A stretch of DNA of 64,000 nucleotides from Desertivirga xinjiangensis (GTDB taxonomy: Bacteria > Bacteroidota > Bacteroidia > Sphingobacteriales > Sphingobacteriaceae), in NCBI RefSeq assembly GCF_024436435.1, contig NZ_JAFMZP010000001.1, forward strand, positions 186,001 to 250,000, given 5' to 3'. The position numbers and the translations under genes are program-made. This document shows, piece after piece, positions 1 to 64,000 of this stretch (within the stretch, counting starts at the first letter, position 1; each line of letters opens with the position of its first letter). The notes beneath the pieces are model-generated. The model searched no databases, had not been told where the DNA came from, and saw only the letters and a program-made list of their open reading frames with translations.

Positions 1-1360
1 TAAGTTCCTGATAATACAGGATCAGCACTTTGGCATCCGGCAGGGGCATGTATCCGAAAAGTGGATCCGGAGTACCCGCAATTCCCCTCCCGGGATCTGC
101 ATTCAGGATATCAAATGAGCCGGTAATGTAGAGAGGCTCGTTTCTGCTTATGGAAGCATATTCCGGGCTTACACTGTGTAACACTGCTGCATTGGTCAGA
201 TCGATCTGAGTTACCTCTGCTGCAATATTACCGGTCCGCGCAAAGAGCAGGTTCTCATCCGGAAGTACTCCGCGGACGAGAGTGTTAATGGAAGTACTGA
301 TATTGGTTCCGGGCAACATGAGCCGGATTTCGTTTGTGGTATAATTACGTCCTGTAGTTGGATTATAGATTGGAGGCACAGATGCACCGAGACGGAAGAG
401 GTAGGTCAGCCTACCGGATGCATCCAACCTGCCGATGGTGCTGGACTGCGGCAGCCACAGGAAAACGTTTCCATTGCTGGCCGGGTAGATGCCATCGGCA
501 GCGAACAGTTTGGCTACGCCGATGTTTCCTTCAAACGGTTGGAAGACTTCGAGCGTACGTTCATTCTGTGTTTTCGGATAAGACGATCTGTTCAAGGTGG
601 TAAACACTCGATTCTGCATATCATATCGGCACAGACGATAGATCTCGTTGCTGCCATTGTCCGCTTTTCCGTCAGTCGTCGTGGCCGAGAAATAAACATA
701 ACGCTCCTGCGGATCAACGCCTCCTGCATGGAAGGTGGTTACAATGAAGCTGCCCTCATTATCCGACAGTACGCCTGGTTCCAGCACGGTGCTGCTGCTG
801 CCATCTTTATCGATCCGGACAAGGCCTTTGCCGGACAAACTCCAGTAGAACACCGTCCCCTTTCCGTTCTGGCAGAACAGCGGAATGTCTATTGGAGAAA
901 GCCGGGCATGCTGCACAAGCTGAACGGGATCGGACAAATAACCGCTGTTGATACCTTCGATAATCTCAATGGCAGGGCATTGTACGGTAAATCCTGCAGA
1001 GGTGACCGCCACTTTTCTGTTCCGGCCAATGCCCATTCCTTCCGTAATGACGATGTTAACCTGTTCAATCGAATCGAAAACCGCATTGCTTGCATCACTT
1101 CGCTTATACGTTATGCTGCGAATGTCGGATACATCCGCCTCTACATCTCCGATTCGGACAGTTAAGCCATTTTTGGGATTCAAGCGGCCCTGCAGCACCA
1201 GCGTGTCGCCAACGCCGTACACTGATCTGTAATTGGTGATCACTTCCGGCTGCGCATCCAGCTTTTCGTAGTAGTTTTCGGCTTTGTCGCAAGCCTGAAG
1301 TAGGAAAGCTGTTATGACCGTCAACGCTAACCAGCTGATGTTATTCTTGTTCTTTCTCAT
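1..1360 (-). CDS. Surface lipoprotein with TIG-like N-terminus (partial, runs off left edge)
   Basis: The reading frame is open from an ATG at 1360 to the window edge, about 453 residues, so the C-terminus is missing. The first 25 residues form a lipoprotein signal with the lipobox LLQAC, so it is probably an outer-membrane or periplasmic lipoprotein. Residues about 40-110 (VYGVGDTLVLQG..., NGLTVRIGDVEADV) look like an IPT/TIG immunoglobulin-like fold; later stretches (FYWSLSGKGLVRIDKDG, NEIYRLCRYD) look like beta-propeller strands. It lies 12 bp after the TonB receptor gene on the same strand, so it is probably the receptor's accessory lipoprotein. The substrate is unknown and the fold assignments are by eye. 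Confidence 0.8.
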   Translation of the reverse strand, partial: MRKNKNNISWLALTVITAFLLQACDKAENYYEKLDAQPEVITNYRSVYGVGDTLVLQGRLNPKNGLTVRIGDVEADVSDIRSITYKRSDASNAVFDSIEQVNIVITEGMGIGRNRKVAVTSAGFTVQCPAIEIIEGINSGYLSDPVQLVQHARLSPIDIPLFCQNGKGTVFYWSLSGKGLVRIDKDGSSSTVLEPGVLSDNEGSFIVTTFHAGGVDPQERYVYFSATTTDGKADNGSNEIYRLCRYDMQNRVFTTLNRSSYPKTQNERTLEVFQPFEGNIGVAKLFAADGIYPASNGNVFLWLPQSSTIGRLDASGRLTYLFRLGASVPPIYNPTTGRNYTTNEIRLMLPGTNISTSINTLVRGVLPDENLLFARTGNIAAEVTQIDLTNAAVLHSVSPEYASISRNEPLYITGSFDILNADPGRGIAGTPDPLFGYMPLPDAKVLILYYQEL

Positions 1361-1372
1361 GATTCCTTGTCG

Positions 1373-4300
1373 TTAAAATGAATAGGACAGGTTAAGTACC
1401 ACATGTCTGCCGGGGTGGAAACTGGAGGCGATATTGTCGCCGTCCATTACCGGCCTTCCTTCAACTTCGCCCATTTCACCCGTAGCACGCAAGGGTTCAT
1501 ACTTATTAGAAAAATTGAAGTCCTCTGCTATTCGTACAGACTGATCCAGTAAATTCTGTATGCTTAGCTTGGCCTGCAGGCTGCCGGCAAGACGCTGTGT
1601 AACGGATATATCGAGCACATGCCGGGGCAGTTCGATCAGACTGCTCCGGTACTCCGGTCCGGAGATAAAATCGTTGTACCGGTATCCGCGTCCGGCGGCG
1701 TAGATGTTTTCTCCCGACGTATTGTAAATAGCTGCAATTCGGGTACCCCATGCCGCATTATCATAGTATAGCCCTGCATTGATGATATAAGGCGACTGCC
1801 CCTGTAAGGGACGTTTGTCTGTCGTAAACGAGAGCGTGGATGCATTGGTAGTATCATTCTGCGTTTCGCTTTTAATAAGCGAGACATTGGCGATGACCGA
1901 GAGATTACGGAACAGCTTACCAGGAATGAAGTCCAGCTTTTTGTTCATTTCAATCTCCAGTCCTTTGATGGTTGCAGAGGCCGAGTTTTGGTAAGAAATG
2001 GATGGGAACATGCTCATTACCCGGTTTGAGGTGTTGACCCGCTCGATCGGGTTGCTAAGTTCCTTGTAAAAAACTCCCGCACTGATAGTTTCTCCTCTGG
2101 CATTTCCACGGGGATAAAACTCCAGGCGGAAATCGTAATTGTTCACCGTTGCCGACTTGAGGTCGGGATTTCCACTGATCTCTGTGTTGCTCTCAAAATC
2201 CAGTTCTTTGTAAGGAGCAACTTCCCGGAACTCCGTGCGGTTGACCGTCTTCGCATAGGCAGCCCGCACTACCCAGCTTTCGCCCGGGCGCCATGAGGTG
2301 TTAACCGAGGGTAACCAGGTTTCCATCGGGTTTTCAATGTATACGGGGATGTTAATGCCCGGCGTAGTTGGCCGGGGAATGGCCGCTCCAATTTTTTGGC
2401 GGTTATATTCGTAGCGCAAACCACCATAGACTTCAAATTTCCTGTCCAGAGGTGTGAATTGCAGGGCAAAATAACCGCTGTTATTCTGCTCCGTTCCGGT
2501 GTAGCTGTCAGCACCTGAAGTCCGGTCATGTACACGCAGTCCGGCATAGTCATCGCGGAGGTATTCTTTGCTCCACACATAGGGCAGATCCTGCTCACGG
2601 AAGCGTACCAATTGCGGATCTATGTACAGGCCGCTGCTACCAGGTTGGTAATAAATGTCCTCCGGGTTAGTGACATCTCCCTCATGCACAGTATAAATTC
2701 GCCTGTAAAGCCGGCGCTCTTTCCATTGCTGGAAGGTTCCCAAACGTAACGAAAGCCAGGGTTTCCACCGGTAAGCGTAATCTACCGAAGCATTGTAGTT
2801 TCCCTCGCTGTTCCGCATCCACAGGCGGGATATCGAGCCCAGGCGCATCGGGACCGGGTCGAAGGTGTCACTAAACTCCAGGTTCTGTCCCCTGGCCCGC
2901 CATTGAATGGTGGTATCGCCAACCGCAACCCGGCTGGTTGGTCCGGTGAGCCGCACTACCCGTTGATCTGGTGTGGATTGCTGACTGAAGGTATACCCGC
3001 CATTCCATTGAACCTGGTGCTTTCCCTTGCCAAAGTGATGTAGGCCACCAAGGTTACCTGCATATAGGAGGCGTTGGTTGAACGACAGAATATTGTCTTT
3101 GTTGGCCCGGGCAGAAGAGATATCGGTGTTCATAGACTGGCTATGACGCACGATGGCGGCATCCTGTCCTTGCAGCAACAGAAAGTTCTTAAACGAAAGG
3201 CTACTGCTGTCGCGCAATCGAAAGGTGAAGTTTTGCAACAGGTTCAGTTGAGAGGTTTGGGCATTGCGGTCATCCCTGTTCTTGTTGTCTGTTGTGCCCC
3301 ACGAAATTTCGGGATACCCCTCCTGACGGGATATGTCTGCCTTCAGGTATTCATTTTTGTAACTTAAAGAAGTGAGTGTGGAAATTGTCCTTCCCGATAT
3401 CCGAAACGCATTGTAGTAGTTTGCCGTCACCTGCATGCTGGGCAATGCCCGCATCACCTGATGCGTCAAGGTAGGATTAAAGCTACTGGCATATTGAGAC
3501 GGCGTTAATTGCGCCAGGTTCAACTGATCATAACCCGGAACGGACGATGGCAGTTTCCGCGTGCCGTCATCAAAGCCCAGCCAGTCCCATTTACCCCCAT
3601 TGTAGCTGAGAAAGTTATCGTTGAAGGTGGTTCCCTGCCTATGGCCAAGTTGCAGCTCTATGTCAAAGTGCTTTACTGCTTTGGCATCTTTGGTATATAT
3701 TTTCACTACACCACCCGTAGCGTCGGCCAGAGTTTCCGGTCCGGCGGATTTATAGACCATGATGCGGTCTATGATCCGGCTGGGAATAAGGTCAAGTGCA
3801 AAGGCCCGGCTATACACCTCCGTGCTGGGGGCAACGTTGTCGTTCAGATAGGTAAGGTTATAACGCTGGTTCAGCCCCCGGACGATGACAAACTTGTCGT
3901 CGGCCACGGTGACGCCCGCTATTTTTTGCACCGCCTCAGCGGCATTCCGGTCGGCAGATTTACTGATCTGCTCTGAAGATATGGCCGACACAACAACCGA
4001 AGCAGACTTCACCTGTTCCAGCACCTGCTTTTCGGAGGTATGGGGGACAGGCCGGCGGGTTTTGCCTACAGCTGAAACAACCACTTCACCAAGCTGGTTA
4101 CTTCCCTGTAGTTTCACATCATACGTATCTTCTTTTCCGGCCCGCACCTCTACCTGTACCTTAGAAGTGGCAAATCCAATGAAGGAGACCTGTAAGGTGT
4201 ACTTTCCGGCAGGAATAGTGGTAATGCGGTAATACCCCTCTCCGTTTGACTGTATGCCCCTGTTCAGCTCGAGTATCCTAACTGATGCTCCGGGCAGTGG

Positions 4301-4756
4301 CTGCGAGGTTTCAAATTCTACAATGCGGCCTTTAAGGGTGCCGGGGCTGCCACCGGCCTGGTCGTTTGGGTTTTTAGCCGTCGTTTTAACCAGGGTAAGA
4401 GTGTTCCATTTGGTCACTTCTGCTTTCAAGCCGGTATTTTTCAGAATTGTCTCCAGGGCCACTTCCAGCGAAACCTTTTCAAGGTTCAATTTCAGGATGG
4501 TCTTAGGCAAGAGGCTATTGTTATAACTGACGCCCAGTCCCGCCTGTTTAGCCACCTGAGCTAAAGCGTCCTGCGGGCTGATCGCTGCAGCCTTTACGGT
4601 TATGGTTTTTTGCTGGTTACCCGCTAAATCAGGGTATACAGATCGGCCAGGGTTACCAAAATTTTCTCTGGAACTTCCATTCTTCAGGCCTGCAAACAGG
4701 CAAAGCATGGCCAGTAACACCATTTTGCAATAGTGTAAAGTATTGATTCTCATCAT
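1373..4756 (-). CDS. TonB-dependent receptor with STN signalling domain
   Basis: An 1127-residue outer-membrane receptor. After a signal peptide comes an STN domain (about residues 50-125, ISPQDALAQVAKQAGLGVSY), then a carboxypeptidase-regulatory-like domain (about 138-215, LKGRIVEFETSQPLPGASVR), a plug domain (about 245-355, containing VIVRGLNQRYN and GGVVKIYTKDA) and a long beta-barrel ending in an aromatic residue (LNLSYSF). STN domains pass the substrate-bound signal to a FecR protein, which fits the FecR gene 9 bp upstream and the ECF sigma gene before that. It probably imports an iron complex or organic nutrient; the ligand cannot be told from sequence. Confidence 0.93.
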   Translation of the reverse strand: MMRINTLHYCKMVLLAMLCLFAGLKNGSSRENFGNPGRSVYPDLAGNQQKTITVKAAAISPQDALAQVAKQAGLGVSYNNSLLPKTILKLNLEKVSLEVALETILKNTGLKAEVTKWNTLTLVKTTAKNPNDQAGGSPGTLKGRIVEFETSQPLPGASVRILELNRGIQSNGEGYYRITTIPAGKYTLQVSFIGFATSKVQVEVRAGKEDTYDVKLQGSNQLGEVVVSAVGKTRRPVPHTSEKQVLEQVKSASVVVSAISSEQISKSADRNAAEAVQKIAGVTVADDKFVIVRGLNQRYNLTYLNDNVAPSTEVYSRAFALDLIPSRIIDRIMVYKSAGPETLADATGGVVKIYTKDAKAVKHFDIELQLGHRQGTTFNDNFLSYNGGKWDWLGFDDGTRKLPSSVPGYDQLNLAQLTPSQYASSFNPTLTHQVMRALPSMQVTANYYNAFRISGRTISTLTSLSYKNEYLKADISRQEGYPEISWGTTDNKNRDDRNAQTSQLNLLQNFTFRLRDSSSLSFKNFLLLQGQDAAIVRHSQSMNTDISSARANKDNILSFNQRLLYAGNLGGLHHFGKGKHQVQWNGGYTFSQQSTPDQRVVRLTGPTSRVAVGDTTIQWRARGQNLEFSDTFDPVPMRLGSISRLWMRNSEGNYNASVDYAYRWKPWLSLRLGTFQQWKERRLYRRIYTVHEGDVTNPEDIYYQPGSSGLYIDPQLVRFREQDLPYVWSKEYLRDDYAGLRVHDRTSGADSYTGTEQNNSGYFALQFTPLDRKFEVYGGLRYEYNRQKIGAAIPRPTTPGINIPVYIENPMETWLPSVNTSWRPGESWVVRAAYAKTVNRTEFREVAPYKELDFESNTEISGNPDLKSATVNNYDFRLEFYPRGNARGETISAGVFYKELSNPIERVNTSNRVMSMFPSISYQNSASATIKGLEIEMNKKLDFIPGKLFRNLSVIANVSLIKSETQNDTTNASTLSFTTDKRPLQGQSPYIINAGLYYDNAAWGTRIAAIYNTSGENIYAAGRGYRYNDFISGPEYRSSLIELPRHVLDISVTQRLAGSLQAKLSIQNLLDQSVRIAEDFNFSNKYEPLRATGEMGEVEGRPVMDGDNIASSFHPGRHVVLNLSYSF

Positions 4757-4765
4757 GTAATTAGA

Positions 4766-5734
4766 TTATTTCTGTATTCGTATCTCTTTTGAAGTTTGTG
4801 TGTATTGAAGACCCATGGAGTGGCAAATTACATCCAGCACCTCAGGTAGAGGAGCATATTTGTAAGCCAAAGTGAGATGCTGACCGGCATCAACATCCTC
4901 GTATACGCTTATCGGCGTATGATAGATCAATTGTAGCTGATCTATTACATCCTTAAGGGAGGTGTCATTAAAGTTAAGCTGCCCGGTTCGCCAGCTGAAG
5001 TAATTGTGTATTTGTTTCGCGCTGAGAGGCCTAACTGTACCGTCACTTAAACGCATTGCGCTTTGTCCGGCGGTCAGGCGCAGTCCATCCTCCGCCTGCT
5101 GGCTTTGATCCCTTAAGGTCACAATTCCCTCCTCAACCGCTACCATTACGTTATTTCCCCGTTGATCTTCGGAAACGTTAAACCGGGTTCCAAGCACCCG
5201 TACCACCGCGTTGCTTGCCTTCACCAGGAAAGGATGAGATTTGTCTTTTGAAACTTCGAAAAATGCTTCTCCATGTAAGATCACGTCACGGCGTCTGTTT
5301 TTTCCAAAATGATTGTCGATAGAGATCCATGAATTACGGTTCAGCTGAACAATGGATCCGTCGGGAAGGGTGAGGGTCCTGGTTTGACCATTATCTGCCC
5401 GGAATACGGTAGTTTTTACAGGGTGAAACAGGCCATACAAATAACCGTCTGCCTGGGTCTGCCAAAATAGTCCTATGACTAAAAGAACTGAAGCAGCCAC
5501 GGCAGTGAAGCGTAATAATCCAGGGCGAAGAGGTTTCACGACAGCCCCCTGGCGACCTTTACGAAGACGTGCCGCAATGCGGTCTGTTGCCTGGCGGAGC
5601 TGTTCCTGATCGGGTTGTTGCTGCCTGTCGACATTTAGTTGCCGGAACCAGGCATCAAACTGCTTTTCAGCTTCAGGATGATTATTCCCTTTCAGAAACT
5701 CCGAAAGTAAGCGCTCGCGTTCTTTATTATTCAT
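4766..5734 (-). CDS. FecR-family anti-sigma/signal transducer
   Basis: A 322-residue inner-membrane protein. The N-terminal 80 residues are cytoplasmic and would hold the sigma factor. A single membrane span lies at about 72-91 (FTAVAASVLLVIGLF). The periplasmic FecR domain (about 105-215) shows the typical TLTLPDGSIVQLNRNS and LHGEAFFEVSKDKSHPF segments, followed by a DUF4974-type C-terminus (LNFNDTSLKDVIDQLQLIY). In the family it senses the STN domain of the receptor and releases or activates the ECF sigma factor. It sits between sigma factor and receptor genes in the same orientation. Confidence 0.94.
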   Translation of the reverse strand: MNNKERERLLSEFLKGNNHPEAEKQFDAWFRQLNVDRQQQPDQEQLRQATDRIAARLRKGRQGAVVKPLRPGLLRFTAVAASVLLVIGLFWQTQADGYLYGLFHPVKTTVFRADNGQTRTLTLPDGSIVQLNRNSWISIDNHFGKNRRRDVILHGEAFFEVSKDKSHPFLVKASNAVVRVLGTRFNVSEDQRGNNVMVAVEEGIVTLRDQSQQAEDGLRLTAGQSAMRLSDGTVRPLSAKQIHNYFSWRTGQLNFNDTSLKDVIDQLQLIYHTPISVYEDVDAGQHLTLAYKYAPLPEVLDVICHSMGLQYTQTSKEIRIQK

Positions 5735-5831
5735 GTATTAAGATTCCTTTTCTAACAACGGACATTGCCGCCCTCTATAAATGAAGATGCAAAATAGTAG
5801 AACTGGTACTACGCGGAAATGAAAAATAATT

Positions 5832-6455
5832 TTACCCTTCGTTCAAAATACTGAGGATCAGTATCATAAAATTAAAAAGGAAGTGTGTTGCTTCATTTAA
5901 CTTATAGCGAAGCACACGTAAGGCTTTGCTCAGCTGGTTTTTCACCGTCTGATCAGACAACTTAAGCTCGTCGGCAATCTCCCTGCTGCTTTTTTCCTTA
6001 TCACGGCTCAATAAAAATATTTCACGGCATTTCTCGGGAAGCTCGTTAATAATAGCAGTTAAAGATGAAGTAAGTTCCTGGTAATAGATGGCATCGTCGG
6101 CTGCTGCGGAAGCAGGGATCTCTATGGCCGCAATTTCTTCTATGAATTGTTGTTTATTATGGCTGCTTCGGATATACTGCAGGGTCAGGTTTTTGGCGAT
6201 CGTAAAAATGTAGGCTGCTGCGTTTGTGCTGATCTTAATGCTGTCGCGCTTTTCCCAGAGAATCAGAAATACATCATTTACCAGTTCTTCTGCAGCTTCG
6301 GCTTTACGAACCTTATTTAGCATAAATAGATAAAGCTGCCTGCCGTAACGCTGATACAGAACGTCGAAAGCCTGATGATCATCTTTCCGGATGGCTTCAA
6401 ACAATTCTAAATCCGTTCTTCTATCTGGATGATCCATGGCACAATGAGCATCCAA
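5832..6455 (-). CDS. ECF RNA polymerase sigma-70 factor
   Basis: A 207-residue sigma factor. Region 2 spans about residues 20-90 (HQAFDVLYQRYGRQLYLFML... AAEELVNDVFLILWEKRD) and region 4 about 130-185 with the helix-turn-helix KSSREIADELKLSDQTVKNQ. It is the first gene of the sigma / FecR / receptor operon and should direct polymerase to this operon's own promoter. An alternative start, seven codons in (MDHPDRRTDLEL), would remove an atypical N-terminus and is equally possible. The last 20 residues are hydrophobic (HFLFNFMILILSILN), which is common in this Bacteroidota sigma subgroup. Confidence 0.93.
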   Translation of the reverse strand: MDAHCAMDHPDRRTDLELFEAIRKDDHQAFDVLYQRYGRQLYLFMLNKVRKAEAAEELVNDVFLILWEKRDSIKISTNAAAYIFTIAKNLTLQYIRSSHNKQQFIEEIAAIEIPASAAADDAIYYQELTSSLTAIINELPEKCREIFLLSRDKEKSSREIADELKLSDQTVKNQLSKALRVLRYKLNEATHFLFNFMILILSILNEG

Positions 6456-6526
6456 AAGTAGATACAGGAAACTAAGAGACTATAAAGCTGATGTTAGGAT
6501 ATTATTAAGTATACTAAATTTAAAGT

Positions 6527-6575
6527 GAGGTGCCTCGAAACATGAAACGGCTTGCCTTTTATTGATAAGCACCTC
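6527..6575. promoter_or_regulatory. Inverted repeat in divergent promoter region
   Basis: GAGGTGC at 6527-6533 is matched by GCACCTC at 6569-6575, with 35 bases between. It lies between the divergent ECF sigma gene and histidine kinase gene. It could be a regulator site or a stem-loop in a leader. There is no poly-T run, so it is not a clear terminator. Confidence 0.3.
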
Positions 6576-6651
6576 ATTTGAAGTGAAGTAGATAAAATTT
6601 ACTAATTCAGATCAGCGCAACTTTCTTTTTTATTTCTCGTAGAATCAAACC

Positions 6652-8838
6652 ATGCTGCATCCTCTCTTACAAGAAATAATAGATAAAAATAAACCACCAG
6701 CTGTCGAGCTTGAAGTCGATAAAAGTTTACTTGATTCGATAAATAAAGCATTTCTGGATTTGGAACGTAAAAACGAAGAGCTTCTCTTAAGGTGTCAACA
6801 CCCGGGAACGGCAGCTATTTCAACATTGGATTCCATTTTGTCAGACACATTCACAATACTTGGTGGTGACAAAGAATTGTTCAAGGCGAAGGCTGCGACT
6901 GTTTCTGAAGTTATAGACCGTGCAGAAATAGTAAAGGAACTAACGTCAACCAAGATTAAAAAGATCAAGCAATTAGAAAAGGAGGTTAGTCATTCAAAAA
7001 ACATTCAAAAAATTGCCAGGGCCGGTAGTTGGGAAGTCGATCTGACTGAAAACATTGATAGTAAACAAGACTATTGGTCTGACGAACTTTTTAATATACT
7101 AGGTGTCAAACCCGGTTCAATTGACCTTACCTATCATAGCTATTTGGCTTTAATACATCCTGAAGATCAAGGACTTTTTGAGCGTGAGGTAAGTAAAGCT
7201 ATATCATCCAGGGGGACGTACGATATTGAATATCGCATTCTTTCGGGAAATGGATCTGAACGGCTAGTCAGAGATATGGGAAGTGTTCAGACAGATCCCC
7301 TAACCGGCGCAGCCTCAAAAATGGTAGGCATTACATTTGATATAACCCATACCAGAGAAACTGAGAACGCACTCGCAAGCGCTAATGCCGAATTGCAGAC
7401 GCTTTTTGATAGTATGGAGGAGGTGTTTTGGTCAACCGACATGGTTCAAAACAAGGTGCTGCAGATGTCGCCTGCTTGCAAGCGGGTTTACGGATATGGG
7501 CCGGAAGATATGAAAAATGATCCAGAGCTTTGGTTAAAGGTTATCTTAGACGAGGACAAGCAGACCGTCCTAAGTGAAGTACCTCGGCTGGAAAGTGGTC
7601 TAGCGATCCATAACGAATACCGGATACGTCATAAAGACGGCCAGATACGCTGGTTAGAGACGAGAATAACTCCCACTTTAAACATAGATGGTAAACTGAT
7701 CCGGCTTGACGGCATTAATTCGGATATCACAGCAAAAAAGCAAGCAGAAAATGCTTTGAAAAAAAATGAGTTAAAGTTTAGATCGCTTATTCAAAACTCA
7801 AATGATGCTATAACTATTGCGAACGACTGCCTGCAGTTTACTTTTGTTAGTGAATCTATGACCGGGATGACCGGCTTTTCACCACAAGAAATGTTAAACA
7901 CTTCGATTCTTGATTATATCTACCCCGAGAATCATGCAACTGTGCAGGAAATGTTGGTGCCCTTATCTGAAAATCCTGGCGTGCCGGTATATTTTGAGTT
8001 CCCATTCCGTAATAAAGAAGGGAATTGGATCTGGACAGAGGGGCATGTAACTAACCTTTTACATGAGGAGGCAGTGGGCGGCTATGTTGCTAATTTCAGG
8101 GATATCACCGAAAGGAAGACACACGAAAGATCGTTGGAGATTTCTAATGAGGAACTTAAAAAAACCAATAATGAACTGGATCGTTTTGTTTACAGTGTAT
8201 CGCATGATCTCCGGGCACCATTAGCCTCTGTTTTAGGCCTATTGGAGTATTCTCAAACAGAAACCGAAGATGAAGAAATGCTCGGGAACTTCGAGCTAAT
8301 GAAGGAAAGTATTGAGAAGCTTGATATATTCATTCTTGACATATTGGACTACTCAAGAAATGCACGAGTAGAAGTAAAAAAGCAAAAGGTCGACTTCCGG
8401 GAACTACTTAAAGAGGTTAACAGTTCTCTGAAATTCATGAGCAACGGCAAATCCGATGTCAGTATGAAAGTGAATATACCCGAAAACAGCGATTTTTATT
8501 CCGACAAAGGCAGAGTTTCAGTTATATTAAACAATCTCGTTTCTAATGCGATGCGATATTATAATCCTAATATTACTGATCCATATGTGCAGATAGACGT
8601 TAGTTTTAATGTCGAGGGGGTTAACATTATCGTTAGAGACAATGGGATCGGTATAGACGAAAAACATCATCAAAAAATATTCGATATGTTTTTCCGTGTT
8701 TCTACTAAATCAACCGGATCCGGCCTGGGGCTGTACCTCGTTAAAGAAACCATAGACAAGTTAAATGGGACGCTCGAATTTAAATCAAAACCGGGCTTTG
8801 GAACTGAATTCAAAATATTCTTGCCTAACCTGGCTTAA
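6652..8838 (+). CDS. PAS-domain sensor histidine kinase
   Basis: A 728-residue, apparently soluble kinase with no membrane span. An N-terminal helical region (1-115) precedes three PAS/PAC units at about 118-240 (ARAGSWEVDLTE, a PAS_3-like type), 245-370 and 375-500 (FRSLIQNSNDAITIA). The dimerisation helix follows with the phosphorylated His at residue 518 (SVSHDLRAPLAS). The ATPase domain shows an N-box (LNNLVSNAMRYY), G1 box (DNGIGI) and G2 box (GSGLGLYLV). The receiver protein gene starts 14 bp downstream, so the pair is probably co-transcribed. The PAS number suggests redox, light or small-ligand sensing, but the signal is unknown. Confidence 0.94.
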   Translation: MLHPLLQEIIDKNKPPAVELEVDKSLLDSINKAFLDLERKNEELLLRCQHPGTAAISTLDSILSDTFTILGGDKELFKAKAATVSEVIDRAEIVKELTSTKIKKIKQLEKEVSHSKNIQKIARAGSWEVDLTENIDSKQDYWSDELFNILGVKPGSIDLTYHSYLALIHPEDQGLFEREVSKAISSRGTYDIEYRILSGNGSERLVRDMGSVQTDPLTGAASKMVGITFDITHTRETENALASANAELQTLFDSMEEVFWSTDMVQNKVLQMSPACKRVYGYGPEDMKNDPELWLKVILDEDKQTVLSEVPRLESGLAIHNEYRIRHKDGQIRWLETRITPTLNIDGKLIRLDGINSDITAKKQAENALKKNELKFRSLIQNSNDAITIANDCLQFTFVSESMTGMTGFSPQEMLNTSILDYIYPENHATVQEMLVPLSENPGVPVYFEFPFRNKEGNWIWTEGHVTNLLHEEAVGGYVANFRDITERKTHERSLEISNEELKKTNNELDRFVYSVSHDLRAPLASVLGLLEYSQTETEDEEMLGNFELMKESIEKLDIFILDILDYSRNARVEVKKQKVDFRELLKEVNSSLKFMSNGKSDVSMKVNIPENSDFYSDKGRVSVILNNLVSNAMRYYNPNITDPYVQIDVSFNVEGVNIIVRDNGIGIDEKHHQKIFDMFFRVSTKSTGSGLGLYLVKETIDKLNGTLEFKSKPGFGTEFKIFLPNLA

Positions 8839-8852
8839 ATCTAAATAAAGAA

Positions 8853-9260
8853 ATGGAAATCAATAATTTTAGTTACCATAAGGTAATGGTTGTGGACGAT
8901 GCTAAGATCGACAGGTTTCTTGCCGAAAAAGTAATCTCTAAATATTCATTTGCAGAGGAAGTGGTAAGTGTTGAGTCAGCAATAAGCGCCCTTGATTATT
9001 TAAGCACTAATACAGGAGATGAGGAAGCGCTCCCAGATCTTATTTTTCTTGACATCAACATGCCTGAGATGAATGGCTTTGAGTTTCTGGCTGAATATAA
9101 TAAACTGCCCGAAAACATAAAAAAGAAGTGCATTATCATTATGCTGTCATCGTCTTTGCATCCGGAAGATAAAGAACTTGCTTTACAAAGCCCATATGTG
9201 TGTCAGTTCCTTAACAAACCATTAACGGAACAGAAGCTTATCGAAATCACTTCGATATAG
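8853..9260 (+). CDS. Single-domain response regulator
   Basis: A 135-residue receiver domain with no output domain. The acidic pair sits in VMVVDDAKIDR, the phosphoacceptor is Asp67 (LIFLDINMPEMNG), the conserved Ser/Thr switch is in IIMLSSSLHPED and the conserved Lys is in FLNKPLTE. It probably takes phosphate from the kinase encoded just upstream and acts by protein contact or as a phosphorelay step. The lack of a DNA-binding domain means the downstream target is not visible in this window. Confidence 0.94.
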   Translation: MEINNFSYHKVMVVDDAKIDRFLAEKVISKYSFAEEVVSVESAISALDYLSTNTGDEEALPDLIFLDINMPEMNGFEFLAEYNKLPENIKKKCIIIMLSSSLHPEDKELALQSPYVCQFLNKPLTEQKLIEITSI

Positions 9261-9300
9261 AACGAACTTAGTAAGTTTACAGACTCATATAATGCTGAGA

Positions 9301-9331
9301 ATATAGCGGGGAAAATCACTCCCTGCTATAT
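9301..9331 (+). terminator. Hairpin after the kinase/receiver operon
   Basis: ATATAGCGGGGA at 9301-9312 pairs with TCCCTGCTATAT at 9320-9331, with one wobble pair and a 7-base loop, starting 41 bp after the receiver gene. There is no clean T-run after it, so its role as terminator is inferred from position and stem strength. Confidence 0.45.
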
Positions 9332-9349
9332 CCAGCGAACCAAGTTACG

Positions 9350-9440
9350 AGCTCTTCGGAATATTCTCCCAGCTCTTCAGAATATGCTATTCCGAAGCCC
9401 TATCAAAGGATCTGTGATCCGCTACATGAAGGCCGAGTCG
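9350..9440. repeat. Composite palindromic repeat, copy A
   Basis: The core is an imperfect hairpin at 9375-9397 (CTTCAGAAT...TATTCCGAAG), ten bases later a GGATC-TGT-GATCC palindrome at 9408-9420, followed by CGCT. A partial first arm (GCTCTTCGGAATATTCT) lies just before. The same two-hairpin order is found at 57530 and 63736. The 342-bp gap 9261-9602 otherwise contains only the hairpin above and no credible gene. Confidence 0.7.
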
Positions 9441-9602
9441 CTCCGGCTATAGCAGTGATTTGAAATATAATATAAAATATGGTAGGGATCCCATAAATTA
9501 TGTTACCTTTATAAGGTACCTATCAATCTCATTTTTACCTCCACTGGGAACTACCTCCTCTGATCCGGTACTCCTTAAATATAACATTTTATCAGAAAAA
9601 TT

Positions 9603-9989
9603 ATGGAGAAACATCGTTTCAATAAGTTTTACCGTGTTTTCAAGAATGATACGAAGGTAACGGAAGTATCCTTTAATGATTTCAAACAGATAGTCATGCC
9701 TGTTGAAGGGCAAACTCGCACAGGAGGTCTTTCAGCCGAAAAACTCTCAGTTCCTGAACGTTGCTACTCGCTTCTACCAGAAAATGAGATGTTTTATGGA
9801 TACGACCGCAGAGCACAAGCAATGGAAATGGCTAAATCAGGTGCTCTCAAACACATTGCTGCATTAATTGCAGAAGGTCCGGGCAGCACTGAGAAAGTAT
9901 ATCAATACCGCTTTGATCATTATGAAGATTTAAATATCAATCTAAGAGATTCAGCGATCAAACAATTAACATTAACCGATAAATACTAA
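9603..9989 (+). CDS. Hypothetical protein, 128 aa
   Basis: A 128-residue soluble, basic protein with no recognised domain. The middle contains RCYSLLPENEMFYGYDRRAQAM-like helical sequence and a possible nucleotide- or helix-forming stretch near AIKQLTLTDKY; neither gives a family. It is followed after 4 bp by a 44-residue Lys-rich gene and then by a 105-residue gene, suggesting a small three-gene operon. The start (MEKHRFNKFYR) is chosen as the first ATG after an upstream stop-rich stretch. Confidence 0.6.
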   Translation: MEKHRFNKFYRVFKNDTKVTEVSFNDFKQIVMPVEGQTRTGGLSAEKLSVPERCYSLLPENEMFYGYDRRAQAMEMAKSGALKHIAALIAEGPGSTEKVYQYRFDHYEDLNINLRDSAIKQLTLTDKY

Positions 9990-9993
9990 TACT

Positions 9994-10128
9994 ATGAGTA
10001 AAGACAAAGGCGGCAAGAACATTAAGAAAGCGGCCAGCACAGAAACTAAGAAATCAGAATCTGATTACCAGTCCGGTAAAAAGTCAGTTTCAAAGGCAGA
10101 ACCATTAACAGGAACTAAAAAGAAATAA
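9994..10128 (+). CDS. Small lysine-rich protein, 44 aa
   Basis: ATG at 9994 to TAA at 10126-10128 gives 44 residues, very rich in Lys, Ser and Thr (MSKDKGGKNIKKAAST...LTGTKKK). The composition suggests a disordered nucleic-acid-binding or ribosome-associated peptide, but nothing is specific. It sits in a close-packed run, 4 bp after the gene at 9603-9989, which is the main support for translation. Confidence 0.5.
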   Translation: MSKDKGGKNIKKAASTETKKSESDYQSGKKSVSKAEPLTGTKKK

Positions 10129-10129
10129 T

Positions 10130-10447
10130 TTGAAAAACACGACAGTAGAATTTCAGGCCAGGATGTATATGTTTGATTTAGACAATTGTGCCAAAGAATA
10201 TTGGTTCAAAGTCGGCGAAGGCTGGGATCTGTGCCTGGCATCGAGCGAGCAGAAAGCCGAACTTGAAAAAAAATACCATCCAACAGTGTCAGAAAAAGGG
10301 CTTCCGGAAATGCTCCTTCAGCTCCATACCCTGGTTGAATCGAAGTTGCTTAAGACAAATCCCGAAATTTTGACTTCTGCGCATTCCGAACAAATGTCTG
10401 CCCAGCCCGACTTTCTGGTTGCATTTAATAGACACAGATTACGATAA
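10130..10447 (+). CDS. Hypothetical protein, 105 aa
   Basis: An unrecognised 105-residue protein. The frame opens with a TTG at 10130, one base after the stop of the upstream small gene, which would suit translational coupling; an ATG at 10163 (MYMFDLDNCAKEYW) is the alternative start. The sequence has a Trp-rich segment (YWFKVGEGWDLCL) and no membrane span or signal peptide. Function unknown; it probably shares a transcript with the two preceding genes. Confidence 0.55.
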   Translation: MKNTTVEFQARMYMFDLDNCAKEYWFKVGEGWDLCLASSEQKAELEKKYHPTVSEKGLPEMLLQLHTLVESKLLKTNPEILTSAHSEQMSAQPDFLVAFNRHRLR

Positions 10448-10586
10448 TTCAATCCGTTTATTATTTCTACTTTGGTTAAGACACTGTATTTTGGTCCCTG
10501 ACGAAGTATTGATAACAAAATATATCAAAACTGGATGAAAAATGGATTGATATATAATATACAGTGCATGCAGTGAAATAGACAAC

Positions 10587-11321
10587 ATGCAATACAAGGA
10601 AATTTTACCCGTGCCGGCACTTAGGCAATTCATTGACTGCTACTGGGTGTTGAAGAATAATGATAAGGAGACCTATCGCAATAGAATCCTTCCGGACGGC
10701 TGCGTCGACATCATTTTCAACTTCGGGGAAAGCTGTAAAGTTGAGAACCACACTCTGCAACACAGTAACACTTACCTTGTTGGCGCAATGACCTCGTACC
10801 AAATAAGCTATATCTCTCCAAATGCAGATTTGATTGGAATCCGTTTTAAGCCATTCGGTTTTAATTGCCTGCACAATTTTTGTTCCTTGCACGAGATAAC
10901 GGATGCGACTATTGAGTTCGATAGAAAGCTCGCGCCCGATTTTCTAAAAGTTTCTAAATTCTCCTACGCGTATTTAAATGAATATTTCTCGGCAAAGAAT
11001 ATTAGTAGAGAAAATTTAAGTCCGTTACCACGCATTATTAATGATATTCAAAATAAGTCGGGACGGGTGGGGGTGGAAGAGTTAATAGATCAGTGCTGTA
11101 TTACTGCACGGCAATTGGAAAGGATTTTTAAAAAGGAAGTTGGGTTAACGCCAAAAAAGTTTATAAGTATTATTCGCAATAAATCTGCTATGCGCGAACT
11201 ACAACAGCGATCGCCCGGTACTACTCTACTCCATATCGCTTTAAAATATGGTTACTATGACCACAGTCACCTCTGCAAAGAGATAAAAAAATTCTCAGGA
11301 CAGACGCCTTCTGTTTTGTAA
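10587..11321 (+). CDS. AraC-family transcriptional regulator
   Basis: A 244-residue regulator. The N-terminal half (about 1-130, VPALRQFIDCYWVLKNN, RILPDGCVDIIFNFGE) is the DUF6597-type sensing domain common in Bacteroidota AraC proteins. The C-terminal 90 residues carry two helix-turn-helix units, with IDQCCITARQLERIFKKEVG and the second motif HIALKYGYYDHSHLCKEIKK. It is followed by a VOC-fold gene and the stub of a short-chain dehydrogenase on the same strand, which may be its former targets. Confidence 0.92.
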   Translation: MQYKEILPVPALRQFIDCYWVLKNNDKETYRNRILPDGCVDIIFNFGESCKVENHTLQHSNTYLVGAMTSYQISYISPNADLIGIRFKPFGFNCLHNFCSLHEITDATIEFDRKLAPDFLKVSKFSYAYLNEYFSAKNISRENLSPLPRIINDIQNKSGRVGVEELIDQCCITARQLERIFKKEVGLTPKKFISIIRNKSAMRELQQRSPGTTLLHIALKYGYYDHSHLCKEIKKFSGQTPSVL

Positions 11322-11359
11322 AGTCGTTTTTTTACAAACTCTGACTTCAACCGCCCTTG

Positions 11360-11367
11360 TACATTTG
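11360..11367 (+). promoter_or_regulatory. Possible -7 box upstream of VOC gene
   Basis: TACATTTG matches the Bacteroidota -7 consensus TAnnTTTG and lies about 97 bp before the VOC gene start. No convincing -33 TTG was found at the usual distance, so support is moderate to weak. Confidence 0.35.
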
Positions 11368-11463
11368 CTTTACCAAAGGATGTAAATGGAACCGTTGCAT
11401 CGTTGAAATTTACGAATTAAGTGTTGCAGTATAACTGATGATAACAAATCTAACAATCAAACA

Positions 11464-11919
11464 ATGGAACAAAGACTTACCGTATTAACAATCGCAGCAA
11501 ACGATCTGCCCGCAATGAAGGACTTTTACGAGCAGAAGCTCGGGTGGAAGCCAACGGCTGAAAATAAAGATATAGTCATCTACCAGATGAATGGTTTCCT
11601 GTTTAGCATAGCTAAAAAAAGCGAATTAGCAACTTTTATTGGTACTGAGCTTAGTGAACGTGCGTCGTTCACATTCGGTTATAATGTTACGACTGAACAA
11701 GAAGTTAGAGATATTTACAATGACCTGATCAGCAAAGGTGTTAGGATAATTAAGGAACTTACAATGCCTCCGTTCGGCGGCCTCTTTTTTTACTGTCAGG
11801 ATGTAGAAGGAAACATAATTGAAGTTGCATATAACTCATTTATACCTTTGGATGAAAATAACAATGCAATAGGACATAAATCTATACAAGATTTATCAAA
11901 GCCGCAACCACTCATCTAA
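11464..11919 (+). CDS. VOC-fold (glyoxalase/dioxygenase superfamily) protein
   Basis: A 151-residue protein with two beta-alpha-beta-beta-beta modules: RLTVLTIAANDLPAMKDFYE-type start, a mid-region TFGYNVTTEQEVRDIYNDL and a C-terminal DVEGNIIEVAYNSF, whose Glu is the usual metal ligand. The first-module residue that is often His is not obvious, so metal binding may be incomplete. Family members include glyoxalases and antibiotic-binding proteins; the substrate is unknown. It lies directly after the AraC regulator. Confidence 0.85.
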   Translation: MEQRLTVLTIAANDLPAMKDFYEQKLGWKPTAENKDIVIYQMNGFLFSIAKKSELATFIGTELSERASFTFGYNVTTEQEVRDIYNDLISKGVRIIKELTMPPFGGLFFYCQDVEGNIIEVAYNSFIPLDENNNAIGHKSIQDLSKPQPLI

Positions 11920-12059
11920 TAATTGTTTGGGAGTAACCGCAAATAGCGGGCAGTCATCAATAAAAGAATCGTCAATTTGGCTTGCTAAATAACCAAAAAG
12001 AATAATTCGCGTCATTATCTATTGGCCAACTTTGCATCATACAACTAATACAAAATATC

Positions 12060-12137
12060 ATGCAAAAGACAATTTTTATTACCGGAGCCTCTTCCGGACT
12101 CGGAAAGGCAACAGCCAAATTATTTCAAGCATGCTGA
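12060..12137 (+). pseudogene. N-terminal stub of a short-chain dehydrogenase
   Basis: ATG at 12060 begins MQKTIFITGASSGLGKATAK and then ends after 25 residues at a TGA. This is the cofactor-binding start of a classical SDR, with its TGxxxGxG motif, and nothing of the remaining ~220 residues follows. The upstream spacing looks like a genuine promoter and leader. It is best read as the surviving end of a gene deleted when the downstream lipoprotein/lectin segment arrived. Confidence 0.8.
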
Positions 12138-12180
12138 AAATCTTAAAAAGAGTAAGCATAAACACCTAATAAGATACGAA

Positions 12181-12480
12181 ATGATCACTACAAAAAGAAT
12201 TCTACGAATAGCCGTTGTAGCGTGCTTGATAAGTACAATGAGTTGCAAAAAAGAAGAGAAATCAATACCCAAAGATGACGCTGTAGCCACCATTGAAAAC
12301 TATGAGAAAATAGTGCGATTTCTGTCCATAACATTAAATGTAACTGAAGATAGGATCGTTTATGATAGTGATCAAAAACAATTCTATGTACCAAACACAG
12401 TATATAGGGAAGACCTGGAGGAGGCTCAGCAGCGATATAACGGAGCAAATGAATACAAGTTAACATATGAAAATCAATAA
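12181..12480 (+). CDS. Small lipoprotein, 99 aa
   Basis: The signal sequence ends in the lipobox STMSC (Cys at about residue 22), so the product is a lipoprotein. The mature part is about 77 residues, charged, with FLSITLNVTEDRIVYDS and FYVPNTVYREDLEEAQQRY. These resemble the N-terminal segment seen ahead of some Bacteroidota secreted metallopeptidases, but no catalytic motif is present, so it may be a stand-alone remnant. The secreted lectin gene starts 7 bp after its stop, so the two are probably co-expressed. Confidence 0.7.
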   Translation: MITTKRILRIAVVACLISTMSCKKEEKSIPKDDAVATIENYEKIVRFLSITLNVTEDRIVYDSDQKQFYVPNTVYREDLEEAQQRYNGANEYKLTYENQ

Positions 12481-12487
12481 CCTCAAG

Positions 12488-13474
12488 ATGAAAAAGACCT
12501 TATTTACGGTTATAGTGTTTTTCATAACCATTCAATCTATTTATTCTCAAGTATTTATAACGCAGGTTGAGATTCACCCTAATTTTGTCGAAAATGGCAA
12601 TATAGTTGTTAGCAATACTGAATCTACCTATTTTGAAATTAACTTCACTATTTCGAGAGCAGTAGCACCTTCACCAAACACCGGATGGGCTTCTGGGTTA
12701 GTCAAATACACAGTTGTATATGTAAAAAATAATATTGTCACTGATTTAACTTCCGAAATTTCAGTTTCCACTAACGATTACGGCGGACAACGTGAATTAA
12801 GAAAAGTTCAACCTGTTACAATAGGAAGCGGTAAAGTAGGAGGCTATGTAACAATAAAGGTTAAGTATGTAGACGATGGTCTTGGCATATGGACAAATTA
12901 CTACAATTTATCTTCAAACTTTTACACGGCTTTGCCTGTTAGTGGTGCAAGTCTAATGCCAGCCGCTTGGATACAAAATGCGGAACTGTACGGAACTTAT
13001 CAACCAACCGACTTTATAAGTCCATCTGATCTACCATTATTGACATCTAACGGTAGCGATGCCAGCATTTATTCCCCCAACCAACAATTCCGATTAACAC
13101 TACAGCCAGATGGTAATTTGGTCATTTATGATAATGCATTCAACCCACTATGGAATAGCGGAACGCAAGCAAGTGGTACAGGCTGGATCTATAAATTGTT
13201 CTATCAATTAGATGGAAACATCACTCTTAAAAGGTATCACACTAACGGCAACCTTAATGGTGAGATTTGGGCAAGTGCTTCTCAAGCACCCTCTGGATCC
13301 CTTAGATCAGGAAATGCTTACAGGAGCTACATGAAGTTGCAAGATGATGGAAATTTGGTTCTATATTTCAATGGATTAGATGGCAGGCAATGGTACTATG
13401 GATTTAGTTCATCGACCTATGGAGGTCGCGTAAGTCACCATCAAGGTAACTTGAAGGAATATGCTCACCAATAA
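12488..13474 (+). CDS. Secreted bulb-type lectin-domain protein
   Basis: Start ATG at 12488 is preferred because it places a clean signal peptide at the N-terminus (MKKTLFTVIVFFITIQSIYS); an in-frame ATG at 12467 would add seven polar residues. After a roughly 170-residue beta-rich region comes a bulb-type (GNA-like) mannose-binding lectin domain with the repeated QxDGNxxxY signature: LQPDGNLVIYDN, YQLDGNITLKRY and LQDDGNLVLYFN. Such domains bind mannose or act in secreted toxins and bacteriocins. The second repeat lacks the canonical Val/Tyr spacing. A strong terminator follows immediately. Confidence 0.88.
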   Translation: MKKTLFTVIVFFITIQSIYSQVFITQVEIHPNFVENGNIVVSNTESTYFEINFTISRAVAPSPNTGWASGLVKYTVVYVKNNIVTDLTSEISVSTNDYGGQRELRKVQPVTIGSGKVGGYVTIKVKYVDDGLGIWTNYYNLSSNFYTALPVSGASLMPAAWIQNAELYGTYQPTDFISPSDLPLLTSNGSDASIYSPNQQFRLTLQPDGNLVIYDNAFNPLWNSGTQASGTGWIYKLFYQLDGNITLKRYHTNGNLNGEIWASASQAPSGSLRSGNAYRSYMKLQDDGNLVLYFNGLDGRQWYYGFSSSTYGGRVSHHQGNLKEYAHQ

Positions 13475-13494
13475 AACACAGCTTCAAAAAAACT

Positions 13495-13532
13495 GAAATA
13501 CAAAAAGCTCCAATTGGAGCTTTTTGTATTTC
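13495..13532 (+). terminator. Strong hairpin terminator (bidirectional)
   Basis: A perfect inverted repeat with 17-bp arms and a 4-base AATT centre: GAAATACAAAAAGCTCC at 13495-13511 and its complement at 13516-13532. The A-run before and T-run after the GC core make it a bidirectional intrinsic terminator, 20 bp after the lectin gene. Confidence 0.9.
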
Positions 13533-13553
13533 AAAACTTCATTATTAATTAAG

Positions 13554-13658
13554 TTAGCAGCCGGTATAGTCCCAGTTCGACTGCTGGCATAGATGATTGT
13601 TAGGCGGCTTAGCGTATTTGTCTGGATAGTTTTTAGCAGCTGCTAAAGATTCCAACAT
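13554..13658 (-). CDS. Possible small peptide or gene tail, 34 aa
   Basis: ATG at 13658 gives a 34-residue peptide (MLESLAAAKNYPDKYAK... ending NWDYTGC) with a GGGAGAGA purine run before the start. The sequence looks protein-like, with two Cys and clustered aromatic residues, so it may be a real small protein or the surviving tail of a longer gene, since the frame is closed by a TGA just upstream. It lies 31 bp after the ASCH gene on the same strand. No family recognised. Confidence 0.3.
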   Translation of the reverse strand: MLESLAAAKNYPDKYAKPPNNHLCQQSNWDYTGC

Positions 13659-13689
13659 TCTCTCCCGTCAAAACCATTTCCGTTTTTCG

Positions 13690-14061
13690 CTATATGTAAC
13701 AAAATGACTGGGGAGGCACCTTCCTGTTGATTACTTCACTTAAATCCTTGGGATTTTCATACATGATAGCTTTCTCAATTTTAATAGCATAAGCTTTATC
13801 TCTCCCATCAAAATACTCATTAAGAAAGCTCTCTTTGATCCCTGAAAGTTCCTTGGTTTTTTTCCATACTTCTTCCGGCGAATCAGTTAAAATACTATTT
13901 ACTTCAAATTCGCCTACCACCCTACCTATTGGCATAGTCGAGTAAATGACAACGGTTTTCACAGCTTCATTGGAAAAAATTGCTTTTCTATATTCAAACC
14001 TTTTCTCGCCGCTAAATATTTTTGCTACAAACTCTGGTTCAATCGACAATAATGCTTTCAC
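13690..14061 (-). CDS. ASCH-domain protein
   Basis: A 123-residue protein made of one ASCH (PUA-like) domain: MKALLSIEPEFVAKIFSGEK at the start, FEYRKAIF, then VVIYSTMPIGRVVGEFEV. Family members bind RNA or modified nucleotides. The start is GTG at 14061, preceded by a strong AGGAGGAG site, which is unusual in Bacteroidota, and it overlaps the TGA of a decayed upstream frame as GTGA. The gene therefore was the second member of a coupled operon whose first gene has degenerated. Confidence 0.85.
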   Translation of the reverse strand: MKALLSIEPEFVAKIFSGEKRFEYRKAIFSNEAVKTVVIYSTMPIGRVVGEFEVNSILTDSPEEVWKKTKELSGIKESFLNEYFDGRDKAYAIKIEKAIMYENPKDLSEVINRKVPPQSFCYI

Positions 14062-14224
14062 TTACTCCTCCTAGGTCTAATGTCAACCAGAACAAAATCG
14101 ACTTTTGGCTTTACCGTAGACGGGTCGAAATCTGAACTTCCTTTTCAACTTCTATTAATCTGTTTGCGGAAGTTTTTCCTGAAAAAGAAATTGTCGCATC
14201 AGTGATACGACAATTGAGCTGGCT
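14058..14224 (-). pseudogene. Degenerate gene fragment coupled to the ASCH gene
   Basis: On the minus strand two open pieces join by a frameshift: SQLNCRITDATISFSGKTSA-like sequence from about 14224, and SSDFDPSTVKPKVDFVLVDI... ending RRSK at a TGA that overlaps the ASCH start. Together they look like the C-terminal 50-60 residues of a lost protein. The family could not be identified. Confidence 0.4.
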
Positions 14225-14292
14225 CACATATTAGCCATTATGCCTCTTGCACGATAAGCTTTTTCCCTAGTAGCTTTCTCCTTTTAATATCT

Positions 14293-14535
14293 TTAACAGA
14301 TCCAAATATCACTCTCACGTTCTTCTTTGTAACTCAGGTTTAAATAGTCATCAATTGAACTTTGAGTAATTTCATCCGAGCCAATTAATTTTCTGACTTC
14401 ATTAAAATACAATTCGGTATCATTCGTTCCCATTAAAGGAAAATCTCTAACAGCATCTAGTATCAACCCGAGAATAGAGGATAACTTAGTATCCTCAATG
14501 TTTCCCATCCGTTCTTCTAAAACTTCTATTTTCAC
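14293..14535 (-). CDS. Hypothetical acidic protein, 80 aa
   Basis: An 80-residue acidic protein beginning MKIEVLEERMGNIEDTKLSS with no recognised domain or membrane span. It is predicted to be mostly helical. It lies upstream of the decayed fragment and ASCH gene on the same strand, and could be a small immunity- or antitoxin-like protein, but this is only a guess from size and setting. Confidence 0.5.
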   Translation of the reverse strand: MKIEVLEERMGNIEDTKLSSILGLILDAVRDFPLMGTNDTELYFNEVRKLIGSDEITQSSIDDYLNLSYKEERESDIWIC

Positions 14536-14658
14536 TCCTTTACTTTAATCCATAAAGCTATAGAATGCCACGGAACCTTCGAAGTTTTCATTTGAAAAAC
14601 TTAACATTAAATTATAATTACAGCTCACAAACGTCTTTTTCTAATGTCGCAAAAGTCG

Positions 14659-15640
14659 ATGAGCAATCCTGAAATACTAACTAAATACCTTCGCAAGTTA
14701 ACACATCTTAACCGGGCTTCCACTGCTTATGGAAAAAGCTCCGCACAAACCTGTTCTTCTAATTTCCTTAATTGATCTGATTGAAAAAGGATTAGTTACA
14801 GCCAACAGAATTCATGTCGACACAGATCTGGTAGCGGTGTTCCAGGAAAACTGGAAACTGTTGGTTAATACCCTTCATCAACCTGATTTCACGCAGCCCT
14901 TTTATTACCTGCAAAGCGAAAAAGTTGAGGGAGAACAGATTTGGTTTCTGCAACCGAAGCTGGGATGCCAGATAAATGCACATATAAAAAGCGTTATTCG
15001 TTTATCGCAGGTTTTGGAGTATGCATACTTCTCATCTGATCTTTACTTGCTGCTTAATGATCCGCTTATAAGGAACATCATAAAAACCACGTTAATTGAG
15101 ACACCTACTTTCCGCTAAACATTGTTCTTTAGTGTGAACCAGTACCTTCAGAGCAAGGAAAAAGGAACAAGCTATATTCATGACATGGAGGCTTATCTGC
15201 TTAACGAGCCCCTGGCACAGTATAAGCCTGTCAAAATAGAAACAGAGGAGGATGTATTTGTAAGAGGTGGTCTGTTTAAAAAGCTGGTGCCAAAGGTATA
15301 TGACTCTACCTGCAGCTTCACCGGAATGCGTATTGAATCGACGTTCGGTTATAATTTTATTGATGCCTGCCACATCGTTCCTTTCAGCGTAAGCCAGGAC
15401 GACAAGGTGAATAATGGTATTGCGCTTTGCCCCAATCTTCACCGCGCTTTTGACAGAGGCCTGGTATCGGTTGATCATTCCTACCGGCTTATTGTATCTG
15501 CTCATGTAGCGGAGGTTGAAGATCATCCTTACAGCTTAAAGCAACTGGAGGGCAGGAAAATAGGGCTGCCGTTTAATAGCCGGTACTATCCTTCGCCAGA
15601 GAATTTGGATTGGCACCGGAGGGAGGTGTTTAAGGGGTAA
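14659..15640 (+). pseudogene. Decayed HNH endonuclease gene, copy 1
   Basis: The gene began at ATG 14659 (MSNPEILTKYLRKLTHLNR) or the in-frame ATG at 14644, but an extra A in the A-run near 14733 shifts the frame before KAPHKPVLLISLIDLIEKG. The frame then runs to an in-frame TAA at 15116-15118 and continues in the same frame to 15640. The C-terminal part carries a complete HNH_2-type nuclease motif: FTGMRIE, DACHIVPFS and NGIALCPNLHRAFDRG. Comparison with the inverted copy at 21011-21973 shows which bases changed. Products like this are stand-alone restriction-type nucleases. A C-terminal nuclease fragment of about 150 residues could still be made from an internal start. Confidence 0.88.
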
Positions 15641-15689
15641 TGAACGAATTTATTTGATTGCTTTCGAGAAACGAGGAGGGCAGGGCCTG

Positions 15690-15750
15690 TCCGGAGTTTT
15701 AAGCGCAGCGAACTCCGGATTAATAAATAAAAAAGGAGTCTCCAGACTCC
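15690..15750. repeat. Two adjacent palindromic repeat units
   Basis: TCCGGAGTT at 15690-15698 pairs with AACTCCGGA at 15711-15719, and GGAGTCT-CC-AGACTCC occupies 15735-15750. Both belong to the GGAGT/ACTCC palindrome family scattered through the window. They may also end transcription of copy 1. Confidence 0.65.
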
Positions 15751-15847
15751 CAGAGTAACCCTTCACGGTTTTGCGGTAAAACAATGAATTTTATGACAGC
15801 CATCATGGTCATCGATTTCATCAACTTGTATTTTACTGCCCAAATAC

Positions 15848-16714
15848 ATGATCATGTTAACACTTCCAGGCAGATATATTGACGCAACATCCGACTTCGG
15901 ATTTAAGAAATTATTTGGGTGCGAGCCCAACAAACCTCTTTTGATAGCTTTCCTGAATGAGATCTTTATTGGCAAACACAAGATTACAGACCTGGTTTTT
16001 CTCAAGAACGAACATCAGGGGGAAGATCAAAATACGGCTAAAGCGATTCTTGATATTTCTTGCGTAGATGATAAAGGGAACTATTTTTTGGTGGAGATTC
16101 AGCGAACTGATCAAAGGTTCTTCAAAGACCGCTGCCTGTATTATTCTTCCCGCTTTATCAGCGACATTGCTCCAAAGGGAGCCGTTGACTTATGGAAATA
16201 TGAGCTGCCCCCTGTGTACCTGATCGCACTGATGGAACGATTCTCCTTTGAGGACAACCTTCCCGGGCAGTATATCCGTCGTGTAAGTCTGGTGGATAAT
16301 GAAACGGGAAAAGAATTTTATCACAAACTCGGTTTTATTTACATCCAGCTGGCGGTTTTTGACAAAGCCGAAGATGACCTTAAAACCGATCTGGAGCAAT
16401 GGTTGTTTGTAATTAAGCATTTGAGTAAATTTGTTGATATTCCCAGGTTTGTAAGGAAACCTATATTCAAGAAATTATTTGAAATAGCAGAGGTTGCTGC
16501 ATTAACAAAGGAGGAACGCATGGCATACGAAACCAGTTTAAAAGACAAATGGGACAGGCAAAATCAACTTGATTTTGCGGTCGAGAAAGCGGCGGAAGAA
16601 GCTGCCAAAAAGGAGCGGATATCCATTGCACGTAATTTCAAACAACTGAACATTCCTACTGCTGATATAGCTAAAGCGACTGGTCTTTCAACTGAAGAAG
16701 TTGAAAAGTTGTAA
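15848..16714 (+). CDS. Rpn-family PD-(D/E)XK nuclease (putative transposase)
   Basis: A 288-residue protein of the Rpn/COG5464 family, related to recombination-promoting nucleases. The N-terminal domain starts YIDATSDFGFKKLFG; the catalytic core shows AILDISCVDDKG and FLVEIQRTDQ, the D and E-x-Q of the PD-(D/E)XK site. The C-terminus is a helical region with an Ala/Glu-rich stretch and a final KATGLSTEEVEKL motif typical of the family. Start at 15848 (MIMLTLPGRYIDATS); the internal ATG two codons later is equally possible. Family members cut DNA and stimulate RecA-independent recombination, which may be relevant to the rearranged surroundings. Confidence 0.92.
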   Translation: MIMLTLPGRYIDATSDFGFKKLFGCEPNKPLLIAFLNEIFIGKHKITDLVFLKNEHQGEDQNTAKAILDISCVDDKGNYFLVEIQRTDQRFFKDRCLYYSSRFISDIAPKGAVDLWKYELPPVYLIALMERFSFEDNLPGQYIRRVSLVDNETGKEFYHKLGFIYIQLAVFDKAEDDLKTDLEQWLFVIKHLSKFVDIPRFVRKPIFKKLFEIAEVAALTKEERMAYETSLKDKWDRQNQLDFAVEKAAEEAAKKERISIARNFKQLNIPTADIAKATGLSTEEVEKL

Positions 16715-16906
16715 ATGTAATAGCCTCGAAAAGAGGCCAAAGCTATTTGTGCATTTAATCGAAGTGTTCACTTTAAAGTGAACAAAACAAAAATGTGAAC
16801 ATAGGGAATGGGTGACGACAGGTAAGTAGTAGCAGTGTTTTTGTTACTATTCTAAATCCTAAATTGGCCCTTTGCCGTTGACGAAAACTTGGGTAAACCC
16901 CTATCT

Positions 16907-17101
16907 CTATCCTCTGGTTTTATAGCCGGGAATTACAACAGCCTTTAGCTCTTCAATACCATTCGTCATCCCCTCAAATTTATTTAAGACTTGCTCTCTT
17001 GATGCAATTCTTCCATTCGAAGCATCACGCGTTACCCAAACGTCTACATAGGGACGTACATATTGTGAATTCTTAATATGTTTCTGAGAAAATTTCCTCA
17101 T
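16907..17101 (-). CDS. Small hypothetical protein, 64 aa (last gene of GNAT operon)
   Basis: A 64-residue basic protein starting MRKFSQKHIKNSQYVRPYV. No family recognised. It is the last of four closely spaced minus-strand genes (17881 to 16907). A decayed second copy of its first 12 codons lies at 18019-18072, upstream of the operon, showing that the gene was once duplicated there. Confidence 0.6.
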   Translation of the reverse strand: MRKFSQKHIKNSQYVRPYVDVWVTRDASNGRIASREQVLNKFEGMTNGIEELKAVVIPGYKTRG

Positions 17102-17156
17102 ATCTTTTTACTATCAGCTCTGGTTAAGAGATCAACCTGACAAACACAGTAACCTG

Positions 17157-17351
17157 CTATTTAGTCTTTTTTCTTGGACCGATATGTACAGATTCCTCTA
17201 CCGGGCCTTTATCGACTTTCACGCTAAGGGGTTTTTGCCCTGTTTTCTTATATTGGGCAATCGCCTGGAGAATAGTTTTCCGGGTAGCTGAAGTAAGAAT
17301 TGATGGTCCAACCACCAGGTCAACGTTCTTGGGCTCTTTGATATATCCCAT
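17157..17351 (-). CDS. Small hypothetical protein, 64 aa (GNAT operon)
   Basis: A 64-residue basic protein (MGYIKEPKNVDLVVGPSILT, then SATRKTILQAIAQYKKTGQK). It starts 3 bp after the stop of the GNAT-like gene, so it is almost certainly co-transcribed. The short helical middle could contact DNA or the partner toxin. No recognised family. Confidence 0.65.
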   Translation of the reverse strand: MGYIKEPKNVDLVVGPSILTSATRKTILQAIAQYKKTGQKPLSVKVDKGPVEESVHIGPRKKTK

Positions 17352-17354
17352 AAT

Positions 17355-17690
17355 TCAAACTTTAAAATATCGTTTAATCAAAAATAATGCCTCTTGAGGA
17401 TAAATAATCATAGTATGCCCCCCATTATGTACTGCTCCTAAAACATTTTCGTAATGATGAATCAATTGGGTCTTCGCTTTAAACGACACAAAACCTTCAT
17501 TGCCAGCATCCCATGATATTTTACAGGCGTAAGCAAAAAGGTTTCCACCAACACCTTCATATTTTTTATCAGGACCAAAATTGATGGGCGCACATTCTGC
17601 CAGATTCACATAAACATAACCATCCATATCACTTAAGCTGATTAATCCTTGCAAGATTTTAGGTTCATCAACCAGTGTTAATTTAAACAC
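17355..17690 (-). CDS. GNAT-like acetyltransferase, possible toxin
   Basis: A 111-residue protein whose second half resembles GNAT motif A and B: GVGGNLFAYACKISWDAG, then FVSFKAKTQLIHHYENVLGA and a final IIYPQEALFLIKRYF. The GVGG loop would hold the acetyl-CoA pyrophosphate. It is shorter than most GNAT enzymes (about 150 residues), so the N-terminal strand-helix part is reduced. It overlaps the upstream small gene by 13 bp and is followed by two more small genes, a layout typical of toxin-antitoxin modules such as the TacT/AtaT GNAT toxins that acetylate charged tRNA. The toxin role is inferred. Confidence 0.65.
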   Translation of the reverse strand: MFKLTLVDEPKILQGLISLSDMDGYVYVNLAECAPINFGPDKKYEGVGGNLFAYACKISWDAGNEGFVSFKAKTQLIHHYENVLGAVHNGGHTMIIYPQEALFLIKRYFKV

Positions 17691-17881
17691 CTGCCGGTCA
17701 ACCCGGTTAAATTCAGTTTTCCAGGAAAAATGCCATCCACTTTGTTTGATAGCAACTTTATATCTTCACCGGTAGCAAGCGATATACCTGTTTCAAAACT
17801 CTCACCGCTTTCTACCCGACGAATGCTATTAGTGAGGTCGTCGATAAATAGATTAAGGTGATAAATTGAATCATCGGACAT
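17678..17881 (-). CDS. Small acidic protein, possible antitoxin of GNAT gene
   Basis: Start at 17881 (MSDDSIYHLNLFIDDLTNSI) is preferred over the in-frame ATG at 17944, whose extra 21 residues are hydrophobic and unlike a soluble antitoxin. The 67-residue product is acidic at its N-terminus. It overlaps the GNAT-like gene by 13 bp and would be translated first, as expected of an antitoxin. No family recognised. Confidence 0.55.
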   Translation of the reverse strand: MSDDSIYHLNLFIDDLTNSIRRVESGESFETGISLATGEDIKLLSNKVDGIFPGKLNLTGLTGRCLN

Positions 17882-18018
17882 TATACGAATATACGCAAAT
17901 CGAAAGAAAGAGGAAAGAACAGAAAAGAGTGTCAAATCTGGCAATCGACGATGATTATTGTCAGAAATTATACTAGATTTCTTAATGGCGAGTTTTCGTC
18001 TTTTAAACAGTCTGATTT

Positions 18019-18072
18019 TTAGGAAGGGTTACATAGTGAACTCTTGATATGTTTCTGAGAATATTTCCTCAT
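18019..18072 (-). pseudogene. Truncated second copy of the 16907-17101 gene
   Basis: Minus-strand ATG at 18072 gives MRKYSQKHIKSS, near-identical in DNA to the start of the gene at 16907-17101, then diverges and stops. It marks one end of a former tandem duplication of the operon. The 17882-18334 gap contains this fragment and otherwise AT-rich sequence with only short unidentified open pieces. Confidence 0.75.
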
Positions 18073-18334
18073 ATCTTTTATTCTCAACTATGCTTGAAAG
18101 GTTATATTAACATTTTTTATTTGACTGCTATGTTCAGATTTTTTATTTCCTGATGCACAGAATTCATGTCACAAAATAATATAAAAATGTGGCAAAATTT
18201 TGGAGCAGGATCGTAAAATTCAGGAACTATACCCGCAAATTAACCGAATTTAGTCTCAAAATACTGTCGCCGACTTAACAAAAAAAGCTATTATTGAAAA
18301 GCTTTAATACTAATACCTTGTACTACTAAATAAA

Positions 18335-19186
18335 ATGAAACACCTAAAGAGCCTTCTTCAAACAGCAAGAACATTTCCAAAAGATAACAAACTAGAATAT
18401 CAAGATATTCTGTGGAAAGTAATTTGTTATTCTCCTAAAATGCCCGTTCGCCTTCAGCAGCAACAACTATTAGATGAGGCTGAAAAACAAGTACTGCAGG
18501 TATTTGATCCTCATTTCGCTAAAAGCAAACTAACAATAAATTCTTTCCGTTGGGGTAAAGGAAGAAGGAAAGTGCTCCTTACACATGGGTGGGGATCAAA
18601 AGCAATTGATTTTTTTGATTTGATAACACGTTTGAAATCTAATCCGGAATTAGAAATTATAGCTTTTGACGCTCCGGGTAACGGTAGCTCTGAGGGAGAA
18701 CTCTCTAATCTTTTACTTTATATTGAATCAGTAAAACAAATCATCCTTGCCTTCGGATCTCCCGACATTTTAATTGGACATTCACTCGGTGCAATGGCTA
18801 ACATAATTGCCGCTCAGGAAGTATCTCTTAAACCTCAACTACTCCTTAGTATCGCACCCCTCATTAGGCTTAAAGAAAATTTTCAGGCTACGCTCGGCTT
18901 TGTGGAAGCTCCTTTAGCAGCTCAGGATGAGTTTTTTTCTGAATTTGAGAACCTGTTTCATACCCCTGCTTCCTACTTCAATCTGGTGGAAGTGTATCAA
19001 CGATCTTCCTCTGTTAAAAGCATCGTTTTCTACGATCCGGCGGACGTCGTTCATCCCGATAAATACCTACAGGATTTTTTAAATATTAATCCTGAAATAG
19101 TTGGTAAAAGTTACCCCAACGTAGGCCATGATAAAATTATTAAGGATAAAGAGGTTATTAACGATATAGAAGAGGCTTTGCTTTGA
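18335..19186 (+). CDS. Alpha/beta hydrolase
   Basis: A 283-residue alpha/beta-hydrolase. Visible landmarks are the oxyanion segment LLTHGWGSK, the DAPGNGSSEG turn, the nucleophile elbow IGHSLGAMAN (catalytic Ser), the acid in FYDPADVVHPD and the catalytic His in YPNVGHDKII. No signal peptide or membrane span, so cytoplasmic. Substrate unknown; esterase, lipase and peptidase activities all occur in the family. It stands alone on the plus strand between the GNAT operon and a stretch of decayed sequence. Confidence 0.9.
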   Translation: MKHLKSLLQTARTFPKDNKLEYQDILWKVICYSPKMPVRLQQQQLLDEAEKQVLQVFDPHFAKSKLTINSFRWGKGRRKVLLTHGWGSKAIDFFDLITRLKSNPELEIIAFDAPGNGSSEGELSNLLLYIESVKQIILAFGSPDILIGHSLGAMANIIAAQEVSLKPQLLLSIAPLIRLKENFQATLGFVEAPLAAQDEFFSEFENLFHTPASYFNLVEVYQRSSSVKSIVFYDPADVVHPDKYLQDFLNINPEIVGKSYPNVGHDKIIKDKEVINDIEEALL

Positions 19187-19217
19187 AGCTTCAGAGTAAC
19201 TTCACGCCGTAGTCAGA

Positions 19218-19406
19218 AAGGAATTTGTAGTAAGTGCTGAACCTACCAACCTTGATTTGGTTCGACAATTCGTGAACTTTAACGGTTTTAAGCTTAAAAA
19301 GAACAATGATTATTTTAATCTAGCACTCGGGCTCATCTTTGAAGACCTACACGATGAGAATGTGCTGTCAGATAAAGGTGTTCTTTTCTTCATCGATAAT
19401 ATCTGA
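19218..19406 (+). pseudogene. C-terminal fragment resembling a polyvalent-protein kinase domain
   Basis: A 62-codon open piece ends at TGA 19404-19406 with LALGLIFEDLHDENVLSDKG followed by VLFFIDNI. The EDLHDENV...LFFID pattern resembles the catalytic and metal-binding loops of kinase-like domains found in mobile-element polyvalent proteins and toxins. No start codon or N-terminal lobe exists upstream, so this is a remnant. The family match is by memory and moderate. Confidence 0.4.
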
Positions 19407-19442
19407 AACATTCATTTCAGAATTTATACACTACCTCCCTTT

Positions 19443-19560
19443 CTAATTCAGAAGACTTCTTTTATAATCTGAAGGAGAAAGGGAGGTTTTACTTTTAAAG
19501 AGCTTATTAAAGGATTGCGGATGTTCAAAGCCCAAATGATAATTTCCTCTTGTTCTATAC
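19443..19560 (-). pseudogene. C-terminal fragment of an AraC-family regulator
   Basis: On the minus strand, codons from about 19545 to TAG at 19443-19445 read YHLGFEHPQSFNKLFKSKTS, then LSPSDYKRSLLN. This is the second helix-turn-helix and end of an AraC DNA-binding domain. The sequence upstream is unrelated and AT-rich, so the gene was cut there. It is not derived from the AraC gene at 10587, whose sequence differs. Confidence 0.7.
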
Positions 19561-20268
19561 GAATATATACTTAAAGTGGATTTATTTTAGGTTAATTTTT
19601 TAACTATTACACGAAATGCTGGTTTCTTTACACGAACGCGTCTGAATACTTGATAAACAAATTAACAATCTAAAAATCCATATCCGTAATGATTCGAACC
19701 ACCGAATTTCCAAAATGTGCAGAGGACATTAGTGGGGTGTAATACAGCGCAAAGAACTTGATATCCGTCAATATCGAAGGCTCCTTTATTTAAAGAGAAA
19801 AAAGTATAGCAGTATATCGATGCCTATCATCAAAGAGATCGAAGACGAGTTTCCGCATCTGCCCCTTGGAATGCTCCATCATCCTGGAGAAAAAAGCAAA
19901 GGAGGCCATCCTTAGAAATATCCGGGAAGCCACTGATCGCTAAAATTCAGAATTACAAGCTTCAGTCGACGTTGCCCTTAACCCTGCAGAACTTCATGGC
20001 ATTTCAGCATATTGAGCCGCAGTTGATCTACATTAAAAGAGTCTATGCCTCCGTATATCTGGCGGGAGAGTGGGAAGTTGACAAGTAGGGTAGGGTAGTA
20101 GCTTTTGCAACCTCTGCTATTTAAATAACCTTTTTTAATTGTAGGCTTCGTTATAAGCGACAGGGAAATTAAATCATATCTTTATTTGATGATTTTATCA
20201 AGATTATGAAGTTTTTTCTGTAATATATTGATTGTCAGATAGGTCTTTTTTGATGGTTATTTGATTGA
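19561..20268. other. Decayed non-coding stretch
   Basis: No intact gene. A plus-strand piece starting near 19820 reads MPIIKEIEDEFPHLPL, then after a frameshift ECSIILEKKAKEAILRNIRE, and another near 19950-20087 reads QHIEPQLIYIKRVYASVYLA before a stop. These look like broken parts of one lost protein of unknown family. The rest is AT-rich with no recognisable signal. Confidence 0.5.
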
Positions 20269-20362
20269 ATGAATGAAATACAATTACGAGATCTTGTAAA
20301 TGCGCTGGTAAAACACCCTAATGAATGTCAGTGAATGGAGTTCAAGCACATTTTTATTCTCC
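20269..20362 (+). pseudogene. N-terminal fragment of an AlbA_2/Schlafen-type ATP-binding protein
   Basis: ATG at 20269 reads MNEIQLRDLVNALVKHPNEC and then meets a TGA (20332-20334) followed in another frame by a trace of MEFK. Proteins with an AlbA_2 (Schlafen-like) DNA-binding domain often start this way, with ...ECEWIEFK following. Only the first few strands' worth remains; the 100 bp after it are not coding. Confidence 0.5.
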
Positions 20363-20462
20363 ACCGAATAATATAGGTGGCCAGGGTTATTTTCATTTCA
20401 ATAGTCTATTTAACGCTACTACTTATCGTAAATAGGCACCCAAATCCGAAACAAGAAATAAC

Positions 20463-20855
20463 ATGATAGAACTAAAAGAATTATATGATTTAAAAGTAGT
20501 TTATAAAGCATTTTGGGCCTTAAAGTTTGGAGTCGATGACGACAGGGCTCTTGAATTATTTCGCAGCCCATTTTTCAAAGACATTTTTAATAAGGTCTCG
20601 AGTGAGCTTGAGAATAAAGTAAGGGAAATACCTACAATTGATAATCTAGAATATGATAAAGAGGATTCTTATATAGATAATTGGCCAAAAGAACGAGGCA
20701 TTATAATCAACTATTTATTGCAAACTGACAACTGGTTAAAGATGGATAAGCCTGAAAAGATTGAACTCATTGAAACTTTGGTCAGCCCTTTTTATTATGA
20801 TGAGAAATCAATTAAGAGGATACTTGCAGAAGTTGATGAACTTGCCGCCATTTAG
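20463..20855 (+). CDS. Hypothetical protein, 130 aa
   Basis: A 130-residue acidic, helical protein (MIELKELYDLKVVYKAFWAL, later DNWPKERGIIINYLLQTDNW). No family, signal peptide or membrane span. Size and acidity would suit an immunity protein or phage-defence accessory, but no partner gene is adjacent: upstream is decayed sequence and downstream is the broken HNH gene on the other strand. Confidence 0.55.
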   Translation: MIELKELYDLKVVYKAFWALKFGVDDDRALELFRSPFFKDIFNKVSSELENKVREIPTIDNLEYDKEDSYIDNWPKERGIIINYLLQTDNWLKMDKPEKIELIETLVSPFYYDEKSIKRILAEVDELAAI

Positions 20856-21010
20856 CTAGTGGCAAGAAAGTTTAATGTCTTTGGGCTGAGCGACTGCTAT
20901 TGACATCAATCTGCAAAGATATTGTACTTTAATAGTCCAGACTATGCTGTCCCCTGTCTCAAGGAATTAATGACCTGAAACGGGCTTAATACTCTTCCAT
21001 CAGTTAGTCA

Positions 21011-21973
21011 CTACCCTTTAAACACCTCCCTCCGGTGCCAATCCAGATTCTCTGGCGAAGGATAGTACCGGCTATTAAATGGCAGCCTTATTTTCCTGCC
21101 TTCCAGTTGCTTTAAGCTGTAAGGATGATCTTCAACCTCCGCTACATGAGCAGATACCATAAGCCGGTAGGAATGATCAACCGATATCAGGCCTCTGTCA
21201 AATGCGCGGTGAAGATTGGGACAAAGCGCAATACCATTGTTCACCTTGTCGTCCTGGCTTACGCTAAAAGGAACAATGTGGCAGGCATCAATAAAATTAT
21301 AGCCGAACGTAGATTCAATACGCATTCCGGTGAAGCTGCAGGTAGAGTCATATACCTTTGGCACCAGCTTCTTAAACAAACCTCCTCTTACAAATACATC
21401 CTCCTCTGTTTCTATATTGACAGGCTTATACTGTGCCAGTGGTTCGTTAAGCAGATAAGCCTCCATGTCATGAATATAGCCTGTCCCTTTTTCCTTGCTT
21501 TGAAGGTACTGGTTCCTGGTTAGAGGAATTAGGTGTCAATCAACGTGGTTTTTATAATGTTCCTTGTAAACGGATCAGTAAGCAGCAGGTAAAGTTCAGA
21601 TGAGAAGTATGCATACTCTAAAACCTGCGATAGACGAATAACGCTTTTTATATGTGCATTTATCTGGCATCCCAGCTTCGGCTGCAGAAACCAGATCTGT
21701 TTTCCCTCAACTCTTTCGCTTTGCAGGTAATAAAAGGGCTGCGTGAAATCCGGTTGATGAAGGTTATTTACCAGTAGTTTCCAGTTTTCTGGAATGCCGC
21801 TACCAGATCTGTATCGACTTGTATTCTGTTGCCTGTAACTAATCCTTTTTCGATTAGATCAATTAACGAAATCAAAAGGACAGGTTTATGCGGAGCTTTC
21901 CCATAGGCTGTGGAAGCCCGGGTATGGTGTGCTAATTTGTAAAGGGGTTTAGCTATTAGTTCAGATTGCTCAT
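21011..21973 (-). pseudogene. Decayed HNH endonuclease gene, copy 2 (inverted)
   Basis: The minus-strand partner of copy 1. The ancestral ATG is at 21973 (MSNL then frameshift and stop, one base missing compared with copy 1). A readable frame resumes with STAYGKAPHKPVLLISLIDL, loses one G in CAGGAAAAC near 21790 (frame ends at TGNYW), and reaches stops around 21516-21535. The C-terminal 151 residues from 21466 are intact and carry the HNH motif (DACHIVPFSVSQ, NGIALCPNLHRAFDRG). Both copies are broken, at different places, so they decayed independently after duplication. Confidence 0.88.
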
Positions 21974-22266
21974 TAGCGTTTGGCCGTGTATCGAAAAGAA
22001 CCCGCATAAGTTATAACAAGACTTAAGAGGCTACAGTTTCAGTGTCTAGAGCAATAATTGCTGCTACGAGAATAGAAACTTCGAGTTCTTTAAATAATGT
22101 TATACATTTGAATAATTCAATCTAAAAAGCTTGTTCATTAAAAGACGCACAATAGCTATTCTTTGCCCTTTTGAGTGTATTGTTGCTAAACGAATTAAAA
22201 ATTTGGAGATTCATATGATTATAAGGTTAGGTTGAAATTTAAAAAAAAGTTTACTATATAAAATAA

Positions 22267-23859
22267 ATGAGAATTACGGATTTAGCTGATGATATTTTGA
22301 CAGGACTGAAAGTAGCATCTTCCCAGTTATCATCAAAACCTTCAAATTTTCTTTACTTGCTTCCTGAAAATATCGAGCGAGGAATAGCAATATCTGAAAC
22401 TAATGCTAAATATATTATAGCAAAAAATAGTAAAAGCCTATTACCAGGAGTTCAAGATGTCGGCTATGGCGACTATCTAATCTTCAATTATAAAAATGAG
22501 GATGGCTACACCTTATTGCGAGTGACACAGGAATTCAAAAAAAAAATTGTTCCTTCAAATAATTTTATTATTATCAAAGGTCCTCACAGTTTTTTGACAA
22601 CCTTTTTGCAGCACGAAACAGGACGTTTATATTTTCTTAAAGAGATACAGGATATTGCCAATAGATCTAACGGGAATTTTCTGGACATTGCTAAACAGTT
22701 TAAGCAGATAGATATCGATCCCGAGGTTCTAGATGCGGTTAATCTTCCAACCTATATATCTCCTGGAAATTCTACTATCGATGAGGAAGACTTAAAAAAG
22801 ATCAATGTCCGCGGCGATGTGATTACAATAGATAATATCTATAAAAGATTAAATGAAAACGAGATTCGGTTAGACGGCTATTTTCAGAGAAAATCGAACT
22901 TGTGGAACGATGATGTAAAAAGTAGGCTGATAGAGACCATTATTTTAAATATGCCAATCCCTCCACTATTTTTCGATGTTACCAACGATGATCGATGGCT
23001 AATTGTCGACGGTCTTCAACGAATTAGCGCCATAAAATCTTTCTACGATAATCAGCTAGCACTAACTAAGCTGGATTATATCCCCAGTCTAGAAGGTAAA
23101 TGTTATACCGATCTAGGGCGGACATATCAACGTAAATTTGAAGAAAAACAGCTTTCTTATTTTGCAATCTATCCGGGAACGCCCAAAAGTGTTAGGTATA
23201 AAATATTTAAAAATATCAATGTAAGTGCCCTTATACTTAATAGGCAGGAAATTCGACACGCAATTAACGAAGATGAAGATTCCGAATTTACTTCATCTCG
23301 TTATATTTTGAACCTTACGGATGTTATAAATAAATACGTTATAATTCCAGAAAAAGGTGCAACAGGGAAGGAAAGAATGGCTGATGCTGAGCTTTGCTTA
23401 AGATATGTAGCATTTAGAGTTCTCAATTATTTACATGATTACGCTGGCAATATTCAGGATTTTCTCGACAAAGCTATGGAACGTATAAATAGTTATGAGA
23501 GGAACAAGTTAAAGGTTTTCAAATCTGACTTTGAAGCTACTTTGAGTGCCTTGAGCTCCATATTTCCTTCTGAAATAATTTTTACGAAAGCGATGGTTCA
23601 TCTTGATGGCCCGAAAAATTTCAATAGCAACTTATTCGGCGTATGGACATATTTGTTCTCTCGACTCAATGATGATGAACGAGCCATTTTAGTTGAACAT
23701 AAAGCTTTGTTTGCAAAAAAAGCACTTAAGCTTTTTGATGAACCCCAATTTGAAAAATCGATTGATAGTAGATATTTCGAGACAATCGAAAGTTTGAAAA
23801 CTAATATTGAAACAGTTGAAAAATTTGTCAAGATGTTTTTAAATGATATACAAAATTAA
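22267..23859 (+). CDS. TRD-like/DUF262 fusion protein
   Basis: A 530-residue protein. The C-terminal 350 residues are a DUF262 (GmrS-N/ParB-like) domain: LDGYFQRKSNLWNDDVKSRL, PIPPLFFDV and the DGLQR loop with Asp248, where DGQQR is usual. In DUF262 proteins this loop hydrolyses nucleotide. The N-terminal 170 residues (GVQDVGYGDYLIFNY, NFIIIKGPHSFLTTFLQHET, GNFLDIAKQFKQIDI) resemble the target-recognition domain of type I restriction specificity subunits; this match is by eye. The next gene overlaps by 17 bp. The likely role is modification-sensing or sequence-guided phage defence. Confidence 0.8.
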   Translation: MRITDLADDILTGLKVASSQLSSKPSNFLYLLPENIERGIAISETNAKYIIAKNSKSLLPGVQDVGYGDYLIFNYKNEDGYTLLRVTQEFKKKIVPSNNFIIIKGPHSFLTTFLQHETGRLYFLKEIQDIANRSNGNFLDIAKQFKQIDIDPEVLDAVNLPTYISPGNSTIDEEDLKKINVRGDVITIDNIYKRLNENEIRLDGYFQRKSNLWNDDVKSRLIETIILNMPIPPLFFDVTNDDRWLIVDGLQRISAIKSFYDNQLALTKLDYIPSLEGKCYTDLGRTYQRKFEEKQLSYFAIYPGTPKSVRYKIFKNINVSALILNRQEIRHAINEDEDSEFTSSRYILNLTDVINKYVIIPEKGATGKERMADAELCLRYVAFRVLNYLHDYAGNIQDFLDKAMERINSYERNKLKVFKSDFEATLSALSSIFPSEIIFTKAMVHLDGPKNFNSNLFGVWTYLFSRLNDDERAILVEHKALFAKKALKLFDEPQFEKSIDSRYFETIESLKTNIETVEKFVKMFLNDIQN

Positions 23860-24991
23860 GCTTCGAAACTTTAAAGCATTGAAGGACTTGACATTGAATT
23901 TAAAAAAATTAAATGTCATTACAGGTATAAACGGCGTTGGGAAATCTTCTTTAATTCAAGCTATTTTATTATTAAGGCAAGCTTATCAAAGCAATCAGCT
24001 TAAATACGGAATATCCTTAGACGGCCCATACACGGGGAATCTGGGCAGCATTAAAGACATCGAGAACTCTCAATCTGAATGTTCGGAAATCGAAATTTCC
24101 ATTAATGATACTAGTTTTCTTTTCTCTACAAAAGATCAGAGAGGGGACACCGTATTAAAAGGAGAGATAGATTTTACTCCGTTATTGGATAATTCGTTAC
24201 TGTCGCAAGATCGATTTCAATATATAAGTGCTTCAAGAGTCTCCCCAGATGCGCATTTTGTGAAAAATACTTATGCAATTGAAAATAAAAATTTAGGTAA
24301 GAATGGTGAATTCGCAGTGTCATATATCTCTGAAGTCGGACAAAAGTCTTTCGATAAAGAACAAAATTCGAAATATCGACCTTCAATTTGCTTAGTGTTA
24401 GATAGTGAAGGAGATCCTTTACCGTTAGAAGCGCAAATTAATTATTGGCTTAATCATATTTCAGACAATGTCAGACTGAATATTTTAAAAACAGTTGCTA
24501 CAAAGTATGAATTGTACTTTGACTCTTTTAATGGTTTAAACTGGGACTCTTATTCAGCATCTAATTCTGCCTTCGGACTTACTTATTCTCTTCCTATTAT
24601 CACTTCGTTACTTATAGCACAACCAGGGGATATTGTGATCTTAGAGAACCCTGAAAGTGACTTGCATCCGCGAGCGCAGTCTAAGATTGGTGAACTGATA
24701 GCTAGATGCGCCAACTCAGGGGTGCAGATTATTGTTGAAACTCATAGTGATCATGTTTTAAACGGTATAAGGTTAGCCGTTTCAAATAAACCTTCATTAG
24801 TTTCACATGAAGACGTCAAAGTTTTTTATTTTTTTAAAGAACAGGCCTCAGTATTTACAAGTGTTGAGGAGATTTTAATTGACGCTAAAGGAAGAATGCC
24901 GATTAAGGAATTACGGGTAAGAGGCATTACGGGATTTTTCGATCAAATTGATCAAGACTATAGACAGCTATTTTTGAATCAAGATGCTTAA
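23843..24991 (+). CDS. AAA-family (DUF3696-like) ATPase
   Basis: A 382-residue SMC/OLD-like ATPase. It begins MIYKIKLRNFKALKDLTLNL with Walker A GINGVGKSS at residues 28-36. The second half has the ABC-type signature area and Walker B GDIVILENPESDLHPRAQ (about 262-280), then the switch segment IIVETHSDHVLNGIRL. This arrangement matches DUF3696/OLD-class ATPases of defence systems. No TOPRIM nuclease domain is fused. It overlaps both neighbours (17 bp upstream, 8 bp downstream), so the three genes form a tightly coupled operon and probably one complex. Confidence 0.9.
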   Translation: MIYKIKLRNFKALKDLTLNLKKLNVITGINGVGKSSLIQAILLLRQAYQSNQLKYGISLDGPYTGNLGSIKDIENSQSECSEIEISINDTSFLFSTKDQRGDTVLKGEIDFTPLLDNSLLSQDRFQYISASRVSPDAHFVKNTYAIENKNLGKNGEFAVSYISEVGQKSFDKEQNSKYRPSICLVLDSEGDPLPLEAQINYWLNHISDNVRLNILKTVATKYELYFDSFNGLNWDSYSASNSAFGLTYSLPIITSLLIAQPGDIVILENPESDLHPRAQSKIGELIARCANSGVQIIVETHSDHVLNGIRLAVSNKPSLVSHEDVKVFYFFKEQASVFTSVEEILIDAKGRMPIKELRVRGITGFFDQIDQDYRQLFLNQDA

Positions 24992-25958
24992 AACAAAAAT
25001 CTTCCTAGGAGCACAATTTCTAGAGAAGTTATTTAATGACTGTAAGTTGGAGCCTTTTTTTTTGAAATTTGAAGACTTTCATTTTACCTTACTTCAACAA
25101 AAAAACATCTTCGAAGTTGAGATCTTTTTGGAATTGGACCTCCTAAGCCTATACGACGATCTCGGGTTATATACAGTGAGATCAATTATCAGCAACTTTG
25201 TGGATGGAGACAGGCACTGTTTTCAGGTTTATAAAAGGAATGGTTCTTCAAAACACAATTATTACACAATATCTCAATTTGAAGAGTTTCCATTTAAATC
25301 AATTTCGTGTTCATCTACTATTGAGGCTTTTGAGATAGAAGTTTTAAAAAGCTGTAATGTTAAGCTGTTGTCCGATTCTGACCAGCCGATATCTATAATC
25401 AAAATCAATAGCTACGATCGTGAGGTGAATCCGATTTTAGCTTCAATTACGGCAGTACAGATTGATCTGTTATTCTTAGAAATATTTTTTGAGCACTATA
25501 TCAAAGGGGAGTTTCCAGACGATGACGAGTATGTAACTTTCCGTCAGAAGTATTTTGCATTTTATAACAAATTCGAGTGGGGACAGTGGAATCCCTCATT
25601 AGTTCCTGCTCCCGCACATGGTGTCATCAGTACTTGTTTAAAGACCAAGCATAAATTGAAGAAAGATGATGCGTATTTGTTAAAGTGGGGGTATATAATG
25701 GCAATTTTAAACGGGGCTAGATTCAACAGAGCATTGACTCGCGCTAATGAGCATGATAAAAGGGTTAACGATATCTTCCAAGCCGGGTTAAAGAAGAGAA
25801 ACTCTATTATTTTTTTTTCGACAGATAGTGAAAATGGCCAGTTGGAGATTTATGATTATAACGGAAATCATAATAATAAGGTTTATGGTTTAGAAAATGG
25901 TGTAATAACACAGAAACGTAATTATACTATAAAAGTGCCTGAAAGTAAGTGGTTGTGA
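24984..25958 (+). CDS. Unknown third protein of the DUF262/ATPase operon
   Basis: A 324-residue protein with no recognised family, signal peptide or membrane span. It has an aromatic- and Phe-rich N-terminus (LEPFFLKFEDFHFTLLQQK), a helical middle (AVQIDLLFLEIFFEHYIKGE) and a C-terminal part with conserved-looking ARFNRALTRANEHDKRVND and NSIIFFSTDS. The basic/acidic motif around RALTRANEHDKR might be catalytic, but this is a guess. Position after an OLD-like ATPase suggests it is the effector or partner of that ATPase, as in other ATPase-effector defence pairs. Confidence 0.75.
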   Translation: MLKTKIFLGAQFLEKLFNDCKLEPFFLKFEDFHFTLLQQKNIFEVEIFLELDLLSLYDDLGLYTVRSIISNFVDGDRHCFQVYKRNGSSKHNYYTISQFEEFPFKSISCSSTIEAFEIEVLKSCNVKLLSDSDQPISIIKINSYDREVNPILASITAVQIDLLFLEIFFEHYIKGEFPDDDEYVTFRQKYFAFYNKFEWGQWNPSLVPAPAHGVISTCLKTKHKLKKDDAYLLKWGYIMAILNGARFNRALTRANEHDKRVNDIFQAGLKKRNSIIFFSTDSENGQLEIYDYNGNHNNKVYGLENGVITQKRNYTIKVPESKWL

Positions 25959-25983
25959 CAAAATGGTCTAAATTCCCGGATAA

Positions 25984-26127
25984 TCTGCAGAGGTAAAACA
26001 AGGAAAGAGTTTCCAAGGGTTCAATTATTTATTTGATTGGCTTGAGCAAGGTAGCTTTACATTAGTTGAAAGGAAACAAATTTGCGATGAAAGAATAATA
26101 GATGATGAATTTAAGTCGTCCATATGA
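25984..26127 (+). pseudogene. C-terminal remnant of an unknown gene
   Basis: In the 418-bp gap before sspB, a 47-codon piece without start reads SAEVKQGKSFQGFNYLFDWL and continues to SSI at TGA 26125-26127. The composition is protein-like, so it is probably the tail of a deleted gene. The remainder (26128-26376) is AT-rich and would hold the sspB promoter; no clear box was found. Confidence 0.35.
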
Positions 26128-26376
26128 CTCTCGTGTGTTATTTCGCTTTCAATTGCATTTGACATCGATTTGTTAATTATCAACATACCATAACTTATGG
26201 AATATCACTCCTCTATGCATTCCTACTGAATTAACATAACGCTATGCAATTATTTGTTTTTTGCTAATATTTTTAGCATGTTTGAGAGTGCAAGTTGTTA
26301 GGAACTTCTAGTTAGGAAATCGCATTAGTGATTCTCATTATCGTAAATTTGTAAATTAGATATATTTTGTTTCATT

Positions 26377-27237
26377 ATGCCTAAATTTAGTTTTTCGGGC
26401 CACGACACCTTTCCATGTAGACAGCTTTGGTTGAAAAAGGGATACGATTTTATCAAAGCTAATAAGTCCTTTAAAAGTGAGGACGCTGTCATTGATCTTG
26501 GTGTGGGTAAAAACATGGTTTCAGCTATTAGATTTTGGATGAGGGCTATGGATATACTTACTCAGGAGGATGAATTGACCAACTTCGCAATCCATCTTCT
26601 AGATGATGAGGGGTGGGATCCGTACTTGGAAGATGAGATGAGCTTGTGGCTTTTACATTATAATCTTGTGAAGAAAGGGGTAGCTTCTTCCTATGGCCTA
26701 ATTTTCAATGAGCTCAGGAGAGAAAAAATAGAGTTCAATAAGAACACCTACTTCGGTTTTTTGAAACGGAAAGCAGAACAGCTTAAAGCTTTACAAGTAA
26801 ATGAAAAGACTATATTTGACGACTTTGGTGTTCTTATTAAGATGTATATAAGAAGTGATGGCAAGGTAAAAGAAGATATATTTCAAGGGCTATTCACAGA
26901 ATTAAACCTTATAAAGCCTTTAGGAAAAAGGGGAGAAGAATTATATTCCATAGAAAACAAAGAAAGAGATGAACTACCGGAAGCTCTGTTTTTGTACATC
27001 ATTCTTGATAATTGTGCAGCAGATTCGTCATCAATCAGTATCTCAACTATTGAGCAAGATCACAATAATGTAACGTCGGTTCTCGCAGTATCCCGAACTT
27101 CTTTAGCTAGTAGGCTTGAGCAAATATCTAAAAAGTACGATTGCATTAATTATAGTGATCACGCTGGAATAAAAGAATTACAAATCAAGCGGCAAATTAC
27201 CCCTCTAGAAATCTTAAATCATTACTATGCTAATTAA
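26377..27237 (+). CDS. sspB: SspB-like DUF4007 protein (phosphorothioation nickase)
   Basis: A 286-residue protein opening with the DUF4007 signature FSGHDTFPCRQLWLKKGYDF and continuing VIDLGVGKNMVSAIRFWMRA. In the Ssp single-strand phosphorothioation pathway, SspB is the DUF4007 protein that nicks DNA so sulfur can be inserted. The next gene overlaps by 11 bp and encodes the large ATPase, and the third is the PAPS-reductase-like SspD, the order expected of sspB-sspC-sspD. Catalytic residues cannot be assigned by eye. The symbol rests on domain plus gene order rather than alignment. Confidence 0.85.
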   Translation: MPKFSFSGHDTFPCRQLWLKKGYDFIKANKSFKSEDAVIDLGVGKNMVSAIRFWMRAMDILTQEDELTNFAIHLLDDEGWDPYLEDEMSLWLLHYNLVKKGVASSYGLIFNELRREKIEFNKNTYFGFLKRKAEQLKALQVNEKTIFDDFGVLIKMYIRSDGKVKEDIFQGLFTELNLIKPLGKRGEELYSIENKERDELPEALFLYIILDNCAADSSSISISTIEQDHNNVTSVLAVSRTSLASRLEQISKKYDCINYSDHAGIKELQIKRQITPLEILNHYYAN

Positions 27238-30200
27238 GAATGTTGCCTCTATCAATATCGTCAGAGATATTGATAAAAATATAGAGTACATTCCGACGCC
27301 AAATTCTCGTGTCATCGCAAATCAAATTGTTAATGATTTCAGGGAAGGCGTGAGATCTTTTGGAATTATTGGTTCTTATGGAACCGGGAAGTCTGCTTTC
27401 ATTTTAGCGTTACAAAGACATTTGTCTGGATTATCTAATTACTTTCAATTAGATTTATTAGAAGATGCTAATGTAAAGTTCATAAATATTTTAGGGGAGT
27501 TTCGCTCTATAAAGGAAGCCCTCGCTGATCATTTCGATATTGAAGATTATGGGATCCTACCCCAAAAAATCTTTTCTCAAATATATAATGAATACTATGA
27601 TCTAGGCGGCGACAAAAAATTACTTATACTTTTTATTGATGAATTTGGAAAGTTTTTAGAATATGCCTTTAAGCATTCGGCAGAAAAGGAGCTGTATTTT
27701 GTTCAGCAGCTAGCGGAATTTGTAAACAATTCAGATAATAATATTCTGTTAATAACTGCTGTTCATCAAAGCTTTGATGCTTACTCTTATAATCTAAATA
27801 TCCGTCAACAAAATGAGTGGATAAAAGTTAAAGGCAGGTTCAGAGAATTAACTTTCAATGAACCTGTCGAACAACTCCTGTTTTTAGCCGCTCAACAACT
27901 TTCTAAGGCGAAAAGGGTAGGAAAAAGTAATGAGATAGAAGTTGGGTTAAATCTCTTCAAGAGTACGAAAGCCTTCACTCATTTATCCACAGACCTTCAA
28001 AATGTTGCGGAGAATTTGTACCCGTTGGATCTACTTTCTGCTCATATTTTGACTCATGCTCTGCAGAAATATGGGCAGAATGAAAGGTCACTATTCTCTT
28101 TCCTTCAGTCTACTGATCCTACCAGCCTCAACGAGCATTCGAGACGGAATGATAGATTTTACAATTTATCACATGTTTATGATTACTTGATTTTTAATTT
28201 CTACTCCTACTTGTACTTCTATGGGAATCCGGATCTTGTGGCTTGGAGAGCAATAAAAGCCGCACTTGACCTGGTAGAGAGAAAAGTGGAGAACAGAATC
28301 GAAGATTACTCTTCAATTGTTAAAACAGTAGGGCTACTTAATATATTTTCGAGTCCTGGAGCTTTATTGGACAGGCATTTTTTGCAACAATACTGTAAGA
28401 TTTGTTTAGGTATAGAGGATGCTCCCGATCTCATTGCTAGTCTTGAAAGTACTTATAAAGTAATCCTGTATCGCAATTATTCAACGCGATTTATTGTTAC
28501 AGAGGGAACTGATCTAGATATACCTTTGGCGTTGTCGAAGGCGTCAGAGAAAGTTGATGCAGTAAACGATGTGACTACGCTTTTAAACAGATATTACAAA
28601 TTACCTCCTGTTGTTGCAAAAGAGGCAACCTATAAATCAGGAACTCCACGTCTCTTTGAATTTGTTATATCTGAGTACCCTAAAAGCATAGTGGCAGAAG
28701 GCGAGACGGATGGGTACATCAATTTAATTTTCAATGATAACTTGGCACCTGAGGAACTTAAGAATTTTTCAGATGGACAAAAAGAAGCTATTTTGTTTGG
28801 ATTATATAAAAATTCAAATGCCATTAAGGAGTTACTTTTTGAAATCGAGAAAACTAAAAAAGTAATTGATGAAAATATAGATGACAAAGTCGCAATTAAA
28901 GAGCTTAGCGAGATATTGCTACATCAACAAAACTTACTAAATCATAAAATTCTAACTAATCTCTATAACTCTAAGGATGTTCAATGGGTTTTTAAGGGCC
29001 AAGTACAGGAACGAGTTGTAAACAAAAGAACGTTCAATAAATTACTGTCAGAAATATGTTTGAGGATTTATGACAAAGCTCCTAGATTCAACAATGAACT
29101 GATTAATAAGCATAAACTTTCTGGTTCTATTCATAGTGCTAAACGTGGTTATTTAAAAGCACTAGTAGAGAACTGGGATAAGAAGGACCTCGGATTTGCC
29201 CCTGACAAATTTCCACCAGAAAAAACTATAGCTCTCGCTCTCCTTGAGGAAAATGGGATTCGGCTATACGATAATATCTCTGATCACATTATAGTTGATC
29301 CTAAGAACCAATTTCATTTCATTTGGGATGCTTCAGAAGATTTTTTGAATACAGCAAAAGTCTCCAAGAGAAAGGTCTCTGAATTGAAAAGTATACTATC
29401 TCAAAGACCGTACAAGCTCAAACAGGGATTGATAGACTTTTGGATACCGACATTTTTATTTATTAGAAGAAATGAATTTGCCTTGTTTTGTGATGATAGA
29501 TATATTCCCCAGCTATCGTATGAAGTTCTAGAACTAATAATTAAAAATCCAGAGGAGTACGAGGTAAAAGCATTCGATATAATTGGAGTTAAATTGAATC
29601 TCTTCAATAGCTACCGAACATTTCTAAATCAATCTTCGGAAATTAAGCCAGGAAACCAAAGCTTTATCGAAACGATTAAGCCCTTTTTAAGCTTTTATCG
29701 CCATTTGCCGGAATATTCTAAAAATACTAATAGATTAAGCAAAGAGGCTAAACAAGTTCGTGACGTTATCTCCAAAGCTAAAGATCCGGAACAAACTTTT
29801 TTCGAAGCTTTTCCCTCTGCACTAGGCTTTGACTTAAACCAACTTTTGGAAAACGAAAGTAAATTACATCAGTATACAGAAAAGTTGCAAGATGCAGTTC
29901 GAGAATTACGGAGTGCCTACGACGAGCTGTTAGCCAGAATTGAAGAATTCATCTGTTCTGAAATACTCGGAGAGGAAATGGAATTCCTCGCTTATAAATC
30001 AAGGCTTAGAGAAAGATTTCAAGGTATAAAAAAGCATTTATTATTGCCTAGACAAAAACGTTTCCTACAGAGATTAGAATCAGACCTAGATGACAAAAGA
30101 GCATGGCTTAATTCTATAATGCAGCCTGTAACTGGAAATACCTTAGACAAATTCTCCGACGAAGAGGAAATAAGGCTTTATGACCAGTTCGAATTGTTAA

Positions 30201-30445
30201 TTCTTGAACTAGACAGTCTGACCTCTCTATCTCAAACAAATTTTTCAATAGAAAAGGAAGATTTATTAAGTTTAGAAATCAGTTCTTTTGATGCAGGCCT
30301 TTGTAAAAGGATAATTAGGCTTCCTAAAAGCAGAAGCCAAGAAGTGGAGAAAGTGGAGGTGGAATTACGAAGAACACTTTCAAATAATACTATAACTGAT
30401 TTGGCCGCTTTATCAAAGATACTAAAAGAGTTGATGGAGAAATGA
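27227..30445 (+). CDS. sspC: SspC-like large P-loop ATPase
   Basis: A 1072-residue ATPase. Walker A is GSYGTGKS at residues 49-56, Walker B LLILFIDEF with the catalytic DE at about 138-139, and a sensor-like segment LLITAVHQSF follows. The AAA-type core occupies the first 300 residues; the rest is mostly helical, with a coiled-coil-like stretch near the C-terminus (ESKLHQYTEKLQDAVRELRS). The N-terminal core also resembles BREX BrxC ATPases. Overlaps of 11 bp with sspB and 4 bp (ATGA) with sspD show a coupled operon. Role: energy-dependent step in phosphorothioate modification. Confidence 0.85.
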   Translation: MLIKNVASINIVRDIDKNIEYIPTPNSRVIANQIVNDFREGVRSFGIIGSYGTGKSAFILALQRHLSGLSNYFQLDLLEDANVKFINILGEFRSIKEALADHFDIEDYGILPQKIFSQIYNEYYDLGGDKKLLILFIDEFGKFLEYAFKHSAEKELYFVQQLAEFVNNSDNNILLITAVHQSFDAYSYNLNIRQQNEWIKVKGRFRELTFNEPVEQLLFLAAQQLSKAKRVGKSNEIEVGLNLFKSTKAFTHLSTDLQNVAENLYPLDLLSAHILTHALQKYGQNERSLFSFLQSTDPTSLNEHSRRNDRFYNLSHVYDYLIFNFYSYLYFYGNPDLVAWRAIKAALDLVERKVENRIEDYSSIVKTVGLLNIFSSPGALLDRHFLQQYCKICLGIEDAPDLIASLESTYKVILYRNYSTRFIVTEGTDLDIPLALSKASEKVDAVNDVTTLLNRYYKLPPVVAKEATYKSGTPRLFEFVISEYPKSIVAEGETDGYINLIFNDNLAPEELKNFSDGQKEAILFGLYKNSNAIKELLFEIEKTKKVIDENIDDKVAIKELSEILLHQQNLLNHKILTNLYNSKDVQWVFKGQVQERVVNKRTFNKLLSEICLRIYDKAPRFNNELINKHKLSGSIHSAKRGYLKALVENWDKKDLGFAPDKFPPEKTIALALLEENGIRLYDNISDHIIVDPKNQFHFIWDASEDFLNTAKVSKRKVSELKSILSQRPYKLKQGLIDFWIPTFLFIRRNEFALFCDDRYIPQLSYEVLELIIKNPEEYEVKAFDIIGVKLNLFNSYRTFLNQSSEIKPGNQSFIETIKPFLSFYRHLPEYSKNTNRLSKEAKQVRDVISKAKDPEQTFFEAFPSALGFDLNQLLENESKLHQYTEKLQDAVRELRSAYDELLARIEEFICSEILGEEMEFLAYKSRLRERFQGIKKHLLLPRQKRFLQRLESDLDDKRAWLNSIMQPVTGNTLDKFSDEEEIRLYDQFELLILELDSLTSLSQTNFSIEKEDLLSLEISSFDAGLCKRIIRLPKSRSQEVEKVEVELRRTLSNNTITDLAALSKILKELMEK

Positions 30446-31545
30446 AGAAAGTAAGACATGTACTCGGTATATCCGGAGGTAAGGATAGTGCAGCACTAGC
30501 TATTTATATGAAGGACAACTATCCTGACCTTGATATTGAATATTATACTTCAGATACAGGTAAGGAGCTAGATGCAACGTATAAACTGATCGACAACCTT
30601 GAAGTTTACCTTGGCAAGAAAATTATACGTTTGCAAGCCTTCAATGGTAGTCATAAGAATCCTTTTGACCATAAGCTAAAAACCCTAGGTGGCTTTTTAC
30701 CCTCTCCTGTGAATAGATGGTGTACCAAGAGCTTGAAGCTTGACACATTTGAAAAGTTTGTAGGGGACGATTCTGTCATATCTTATGTAGGAATTCGAGG
30801 AGACGAAGATAGAGAAGGTTATATTTCGACTAAGTCCAATATTCAATCAATTTTCCCATTCCGGCAGAATATTTGGAGTGAAGATGTTATCAATAAGGTT
30901 TTGATCGAACCAAATCGAATCAAAGTTGGCGAAATCTATGATAGATTAATTCCAACTTTTGAGGGCGATTACTTTCGTGAAATTCTTGGTACACCTTTAA
31001 CGGCTAATTTTAATCAAAAGCAAAAACTTCATTCTTTGCTTCGCACTAATACAAAGTTATTTAACCGACTCGTCTTTGAGTTTCTTAAAACTACATCATA
31101 TCCTCTTGCTACAGAGCCTGGTTTTTCATTGATTGATGACGATCGGATCTTAAAAATAGATGATATCTTCAGCATTTTAGAACAAAGTGGGGTAGGTATT
31201 CCAGAGTATTATAATAAGATAGAATTTCAAGTTAATGACAAGACAGGTAGTTATTGTAGAAGCCGTTCAGGATGTTATTTTTGTTTCTATCAACAAAAAA
31301 TAGAGTGGGTATGGTTACTAGAGCAACATCCTGAGCTTTTTAATCGAGCAATGGAATATGAACGGGGAGATTATACCTGGAACCAAGATGAAACTTTAGA
31401 AGAGTTGAGTCGGCCAGAAAGAGTGAAACAAATTAAAGAGGACTATCTAGTTCGTCAATCTCGCACTAGCGATTCAAATTCACCGTTCATGATTGATAAC
31501 ATACTTGATGCTGAAGAGGAAGGTTGTGCTTCTTGCTTTATTTAG
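30442..31545 (+). CDS. sspD: SspD/DndC-like sulfurtransferase (PAPS reductase fold)
   Basis: A 367-residue PP-loop ATP pyrophosphatase: SGGKDSAAL with the loop at residues 11-16. Four Cys are placed to bind an iron-sulfur cluster, Cys94 (NRWCTKS) and Cys272, Cys278, Cys281 (CRSRSGCYFC), the pattern of DndC/SspD. The enzyme adenylates the DNA backbone and passes sulfur to it. The first step, a cysteine desulfurase (SspA/DndA), is not encoded here. The gene ends facing the convergent sspH gene, 131 bp away; an imperfect stem there (about 31551-31592) may end transcription. Confidence 0.9.
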   Translation: MKKVRHVLGISGGKDSAALAIYMKDNYPDLDIEYYTSDTGKELDATYKLIDNLEVYLGKKIIRLQAFNGSHKNPFDHKLKTLGGFLPSPVNRWCTKSLKLDTFEKFVGDDSVISYVGIRGDEDREGYISTKSNIQSIFPFRQNIWSEDVINKVLIEPNRIKVGEIYDRLIPTFEGDYFREILGTPLTANFNQKQKLHSLLRTNTKLFNRLVFEFLKTTSYPLATEPGFSLIDDDRILKIDDIFSILEQSGVGIPEYYNKIEFQVNDKTGSYCRSRSGCYFCFYQQKIEWVWLLEQHPELFNRAMEYERGDYTWNQDETLEELSRPERVKQIKEDYLVRQSRTSDSNSPFMIDNILDAEEEGCASCFI

Positions 31546-31676
31546 CCTTCGGAATAGTGAAGCTATCGTCCAAAAACGAACTTCATTGTTCCTTTTCGGA
31601 GAGATTTACCACATATTTAGGACCTGACTTATTCCCCCTCTGGACCTTGTTTAATTTGTAATAAAATAAGCCAGTA

Positions 31677-34600
31677 CTATATTGTCGTTAAATCCTCCTT
31701 GCAAAGTTCCCAGAATGCTTTGTCTTTTATTTTAATTGGAGGGCTTCCTGCAAGATTAACAATGCTATAATGCTTGTCTAAACTTTTAATCACTCCTGTT
31801 AAAGCGTCCCTATCATTTCTGTTCGGTAAATCAAATAATGTGGCAATTTCCTTGTCTTTAATCTCATTCACTCTATGGATGATCCAAGTAAGAATATAGT
31901 TAGAATACTCATTTTCTGCAGTTATAAAATGATTTAAAAATTGAGTTGACAAAATAGTTCCCACACCATACTCTCTTCCTTCTTTTAATATCTTTCTGAG
32001 TGATTCAAAATCTTTACTTAAGAAATTGTCCGCCTCGTCTACAAGGACAATTTTATTAATTTGTCTTAAGTCACCATCAATCTTGCTATGCCCGTGGATC
32101 TGCATTTGAGAATAGAATTGATCAAGCGTAATGGCAACTATTAAGTTTTGCAAATCCGTGCTGTACCCATTTAAATTAATTATTGTTACGCCATCTATAA
32201 GTTCAAATAATGGCTTTGTTTTTGCTCCATCTGCCTCGAAAATTTCATAATCATAAATCTCGGTTAGCGCGGCGTGCAAGCTATCTATTTTCGGATTTTC
32301 ACTATCTAGATAAATTTCACATACTTCATTAATGGTTGGCGCTGTTCTTACCCAGGTTTGGGGTTCATCTTTTATAATACCAGCATTGGCATAAGCTTGC
32401 ATGATAATGCCTCTTAATGCTGTCTTTTGTATATTTCCTAAAGTAAAGGCTTTTGAAATTGTCTCTTGTAATGTCCTAGTCGTATGTAAAGGCAGCAGTG
32501 GTTTAGGCGTCTTCCCAATAGCTAAGGCAAGGGGATTATACGGTAATTTATGTAATTCGTAGATATTCGCGTTTGTAGCATTCACAAAGTCGTCTTTAAT
32601 GTAATCTCCCTTGTAATCAAAGATTAGAATGCCAAGCTTTTTTGAATCGACATTTTGATGAGTATTCTTTATTAATTGAGTAATAAGAGACTTTGTGAAT
32701 TGAGTTTTTCCTGTTCCCATAGTACCTATGATTCCAGTGTTCATATGCATAACCTTATTAGTTGAAGTTGGAAACCACTCGATAGGCTTGCCATTGCTAG
32801 CTTGGCTTCCAAACAATACTTTTAAGGGAGAAGTTAAATAGGTTTGTAGAGGGTCTTCTACATTTTCTTTTGTAAGGACTTCTTCACCAGGAATATCCTC
32901 GATGTCTGAAGGATATTCATTCTTTACCTCAATTTCATCCTCCCGCTCTAAAGCAAGAAGAAAGTCAGTGTCTTCAAGGATGTTTCGGACAATCGAAGTA
33001 GCATATTTATGCTCCAAAAGGTCATTAATAGTGATGCCAATTGCATTCTGATCAGAATATCGCAATTTCAACTTCTCAACGGACTGCACCAAATCATTTA
33101 ATCCGTCAGACTCAAACAAGTTTATTTGTAAGTAATTCTCTCTAAAGGCTATATCTCGCTTGCCGTAAGATGAATTCTCTTTAAATGATAGCACACCGAA
33201 ATTTCCGATATAAGAATTTAAGGTCCCAATAGAAAATGAATCATTTAAAAGCTTGCCTCGCCACTGTTCAATATCTTCCCACCTAGATGAGTAATCCGGC
33301 CAAACATTATAAAGTGCCAATTTTTGCGCTGCAGTTAAAATCAGTTTTGAGAAATAGTTTCTGTAGATCTTTCCGCTTAAGCCTGGTTGGCAAAGAGTTT
33401 TTATTATTAACTCAAAAGAATTTTTCCCCTGAATAACCCCTTTCTTAATAGTCTTAGACGCGTTATTCCCAATCTTTACTTCAACTGGGTAGAAATATAA
33501 CTGTAGAACCCCTTCGATTTCTTCAAGACCAACCATTAGTAAATCGTCGCTAAACTGCCCAGTCTTATTTAGATTCTTCACTGAAAACAACCCTGACTTT
33601 TGTTTCAATCCAGCTCCCCCAGTCACCCTAAGAATTTCTTCTAAAGACAGTACCACCCAAGTTATTTTTGGATGATCAAGAATTGCTAACAACTCTTTTA
33701 CTGCTGATAGAATGCTTATTTTCTCTTTTTCTACCTTTTCGTAAGGGTTCTGCGATCCAAGCTTCAACAGCCAATAACCGTTTATTGCATTGAACATATC
33801 AATAATAGGCTTAATTGCACCATCAATGTTCTCGACTTTCGATTTCAGATAGTCTTTAAGAATGTATTCGTACTGCTCCCACTTACTTGTGACCGTTATA
33901 GAATCAAAACCACTAGATGTACTGTACTGATCTGTGTAGTGTATTATAACAACATCTTTATCACTTTTGAAAAAGCTTAAATCAACACGAGGATTAATAA
34001 AAGTAACCCATTGTGAACTTGAGTAAACCTCCTGCAAGTTTTGCTTGACTTTACTGTTTATTACTGAGGCAAAAGCATAATGATCTTTATAAATTTGTGA
34101 GGTTCCTTCTATATGGGCGAGAGAATTAAGCTTTCTAGACAGTTGCAGCAAAATATCCCCATCAAATTCCTCTAAGTATTTAATGCCAAAGCCTGTGCGG
34201 TAATTTCCTTGACTATAAATAGACGGCAGGTCAGATAAAATACCTCCTAGTGATACCCCAGACGCTATTTCGCTAGTGTTGTTATCGGATTTCTCCACAT
34301 CACTTTCGTCAAATTGATGGAAAGTAATATGAGCATATTCATATTTTGTTTCATTTATACTTGAGTCAGTTTTAAGGAAAAACTGAACTTTTTCATGATA
34401 AAGTTTCAAGAAGTCCTCAACTTCAAGTTTTCCCCGCAACTGCTCCAGGTTTATGCCAAACTCGTTTTTAATGATTTCGGCACTTTCGAATTTAGAAAAT
34501 TGCTCAAAGCAAGTAACGAAACTTTCTGAGCCATAAATGTTGATGGAAATTGGGAAAACGTCATTCGGATTCTTAGAGTTATTTGAAAGTTCTTTTGTAG

Positions 34601-36992
34601 CCGAACTAAAATATTCAAAAATCCCCTGCAGAGTTTCTCTCCCGTCTCCAATATTAATTAAGTTTAAGCGTATTGGAGCATTTTTTTCAATGTATAAGAA
34701 TGAGAAGTGTTTCACAAACTCCCTGATTTTAGAAGACATCATCTCAGGGACATTTTTTCGATTTATCGACTGACCTTCAACCGTAGCATTAACATAATAC
34801 AACCATTCGGGAGATTGATCTTGATCAATGCCTATAAAATACTCTTTCTCGCCACCTCCATCATTTATAAAAGGTAGGAGATTGATAGGGGAAAATTTCT
34901 TTGCAAGCTCTCCGTTTTCATTATTCCAAAATTGTTCGTCTAAGGAATCTAATAATGTTAATTGGTATGCTACTAAAAGTGGATGTAAGGGGGAAAGTTT
35001 TAGCCGCTCTAAATTTCCTTGTTCCCTAATTGTGCCAATCCGTAACAGAGACTTTTCGGCTCTTGAAAGGGAGCCATTTTGTTCTATGTTGTTAAGATGA
35101 AATAGATAAATTTTTATATATTTCCGATATAACGTCCTGAGTTCTCCAGCAACATAGATAGTACTAGGTAAAATTCTATAACTTCCTTTAATTGTCGACC
35201 GGAAATAGGAAATGATATTTTTATATGCCTCATCTAAGTCGGGAGGTAAAATACCTGTTCTATCTTCTAGCTTTCCATGTCCAGTTATGACAATCTCAGA
35301 ATATCCTAGATCAATTATTTCTTCTTCTAATCTTAGATTTTCCCTGAAATCTCCAGTCGGGAAATAGACTGTATTAAAATGCTCGAGAGTAATAATTTCT
35401 CTATCAGGACGCTTTTCATCTGTCCTTTTAAGGTAATAGAAGGATTTTTTATTTATATTCTTTTTACTCCATACAGTTTGCCCCCCTATTGGCGCAGGTT
35501 TAATGCCAGACATTACGAATCTGGCAAAGATTGAAGCTGACTTGTAATTTAGGGTAAAAGGAAGGGATAGGCTGTCCGTTACATCGACTTCTCCTAATTG
35601 GAGCTTTAAAGATTGCTCTGAAGATAACTCATAGGCATTACTTGGATAGAATAAAAATGGCTCCGTTTCTAATCCATCCTCATTGAAGAGTAAATAATCA
35701 TCAGAATAAAACTCGATTCCAAATTTGCCACTTTGCTGAATCTGAACTATATACTTTGTTTTGACGGGTCTTAAAATAGTCTCTTCGAAAGGTACTACAA
35801 GAACTTTAAAAACGTAAGTGTTTGTTTTACCGTCCTTCTTTTCTGTGTATCCAAGCCTATAGGTGTTGAAGTTAGTCGGAGTCTGTATTGGAAGTGTGAT
35901 ATGTAGCGACTTAGACTCTTCTTCAATAGTTGCTAAAACTGGCCCCGAGAAAGCATCAAGGGAAGGTCTCTTTTTAAATTTTAAATCAACTGAAAGTTCA
36001 TGTTGTAACTTAGGATTAAAAATGATAATATTTCGAATTTTCGCTTTGCTCGCACTGTTCCCTTCTTCTTTATCCCAGATAATATTTTCTTCACTAGTGA
36101 CTTCGTCAGTATTAGGTATATACTCATTAAACTTAATATTGTCTCTATTTTCTTCATACTTTAATATTTGATCAAAAGATACATTTTGCCAGTTTTCTCT
36201 ATCTGAAAGGGCTTTTTGACCACTTTTATCAAAATGTCTTTCTAGGTAATCATCCAAAGTTCCTAGTTCCTCGTTCTGAGAAATCTCCGAAAAGTACTTG
36301 CGATTTTTAAGAACCCTTTGCCGTATTTCTCTCTTTGGTAGTTCTTCATTGTGAACTTTTTCATCAAAAAATACACCTAGCAGGTTATAATCTTCTTTAA
36401 CCAATTTTTTAGTTATTAAAATAACTAAGTATTTTTTCAGATCGAAAACATTTGAGTTTTCAATTTGGTAGTCACTCGATTCTGATTTTATCAGTTCTCG
36501 CAGAAATTCTTTTTGAGTTGAGGTAAACTCAGGCTCTTTTGAAAACTCTGCAATAATGTTTTTACTAACCGTTTCATAGTGCAAAGGCATATCCCTACTG
36601 GCTAGGCTCTCTGCTCCTTTGTTTATACTTTCAAGTTCAGATGAGTGAATAAAAAAAATGGCAGAATTACTCTCGAACTGTGATACCTTTTGAAAATTAT
36701 TCCTAAGACCGGTAAGTAGGTCTTCGTTATTATGGCTAGCAATAATAACTTTTGTGTTTTTTATTTTTAGTGCATAGGTATCATAATCATTATATAGATA
36801 GGAGATAACTTCAATACCTTCGTCTTTGTACGCCGCTTCAGCAAAGGTTTTTAAACAACTATATAATTGATGGACATCTGATTCCCTCTCAAACCTTATT
36901 TGATACTTACTCCCATCTTTCAGAGTGCCGGCTGTGAAAAAATCTAATATCAATTTAGATAAATAGAAATATAATCTGTTCTCTTGTTCCAT
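31677..36992 (-). CDS. sspH: SspH/DptH-like HerA-type ATPase
   Basis: A 1771-residue protein, the usual size for DptH. The HerA/FtsK-like motor lies at the C-terminus: Walker A GTMGTGKTQF near residue 1420, and Walker B KIVLVDEADNF near 1650, followed by GREYGVGTILSTQFLNHF. The first 1300 residues are unassigned. DptH-type proteins belong to the restriction arm that damages DNA lacking phosphorothioate. Its ATG overlaps the sspG stop as TAATG, so translation is coupled. Codon use is AT-rich like the rest of the island. Confidence 0.88.
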   Translation of the reverse strand: MEQENRLYFYLSKLILDFFTAGTLKDGSKYQIRFERESDVHQLYSCLKTFAEAAYKDEGIEVISYLYNDYDTYALKIKNTKVIIASHNNEDLLTGLRNNFQKVSQFESNSAIFFIHSSELESINKGAESLASRDMPLHYETVSKNIIAEFSKEPEFTSTQKEFLRELIKSESSDYQIENSNVFDLKKYLVILITKKLVKEDYNLLGVFFDEKVHNEELPKREIRQRVLKNRKYFSEISQNEELGTLDDYLERHFDKSGQKALSDRENWQNVSFDQILKYEENRDNIKFNEYIPNTDEVTSEENIIWDKEEGNSASKAKIRNIIIFNPKLQHELSVDLKFKKRPSLDAFSGPVLATIEEESKSLHITLPIQTPTNFNTYRLGYTEKKDGKTNTYVFKVLVVPFEETILRPVKTKYIVQIQQSGKFGIEFYSDDYLLFNEDGLETEPFLFYPSNAYELSSEQSLKLQLGEVDVTDSLSLPFTLNYKSASIFARFVMSGIKPAPIGGQTVWSKKNINKKSFYYLKRTDEKRPDREIITLEHFNTVYFPTGDFRENLRLEEEIIDLGYSEIVITGHGKLEDRTGILPPDLDEAYKNIISYFRSTIKGSYRILPSTIYVAGELRTLYRKYIKIYLFHLNNIEQNGSLSRAEKSLLRIGTIREQGNLERLKLSPLHPLLVAYQLTLLDSLDEQFWNNENGELAKKFSPINLLPFINDGGGEKEYFIGIDQDQSPEWLYYVNATVEGQSINRKNVPEMMSSKIREFVKHFSFLYIEKNAPIRLNLINIGDGRETLQGIFEYFSSATKELSNNSKNPNDVFPISINIYGSESFVTCFEQFSKFESAEIIKNEFGINLEQLRGKLEVEDFLKLYHEKVQFFLKTDSSINETKYEYAHITFHQFDESDVEKSDNNTSEIASGVSLGGILSDLPSIYSQGNYRTGFGIKYLEEFDGDILLQLSRKLNSLAHIEGTSQIYKDHYAFASVINSKVKQNLQEVYSSSQWVTFINPRVDLSFFKSDKDVVIIHYTDQYSTSSGFDSITVTSKWEQYEYILKDYLKSKVENIDGAIKPIIDMFNAINGYWLLKLGSQNPYEKVEKEKISILSAVKELLAILDHPKITWVVLSLEEILRVTGGAGLKQKSGLFSVKNLNKTGQFSDDLLMVGLEEIEGVLQLYFYPVEVKIGNNASKTIKKGVIQGKNSFELIIKTLCQPGLSGKIYRNYFSKLILTAAQKLALYNVWPDYSSRWEDIEQWRGKLLNDSFSIGTLNSYIGNFGVLSFKENSSYGKRDIAFRENYLQINLFESDGLNDLVQSVEKLKLRYSDQNAIGITINDLLEHKYATSIVRNILEDTDFLLALEREDEIEVKNEYPSDIEDIPGEEVLTKENVEDPLQTYLTSPLKVLFGSQASNGKPIEWFPTSTNKVMHMNTGIIGTMGTGKTQFTKSLITQLIKNTHQNVDSKKLGILIFDYKGDYIKDDFVNATNANIYELHKLPYNPLALAIGKTPKPLLPLHTTRTLQETISKAFTLGNIQKTALRGIIMQAYANAGIIKDEPQTWVRTAPTINEVCEIYLDSENPKIDSLHAALTEIYDYEIFEADGAKTKPLFELIDGVTIINLNGYSTDLQNLIVAITLDQFYSQMQIHGHSKIDGDLRQINKIVLVDEADNFLSKDFESLRKILKEGREYGVGTILSTQFLNHFITAENEYSNYILTWIIHRVNEIKDKEIATLFDLPNRNDRDALTGVIKSLDKHYSIVNLAGSPPIKIKDKAFWELCKEDLTTI

Positions 36993-38461
36993 TACCTATT
37001 ATATAAGCGAGTTACATATTGGGCATCCCCGCTGTCGCTCTTTTTTTCTAAAATGTTTATTTTCTCAAAGAAATTTACTACTTCTCTTTTGGATTGATTA
37101 TCAAGTAATATTCCTCTTCTTTCTAGTTGTAGCCATAAGTGACTCGTCAATATCTTGTCTTTTCCTGAACTCATTATACTCATTTCAGTAAAAAGAAGAA
37201 GTCCCTCTTTATCTAATTTTAAGGTCCCTCCAAGACTACCTCTCGATTTATAGTAATTTAATTTGACGAACTCTTTATACCAAGCATTGAAAGAGCGATA
37301 TGCTGCTCTCCTAGTGTAGGATTTCTCGAATTGATATTTTATCATCGAGTACAGCTTATGTATTAAAGAAGTGGAGTGGTAATAGGAATAAGTTTTCCCT
37401 TCAGGTATTTTATATTTGGCATCGAAATCGGACCAGTCTGTGTCTTTAATGCTGTCTCGATACCTGTTAATAATTTTATTGACAACTACAGTTAATCCCT
37501 TTTCTGATTCTTCATCCATTTGCTGAATGTCAGTCAGAATTTCGCTATAAGTAAAACATTTCTTTAGAAACCGGCCCTCAGATGATTGAATTGTATGTAA
37601 TAACTCCAAACAATTCGCATGGGCAAACATAGGTTCAACTAACTTTTCCAGCTTTCGCCATCCATTATCAATCGCCAACCTTGATTTAGATAGCTTTTCC
37701 CAATCAAGGGAAAAATAGAATAAACCAGGTCTGGGATTATCACTAAATAAATTGCTCAACTGGGCTATCAACTTTAATATGTACTGGAAATAATAGAACT
37801 TTATAAGAGTAGAAACCTTCTCAGTAAATAAGGCTTTGTTTTGGATCAAATTACTTAGGTCTTCTTTAAAAAGATCTCGGATTTCCTTCACTAAGGGGCC
37901 TTCGTAATATCCATTTCTATTATAAGTTGATACTCCTTTATTTGTAATGTTTTTAAACTTATCCAGAACAAGTTGATACAAGATGTTATTTGGAGCATTA
38001 TCAGATATCGTATTTTCTATTATTTTCTCAACCTCATCATCTATTAACAAATTGCAAATAAAGTTTTCTAAGTTTTTTAGCTTCGCATTTGGCCATTGAA
38101 ATCCCAAATGCGGTAAAACCTGAAATGAGAATAAGATTAAATGTTCATTTTTATCAAAAAGTAATTCCGCAATAATGTCTTCAAGGTCTTCCTTATTCGG
38201 TCCAGCATCTACTTCGTCTACAATTAGTTGGATCAATTGATCTTTAGGCAACAAAGAGGTTTGCTCCATTCCAAGACATGAGCGATGAAACTTTCCCGAA
38301 ATGCCGTAAAAATTGATTAGGTCTAAAGATGACTCTGGAAGTTCTTTTAATTCGGTTGCAAATGGAAATAGTTTAATTAAATTACCTTTATTATGCTGGA
38401 ACCCCTTTTTTGAGCCATCGAAAGAGGATGAATAGTCTTGTTCGTCTATTGAAAAAAGCAT
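36992..38461 (-). CDS. sspG: SspG/DptG-like protein
   Basis: A 489-residue protein with no visible enzymatic motif; the N-terminus reads LFSIDEQDYSSSFDGSKKGF. The C-terminal part is helical with basic patches (KSYTRRAAYRSFNAWYKEFV). The assignment rests on position, size and coupling: 3 bp after sspF and overlapping sspH by one base, exactly as in dptF-dptG-dptH operons. In those systems G is needed for restriction but has no known enzyme activity. Confidence 0.8.
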   Translation of the reverse strand: MLFSIDEQDYSSSFDGSKKGFQHNKGNLIKLFPFATELKELPESSLDLINFYGISGKFHRSCLGMEQTSLLPKDQLIQLIVDEVDAGPNKEDLEDIIAELLFDKNEHLILFSFQVLPHLGFQWPNAKLKNLENFICNLLIDDEVEKIIENTISDNAPNNILYQLVLDKFKNITNKGVSTYNRNGYYEGPLVKEIRDLFKEDLSNLIQNKALFTEKVSTLIKFYYFQYILKLIAQLSNLFSDNPRPGLFYFSLDWEKLSKSRLAIDNGWRKLEKLVEPMFAHANCLELLHTIQSSEGRFLKKCFTYSEILTDIQQMDEESEKGLTVVVNKIINRYRDSIKDTDWSDFDAKYKIPEGKTYSYYHSTSLIHKLYSMIKYQFEKSYTRRAAYRSFNAWYKEFVKLNYYKSRGSLGGTLKLDKEGLLLFTEMSIMSSGKDKILTSHLWLQLERRGILLDNQSKREVVNFFEKINILEKKSDSGDAQYVTRLYNR

Positions 38462-38464
38462 TTT

Positions 38465-40192
38465 CTAATTAGTTGTGAATTCGTATCCAAAAGCATTTTT
38501 AAAAGAAAGCTGATATCTCTTTCTTATACTTCCATTAATTTTTTCAATATTAATGCTCTTTACGTCTTTTGATGCCTCAGAAATGATAGTATCTACAAAC
38601 TTCTGAAAGTCAATGTGTTCATCTCTATCAAACTTGTTTGGGTGATATCCATGTACTACTTTCTTCAGCAGCTTATATAAATTAAAATCCAATGTGAATG
38701 AATTATTTACTGATCCTGCAGTAATGTCGACAATTATTGAGGTGTCAAAGTCATACAATTCTTTGCATTCCCTCGAAGCTAATACTTTGATGGAGGTAGG
38801 AGAAATCAGGATGTTTTGGCTAATATTATAGCTCAATTGATGTTTCCCTATTGGGACTGTAATTTCATTCTCAGACCGTGCGTTTCCATTCCATGTATGA
38901 ATGGCCTTAATAGCTATTTTGTATAAAGTCTTTAATGTCGAAACGTTACCAGTGTGGTATGCATATAAGTACCGAGCGTAGGCATAAAAATCTTCCAAGT
39001 CGAGGTTAAACTCATTAAGATTGTTCATATAAAGAGATCTAACGAAAGTTTTCACTAACTCCCGTTTTTCTGCTGAATCAAAACTATCACTACGCCAAAC
39101 ATTAAGATCTATGTTTTGAGACTTAAAATAACTAATTGTATATTCCGAAGAACTTAATTGAAAAATGAGGTTGTCAAGTTTTTCACTCCGTAAACTAAGT
39201 GGATCCAACTTCTTTATCGCGGATAGCAGGGAGGAGCGTCCCTCCGAGTCAAACAACTTGTTATAAAGTGAGTGCTTCAGTGAAAAATAAAAGTCGCTAT
39301 AGTCTTTTAAGGACTTAAGACTCTCGCTCGATTGTTGTTGATAAGGATAGGGTACAATTATGTCGTAAATAAAGTTGAGCAAGTCCCTTATTGAAACTAT
39401 TAATTTAAATTTAACAATTGCGTATATAATCAAATTTATCAGAGCTTTCTGTACATCTTTTTTAGAAAGCTGTAGGTAATTGAACCTGATAACGCAATTG
39501 TCTCTATAAGGATGATCTGAGTAAAAATCGTTAAATGCTTTGTAGAAAGGATTGCTGTTGTCCAATTCTGTGATTTTTTCAAACAAAGTTTCTAGCAAGG
39601 TCGAGGCGGCTCCCTCTTTGTTTAAGCTAAATAGCTTGTAGTCAGCTAAATTGATAAATTGAAAAAAACTTTCTTCGTAGTAATGATGGGCCACCGCTCG
39701 GTTTTCTAATATTCCCTTGGCTCTTACAAACAATGAAAGCTGGCTAAAGGAGACCGATGTTTCATTTAAAAACCTAGATAATACACCCAAATTGATTGCA
39801 ACAATTTTGGTGACCTTTGAGGAGTTTTTCATCTGCAACGCATCATCACTGAAGGGCTTTAAAAAATCCTCCAGCTCCTCAATCCAACTCTTACTGACAT
39901 AATTACTTTCAGTGGCGTCATTTCTAACTAATACTGAACCCATTAGGTCTGCATACTTGTTGAACAACTTTGCTAACATGTGAGATTTCCCATCGCCCAC
40001 GTTTCCAGAGATCAGAATCAATCTAGGTTGCTCACTTTTGACTGAAGAGATGACAATGCTCTCTAGTACCAGATCTACAGGTCGGTCAACATGTAGATAA
40101 TTTTTAAAATCATCGAAACTATTATGAGTTCCATCAACAACCGCTTCTCGTGAGGAAATACTCAACTTATCAAGTAACTCTTTAAACATCAA
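38465..40192 (-). CDS. sspF: SspF/DptF-like ATPase
   Basis: A 575-residue protein with the DptF hallmark near the N-terminus: SSREAVVDG, FKNYLHVDRPVD and a Walker A loop GNVGDGKS at residues 63-70 followed by His. It is the first gene of the sspF-sspG-sspH operon. In the known cassette SspFGH damages non-modified DNA and blocks phage replication. Start MMFKELLDKL at 40192; the second Met is equally usable. A 243-bp gap separates it from the regulator gene upstream, so it may have its own promoter. Confidence 0.85.
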   Translation of the reverse strand: MMFKELLDKLSISSREAVVDGTHNSFDDFKNYLHVDRPVDLVLESIVISSVKSEQPRLILISGNVGDGKSHMLAKLFNKYADLMGSVLVRNDATESNYVSKSWIEELEDFLKPFSDDALQMKNSSKVTKIVAINLGVLSRFLNETSVSFSQLSLFVRAKGILENRAVAHHYYEESFFQFINLADYKLFSLNKEGAASTLLETLFEKITELDNSNPFYKAFNDFYSDHPYRDNCVIRFNYLQLSKKDVQKALINLIIYAIVKFKLIVSIRDLLNFIYDIIVPYPYQQQSSESLKSLKDYSDFYFSLKHSLYNKLFDSEGRSSLLSAIKKLDPLSLRSEKLDNLIFQLSSSEYTISYFKSQNIDLNVWRSDSFDSAEKRELVKTFVRSLYMNNLNEFNLDLEDFYAYARYLYAYHTGNVSTLKTLYKIAIKAIHTWNGNARSENEITVPIGKHQLSYNISQNILISPTSIKVLASRECKELYDFDTSIIVDITAGSVNNSFTLDFNLYKLLKKVVHGYHPNKFDRDEHIDFQKFVDTIISEASKDVKSINIEKINGSIRKRYQLSFKNAFGYEFTTN

Positions 40193-40435
40193 GGAGAACT
40201 ATTTTTAAGAGCCAAGTTAGCTATAATAAAGACATCTAGAATAAGGTTTAAAACTGTATCATCCCGCCTTTCCCTTAAAAAACCCTTAGAAGAAATTTAG
40301 AGCTAAAAAGCAGCGTCTAAAGTACAAAAGAAAAATGAGAACATGAGTTTTGCTAATGATGAAATGAAAATGATTTACACTTATAGTTTGAATAGTGCTG
40401 GTTCAGAAATTTAGGCCTGCTTTTCTAAGCCTCAG

Positions 40436-41104
40436 TTACACTAGATCAAGAGGTTTGAAATAATAACACCCATCTTTGATTTCTTGAACTAACAGCGCTT
40501 TTCGCTTTCCCTTTATCTGCCTAATCAGTATCGATAAGCTTTTTTGAAGATCAATAGGAGAGAAGTCCGGAATTGACTTCTTGATTTTAAGATAAATCTG
40601 CAGGGCACGACGACGCTCAAAAAAGTAGCCCGTCTCTACAAGATTTAGCACTTCTAAGCGCACATCCTTATTTTCCTTTTTCCGGATTCCTTTTACAATT
40701 TTTTTAGTCCAAACTATGGGTTTTGATATTGAGCCATCAATCTTTTCGACTATATGCGAGTAGATAATCTTGTCGTCATAAACTGTTTTTGATGGCTTAT
40801 GTAATCGAACGGTTTCTCCTGGCGCTATATCATTTGGAAATAAATCCCGGTGGTTGATGTTCAATATCGTTGGAATGACGTCCAGCTGGTCGTTTTTGAA
40901 TTTGTCTTTTTCCGTGGGGTTAAGCAGGTCAAAGAAGTATTTATTCCGTTTCCCAAGTAAAAAGGAAAATTCCTCATCATCGATACCTGCCTGGGGTAAT
41001 AACTCAAATACCCGCTTGACAATCTCATAGTCCATTCTGGACATTACTACAAGAGATGTCTTAATACGTTTTTTTTTCTTTTTGGGCGTTGCAGTCTCCG
41101 GCAT
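40436..41104 (-). CDS. Lysine-rich regulator-like protein beside sspFGH
   Basis: A 222-residue protein with a very basic N-terminus (ATPKKKKKRIKTSLVV) and no recognised domain. The C-terminal third has DVRLEVLNLVETGYFFERRR, closely patterned on the XRE protein's DVRLVMEGLIEADYFKECKS, and both continue with helices ending in an aromatic residue near the C-terminus. The two proteins thus probably share a winged-helix-like module. It lies 18 bp after the XRE gene and upstream of sspF, suggesting joint regulation of the restriction arm. Regulatory role is inferred. Confidence 0.6.
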   Translation of the reverse strand: MPETATPKKKKKRIKTSLVVMSRMDYEIVKRVFELLPQAGIDDEEFSFLLGKRNKYFFDLLNPTEKDKFKNDQLDVIPTILNINHRDLFPNDIAPGETVRLHKPSKTVYDDKIIYSHIVEKIDGSISKPIVWTKKIVKGIRKKENKDVRLEVLNLVETGYFFERRRALQIYLKIKKSIPDFSPIDLQKSLSILIRQIKGKRKALLVQEIKDGCYYFKPLDLV

Positions 41105-41122
41105 AAGTACTCAATGCCAAAT

Positions 41123-41605
41123 TTATTGTTTTGCCTGATAACCTTCTTCAGTTCGGATGAGTATTTTCTCACTTACCAATATGTTGAGGATGGAGCGAAC
41201 AGTGTTTGCTTCTTCCTCATTACCGAGTTTTAGGTATCTGAATAAAGTTTCAGCGCTCTTGCATTCTTTGAAATAGTCGGCTTCAATCAATCCTTCCATC
41301 ACAAGTCTTACATCTGGCTCGTTGCTGAAGTTTATCACTCGTTTTTCTACCTTGGTACCATCGCTTTTTATGGCACCATCGGGTGGCAATAAATCATGGA
41401 TTTGACAACCTAGGGCTTCGGCGAGATTTGCCCATTCATCAGCAGGATAGATATTTTGTTGGGAGCTATCTTCAATCTTTGAGACATAAGTTTCTCCACG
41501 CCTCATATTGATAGATAGCTGCCTTGCTGATAGTCCCTTAATTAGTCTCCTAACTTTGGCTTTGTTAATAATAAATAGTGATAGAGAGGCGATTTTTTCC
41601 GGCAT
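41123..41605 (-). CDS. XRE-family regulator of the sspFGH arm
   Basis: A 160-residue protein. Residues about 15-75 form an XRE helix-turn-helix (RRLIKGLSARQLSINMRRGE, TYVSKIEDSSQQNIYP, WANLAEALGCQIHDLLPP). The C-terminal half (about 95-155, VRLVMEGLIEADYFKECKSA, VRSILNILVSEKILIRTEEG) looks like a winged helix. It is the first gene of the regulator pair preceding sspFGH, and a palindrome at 41686-41712 just upstream is a possible own operator. It probably holds down the toxic restriction genes. Confidence 0.85.
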   Translation of the reverse strand: MPEKIASLSLFIINKAKVRRLIKGLSARQLSINMRRGETYVSKIEDSSQQNIYPADEWANLAEALGCQIHDLLPPDGAIKSDGTKVEKRVINFSNEPDVRLVMEGLIEADYFKECKSAETLFRYLKLGNEEEANTVRSILNILVSEKILIRTEEGYQAKQ

Positions 41606-41685
41606 TCACGATATTATCACTATCGTATGCTCGGAGTAAATAAATTGTCTACCTAAGAATTTGTGTTTTTGTAATTTATTCGTAA

Positions 41686-41712
41686 ATTAGTAACCGTAAA
41701 GTACGGACTAAT
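41686..41712. promoter_or_regulatory. Candidate operator upstream of XRE gene
   Basis: ATTAGT-aa-CCGT (41686-41697) mirrors ACGG-ACTAAT (41703-41712), with a two-base bulge in the left arm and a five-base centre. It sits 81 bp upstream of the XRE start, where an autoregulatory site would be expected. The binding partner is inferred. Confidence 0.4.
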
Positions 41713-41828
41713 AAGTGTTTGCTCTGTCTTTACTAGCATTTGACGCTGAATCTTGCTATAGAGAACGTAGGAAATTTTCAATGATGCAAGTTCAGGAGTT
41801 CAATGCCCATCCTCTTACCTTTGCAGGG

Positions 41829-41965
41829 AGAGATGGGCTTGCTCTTGTTCTCATCAATGGCTTCCTACGGCCTTCTATAGGGAATAAAGTAAGTCCCATC
41901 TCTTTCTAAGACCAGGACTTCCAGTTCGCATATTCATTGTTCACTTGCATGAAATTTGAACAATG
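41829..41965. other. Structured intergenic region with two inverted repeats
   Basis: The 579-bp gap 41606-42184 contains the operator above plus AGAGATGGGCTT (41829-41840) facing AAGTCCCATCTCT (41891-41903), and a perfect CATTGTTCA / TGAACAATG pair (41935-41943, 41957-41965). These could be a small RNA, a transcription end or remnants of a mobile element. Apart from one possible 40-codon ORF, no gene is seen. Confidence 0.4.
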
Positions 41966-42085
41966 AGAAATATTAAAACATTTAAGTCCTTCCGCTCATT
42001 TCCTCGCTGTACTTCTAATCGAGTTCATTTATATGCAAGGACTGAAAAGGAAAGGCTGAAGAACCTCATTTCCGCACCTGAATAA
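41963..42085 (+). CDS. Possible 40-aa basic peptide
   Basis: ATG at 41963 to TAA at 42083-42085 gives a basic peptide (MRNIKTFKSFRSFPRCTSNR, then VHLYARTEKERLKNLISAPE). The end looks helical and protein-like. It lies before the uptake locus with no clear ribosome-binding site, and the ATG falls inside the inverted repeat at 41957-41965. It may be a leader peptide or noise. Confidence 0.25.
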   Translation: MRNIKTFKSFRSFPRCTSNRVHLYARTEKERLKNLISAPE

Positions 42086-42184
42086 TTAAATCCCACCTAC
42101 TGCATGCTTTTTATTCAGAGCTATAGATAGAATAGATAGCAGTTTTTCGAGACCCATTCAAATTTTACAATTAATCCAAAGCCA

Positions 42185-42796
42185 ATGGATGTCAGATTAT
42201 GGCTTTCGGGGAAGCTATTGCCTTTTCCGAATGTAGATGAATTAAAGTTAAGAGATCAGAATTATAAGCTTAATCTCCCGAAAGAGCTCTCAGCAATTAG
42301 AACTGCTTTAGGGATTATCATAAATATCTTGCTTGTTGTGGCTATTGCCGTAGGCAAGGAGATATCAACTGAGTCGGCGACAGTCCAGAAGATTTCAAAA
42401 TTTCACTTTTACAAATTAGGAAGTATCTATACTCGGACTACTTTCCAATCCGACACAATCAGCAATGTGGATACTGCCAGCTTCATCCTTGTTCGCACCT
42501 CCGGTGCCGATAAGATCCAGGTCGTTGGAGCAATAGCACAGCTCGATTTCGAACCCTTTGGCTGCCGGGTATACAATGGCTCGGTCAGCCAGTTCCTGCA
42601 AGGGCTGAAAGCTTCATACCTGAAGGACTCCCGGTTGACCCTGATCGATGGAACCGGTTATACCGGCCAGATCGACCTGCTGCTGGATACTCCCTTAAAC
42701 ACCATCGAAGAACTCAATAAAACTCTGGCTCCTTATGATCTCCGCTTTATCTCCAAAGAGTTGCCCAGAGTCAAATCCACCCCCAAAGAAAACTAA
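42185..42796 (+). CDS. Membrane-anchored DUF3738-like protein
   Basis: A 203-residue protein with one membrane span at about 40-58 (ALGIIINILLVVAIAVG). The C-terminal 75 residues (GSVSQFLQGLKASYLKDSRL, LIDGTGYTGQIDLLLDTPLN, TIEELNKTLAPYDLRFISKE) fit the end of a DUF3738/TIGR03435-type domain. The next gene, 6 bp downstream, carries a second, longer version. Both precede a SusC/SusD pair, so a role in envelope processing or sensing for that locus is inferred. The N-terminal 40 residues are unusual and the start could be internal. Confidence 0.7.
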   Translation: MDVRLWLSGKLLPFPNVDELKLRDQNYKLNLPKELSAIRTALGIIINILLVVAIAVGKEISTESATVQKISKFHFYKLGSIYTRTTFQSDTISNVDTASFILVRTSGADKIQVVGAIAQLDFEPFGCRVYNGSVSQFLQGLKASYLKDSRLTLIDGTGYTGQIDLLLDTPLNTIEELNKTLAPYDLRFISKELPRVKSTPKEN

Positions 42797-42802
42797 GAAA
42801 AC

Positions 42803-44173
42803 ATGACACACCCACCTAAGAATACAGAAGCAGAAAGATTCAAAAAGTTCCTGATTATTATCGGCATCCTTCTGCTAATCCTCACTATTGTGCTAATCAG
42901 TACCGTAGTCAACGCTCAGCAACAAACGCAGCCCCTAAAGATAGGAGAGAGGCTCCCGGAGATCAGCATCAGCGATATTATCAACCACGAAACCGGAACC
43001 ATCAACTTAACAGAACAAAAAGGCAAACTGATCATCCTCGATTTCTGGGCGACCGAATGCAGTAGCTCCGCCGAATACCTGCTTACCGTACAAAAGCTCC
43101 AGGCAGAGTTTAAAGACAGGGCGCTGATCCTTCCGGTAACTTCACAGCAAGCAGCAACCGTACAAGCTTACCTGCAAGCCAGCCCAAAGCTTTCCGGTTT
43201 GAACCAGGCCATCGCTACAGAAGATATCCTGTTAAGGCAATCCTTTCCTTACAAAACCGTCCCGCATATAATCTGGATCGATCAGAAAGGTGTATTCCGC
43301 TCGGTCACTTACGCTGAATACCTCAATGCAGCCAATATCAAGGAGGCCTTAACTGGCGGCCCCATGAACTGGCTGCAGAAAGACAGCGAAGCGCCCTACG
43401 ATTACAACAAACCCCTGGCGGCTATTAAGACACCGGTAACAACAGATAAGCGACACAGCCTGCTAACCGGCTACATCCCCGGAGCCAGCACCCGTTCCGG
43501 AACCCAGAAAGACAGCAGCGGCCGGATCACCCGCTTTTATGCGATCAACCATACCCTGCTGCACCTTTATGCTATCGCCTACCAGCGAGGCGGCTTGATC
43601 TTTAACCCTTCCCGCAGGATCTTGCAAGTCAAGGATACCGCCGCCCTGGTCTATAGCCCGGGTGCCGGTTACCTGACCGAATGGGAGCGGAAGCACCAGT
43701 ATAGCTATGAATGCAGTCTTCCCCCCGGAGCTGACCTGAAAGAGGTCTATCCCTGGATGCGCCATGACCTGGATGCGATGACGGGCCTGAAAAGCTCCAT
43801 AGAAAAACGGAAAGTTAGCTGCCTGGTGCTAAAGATTAAAGATGAAAGCCTGTTTAAATCTAAACCCCAATCTTCGGCCCGAAAACGCTATGTCGCCCTT
43901 GGGCCGGAAGAAAAAGCCCCCTTTATGCAAAACGCTCCGCTGGAAAACCTAATACTCGCTCTAAACCGCATTCCCGGTTTTCCGCCGGTACTCGATGAAA
44001 CCGGTTTTGCCAGCCCGGCTGATCTCCGCTTCAGTAAACCTTTAAGCAACTTAAAATCTCTTCAGCAAGAACTCGAAAAACAAGGCCTGTCGCTTCAAAG
44101 CCAGGAGCGGGAGCTGGACCTATTCATCCTGAAAGAACCCACCTTTACCCCCGATACCACCCTCACCCACTGA
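42803..44173 (+). CDS. Thioredoxin-like/DUF3738 protein with broken redox site
   Basis: A 456-residue protein with an N-terminal membrane anchor (FLIIIGILLLILTIVLIS), a TlpA/redoxin-like domain (about 45-180, LPEISISDII, KLIILDFWATE, KTVPHIIWIDQKG) and a C-terminal DUF3738-like region (FMQNAPLENLILALNRIPGF, LDETGFASPADLRFSKPL). The normal WCxxC motif reads ATECSSSAEY: only Cys86 remains, so disulfide exchange is unlikely and the domain may bind or scaffold instead. It is co-directional with the SusC/SusD genes that follow after 65 bp. GC content rises clearly from here to 48.9 kb. Confidence 0.87.
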   Translation: MTHPPKNTEAERFKKFLIIIGILLLILTIVLISTVVNAQQQTQPLKIGERLPEISISDIINHETGTINLTEQKGKLIILDFWATECSSSAEYLLTVQKLQAEFKDRALILPVTSQQAATVQAYLQASPKLSGLNQAIATEDILLRQSFPYKTVPHIIWIDQKGVFRSVTYAEYLNAANIKEALTGGPMNWLQKDSEAPYDYNKPLAAIKTPVTTDKRHSLLTGYIPGASTRSGTQKDSSGRITRFYAINHTLLHLYAIAYQRGGLIFNPSRRILQVKDTAALVYSPGAGYLTEWERKHQYSYECSLPPGADLKEVYPWMRHDLDAMTGLKSSIEKRKVSCLVLKIKDESLFKSKPQSSARKRYVALGPEEKAPFMQNAPLENLILALNRIPGFPPVLDETGFASPADLRFSKPLSNLKSLQQELEKQGLSLQSQERELDLFILKEPTFTPDTTLTH

Positions 44174-44238
44174 TCAGTAGAAACCATCAAATCATCATCA
44201 GGTAAATCAGAAAAATCACAAGAAATCAACCCTCAACA

Positions 44239-47200
44239 ATGAAAACACCCTATGTAGTCCTCTTTACCCTGTTCCTCCTAAACCTTTATCCCAGTCACCT
44301 CAACGCTCAAAGGCAGCAGCACACCATCAGCGGCCGCATCCTGTCAAACACCGACCAGGAAGTACTGGCCGGAGCCTCTATTACTGTGCCCGGCACCGGC
44401 ATCCATACCACCGCGGGTGCCGATGGCGCCTTCCAGCTGTACCTGCCCGCAGACAGCGCCCAAATTCAAATCTCCTATATCGGGTTCAAAACCCTGAAAT
44501 TACTGGTACACGCAAACACCAGCAGCCCGCTGATTTTAAAGCTTCAGCCCTCCGGCGCCCAGCTGCAGCAGGTCACCGTTTCCACCGGCTACCAGCAACT
44601 TCCCCTGGAACGGGTCACCGGCTCCTTTGAAGTGATCGACCAGAAGCTCTATAACCGGCAGGTGAGCACCGATGTGCTCAGCCGGCTGGATGCCATCGCC
44701 TCCGGGGTGCTCTTCGACAAAAGGGGAAGTGCCGTTAACCAGAACTTCAGTATCCGCGGTATCAGCAGCCTGGGCAGCAGTACCCAGCGGCAGCCCCTGT
44801 ATATTGTCGATAACTTCCCCTATGAAGGGGATATCCGCAACCTCAACCCCAATGAGGTGGAGCAGATCACCATCTTAAAAGACGCTGCAGCCTCCTCCAT
44901 CTGGGGAGCAAGAGCAGGAAACGGGGTAGTGGTGATCACCACCAAAAAAGCAGGTTATAACCAGCCCTTCCGGCTTTCCCTGCAAAGCAATGTCACCATC
45001 GGCGAGAAGCCCGATGTGTTCTATGCCCCGCAAATGTCCTCCGCCTCCTTTATCGAGGCAGAGCGCTTTCTCTTTGATAAAGGCTTTTACAACTCGGCCC
45101 TGACCAATACTAGGGCAAGGCCGGTGATCTCCCCCGTGGTGGAACTGCTGGCTAAACACCGGGCAGGGCAGCTCAGCGAAGGTGAACTCAATAGTCAGAT
45201 CGCTGAGCTGGCCAGCTATGATGTACGAAACGACATCAGCAGGTACCTGTACCGCAAGAGCGTAAACCAGCAGTATGCCCTGAACCTGAGCGGGGGAAGC
45301 AGCAGCCTGCACTATACCCTTTCGGGCGGATACGACCGGAACCTGCAGAGCCAGCTAAGCAACGACTACCAAAGGACCACCCTGCGCAGCACGGTGATCA
45401 GTAAGCCGGTAAAGAAGCTTGAGCTACAGGCCGGGCTCAGCTATACGGCCACCCTGGCGCGTAACTACAATACAGCCATCAATCCCGGTGGAGGCAAGTC
45501 AGTGATCTACCCCTATGCCCGCCTGGCCGATGCCGAGGGTAATGCCCTGGCCCTGGAAAAAGACTATCGCCTGTCCTTTGTAGATACGGCAGGCAAGGGC
45601 AGACTGCTCGACTGGCATTACCGTCCCCTGGAGGAAGCGGAGCTTGCTGATAATGCCAGCCGGATCCATGACATGGTGCTGAACCTGGGAAGCCGCTACC
45701 AGCTCCTTAAAAGCCAGAGAACAGAACTCCATACCGAGCTGCGCTACCAGTACGAGCGTGCAACCACCAGCAGCAGGGAGCATTACAGCAAAGACACTTA
45801 CTTTGCCCGCGACCTGGTGAACCGCTATACCCAGCTCTCCGCTACTAGCCGTACCACGATCATCCCCGACGGAGGGATCCTGGACCTGGCCGAACAGGTG
45901 CTCGATGCCCATGTGGCCCGGGGCCAGATCAACTACTCGGGTCACCTGGGAGGGCAACACCAGCTGGAAGCCCTGGCCGGAGCCGAGATCCGGCAGCGCA
46001 GGAGCTATTCCTCCTCGGGCCGCAGCTATGGTTATAATGATAACTTTATGAGCTTTAAGCAGACGGACCTGGTAAATAGTTATCCCATCTATGCTAACCT
46101 GTTGGCTAATACCCAGGTACCGGCAAATAATGCCTTTTCCGATGTCACCAGCCGCTTTGTGTCCCTGTTCGGCAATGCCGCGTATACACTAAAGAACCGC
46201 TATATCCTTTCGTCCAGCATCCGCAAAGACGCCTCCAACCTGTTGGGAGTAGCCACCAACCAGAGAGGGGTGCCCCTGTGGTCGGCAGGCCTGGCCTGGA
46301 ACCTTTCCCGCGAAAGCTTTTACACTGGCACCATTCAGGACCTGCTGCCCTTTATTAAGCTGCGGGCCAGCTACGGTTACAGCGGCAATGTCGATAACAG
46401 CTTGTCGGCCCTGACCACCATTGCCTACCGGCAGCCCCTGTTCAACTCCTCCACCGGGCTGCCCTATGCCCAGGTGCAGAACCCGCCCAACCCTGAGCTG
46501 CGCTGGGAGAAAGTGCGGATGTTCAATGTGGGACTGGACTTTGCAAGTAAGGGCAACCGCCTGCAGGGCAGCCTGGAGCTCTATAACAAGCGGGCCAGCG
46601 ACCTGCTCAGCCTGGTAGCATCCGATATCACCAGCGGCTTCAGCACCCTGACCCGCAACAGTGCCGCTATGCGCACCCGCGGCGCAGATATCAGCCTGAA
46701 CACCCTGATCCTTCCCGGAAGGTTCCGCTGGGAAGCTGCTGCCCTGTATTCGTACTCAAAGAACAAGGTGACTAAATACTACAGCAAACCCAGCTCCTTC
46801 AGCTTTTATGTAGGGGAGGGCACGGGCATCTCGCCCCTGGAAGGGCAACCTGCCTATAACGTGGTGAGCTACCGCTGGGCAGGGCTGGATCCGGCCACCG
46901 GCAATCCCATAGCCTTCCTGAACGGTCAGCCCAGCCAGGACTATACAGCCATCACCGGCAAAACCACCCTGGAGGACCTGGTTTTTCATGGCGATGCGGT
47001 GCCCCCGGTGTACGGCTCGCTGCGGCAGAGCTTCAGCTATGGCAATATCAGTTTGTCGTTCAACATCAGTGGAAGGTTTGCCTATTACTTCCGCAGGAGC
47101 ACGATCAACTATGCCAACCTGATGGTCTCCTGGGTGGGGCATCCCGACTATGATAAACGCTGGCAGCAGCCCGGCGATGAGCTGAATACCACGGTTCCCT

Positions 47201-47496
47201 CGATGATCTATCCTGCCAATGCGCAGCGGGAAAGGGTGTACAGCCAGAGTGAAGTGACGGTAGAGCGGGGAGATCATATCCGGCTGCAGGATATTAACCT
47301 GGGGTATTCGCTAAAGCCAGGCAGCTTTAAAAGGAGTGACCGGAATAAGCTTCCTTTCCGGCAGCTCGATCTGTTTTTGTATGCTAATAACCTGGGTATC
47401 CTTTGGCGGAAGAACAAAGCCGGGCTTGATCCGGATTACGGAAACAATATCCCGGCAGCAAAGAGCCTTTCGGCAGGAATACGGGCAAACTTTTAA
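44239..47496 (+). CDS. SusC/RagA-family TonB-linked outer-membrane protein
   Basis: A 1085-residue receptor: signal peptide, carboxypeptidase-like domain (ISGRILSNTDQEVLAGASIT), plug domain with the SusC signature SIWGARAGNGVVVITTKK at about residues 219-236, and a long barrel ending SAGIRANF. Such proteins form a pedal-bin transporter with the SusD lipoprotein encoded next, importing oligosaccharides or peptides. There is no polysaccharide lyase or glycosidase nearby; with the thioredoxin-like protein upstream, a peptide or metal-linked substrate is possible. High GC compared with surrounding genes. Confidence 0.95.
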   Translation: MKTPYVVLFTLFLLNLYPSHLNAQRQQHTISGRILSNTDQEVLAGASITVPGTGIHTTAGADGAFQLYLPADSAQIQISYIGFKTLKLLVHANTSSPLILKLQPSGAQLQQVTVSTGYQQLPLERVTGSFEVIDQKLYNRQVSTDVLSRLDAIASGVLFDKRGSAVNQNFSIRGISSLGSSTQRQPLYIVDNFPYEGDIRNLNPNEVEQITILKDAAASSIWGARAGNGVVVITTKKAGYNQPFRLSLQSNVTIGEKPDVFYAPQMSSASFIEAERFLFDKGFYNSALTNTRARPVISPVVELLAKHRAGQLSEGELNSQIAELASYDVRNDISRYLYRKSVNQQYALNLSGGSSSLHYTLSGGYDRNLQSQLSNDYQRTTLRSTVISKPVKKLELQAGLSYTATLARNYNTAINPGGGKSVIYPYARLADAEGNALALEKDYRLSFVDTAGKGRLLDWHYRPLEEAELADNASRIHDMVLNLGSRYQLLKSQRTELHTELRYQYERATTSSREHYSKDTYFARDLVNRYTQLSATSRTTIIPDGGILDLAEQVLDAHVARGQINYSGHLGGQHQLEALAGAEIRQRRSYSSSGRSYGYNDNFMSFKQTDLVNSYPIYANLLANTQVPANNAFSDVTSRFVSLFGNAAYTLKNRYILSSSIRKDASNLLGVATNQRGVPLWSAGLAWNLSRESFYTGTIQDLLPFIKLRASYGYSGNVDNSLSALTTIAYRQPLFNSSTGLPYAQVQNPPNPELRWEKVRMFNVGLDFASKGNRLQGSLELYNKRASDLLSLVASDITSGFSTLTRNSAAMRTRGADISLNTLILPGRFRWEAAALYSYSKNKVTKYYSKPSSFSFYVGEGTGISPLEGQPAYNVVSYRWAGLDPATGNPIAFLNGQPSQDYTAITGKTTLEDLVFHGDAVPPVYGSLRQSFSYGNISLSFNISGRFAYYFRRSTINYANLMVSWVGHPDYDKRWQQPGDELNTTVPSMIYPANAQRERVYSQSEVTVERGDHIRLQDINLGYSLKPGSFKRSDRNKLPFRQLDLFLYANNLGILWRKNKAGLDPDYGNNIPAAKSLSAGIRANF

Positions 47497-47529
47497 AGAA
47501 CAGGAAAGACATAAAGAAAAGACAATACG

Positions 47530-48894
47530 ATGAAGAAGACATATATAGCAAGATCGATTGCATTAATGATTTTAGCAGTTTCACTGCTGCTGGCTTCCTG
47601 CGAGAAGTACCTGGATCTGAAACCCAATAAGACGCTTTCAGTGCCGGCTACCGCCGGAGACCTGCAGGCCCTGCTGGATAACGAAACGGCGATGAACACC
47701 AATTACCCGGCAGCCGGGGATATCGCTTCGGATAACCTGATCCTGAACGCTGCCGACTGGGGCAAGCTGTTTTTTATCGACGACCGGAAAACCTATACCT
47801 GGGAAGGTGATGCCCAGGCTACCCAGGACTGGAGCAACGGTTATTACACCATCTTTAACGCTAATGCGGTGCTCGACCTGGTGGATAAGGCGGCTACCGG
47901 AGAGCAGCACAATATCCTGAAAGGCTCGGCGCTGTTTTTCCGGGGGCTGAGTCATTTTCAGCTGGCCCAGGTGTTTACCCTGCCTTATGATAAGGCTACA
48001 GCTGCCGCTACAGCGGGATTGCCTTTGAGACTGAGCTCGGATTTCAACGATAAGACGGTGCGATCCAGCTTGGAGCAAACCTACAACCAGATCAGGAACG
48101 ACCTGGAACAGGCGGCAGGCTTGCTGCCTGTAAGCAGCGCGTATAAAACCCGGCCGGCAGGGGCAGCGGCTTTTGCGGTACTGGCCAGGCTGAACCTGGT
48201 GCTGGAGGATTATGCCGCGGCAGGCCGCTGGGCGGATTCCTGCCTGGCGCTGCAAAGCAGTTTGCTGGATTACAACCTGCTGAGTGCTTCGGCCGCCAAT
48301 CCTTTTACGCTGTTTAATCAGGAAGTGATCTTTCATGCGATCAATAAGGGTAACTCGGGGGTATTTGTAGCTAATGTAGCCAGGGTTGACAGGGAGCTGT
48401 ATGCTGCTTATGATGGGGATGACTTGCGGAAGGGCTTGTTTTTTACGGTAGGAGCAGACCAGGGTGTGTTCTTTAAGGGAGATTATGCCGGGAAGAACAA
48501 CGGGAGTTTGTTTGCCGGGATCACCACCAGTGAAATGTACCTGATGCGGGCAGAGTGTTATGCCAGGGAGGGGAAGAAGGAGGAAGCACTGGAATGGCTG
48601 AATAAGCTGCTGATCAAGCGGAGGAGGGCAAGCAGCTTTGTACCTTTTACTGCCGCTACTGCGGAAGAGGCACTGGGGCTGATCCTACAGGAGCGGCGGA
48701 AGGAGCTGGTGTTCAGGAGCGGGCTGCGCTGGATGGATCTGAGGCGACTGAACCGGGATGCCAGGTTTGCGGTGACGCTGAGAAGGGTGCTGGATGGGAA
48801 GGAGTATGTGCTGGGACCGGGGCATAAGCGGTATGCGTTCCTGATCCCGGAGGTGGTAGTGACGGAGACTGGGGTGGGGCAGAATGAGCGATAG
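47530..48894 (+). CDS. SusD/RagB-family nutrient-binding lipoprotein
   Basis: A 454-residue lipoprotein with lipobox LLLASC (Cys at about residue 24) followed by EKYLDLKPNKTLSVP, the typical SusD start. TPR-like helices (LKGSALFFRGLSHFQLAQVF) and the C-terminal EEALGLILQERRKELVFRSG-then-RWMDLRRLN motif identify the family. It caps the SusC barrel and binds the substrate at the cell surface. It is 33 bp after susC on the same strand. Confidence 0.95.
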   Translation: MKKTYIARSIALMILAVSLLLASCEKYLDLKPNKTLSVPATAGDLQALLDNETAMNTNYPAAGDIASDNLILNAADWGKLFFIDDRKTYTWEGDAQATQDWSNGYYTIFNANAVLDLVDKAATGEQHNILKGSALFFRGLSHFQLAQVFTLPYDKATAAATAGLPLRLSSDFNDKTVRSSLEQTYNQIRNDLEQAAGLLPVSSAYKTRPAGAAAFAVLARLNLVLEDYAAAGRWADSCLALQSSLLDYNLLSASAANPFTLFNQEVIFHAINKGNSGVFVANVARVDRELYAAYDGDDLRKGLFFTVGADQGVFFKGDYAGKNNGSLFAGITTSEMYLMRAECYAREGKKEEALEWLNKLLIKRRRASSFVPFTAATAEEALGLILQERRKELVFRSGLRWMDLRRLNRDARFAVTLRRVLDGKEYVLGPGHKRYAFLIPEVVVTETGVGQNER

Positions 48895-48907
48895 GGTTGG
48901 TTGATCG

Positions 48908-49023
48908 CGAGTCTGGAGACTCGAAGATATGAGTTCGGAGTTCGGAAACTCCGAACAGCGGTCGAGCATAGGCTAGAAGGTGCCGGAAGGCGTATCAGTG
49001 GAGTTTCGTTTAGAAACTCCACT
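48908..49023. repeat. Cluster of three palindromic repeat units after susD
   Basis: CGAGTCT-GG-AGACTCG (48908-48923), GTTCGGAGTT-CGGA-AACTCCGAAC (48933-48956) and AGTGGAGTTTC-GTTTA-GAAACTCCACT (48997-49023) follow each other in the gap after susD. All share the GAGT/ACTC core of the dispersed family and could fold into successive hairpins that end or protect the transcript. Confidence 0.8.
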
Positions 49024-49045
49024 ATAAATACTTTGATCAATTATT

Positions 49046-49297
49046 ATGGAAACTAACATATCAAGTCCCGAAAGATCTTTAGAGGTTTTAGAGTTAATGG
49101 AGAAGTTTTTCAGGAGATATCCGCCTGAAAAGGCAGAACGAATACTCTCGAATTGGATTTCTTTTTACACTATAGCTGGTTTTGTCCGGTTCCCTGAGGA
49201 TATCCAGGAGTTTGCTGACTTTATCGAACAATTACATGAACTGGAACAGGCTGTGGATGAGGTTGATGACGCAGATAAGCGCCGGCGTGTGCATTAG
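49046..49297 (+). CDS. Hypothetical acidic protein, 83 aa
   Basis: An 83-residue helical, acidic protein (METNISSPERSLEVLELMEK, FFRRYPPEKAERILSNW). No family recognised. It starts 23 bp after the third palindrome and overlaps the convergent gene at 49294 by four bases. Size and charge would suit an immunity or antitoxin protein; this is speculative. Confidence 0.6.
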   Translation: METNISSPERSLEVLELMEKFFRRYPPEKAERILSNWISFYTIAGFVRFPEDIQEFADFIEQLHELEQAVDEVDDADKRRRVH

Positions 49298-49533
49298 TTA
49301 ATTGGTTCAAGATAGGTATCTATCACTTCGATTGGATATCCGTTGTCATCGTAACGATATTCTACCAAAGCAAGAAATACTTCACCGGTTGGAAGCTCTT
49401 TACGAAGGTATCCTCCGTCACTGCTTTGTTTAGAATAGTAGGGGTTTCCTAATTCAAATGCTCGTTGCCTTCCAAACTCATGAAGGTTGTTTAAATTTTG
49501 GAGTATTTTCTCAACTTTACCTGGCGCTTTCAT
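49294..49533 (-). CDS. Hypothetical protein, 79 aa
   Basis: Start MKAPGKVEKILQNLNNLHEF at 49533 is preferred; an ATG nine codons further out (49560) would add a hydrophobic stretch. The middle has RAFELGNPYYSKQSSDGGYL and VEYRYDDNGYPIEVIDTYLE. It shows no known domain. The gene is convergent with the 83-aa gene, with their ends overlapping. Confidence 0.6.
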   Translation of the reverse strand: MKAPGKVEKILQNLNNLHEFGRQRAFELGNPYYSKQSSDGGYLRKELPTGEVFLALVEYRYDDNGYPIEVIDTYLEPIN

Positions 49534-49689
49534 AAGATTTAAGCTATACCAAATATACAAATTCAGGAGTTGGTGGTCAGGTTTAGTTGTTTAAGGTTAC
49601 CTCTCAACTCCTTTCGTATTAATGATACATTTACAAAATGCGAAGAAAGCTTAACTTCCTACAGCTCCAGAGTATTCAGTTCAACAAAA

Positions 49690-50025
49690 ATGGGCAGTTT
49701 TTATAAACTATTAATCGAATGTGACCGACAAAAGAGGGAAAAGATTGACCACTTGTTGGGAGTGTCAAATGAAGATCCAGCTATAGGATGGAGTCTGATA
49801 TTTGAGGAAGACTCGCCCAATTTTACGAAAGCACTTGATATTTTTATTGATTTAATATCAAGGAATCTTAATGAATTGAGAGAAATTGATGTTTCTCCAG
49901 ATCACATAAGTTTTTGGTACATGTATGAATACGAGCAGCAATGTAACATGGAGTTTGCTGCGAGTATTACTAAAGGTATCGGAGACTTAGGTATTGTATT
50001 CTGTATTTCTTGCTGGCAGAAATGA
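49690..50025 (+). CDS. Hypothetical protein, 111 aa
   Basis: Start at 49690 (MGSFYKLLIECDRQKREKID) follows a stretch with promoter-like AT richness; an open frame extends upstream to 49570 but reads unlike protein. The product has acidic patches and aromatic clusters (ISFWYMYEYEQQCNMEFAAS). It resembles immunity-type proteins in size and style, but no toxin is adjacent. Function unknown. Confidence 0.55.
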   Translation: MGSFYKLLIECDRQKREKIDHLLGVSNEDPAIGWSLIFEEDSPNFTKALDIFIDLISRNLNELREIDVSPDHISFWYMYEYEQQCNMEFAASITKGIGDLGIVFCISCWQK

Positions 50026-50205
50026 CAAAATAAACTGCTGAAAGATTGGAAACTGTATATTCTTTTTATTATTTGGATATCAGAATCCGAAGGAACATCG
50101 ATATTCTATGGTACTTCTTACCTTTTGTAGGTTTATATACGGCCATATAGGTAATTATACAGTTAAAGCAGCTTAGCGGGGATTGGCTTAAAGTCAGAGG
50201 GGAAG

Positions 50206-50222
50206 GTAAGTCGGAGACTTAC
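50206..50222. repeat. Palindromic repeat unit
   Basis: GTAAGTC-GGA-GACTTAC, perfect 7-bp arms, in the 294-bp gap between two small hypothetical genes. Related in form to the GAGTC palindromes elsewhere. No gene is seen in this gap. Confidence 0.55.
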
Positions 50223-50319
50223 TACTAACAGGAGAAAGATAAACACTCCTATAAGTATTTGTTACCATAGAAGCGGCGGTTTCACTTGGGGTAGCAGTTT
50301 TCCCTATAGTTTCAAAAAA

Positions 50320-50796
50320 ATGAGAATAGATTACACTAAGGAAATTCAGGAATTACAAACTGAAATTAAAGAAGCAAAATCACCAGATAGTGCCGCCTTG
50401 ATTAAGCAGACATTTATAATTTGGTACTTACTGGTTGAAGGAAATACTGACATTGAAGAAGACTATCTTCAACAGCTTTTAAATAGAAACATGGTGCTTA
50501 TCAATAAGTTTTATTCAAAAAAACCTGAGTTGTTATTTCTTCAAGGTTGGATGATAAAGATAAGTCCCTGGCATTTCAATTTAGAATCTGATGACATTGG
50601 TGATAAATATTTGAAATTAGCCTATAAGTATAACCCAGACAATCTATTATTTAAATGGGCCCTGCCGGAGGAATCACATATGACCAAAACGGATGCTGAA
50701 AGGTTAGAAGCTTCAATTTTAGAAAATTTGAATAAGTTCTACATAAATTACAGGCCTATTCAAGAATACTTTCAGAATGTAGTGGGAAGAAAATAA
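50320..50796 (+). CDS. Hypothetical protein, 158 aa
   Basis: A 158-residue helical, TPR-like protein (LIKQTFIIWYLLVEGNTDIE, LLFLQGWMIKISPWHFNLES, KYLKLAYKYNPDNLLFKWAL). The last segment, with a position-in-chain feel, resembles tetratricopeptide immunity proteins. No signal peptide. It ends before a strong bidirectional terminator. Confidence 0.6.
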   Translation: MRIDYTKEIQELQTEIKEAKSPDSAALIKQTFIIWYLLVEGNTDIEEDYLQQLLNRNMVLINKFYSKKPELLFLQGWMIKISPWHFNLESDDIGDKYLKLAYKYNPDNLLFKWALPEESHMTKTDAERLEASILENLNKFYINYRPIQEYFQNVVGRK

Positions 50797-50813
50797 GCTT
50801 TGCATTAAAGGAG

Positions 50814-50850
50814 CTAATTTTATGGGGTCATGTAGCCCCCATAAAATTAG
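50814..50850. terminator. Strong bidirectional terminator
   Basis: Perfect 14-bp arms CTAATTTTATGGGG (50814-50827) and CCCCATAAAATTAG (50837-50850) around a 9-base loop, placed exactly between two convergent genes (ending at 50796 and 50857). Confidence 0.88.
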
Positions 50851-50856
50851 AAGAAA

Positions 50857-51156
50857 TTAGTTTTTAAGGAAAACATCGGCCTGATTGGTTTCCCTGTTTT
50901 CAATGCGGCTTTGTTGTCCTTCGCTGAATTGCGGGTGTCCCATGTTTAGGGGATCCTCCTCAGCTACGATGCCACAAATGTTACTTCCAGTAGCACAAGA
51001 GCCTACGGTTCCGGCCACATAGCTGTCAGCATCGGTTTCAGATCCAAGAGCGGGGTTGTACACCCATTGGTCTGAATCTCTAACGGTGGCAGCGGTTGAA
51101 ATGGCAAATGTTAGTCCCAGGACGAGGGCTAAAACATTCATGTTGATCTTCTTCAT
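50857..51156 (-). CDS. DUF6520-family small secreted protein
   Basis: A 99-residue protein with a signal peptide (MKKINMNVLALVLGLTFAIS) followed by a short mature part with two Cys (GSCATGSNICGIVAEEDPLN). This fits the DUF6520 family, small exported Bacteroidota proteins usually next to a MauE-like membrane protein, as here. Function unknown. The two Cys (VGSCATGSNIC) could form a disulfide, which would fit the redox-linked neighbour. Confidence 0.82.
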   Translation of the reverse strand: MKKINMNVLALVLGLTFAISTAATVRDSDQWVYNPALGSETDADSYVAGTVGSCATGSNICGIVAEEDPLNMGHPQFSEGQQSRIENRETNQADVFLKN

Positions 51157-51255
51157 TGTAATAGAATTTGTTTGTTTTGTGTATGCCTACTCTTTTCTGC
51201 AGGTTTTCGGCGATCCCTGTTGTCCGGTGCCCCGGGCGTTGTTGCAACAATATTT

Positions 51256-51711
51256 TTATAAGGGAACCTCATGAGGCTCCGGATGCCTGATCTTTGCTGA
51301 AGTCAGTAGTATTCCTGCGATGGATATTCCTGTAAAGAACAGGTTAAAAACCAGGTGCTGGCCCCAGCTCAACTTTTCGATAATGCCCCCACAACTGCAG
51401 GGTACTTGCCCAAACAGGCCAGTTATAATGAGGAGGATATAGATGCTGAAGGCGCTGATGAGTCCGAGGGAGATGATAAGCCCGGCTTTTACGGTTCTTG
51501 TAAAGCACAACAAGGCTGCGGTGATCAATTCTGTCAGAGGTACCAGCCAGGCAAGCGCTATGGAGATGTTCTTTGGAAATACCTGGCTAAGCATCTGGTT
51601 CTTGCTACTTTCAAAGTCAAGCAGCTTTGCCATGGCGGCATAGGTCCATAGCAGCACCAACAGGAAGATGATTAAACTTAAGCTGTTTTTCTTATGGAGA
51701 TCCTTTAGCAT
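51256..51711 (-). CDS. MauE/DoxX-like redox-associated membrane protein
   Basis: A 151-residue protein with four membrane spans (SLIIFLLVLLWTYAAMAKLL, ISIALAWLVPLTELITAALL, AGLIISLGLISAFSIYILLI, HLVFNLFFTGISIAGILLTS). The CSCGG motif between spans three and four is the hallmark of MauE-type proteins, thought to pass or protect disulfides. It lies upstream of the DUF6520 gene, a common pairing. In the 99 bp between them a further short Cys-rich frame follows the stop codon. Confidence 0.88.
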   Translation of the reverse strand: MLKDLHKKNSLSLIIFLLVLLWTYAAMAKLLDFESSKNQMLSQVFPKNISIALAWLVPLTELITAALLCFTRTVKAGLIISLGLISAFSIYILLIITGLFGQVPCSCGGIIEKLSWGQHLVFNLFFTGISIAGILLTSAKIRHPEPHEVPL

Positions 51712-51794
51712 GCCCCAAAGAAAAATGCTTCAGGGGCCAAAGAATGGCCTGAAGGATTTTAGACAAAAATTTTTTAGACAGATTAAAGGACATA

Positions 51795-52004
51795 CTACTC
51801 CCGCTCTATCTTCAGCACAAACCGCTTAAGTGTGTAAGAATACCGGATATCATGTCCCTTAAGACGAAGGTGGCTCAGCATACGCTTGATAGTCCGGCTG
51901 CTGCAATCCATCTTTCGGGCAGCTTCGCTAACTGAAATCAACCTTCCTTTTAATGCCATCTCATGCAAATATTTCAATCGTTCCTCGTAGGTAAAGTAAT
52001 CCAT
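51795..52004 (-). CDS. Small HTH protein, 69 aa
   Basis: Start MDYFTYEERLKYLHEMALKG at 52004 is preferred to the ATG eight codons earlier. A helix-turn-helix is clear in LISVSEAARKMDCSSRTIKR followed by MLSHLRLKG, an HTH_11/DeoR-like unit. It would bind DNA alone. It lies just upstream of the MauE-like gene and may control that small operon. Confidence 0.72.
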   Translation of the reverse strand: MDYFTYEERLKYLHEMALKGRLISVSEAARKMDCSSRTIKRMLSHLRLKGHDIRYSYTLKRFVLKIERE

Positions 52005-52218
52005 GGGCGTGAAAATATTTTTAGTCAAAAGAAAACATTGGAGGGGCCAAAATATGTCCCCGTCAATGTTGTTTAGTCCGTACGTGCATGATGTTTCAGA
52101 AATAGATTAGGAGCTTAACGTTTACAAGATAATAAAGAGAGAGGGCAGCTTTCAATATTTTCCATCAAAGCCTTTGGCTTCTCTTTGAAATACAGTGTTT
52201 AGTGGGATGAAATAGAAA

Positions 52219-52239
52219 ACCGGAGTCTTCGACTCCGGT
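52219..52239. repeat. Palindromic repeat unit after LytTR gene
   Basis: ACCGGAGTC-TTC-GACTCCGGT with perfect 9-bp arms, 36 bp beyond the end of the LytTR gene. Same GGAGTC core as the units at 15735 and 48908; probably also ends transcription. Confidence 0.7.
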
Positions 52240-52274
52240 AACTCAACAGCCTGATCATATCACACAATTCCGGT

Positions 52275-53165
52275 TTACTTGCGCTTACCCAGCAACAGTG
52301 TCCGGCCATCAATAATCTCGGAGAGCTCTTGCTTGTAGGCTGCACCGATATTTATCTTTACTCCGCCATCCAGGACCACGCTCCCTACATCTGCCAACTT
52401 AATATACCTGAGGTTGATGATATAGCTTTTCTGGATCCTGAAAAAGTTCTCAGGAAGTTCTTCCAGAATAGCGCCCATGCTGGTAAGGATTAGTTTCTTT
52501 GTCCCGTCAGAAAACACCAGGGATACATAGTTTTCCTCTCCCTCGATATATATCAGCAGACTAAGGTCAATCCGTTCGCGCTTGGTGCCATTTTTAATAT
52601 AACAAATCGTATCCCCCGATTCGAGCATGCGCGTACGCGGCTTCGATTTGGTACTGATCAGGGTGGTAAGTTCATTCAGCTTGCTGAGGGTAACATTGTA
52701 TCTACTGAATAACCAGTAAATAAATCCCATGGTAAAGAAGATCCCTCCCCGGTAAAATATGAATGCCGTAAAAGCGGGCAGATCCTTACCAGCAGAGTAG
52801 TAGGGCAAATTGGCAGCTTCAAAAATGAGTGCCAAACTTCTCCTAAGCAGGATATAAATGACGAACTCCAGAATGATCAATAGAAAGAATAGCGACGCTG
52901 ATTTCTTACGCCAGCAGGGGCGGAAAACGCAGTAGATAGTGGTATAACAGAAAGCAATATTGATGAGATAATTGCAAACAATATCCGGAAAAAAGTAGAA
53001 AGAACCTCCAGTGAAGTGGAGGATTAATAGTTCATACAGCATAAAAATCAGCCAGAAGGCAATATGAAAAAGGGGCTTGTTAAGGGATTTACTCAGGGGA
53101 TTAGCGGGATCATGATCAATAGGTTGATTAATGGGGTTACTAATGGGCTTAGGGTAAGTGTTCAT
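52275..53165 (-). CDS. LytTR-type regulator with membrane sensor half
   Basis: A 296-residue protein (start MNTYPKPISNPINQPIDHDP at 53165; an upstream ATG at 53231 would add a non-signal stretch). The N-terminal 150 residues contain four membrane spans (FHIAFWLIFMLYELLILHFT, YLINIAFCYTTIYCVF, FFLLIILEFVIYILL, IFYRGGIFFTMGFIYWLF). The C-terminal 100 residues are a LytTR DNA-binding domain (LSLLIYIEGEENYVSLVFSD, ENFFRIQKSYIINLRYIKLA). Such proteins read membrane signals and bind DNA directly. Confidence 0.9.
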   Translation of the reverse strand: MNTYPKPISNPINQPIDHDPANPLSKSLNKPLFHIAFWLIFMLYELLILHFTGGSFYFFPDIVCNYLINIAFCYTTIYCVFRPCWRKKSASLFFLLIILEFVIYILLRRSLALIFEAANLPYYSAGKDLPAFTAFIFYRGGIFFTMGFIYWLFSRYNVTLSKLNELTTLISTKSKPRTRMLESGDTICYIKNGTKRERIDLSLLIYIEGEENYVSLVFSDGTKKLILTSMGAILEELPENFFRIQKSYIINLRYIKLADVGSVVLDGGVKINIGAAYKQELSEIIDGRTLLLGKRK

Positions 53166-53410
53166 GGGGTAAATTTTCTTAAAGGGTGGATTGATTTTTA
53201 ACACTAAGTTAATTTGGCAGGTACGTTTCACATATGATATAGATCATTTCATGGAATTTTTTTGGAAAAAACCTTTCAAATAGCTGAATCTTGAAGAAAA
53301 TTTTTTTTCATACGAAGTAACCGGTGTTTTTACCAGAAAAAATCAAGATGTCCGATTAATTAAGAGTGACCTGGCAGAATTCATCAGAGCTTCATTAAAA
53401 ACAATTAATA

Positions 53411-53608
53411 ATGAAAGTAGATGTAACAAGGATTATTCTCTGTGCCAAGGATATAGAGAATATTACAGGCAGAAAACGTACCTATGCCCAGAAAACTTAC
53501 AAAGACATTTGTGTTTGTTACGGCAGGAAGAAATACCAGGGCATAACAGTCGATCAATTTTGTGAGTATATGGGGCTGAGAAGGGAAGATATTGAGAAGT
53601 TTTTATAG
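53411..53608 (+). CDS. Small conserved-type protein, 65 aa
   Basis: A 65-residue basic protein with a helix-turn-helix feel (CAKDIENITGRKRTYAQKTY, QGITVDQFCEYMGLRREDIE). It may be a small DNA-binding protein of excisionase style. It is followed by a stable hairpin at 53624. Function unknown. Confidence 0.6.
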   Translation: MKVDVTRIILCAKDIENITGRKRTYAQKTYKDICVCYGRKKYQGITVDQFCEYMGLRREDIEKFL

Positions 53609-53623
53609 GAATTTAAAGATTTG

Positions 53624-53644
53624 AACCGGGCGACTGGCCCGGTT
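53624..53644 (+). terminator. Hairpin after the 65-aa gene
   Basis: AACCGGGC-GACTG-GCCCGGTT, perfect 8-bp GC-rich arms, 15 bp after the stop. No T-run follows. Confidence 0.6.
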
Positions 53645-53842
53645 AAGCAGTCCGTAGTCTGCAGCACACCTCCCTTACTACAACCCCTGGATGTGATTTT
53701 TACATTTGTCAAGCCTATTCAGTAAAGCATTCGCTTCTCTTCGCTGATGTCAAGCTTATTCCGTATAACATTTTTTTGAACTGACTCGAGCAGTCTCAAA
53801 CAATCTCCGGAAATCCTTCCCAAAACCATGCAGAGCGCTACC

Positions 53843-53995
53843 GAAAAGGTTCGGAAAGGATTATCCCTAAGTAGCGGAAGCCTTCGGGGTTTCTTCGGGA
53901 AGGCTTCGGAAAAACCTACCCTTTCTTCGGGAAGTGTTCGGGAAGGCTTCGGAAAATAGCGAAGCCGCTTCGGGAAACCTTCGGAAAAGACTGAA
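53843..53995. repeat. CTTCGGRAA direct-repeat tract
   Basis: About nine irregularly spaced copies of CTTCGGGAA/TTCGGAAAA in roughly 150 bp, mixed with a few inverted GAAG units. It occupies the first part of the 767-bp gap 53609-54375, which otherwise has no gene. The units could pair with each other in RNA. Confidence 0.75.
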
Positions 53996-54084
53996 GCGCC
54001 CGGCCTGCTTTCCCGAACTTTTCCGGTATTTAGGGATAGCTCTTCTCAGATACTATCGAACAAAAACGCCCCGTTACCAGAAGC

Positions 54085-54290
54085 CGGTAAAATAACGCAA
54101 ATATCGTAAACAGCGCAGATGGTTAAAATTACCGTAAATGCCGCAAACATCTTAAAACGACGTAAAGAGTTGAAAAGCGTGTAAAGAATCGAAAACGCCG
54201 TAAACAACGAAAACAACAAAAAACAACGAAAACACCGAAAAACAACTTAATTAAACGCAATTGCCGTAAACGCCGTAAAAAACGCAGCCC
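54085..54290. repeat. Periodic CGTAAA/CGAAAAC A-tract repeat
   Basis: Some 15 short units such as CGTAAA, CGAAAAC and CGCAAA recur roughly every 10-13 bp across 200 bp just upstream of the first DUF6266 gene. Helical-repeat spacing of A-runs is what makes DNA curved. The role is open. Confidence 0.75.
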
Positions 54291-54375
54291 CATTTTTATC
54301 CTCCCTATGTTTGTTTCGGATCAGTTACGTAACGCATCCTTAACAGAATGTTTAATCTTTTAAATTTTTAAAACA

Positions 54376-55011
54376 ATGGGAATTATTAAAAAAGGAGCCA
54401 ACGGCGGATTTTCCGGCAAAGCGGGTTCCGTTGTCGGAAGTAGTTGGAAAGATATCGACTACATCAAGGGTTTACCAAAAAAGAGCAGCAAGCCGGCAAG
54501 CCAGTCGCAGCTGGAGCAGCAGGCTCGTTTTGCTTTGGCTGTTAAAGTTTTGCAGCCCATTACCTCCCTGCTCAGCGAGGGATTTAAGGGCCAAAACAGT
54601 GGCAAAGCCACGGGTTACAATATGGCCTTGCAGCATTTTCTCAGTCATGCAATCACAGGAGCTTACCCTGCCTTTACAGTTGACTACAAAAACATGCTGA
54701 TCAGCAAGGGCAGCCTTACTAAACCTGCCAGTGTGACCCTGGCTGCTGATGCCGGCAGTTTAACGATCACCTGGAGCGTGCTTCTTTCAAAGTACGGGGC
54801 TTTCAGTGATGATGAGGCAATAGTACTGGTTTACAATCCGGCAAAGAACATCTATTTACCGGCCGAGGGTTCAACCCGCGCCGACGGTGAATTGCAGCTG
54901 GATATCCCTGAAGATTTTGATGGTGACACCTTACACGTGTTCCTCTTCTTTACCAACAGGGATGGTTCGAAGAATTCTGAGAGCCTTTACGCTGGTCAGA
55001 TAGTCGTCTAA
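54376..55011 (+). CDS. DUF6266-family protein (1)
   Basis: A 211-residue protein starting MGIIKKGANGGFSGKAGSVV then GSSWKDIDYIKGLPKKS, the family's glycine-rich opening. The body is beta-rich (TLAADAGSLTITWSVLLSKY). DUF6266 proteins occur in small tandem sets in Pedobacter-like genomes and their role is unknown. No signal peptide. The second copy lies 92 bp downstream, and a lysis-cassette-like set follows, so release by lysis rather than secretion is conceivable. Confidence 0.88.
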   Translation: MGIIKKGANGGFSGKAGSVVGSSWKDIDYIKGLPKKSSKPASQSQLEQQARFALAVKVLQPITSLLSEGFKGQNSGKATGYNMALQHFLSHAITGAYPAFTVDYKNMLISKGSLTKPASVTLAADAGSLTITWSVLLSKYGAFSDDEAIVLVYNPAKNIYLPAEGSTRADGELQLDIPEDFDGDTLHVFLFFTNRDGSKNSESLYAGQIVV

Positions 55012-55103
55012 AGCCTTTGGCATTCACATCCGGGAGCTGGTTGCAGACCGGCTCCCTATGTAAAGTTTAAAAATCAGTTTAATTAATCGAAAAATTTAAA
55101 GTC

Positions 55104-55721
55104 ATGGCAAAGTTAACAGGCGGAATATTTGGACAAGTATCCGGACAACTGGGCGGTTTAGTGTACTACTGTCTTGGGAAAACACAATATATACGGCGCT
55201 TGCCTGCTAAGAGCACTAAGGCTCCTACCGAAAAACAACTGTTCAGGCAGAATGGCTTTAAGCTTGTGTCTGCCCTGGTCAAACCTCTGGCAGAACTGCT
55301 AAAAATGCACTTTGCCGGAAGCTGGTACAGCACCACCATGAAGCTGAATCTCAAGGAAGCTCTTGTAGCTGAGGGGGCTGAAGCAAAGATAGATTACAGT
55401 AAAGTGCGCCTTAGCAAGGGTAAATTAACGGGAATATACATCCTTGAAAGCATTTTGCTTGAACCGGGGCAGCTGTTTGTGAAATGGCAGTCGTTCAGGT
55501 ATCGTACCAGGGGCAACGAAGTGGCAGTGATGCTGATGTATTGTCCGGACGGGAATCGCTGGCATTCTGCAATCACTAACTATTCCGTAGAAGACGGTAT
55601 GGGTGGGATGGTCATTCCCCGGTATATGTTGGGCAAAGAGCTGCATGGCTATATCTATTTCCTCGACCAGAAGTCGAGAGCTGTTTCAGATACCTGGTAC
55701 CTGGGGGCTTTTAATAAATGA
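55104..55721 (+). CDS. DUF6266-family protein (2)
   Basis: A 205-residue paralogue of the preceding gene: MAKLTGGIFGQVSGQLGGLV, then YYCLGKTQYIRRLPAKSTKA, with a beta-rich remainder (LLEPGQLFVKWQSFRYRTRG, GKELHGYIYFLDQKSRAVSD). The two share layout but differ widely in sequence, suggesting an old duplication. The 229-bp gap after it holds a GAGTC-AGA-GACTC palindrome near 55789 and other short palindromes, but no gene. Confidence 0.87.
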   Translation: MAKLTGGIFGQVSGQLGGLVYYCLGKTQYIRRLPAKSTKAPTEKQLFRQNGFKLVSALVKPLAELLKMHFAGSWYSTTMKLNLKEALVAEGAEAKIDYSKVRLSKGKLTGIYILESILLEPGQLFVKWQSFRYRTRGNEVAVMLMYCPDGNRWHSAITNYSVEDGMGGMVIPRYMLGKELHGYIYFLDQKSRAVSDTWYLGAFNK

Positions 55722-55950
55722 TTTTAGTAGTAGAGATTAATTAAACGACATTTTTCACCGGGGGTGTCCGGAAAGCTGTAGGTAACGAGTCAGAGACTCT
55801 CATTTATTGGTTAATCCTTAGTCCCCGGCACACTGAAGCCCAGGCTACAGACTAAGGACAGCGCCTGTAGAAATAAAAAGCTTGCTGGCACGCGTGTGCC
55901 CAACTTAACAAACAGAATTTTTTGGACGCCCTCTTTAAATCAAAATTATC

Positions 55951-56316
55951 ATGGAAACAATTAAACAATACCTGTTGCCGGTGATCCGGCTCAGGAAAGA
56001 ACACCTGGCTATTTTGATCAGCCTCCTGGTCTTCATTTATTATCCGGTTATCGCCAGGTACCTGGATGTTACTTCAGCACCTATAGATCCCGGGGCTCTC
56101 AGCGCAATTATCATAGCAGTAGCGGCTTTACTCATCTTTAAGGCCCTTACCTGGTGGCTCATCCGGACACTGTGGCCTGCTATGGCCATTTACTCAGAGT
56201 ACAGTTTCGAGCACAATTTTAATTCTTTAGCGCCATGTTGGAAAGTAAGTATCTATTTAAGTTTTTATTTGCTGGTGTTATTCTCTTTTGTATTGACGCT
56301 TTCAGCGCTGGTGTAG
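55951..56316 (+). CDS. Holin-like three-span membrane protein
   Basis: A 121-residue protein with three predicted spans: LAILISLLVFIYYPVIARYL, ALSAIIIAVAALLIFKALTW and SIYLSFYLLVLFSFVLTLSA, with basic residues flanking the first. The size and topology match class I holins. The peptidase gene begins inside this gene (82 bp overlap). Holin activity is inferred only from layout. Confidence 0.65.
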   Translation: METIKQYLLPVIRLRKEHLAILISLLVFIYYPVIARYLDVTSAPIDPGALSAIIIAVAALLIFKALTWWLIRTLWPAMAIYSEYSFEHNFNSLAPCWKVSIYLSFYLLVLFSFVLTLSALV

Positions 56317-56888
56317 AGAATCCCGGTACTGAGGTTTGGGAGCGGTTTTCTTTAGTGAGGACTGATCCTGTAGCAGACAGTCGTGAAACCCTCCGGAAGA
56401 TCTATACTGCTGAGATAGGGGTGCGGGAAAAGACAGGCCGGAACGATGGGGCCAGAGTGGAAGAGTATCTTAAATATGTGGATCTCTCCAAAGGTGAGCC
56501 GTATTGCGCCGCTTTTGCCTCATGGTGTATGGGCAAAGCCGGGATTCCTAACCCTCGCACCGGCTGGAGCCCTTCGCTTTTTCCGGCTGACAAAGTGGTG
56601 TGGGAAAGAAGCCGGAGTTTATCAGCTTCTCCTGGTCCAGCCGGTTTAACCGGACCCAAATATACACCTCAATCCGGCGATGTGTTTGGGATCTATTTCC
56701 CGGAAAAGAAACGAATAGCCCATGTTGGTTTTATTGAAAAATGGGACGATTCCTGGATCATCACAGTTGAAGCCAACACCAATTCAGCAGGCAGCCGCGA
56801 AGGCGACGGCGTGTACCGGAAACGCAGACTAACAGCCTCTATTTACAAGGTATCGTCTTTTATCACAACTAAATCTCAGCACTTATGA
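56235..56888 (+). CDS. Exported CHAP/NlpC-type peptidoglycan hydrolase
   Basis: A 217-residue protein with a signal peptide (KYLFKFLFAGVILFCIDAFS, likely cut after FSA), then a cysteine-peptidase core: Cys91 in GEPYCAAFASWCMGKAG and His163 in IAHVGFIEKWDDS, the Cys/His arrangement of CHAP amidases/endopeptidases; ANTNSAGSREGDGV near the end is typical. It would cut cell-wall peptides in the periplasm. It overlaps the membrane-protein gene by 82 bp and the next gene by 4 bp (ATGA). Confidence 0.85.
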   Translation: MLESKYLFKFLFAGVILFCIDAFSAGVENPGTEVWERFSLVRTDPVADSRETLRKIYTAEIGVREKTGRNDGARVEEYLKYVDLSKGEPYCAAFASWCMGKAGIPNPRTGWSPSLFPADKVVWERSRSLSASPGPAGLTGPKYTPQSGDVFGIYFPEKKRIAHVGFIEKWDDSWIITVEANTNSAGSREGDGVYRKRRLTASIYKVSSFITTKSQHL

Positions 56889-57460
56889 AACCAGGTGCCT
56901 CACAAATTATAGTATGCAGGATCTATTGTCCTGCTGCTATTATCCTCTTATTTATGATATCGTCTCAGCTTACAGCTTGCTCTTTAATTAAAAACCGAAC
57001 GCTTGCCAGAACAGATAGCCTACTGCTCAAGAAGGAGCAGTACATAGCTGAAGTAACCATAAAGCACAAGCAAACAGAAGTGCTAAATTCCGCTCATTCC
57101 GATTCTCTGAAAGACTCTTACTGGATCAGGATCATCCCCGAAGGGGAGTTTACTTATTCTCCCGGGAAGGGTTTTACCGGCAAAGGTAAATCACTTCAGA
57201 TCCGGGGTAATAAGGAAAACTGGTACTCTGCAGTCGCTTCCGCTGAAAAACTCTCAACCCTGGCATCAGATTCTACCTCCAATAGATCACTTCAATCAAG
57301 AGAAAAAGTAAAAACGAAAATGACCGAAAAAGCACAAGGCAAAGCGATGAGCTGGGGCATTGCTTTGGGAGTTATACTGGTATTGACCGTGGTTTTTATC
57401 TTCAGGAAGTCTGTGTTTGCAGGTAGAAGATTGGAAATCACAAAATGTGATATCCAATAA
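56885..57460 (+). CDS. Lipoprotein with C-terminal membrane segment (u-spanin-like)
   Basis: A 191-residue protein. A hydrophobic signal ends at lipobox LTAC (Cys32), giving an outer-membrane anchor, and a second strong span lies at about 157-173 (WGIALGVILVLTVVFIF) followed by basic residues. The intervening 120 residues are soluble. An outer-membrane lipid anchor plus inner-membrane C-terminal span is the topology of unimolecular spanins, which fuse the two membranes in phage lysis. Translationally coupled to the peptidase. The role is inferred from topology and order. Confidence 0.7.
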   Translation: MKPGASQIIVCRIYCPAAIILLFMISSQLTACSLIKNRTLARTDSLLLKKEQYIAEVTIKHKQTEVLNSAHSDSLKDSYWIRIIPEGEFTYSPGKGFTGKGKSLQIRGNKENWYSAVASAEKLSTLASDSTSNRSLQSREKVKTKMTEKAQGKAMSWGIALGVILVLTVVFIFRKSVFAGRRLEITKCDIQ

Positions 57461-57488
57461 AGAAAAGATGGGCTTACGAAAGTTCTTT

Positions 57489-57580
57489 GCTCTTCGGAAC
57501 TTGCAGCTTTGCTTTTGGGAACTTTTTTGCTCTTCGGAACTTGCAGTTCCGAAGCCCTATCATAGGATCTGTGATCCGCT
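57489..57580. repeat. Composite palindromic repeat, copy B
   Basis: CTTCGGAACT-TGC-AGTTCCGAAG (57532-57554) followed by GGATC-TGT-GATCC (57565-57577) and CGCT. A partial first unit (TCTTCGGAACTTGCAG) lies at about 57491. Matches copies at 9350 and 63736. Confidence 0.85.
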
Positions 57581-57676
57581 TGCTATCCTGAGCAATGTAT
57601 GCAGTATCACCAGGAGCCCCTAATCACCGAAGCCATCTCCTATTCCGCGGTTTCCGCTTTTTTATAACTTTGAAAG

Positions 57677-58204
57677 ATGGAAAGCTTTTCTTTACCCTCT
57701 GATACAGTTCAGATTACTAAGCCAACGCATATCAAAGTCAGCTTGAAGAAAGGTGATCATTATTATATCATTACTTTTCCTCCGGGAAGATTCGCGCTGT
57801 ATACTATTCTGGTTTCAGCTGTTGGCCTTTTTAACATTGCGGCAGCGCTTTATGTCTACCTTGAAACCAACGGCTTCCTTGCTGCCTTATTCCTTCTGTT
57901 GTTTGGTGCTGCCCTGCTTATGGGAGGAGTCTATTTCATCTTTTATAATGAAACGCTGGTTATCAGTGCTGAAAAAATTGTACAAACCGGATCCATATTT
58001 AAACGTAAAAAAGAACGTTTAAGAGCTTTTGGTGACTGGCAGGACACCAAAGGAATTTATTCTGATGTAAACCACACCAGTACCATTTGCCTGTATTTTC
58101 GCAATCAAAGCAATCTGATCCTTGATTGTCGTCATGATAAAAAATTGCAATACTGGCTGATTTACGAATTACAAAAAATAAAGGCAAAATTGTCTGCTGA
58201 GTAA
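57677..58204 (+). CDS. Two-span membrane protein, 175 aa
   Basis: A 175-residue protein with two adjacent spans (YTILVSAVGLFNIAAALYVY, FLAALFLLLFGAALLMGGVY). The part after the spans (YNETLVISAEKIVQTGSIFK, IYSDVNHTSTICLYFRNQSN) looks like a PH-like (bPH/YdbT-type) beta domain. Function unknown; the family tends to sit in membranes and respond to lipid. It is 16 bp before the reductase gene. Confidence 0.72.
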   Translation: MESFSLPSDTVQITKPTHIKVSLKKGDHYYIITFPPGRFALYTILVSAVGLFNIAAALYVYLETNGFLAALFLLLFGAALLMGGVYFIFYNETLVISAEKIVQTGSIFKRKKERLRAFGDWQDTKGIYSDVNHTSTICLYFRNQSNLILDCRHDKKLQYWLIYELQKIKAKLSAE

Positions 58205-58219
58205 CCAAATAAATCGCAT

Positions 58220-58783
58220 ATGAGAAAAATTATCCAAATTGTCCATACCTCTATTGATGGTTTTGTAGCAGGTCCGAATGGGGAACTCGACTGGTTTGAA
58301 AATGCAGGGGAGCATCTCCAGTTTGTCAACGAACTTGTGGAAAGCTCGGATACTACCTTATTTGGCAGAACTACTTTTGAAATGTTCAATAGTTACTGGC
58401 CACTGGCTAAGGACGATGTAAATTCTTCAGCTACTGAAGTTAAGTTTGCCACATGGTACGACGGCGCAAAAAAGATCGTGCTTTCCAGATCCCTGGAAAG
58501 TGTAACTACCGAAAATACTACGGTAATCAACCATGCGGTACCAGAGACGCTGCAGGAAATAAAGAGCGGAGAGGGGAAGGACATTGTCCTTTTCGGGAGT
58601 CCCGCTGTTGGCCAATTGCTGACCGATCTCAACCTGATTGACGAATATTGGATTTTTATAAACCCCGTCTTCTTCAGATCCGGAATTCCCCTGTTTTCAG
58701 CAAGTGGCAAAAAGACAAGGCTTCAGCTGATAGATACAAAGGTAATATCGAATGGGGAAGTTGCACTGCATTACAGTCTATGA
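58220..58783 (+). CDS. RibD-C/dihydrofolate-reductase-like protein
   Basis: A 187-residue protein of the RibD C-terminal family: KIIQIVHTSIDGFVAGPNGE, LFGRTTFEMFNSYW, KIVLSRSLESV and DIVLFGSPAVGQLLTDLNLI, with DEYWIFINPVF. It binds NADPH in the family; the substrate is not known and such stand-alone forms are not classical DHFR. It stands after the membrane protein and before a convergent Crp/Fnr gene. Confidence 0.9.
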   Translation: MRKIIQIVHTSIDGFVAGPNGELDWFENAGEHLQFVNELVESSDTTLFGRTTFEMFNSYWPLAKDDVNSSATEVKFATWYDGAKKIVLSRSLESVTTENTTVINHAVPETLQEIKSGEGKDIVLFGSPAVGQLLTDLNLIDEYWIFINPVFFRSGIPLFSASGKKTRLQLIDTKVISNGEVALHYSL

Positions 58784-58867
58784 AAGAATGATCCCTCATG
58801 AGGGCTATACTTGTCCGGACCCGGATTAGGAAGGTTCTTTCAATTATAAAGGTTTGTTCAAAGGCAT

Positions 58868-59434
58868 TTATTTGCCTGCCCTTTTCCGGTAGCGGCTCAA
58901 TGTCTCCCTGGTGATGCCCAGGTAACTGGCTATATACTGTAATGGTACCCTTTTAAAAATAGTGGGATGCCCGGCAATCAGGGCCTTAAATCGCGTTTCG
59001 GGAAGGTCTTTCAGAAATGAGCCTTCACGCTTTTCGGCCCTGACTATTTGCTCCTGAAGGATGATACGAGAAAGCTGCTGCCAAACCGGATACCTCTCAC
59101 AAAGACTGAGCACATCCTCGTACTGCATTTCCAGGATCTCCGTGTCTTCCATTGCCTGGATAAAAATGGAGGATGGCTCCTGGGAGAACAGGCTACCGAA
59201 AGAACAGATCAAACCGTTTTCCAGGAGGAAGTCTTTGCAAACCTGCCGGTCTTCTAACTGATAATAGTACCGTACGCTGCCTTTTTCAATGAACGCAAGA
59301 GATTCGCACTGGTCGCCCTCATGCAAAAAATGCTCATTCTTTTTCAGCAGTCTCCTTTTGACTATGCTCTCCAGCGCCTGTTTCTCCTCGGGCGAGGGGC
59401 CAATCAATTTTTCTATATTATAAAGTACCCTCAT
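58868..59434 (-). CDS. Crp/Fnr-family regulator
   Basis: A 188-residue protein with a cyclic-nucleotide-binding-like fold (NEHFLHEGDQCESLAFIEKG, then LICSFGSLFSQEPSSIFIQA) and a C-terminal helix-turn-helix (RVPLQYIASYLGITRETLSR). The typical Arg of the cAMP-binding cassette is missing, so it may sense something else. It lies 165 bp downstream of the amidohydrolase gene on the same strand. Confidence 0.9.
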   Translation of the reverse strand: MRVLYNIEKLIGPSPEEKQALESIVKRRLLKKNEHFLHEGDQCESLAFIEKGSVRYYYQLEDRQVCKDFLLENGLICSFGSLFSQEPSSIFIQAMEDTEILEMQYEDVLSLCERYPVWQQLSRIILQEQIVRAEKREGSFLKDLPETRFKALIAGHPTIFKRVPLQYIASYLGITRETLSRYRKRAGK

Positions 59435-59599
59435 GTAGCTTCTTCATGTCAAATTGCTCAATACGATATGACAGATTAGGGCCGTTTGCTTCCAGCCAAA
59501 AAATCAATGCATCCGGAGCGGGCAACCATGCTTTACATTTTCGAAAGTAGCGTTATTTTTTTGTTTTTATTTCTGGATATTAAGTGTGAATGTCCAACC

Positions 59600-60967
59600 T
59601 TACCCAGAGTGGATACCTGCAATTAATGCTTTTTCATAAACGTAAGTGGACGTACGCTTTGCTGCCGACCGCAAGGCTTGTAGGTCAGGGTGCAATAGCT
59701 TTCCGGCACGTTTGAGCGCTTTTCCCGCTACGAATACCGAATCAATATTGGCTGAGCTGCACTGCGAAACAAGTGCATTGACAGGATTGCCAAATACAGG
59801 CGTGATGTTCAGCAAATCAGTACGCAAAAGAATAAGATCAGCTTGTTTTCCCGGGATCAGAGAACCTGTCTTTTTATCTAATTTCAGGGCTTTAGCGCCG
59901 TTTGAAGTCGCCCAGCTCAGTGCGTCGGCAGCAGTCAGGCTGGTAGTTTGCGGCATCTCTCCCGCATCCAGCGACTGTTGGTTAACTAAGGAACGTTCAG
60001 TTTGTAAGGCTACACGCATTTGAGTAAACAGATCGCCGCCCACGCCTGTCACTACATCTACGCCCAAAGCTGGCGCAATTCCAGCCGCAATGGCTTTGCC
60101 CGTCGCCGGAAAACCTAAGCCCATCTGCATCTCCACTTCCGGCGTTACCGATACGGAACATCCATTATCCGCCAGCAACTTAAAGTCATCAGATATTAGC
60201 AGGTTGCAGTGTGCAAAATTCATATCCGGGCCTAATAGATTCGCTATTGCCAGCTGCTGTACCGCCTTGTATTTATCGGCAAACGTACCGCAGCCCGCGT
60301 GCATTGAAATGGGCAGTTCATATTTACGTGCCAGCTCTATATCCTGTTTTGCTACATCAAATAACGAATATTCAGGGCCACGAATAGCTAGAGCAGGGGT
60401 AACTAATTGATCTGTGCTGTTAAAGTGTTCTTTTAATATGCGCTCAATATCCAGGGGATGGGGACGGGGGCTTTCATAAAACCATTCCCAAACCGAGGTG
60501 CCCGGTGTTCCATAGCCAAATACGGCCCGGATACCTGCATCTTTCAAACCATTAATTGCAGCGTCCGCGTGTGCAGGACTGTTCATAATGTGCGACCAGT
60601 CCATTACCGTAGTGATGCCATTTTCCAGTGCTTCCAGGGCACCTAACAGGTTGGCTGTATAAACATCTTCTGCGCGGAAAGCCGGTGCGAGAGTACCCAA
60701 CACCTGCTGCAAATATTCAATCAGCGAAAAATTGGCTGCCGCACCACGGAGCACGCTTTCCCAGACGTGCCGGTGAGTATCAATAAGACCGGGCATCACG
60801 ATCATCTCCGATGCATCAATCACTTCTGCATCATCTACTGTTATGTTTTTGCCTATAGCAGTGATCTGGTCGCCGGTGATCAGCAGATCGGTATGCTGAA
60901 ATATGTTTTGTTTTTCATCCTGAGTGATGATCGTGCCGGCTTTTATGAGGGTTTTTTTATTGTTCAT
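59600..60967 (-). CDS. Amidohydrolase (cytosine-deaminase/TRZ-ATZ type)
   Basis: A 455-residue metal-dependent amidohydrolase. Metal ligands are seen in GLIDTHRHVWESVLRG, MHAGCGTF and a later His/Asp pair around NFAHCNLL and ALGVDVVTGVGGD. The last 60 residues form the small beta domain. The first metal motif reads HRH, a conservative variant of HxH. It may deaminate a nucleobase or chlorohydrolase-type substrate. The two genes transcribed before it, encoding a small protein and a cupin, may belong to the same transcription unit. Confidence 0.9.
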   Translation of the reverse strand: MNNKKTLIKAGTIITQDEKQNIFQHTDLLITGDQITAIGKNITVDDAEVIDASEMIVMPGLIDTHRHVWESVLRGAAANFSLIEYLQQVLGTLAPAFRAEDVYTANLLGALEALENGITTVMDWSHIMNSPAHADAAINGLKDAGIRAVFGYGTPGTSVWEWFYESPRPHPLDIERILKEHFNSTDQLVTPALAIRGPEYSLFDVAKQDIELARKYELPISMHAGCGTFADKYKAVQQLAIANLLGPDMNFAHCNLLISDDFKLLADNGCSVSVTPEVEMQMGLGFPATGKAIAAGIAPALGVDVVTGVGGDLFTQMRVALQTERSLVNQQSLDAGEMPQTTSLTAADALSWATSNGAKALKLDKKTGSLIPGKQADLILLRTDLLNITPVFGNPVNALVSQCSSANIDSVFVAGKALKRAGKLLHPDLQALRSAAKRTSTYVYEKALIAGIHSG

Positions 60968-61074
60968 TTTTCAAAGGGTTAATGAGGATTTTCTTGCATT
61001 CATTTTCAAAATTATGGGCATAACGATGCTTGCTGAATCCTAAGGATCAGTTTTGATTGAAGTGTTTGGTGAAA

Positions 61075-61509
61075 TTACATTGTCTTGTATTTTTCTGTCA
61101 GCCAGTTTTCTGCTGCGGCGAGGGTTTCGAAAAGCACAGTGGTAACCTGCCGGGAATCTTGTTTTTTAAGCGCTACCGACGACATCTTTGAAAACAGATC
61201 GGGCGAGGTAACGCTCAGGTTATATCGTAAACCGCATTGGTAGCAAAATGGCCACATCTCATCCCTGATCCAGTCTACCACACCCATCCAGGCGCCTTGT
61301 ATCTCTTTAGTGTCGTGCACATGAAACCGGCACTGCTTAGCCTGACCTTCATTTTTTTGCCATTGCATCATCGCTGTTGATGCATGCTTCACTTCCTCTT
61401 CCGTAGAAAAACCTATCCATTTCATGAGTAAATAATTTTTAATAGGCTCGTAACTTAATACGGCATAAACGTCTACTGCCTGGTTCCTGAATTTTTCTAC
61501 AGTGGTCAC
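61075..61509 (-). CDS. Small conserved protein, STAS-like
   Basis: A 144-residue soluble protein (KNYLLMKWIGFSTEEEVKHA, FHVHDTKEIQGAWMGVVDWI) with an alternating beta-alpha pattern resembling SpoIIAA/STAS-like proteins. Conservative His and Cys residues (WPFCYQCGLR) might bind metal. It lies between the cupin and amidohydrolase genes on the same strand. Function unknown. Confidence 0.6.
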   Translation of the reverse strand: MTTVEKFRNQAVDVYAVLSYEPIKNYLLMKWIGFSTEEEVKHASTAMMQWQKNEGQAKQCRFHVHDTKEIQGAWMGVVDWIRDEMWPFCYQCGLRYNLSVTSPDLFSKMSSVALKKQDSRQVTTVLFETLAAAENWLTEKYKTM

Positions 61510-61539
61510 GGTTATTGAATGATTGACTAAATTAAGAAA

Positions 61540-62016
61540 TTACAAATGAAAGGTGATGCCATATTCCGGCGCCAGTGCAATCGCCTTTGCGGCATCAAGT
61601 TTAGCAAGATCGGGCGCCACATTCAGATCGGGAATGTCAGCAGCTAATGTTACAGCCTTACCAACTGCGCGGAAATAATCTTCCAGTTTGCCCGGGTTAG
61701 TCATGGTTAACAATTTGCCCGCACAATTGCCGGTATTCCGGTACGTATGCAAATCGTTCGATGGTACGTGGATCACACTGCCTGGTTGCGCCGGAATCAT
61801 TGCGCCATTCAGCATAAATTCAAATTCACCTTCCAATACGTAAAATACTTCTTCATCTGTGTGGCTATGCGGAGGGGGGCCGGCCAGCGGAGGTACGGTT
61901 TCTTCCCAAACAGAGTACTTTCCGCCGGTAGCCGATTTAGGAATTAAAAATGTGATAAGAATGGAGAGGACCACAAGCTGCTCGCGATTCTCTTTAAAGT
62001 GATTGACTTTATTCAT
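61540..62016 (-). CDS. Cupin-domain protein
   Basis: A 158-residue protein (start MNKVNHFKENREQ at 62016; an upstream ATG eight codons out is possible). The single cupin has metal-type motifs PPHSHTDEEVFYVLEGEFEF and GSVIHVPSNDLHTYRNTGN, with His and Glu placed for metal binding. It is the first gene of a run of three minus-strand genes ending with the amidohydrolase. Substrate unknown. Confidence 0.87.
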   Translation of the reverse strand: MNKVNHFKENREQLVVLSILITFLIPKSATGGKYSVWEETVPPLAGPPPHSHTDEEVFYVLEGEFEFMLNGAMIPAQPGSVIHVPSNDLHTYRNTGNCAGKLLTMTNPGKLEDYFRAVGKAVTLAADIPDLNVAPDLAKLDAAKAIALAPEYGITFHL

Positions 62017-62132
62017 GTACTCTGTGTTTTGATAGCACAAAGTAACGTTGAGCAGACGCTTTGGGCATTTGATTCAAATCAAATTCAGAAATTTATATTC
62101 AGAAGCATATAGTTCCTCAAAATGAACGGGCG

Positions 62133-62166
62133 TTATATGTTCTTGCATATAAATTTATTATTTTTG
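62133..62166 (+). promoter_or_regulatory. hip operon operator and -7 box
   Basis: Inverted repeat TTATATG-N6-CATATAA (62133-62152), with further GCATATA motifs at 62105 and 62185, lies just upstream of hipB. TATTTTTG at 62159-62166 matches the TAnnTTTG -7 box. HipB-type proteins bind such repeats near their promoters, so autoregulation is likely; the -33 element was not found at the standard distance. Confidence 0.45.
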
Positions 62167-62194
62167 CCTAAATTCGTTGCGAAAGCATATAATT

Positions 62195-62413
62195 ATGATA
62201 AGGCTAGCAGATTTTGTAAAACAGAAACGAAAGGAAGTCAATCTTACACAGGAAGAGTTTGCTGAGCGTGCAGGTGTAGCACTCACTGTTATCCGAAAGA
62301 TAGAGCAAGGCAAAGAAAACCTTAATCTGGAAAAGGTAAACCAGATCCTGAAAATGTTTGGGCACACCCTGGCACCAGTCAATTCCAGAGAATTCTTTAG
62401 CACCAACACGTAA
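62195..62413 (+). CDS. hipB: HipB-type XRE antitoxin
   Basis: A 72-residue XRE protein (MIRLADFVKQKRKEVNLTQE, EFAERAGVALTVIRKIEQGK, VNQILKMFGHTLAPVNSREF). Start at 62195 gives a compact HTH; the ATG at 62177 would add six residues. It is followed after 6 bp by the HipS-like gene, then by the HipT-like kinase. In three-part HipBST systems HipB only binds DNA and the complex. Confidence 0.88.
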   Translation: MIRLADFVKQKRKEVNLTQEEFAERAGVALTVIRKIEQGKENLNLEKVNQILKMFGHTLAPVNSREFFSTNT

Positions 62414-62419
62414 AGGCTT

Positions 62420-62752
62420 ATGAGAAAGGCTGTCATATATTATAAAGATCTTAGAGCGGGAACGCTGACTGAAACCGATGAGGGTGAATATATTTTTCAA
62501 TATGAGGATGAGTATATCAAGGGATATCCGAACCAGTTTCTGTCGTTTACGATGCCTGTAACAAAAAAGCCTCATACAGACAAACGTTTGTTTCCTTTTT
62601 TTGAAGGGCTGATTCCCGAAGGCTGGTTATTAGATATAGCTTCAAAAAATTGGAAAATAAATCAGAACGACCGCATGGGTCTGCTTTTGGTTTGCTGCCG
62701 AAACTGTATCGGTGCTGTAAGTGTTCAAGCAATATCGCAAGCAGATGAGTAA
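62420..62752 (+). CDS. hipS: HipS-like protein (HipA N-terminal subdomain)
   Basis: A 110-residue stand-alone version of the N-terminal subdomain of HipA: AVIYYKDLRAGTLTETDEGE, PVTKKPHTDKRLFPFFEGLI, PEGWLLDIASKNW. In E. coli HipBST this small protein is the true antitoxin of the kinase. Its stop overlaps the kinase start (ATGAGTAA), so the two are translated together. The end (LLLVCCRNCIGAVSVQAISQ) still carries the Gly-rich tail of the subdomain. Confidence 0.85.
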   Translation: MRKAVIYYKDLRAGTLTETDEGEYIFQYEDEYIKGYPNQFLSFTMPVTKKPHTDKRLFPFFEGLIPEGWLLDIASKNWKINQNDRMGLLLVCCRNCIGAVSVQAISQADE

Positions 62753-63713
62753 CAGAAAATGTCTGTACTGTTATAGCGCATTGGAGGAAAATACGGCAGG
62801 TGATTTCCACGAACAATGCTGCCTCGACTTCTTTGGGACTAAACAACAGCCCTTGTTTGAACATTCCCGTGAGCAGATGACTGAACTGGCAAAGAATGTT
62901 GTGGAAAGAAGTATCGCTGTTCCTGGTGTACAGCCTAAACTTTCCCTGTCACTAGTAAATAATGTCCTTCAGGATGGGAACAAAGGACGTTTGACCATTG
63001 TTGGTACTTTGGGTGGTAATTATATTTTCAAACCACCATCGGATTATTTTCCGGAGATGCCTGAAAATGAACATGTCACGATGCGCATTGCTGAGGCCTT
63101 TGGGATAAATGTTGTCAAATCGAGCTTAATCCGGCTGAAATCCGGAGAACTATCCTACATTACCAAACGGATAGACAGAACCGATGCCGGAGAAAAAATA
63201 CATATGCTGGACATGTTCCAGATTACGGAAGCTTTTGATAAATATAAAAGTTCAATGGAAAAGATTGGCAAGGCACTCAATGAGTATTCAGACAATACAC
63301 TGCTTGACAAAGTCTATTTCCTGGAATTGGCCGTTTTCAGCTTCCTGACCGGAAACAACGATATGCACCTGAAAAATTTCTCGATGATAAATAGGGGAGA
63401 CAGATGGACCTTGGCTCCAGCCTATGATCTGCTGAATGTGGCGATAGTAAATCCAGAAGATACTGAGGAACTGGCCTTAACGTTGGAAGGGAAAAAAAGA
63501 AAGTTGCAATGGCAGCATTTTGAAAGATTAGGTACGACGCTGGGGCTGAACAAAAAACAGATCAACGGTATTGCAAAGCGTTTTCAGAAAAACAAGGTGC
63601 TTGCTTTTGAATGGATTAACAATTCATTTTTGTCTGAAGAATACAAGGAGAAGTACAGATGTTTGTTGGAGGAGAGATATGCGAGAATTGAAACTTCCGG
63701 TAATTACAGGTGA
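62745..63713 (+). CDS. hipT: HipT-like Ser/Thr kinase toxin
   Basis: A 322-residue HipA-like kinase without the N-terminal subdomain. It has the Gly-rich loop with regulatory Ser-like region SIAVPGVQPKLSLSL (56-70), the catalytic NNDMHLKNF (204-212) and the metal Asp in APAYDLLN (Asp228). HipT kinases phosphorylate tryptophanyl-tRNA synthetase in E. coli. Unusual here is a short Cys-rich head (CLYCYSALEE, HEQCC), like a zinc ribbon, absent from E. coli HipT. Start MSNRKCLYC at 62745 is preferred because it overlaps hipS by 8 bp; an upstream ATG at 62721 lies inside hipS. Confidence 0.9.
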   Translation: MSNRKCLYCYSALEENTAGDFHEQCCLDFFGTKQQPLFEHSREQMTELAKNVVERSIAVPGVQPKLSLSLVNNVLQDGNKGRLTIVGTLGGNYIFKPPSDYFPEMPENEHVTMRIAEAFGINVVKSSLIRLKSGELSYITKRIDRTDAGEKIHMLDMFQITEAFDKYKSSMEKIGKALNEYSDNTLLDKVYFLELAVFSFLTGNNDMHLKNFSMINRGDRWTLAPAYDLLNVAIVNPEDTEELALTLEGKKRKLQWQHFERLGTTLGLNKKQINGIAKRFQKNKVLAFEWINNSFLSEEYKEKYRCLLEERYARIETSGNYR

Positions 63714-63735
63714 GGATAATAAAGTTTCCTTTATG

Positions 63736-63886
63736 CTCTTCGGAACTTGCAGTTCCGAAGCCATGTTAAAGGATCTGAGATCCGCTTACTCAGAACAATC
63801 AGCCTTTGTTTTAACCAAATAGTTCTAATAAAATGCTGCAGGTGGTCAAGAAGTTGCTGTGTTTTTGAGCGGATCGCAGATCCAAA
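63736..63886. repeat. Composite palindromic repeat, copy C, plus extra unit
   Basis: CTTCGGAACT-TGC-AGTTCCGAAG (63738-63760), then GGATC-TGA-GATCC (63771-63783) with CGCT after it, as in the copies at 9350 and 57489. A further GGATC-GCA-GATCC unit lies at about 63874-63886. Confidence 0.85.
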
Positions 63887-63908
63887 GTTTTAAAACGCCT
63901 TAAATACT

Positions 63909-64000
63909 TTAATTTTTATATCCTAATTTAGCTTTTAATTGCTTGAATCGCATATTCCTCAAATTATTTTCCAAGGCAATTTCGTCTTGAAAAAGCAGAT
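63909..64000 (-). CDS. C-terminus of a gene continuing past the right edge
   Basis: Minus-strand frame enters from beyond the window and ends at TAA 63909-63911 with QDEIALENNLRNMRFKQLKA then KLGYKN. It looks coding but only about 29 residues are visible. No family can be named. Confidence 0.4.
   Translation of the reverse strand, partial: LLFQDEIALENNLRNMRFKQLKAKLGYKN

Follow-up and report, generated by a model that had tools for sequence, protein, structure and literature searches.

The window (the whole stretch of 64,000 nucleotides that was analysed, from Desertivirga xinjiangensis) carried two three-gene operons facing each other. The genes sspB, sspC and sspD lay on the plus strand and converged on a dptF-dptG-dptH operon on the minus strand. 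The features of the locus were as follows.

26377..27237, plus strand: sspB, DUF4007 protein, predicted DNA-recognising nickase of the Ssp writer (Pfam, PADLOC, solved relatives)
27227..30445, plus strand: sspC, ATPase (PADLOC SspC, Walker motifs)
30442..31545, plus strand: sspD, PP-loop sulfurtransferase (PADLOC SspD, alignment)
31546..31676, no strand: convergent gap of 131 bp with a stem-loop, possible terminator for both operons (sequence and fold)
31677..36992, minus strand: dptH/dndH, nuclease with a C-terminal HerA-type ATPase (PADLOC DndH, TIGR03237, 7es4)
36992..38461, minus strand: dptG/dndG, predicted DNA-binding subunit (TIGR03236, 7exx)
38465..40192, minus strand: dptF/dndF, P-loop protein (TIGR03238, PADLOC DndF)
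40436..41605, minus strand: two small genes upstream of dptF, possible regulators (weak HTH_31)

When the translations were read, all six ssp and dpt genes were intact, full-length open reading frames with intact motifs, and PADLOC, NCBIfam and Pfam profiles gave each of them an unambiguous name. The start of sspC overlapped sspB by 11 bases and the start of sspD overlapped sspC by 4 bases, indicating that sspB-sspC-sspD are coupled; dptF, dptG and dptH were packed as closely. The gap between sspD and dptH held a 12-bp stem (GGAATAGTGAAG...CTTCATTGTTCC) followed by TTTT, which could be a terminator of both operons, with a weak fold (z-score only -1.6). One of the small genes upstream of dptF encoded a 222-aa protein assigned to no family and the other a 160-aa protein with a helix-turn-helix (HTH_31, 18.6 bits, below the cut-off). 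Both are possible regulators; in the relatives searched, dptF had neither of them as a neighbour. A search with the Bacteroidota promoter pattern found no site close to either operon, and sigma-70 sites near the operons were no more frequent than expected by chance.

Directly upstream of sspB, a three-gene operon (22267-25958) encoded an NsnA-like DUF262 protein, an NsnB-like AAA ATPase and a 324-aa protein, and is a candidate for a separate defence system. An HNH-endonuclease-like gene of ~0.9 kb was present in two inverted copies (14735-15643 and 21008-21899; 88-95% identical), which were 5.4 to 7 kb apart and adjoined the defence region. The defence region, with 35% G+C, was also adjoined by a SusC/SusD-type operon (42185-48894) of 50-58% G+C; a 456-aa gene of the latter region had a paralogue elsewhere in the genome that was 85% identical.

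In known systems, the Ssp mark is a single-strand phosphorothioate in 5'-CCA-3'. The coupled plus-strand operon corresponded to an Ssp writer in all of its genes. SspB matched Pfam PF13182 (DUF4007) with an E-value of 7e-79, PADLOC SspB with 339 bits and the solved SspB structures 6juf/6lb9 with an E-value of 4e-23; sspB was the sole DUF4007 gene of the genome. SspC, with a Walker A motif (GSYGTGKS) and a Walker B motif (LLILFIDEF) in its translation, scored 1402 bits against PADLOC SspC and only 209 bits against BrxC. SspD scored 302 bits against PADLOC SspD, and its PP-loop SGGKDS, Cys94 and the pairs Cys278/281 and Cys362/365 were invariant in 11 of 11 aligned SspD proteins. An insert of ~95 aa separated the PP-loop domain from the GCxFC motif in the SspD of this group and was absent from shorter SspD proteins. 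The original prediction of a DUF4007 protein, a Walker ATPase and a PP-loop enzyme in one coupled operon was therefore borne out by the profiles. The kinship of SspC and BrxC, to which it also pointed, was already published (PMC12839542).

The minus-strand operon matched DptFGH/DndFGH. DptH scored 1708 bits over its whole length against PADLOC DndH and 541 bits against TIGR03237, which is below the cut-off of that profile (621), and it matched the solved DptH C-terminal domain (7es4) with an E-value of 5e-127. Its nuclease residues D1150...E1171-x-K1173 and its HerA-type Walker A motif GTMGTGKT occupied invariant columns of the alignment. DptG scored 132 bits against TIGR03236 (cut-off 20) and matched the solved DptG 7exx (E 1e-17), and DptF, with the motif GNVGDGKSH, scored 220 bits against TIGR03238 (cut-off 50). 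The convergent operon of DptF (DGKSH), DptG and a HerA-type DptH was thus found as predicted, and every gene was matched in the proposed profile search with SspB/SspC/SspD and DptF/G/H.

The same arm had also been called SspFGH, and this identity did not survive. SspFGH and DndFGH share no sequence homology according to the paper that defined SspFGH (PMC8092258). A bona fide sspBCD-sspFGH locus of the same class (L202 of genome G249; SspF 694 bits) served as our reference. Neither DptG nor DptH of the window matched SspG or SspH of this reference at E 10, and the profile comparison of DptH with SspH gave a probability of 12%. DptF matched the reference SspF weakly, with an hhalign probability of 93%, indicating that the two are remote relatives; its PADLOC scores were 422 bits for DndF and 26 bits for SspF. 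Because SspG and SspH were unmatched and DptF was nearer to DndF, the cutter is of the Dnd type, and a canonical SspFGH identity was ruled out for G and H. Judged by its protein sequences, the locus is a hybrid of an Ssp writer (SspBCD) and a Dnd cutter (DptFGH).

The hybrid shared parts with four known systems. As in SspABCD-SspFGH of Vibrio anguillarum FF-93, there is an SspBCD writer, IscS as the likely donor and an adjacent three-gene restriction operon, but the restriction genes here are DptFGH of Dnd ancestry and F alone is remotely similar. DndABCDE-DndFGH (Salmonella Cerro 87, E. coli B7A) shares DptF, DptG and DptH at full length, with the solved relatives 7es4 and 7exx; however, the writer here is SspBCD. 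The writer is of the same kind as in SspABCD-SspE, but no DUF262-HNH SspE followed sspD, and the upstream DUF262 protein (22267-23859) matched the NsnA profile. SspB, SspC and SspD are related to the BrxP and BrxC parts of BREX type 4, whereas SspB and SspD are separate proteins here, and neither the PglZ nor the BrxL that accompany BrxC and BrxP in that system was matched in the scan of ten ORFs (22.3-41.1 kb).

The locus probably operates as a hybrid phosphorothioate restriction-modification system, in which an Ssp writer marks the DNA and a Dnd-type cutter reads it. By homology, SspB and SspC would choose and nick the site, and SspD would receive sulfur from a housekeeping cysteine desulfurase, for which IscS is the likeliest candidate, and put it into one strand of host DNA. 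The DptFGH complex would travel along DNA and make nicks, except when its ATPase was restrained by the sulfur mark; it would cut phage or plasmid DNA that lacks the mark and spare host DNA. In the Dnd system, restriction is held back by double-strand phosphorothioate, and we infer that DptFGH here reads a mark on one strand. In published work, SspBCD acting with IscS puts its mark on one strand (PMC8092258). DndFGH is described as a complex of 2:2:1 composition that moves along DNA and introduces nicks (PMC11662687; PMC10470545); the phosphorothioate mark is reported to repress its ATPase and so spare self DNA, and the complex is reported to be toxic to cells without phosphorothioate (PMC11662687), so that an unpartnered copy would be costly. 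It had been proposed that the two arms, as separate convergent operons, allow protection and restriction to be timed separately. Two coupled operons were indeed present, but the timing argument is not specific to this locus because Dnd loci commonly have separate operons as well.

The pairing recurred in relatives. Among 401 Sphingobacteriaceae genomes (family assigned by the organism names given for matching loci), 13 had DptG, and in 13 of 13 it adjoined a phosphorothioate writer, which was DndC in 9 and SspBCD in 4; the latter loci were convergent in 4 of 4 cases. A second, independent sample covered 380 genomes from another order. Of these, 6 carried DptG, 2 of them with SspBCD in the same convergent layout; Flammeovirga sp. 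SJP92 was one of these two second-family genomes. When one genome per species was scanned with the DptH alignment (71 loci), 51 loci had a Dnd writer, 3 had an Ssp writer and 17 had no writer in view; several of the 17 were at contig ends and some had full flanks. Writer and DptFGH were linked within ~12 kb in 4 of 4 genomes holding both, for which random placement gave a chance of ~5e-10 under a crude model that takes no account of defence genes clustering in islands. The sspD and dptH genes of Pedobacter sp. MC2016-15 were separated by three other genes, so the SspBCD of that strain may serve another effector. No DptH relative was confirmed on viral contigs. SspC relatives were found on 67 plasmid records, and no Ssp-DptFGH pair occurred among the plasmid records examined. 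A Sinorhizobium fredii GR64 plasmid (L189, 2596-13450) carried an F-G-H-like operon whose last protein had a DndH-like ATPase; this operon adjoined a cytosine methyltransferase and vsr, not a phosphorothioate writer.

Ssp-linked DptG, DptF and DptH each formed one clade, with SH-aLRT values of 96, 96 and 99, respectively. These clades were nested in Bacteroidota Dnd-linked rows, requiring a single partner change, and their members were not found beside any Dnd writer. In the SspC tree, the DptFGH-linked rows needed five separate origins, and a single clade was rejected (p-AU 1e-9). The Flammeovirga row had a long branch, which leaves its exact position unsure, and the other DptFGH-linked rows fell in separate well-supported groups. 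Since the SspC partners came from several lineages, one F-G-H clade has come beside SspBCD repeatedly. As the simplest account, the trees suggest that a Dnd writer was exchanged once for an Ssp writer, after which the cutter was paired anew, repeatedly, with SspBCD of different lineages. Such re-pairing is the pattern predicted by functional dependence on the Ssp mark, and is indirect evidence for it. Clade-specific residues were considered as a sign of an altered reader, and no changed site was found; fixed differences between Ssp- and Dnd-linked proteins amounted to about one per subunit, namely T183A in F, F139L in G and I1154V in H. The reader may need little change, or the five sequences may be too few for one to show.

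These results bear on the strongest alternative, in which the two operons merely share a defence island as unrelated neighbours. The marks made by SspBCD would then serve another purpose or an effector elsewhere, and DptFGH would act alone by sensing other features of invading DNA. DndFGH was found in 1,798 taxa and all eight dnd genes in only 316, which led to the view that the cutter, often decoupled from Dnd writers, may act as a standalone system (PMC10853773). The writerless DptH loci with full flanks, the placement of writer and cutter in separate operons and the NsnA-NsnB candidate operon just upstream are also consistent with mere proximity. However, every DptG of the family sample adjoined a writer, the close linkage would be unlikely by chance under the crude model that ignores islands, and the Ssp-linked F-G-H clade met SspBCD of several lineages and no Dnd writer. 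We therefore regard unrelated neighbours as unlikely.

No desulfurase gene sspA was found in the locus, as originally predicted; among the relatives' loci fetched, ten had an sspA-family gene, nearly always directly before sspB. The proposed genome search for sspA/iscS recovered a housekeeping IscS over its cut-off (TIGR02006, 655 bits; cut-off 643), and SufS was present inside a suf operon, showing that a sulfur donor is available. The earlier claim that sulfur must come from IscS was right as to the presence of IscS and too strong in its 'must', because SufS is also in the genome. By homology, the donor to SspD would be a housekeeping cysteine desulfurase, most probably IscS. The lack of sspA, which some relatives have directly before sspB, could instead mark a decayed or half-lost system with one arm alone still working. 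This is very improbable, given that none of the six frames is interrupted or shortened, that their motifs are intact, that IscS is present in the genome and that the FF-93 Ssp system also works with iscS (PMC8092258). Scarcely credible is the canonical SspABCD-SspFGH system of the original prediction, which has the identical F-G-H order beside SspBCD and the remote DptF-SspF kinship in its favour, but is contradicted by the SspF and DndF scores, the unmatched G and H and the low probability for H.

A Dnd writer elsewhere in the genome was rejected, since no DndC (best match 123 bits; cut-off 290) and no DndD (best 24 bits) exceeded the cut-off; by these two genes there was no complete Dnd system. 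The DndC-like match was a PP-loop gene of 400 aa on contig 1 (145614-146603; L011/L012), located among prophage-like genes and adjoining terminase-like and cytosine methyltransferase-like genes. Two other genomes of the genus had neither SspC nor DptG.

Approximately 28 sspBCD loci in the sample of 401 Sphingobacteriaceae genomes were without DptG. In many of these (L076-L105), the genes directly after sspD encoded DUF262 with SIR2, DUF262 with a kinase, or a nucleoside deoxyribosyltransferase-like protein; others encoded PLD, HATPase and helicase together, HATPase proteins, or a DndB-like protein. The DUF262-SIR2 arrangement was repeated on a Hymenobacter plasmid. In one locus (L089, 12112-19076), sspBCD was followed by genes for an SspC-like protein of 1550 aa and for a protein of 772 aa that matched PglZ weakly; this may be a mixture of Ssp and BREX. 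With such varied genes after sspD, SspBCD looks like a writer common to exchangeable effectors, the roles of which were read from their domains.

The writer, the cutter, their separate operons and the SspC-BrxC relation were already known. According to a review (PMC12707154), clusters for modification and for restriction are sometimes exchangeable, and no report of sspBCD and dndFGH as one system was found in the literature searched outside subscription journals. Loci of sspBCD without SspE or SspFGH numbered 2,211 of 2,678 (83.9% as reported; PMC8092258). The recurrent SspBCD-DptFGH pairing offers a candidate partner for such orphan sspBCD loci and for orphan DndFGH, and it opens to experiment the question of whether sulfur on one strand is enough for DndFGH or both strands must carry it. 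If the hybrid reading is true, Ssp and Dnd sulfur marks would be readable by one cutter. We see about even chances for the broader reading, in which Dnd cutters can be re-wired to the Ssp mark, with DptFGH reading backbone sulfur and not the double-strand Dnd site, and SspBCD is a general writer with many exchangeable effectors. If SspBCD is such a general writer, that would account for much of the reported 84% of sspBCD loci in which no known partner is present.
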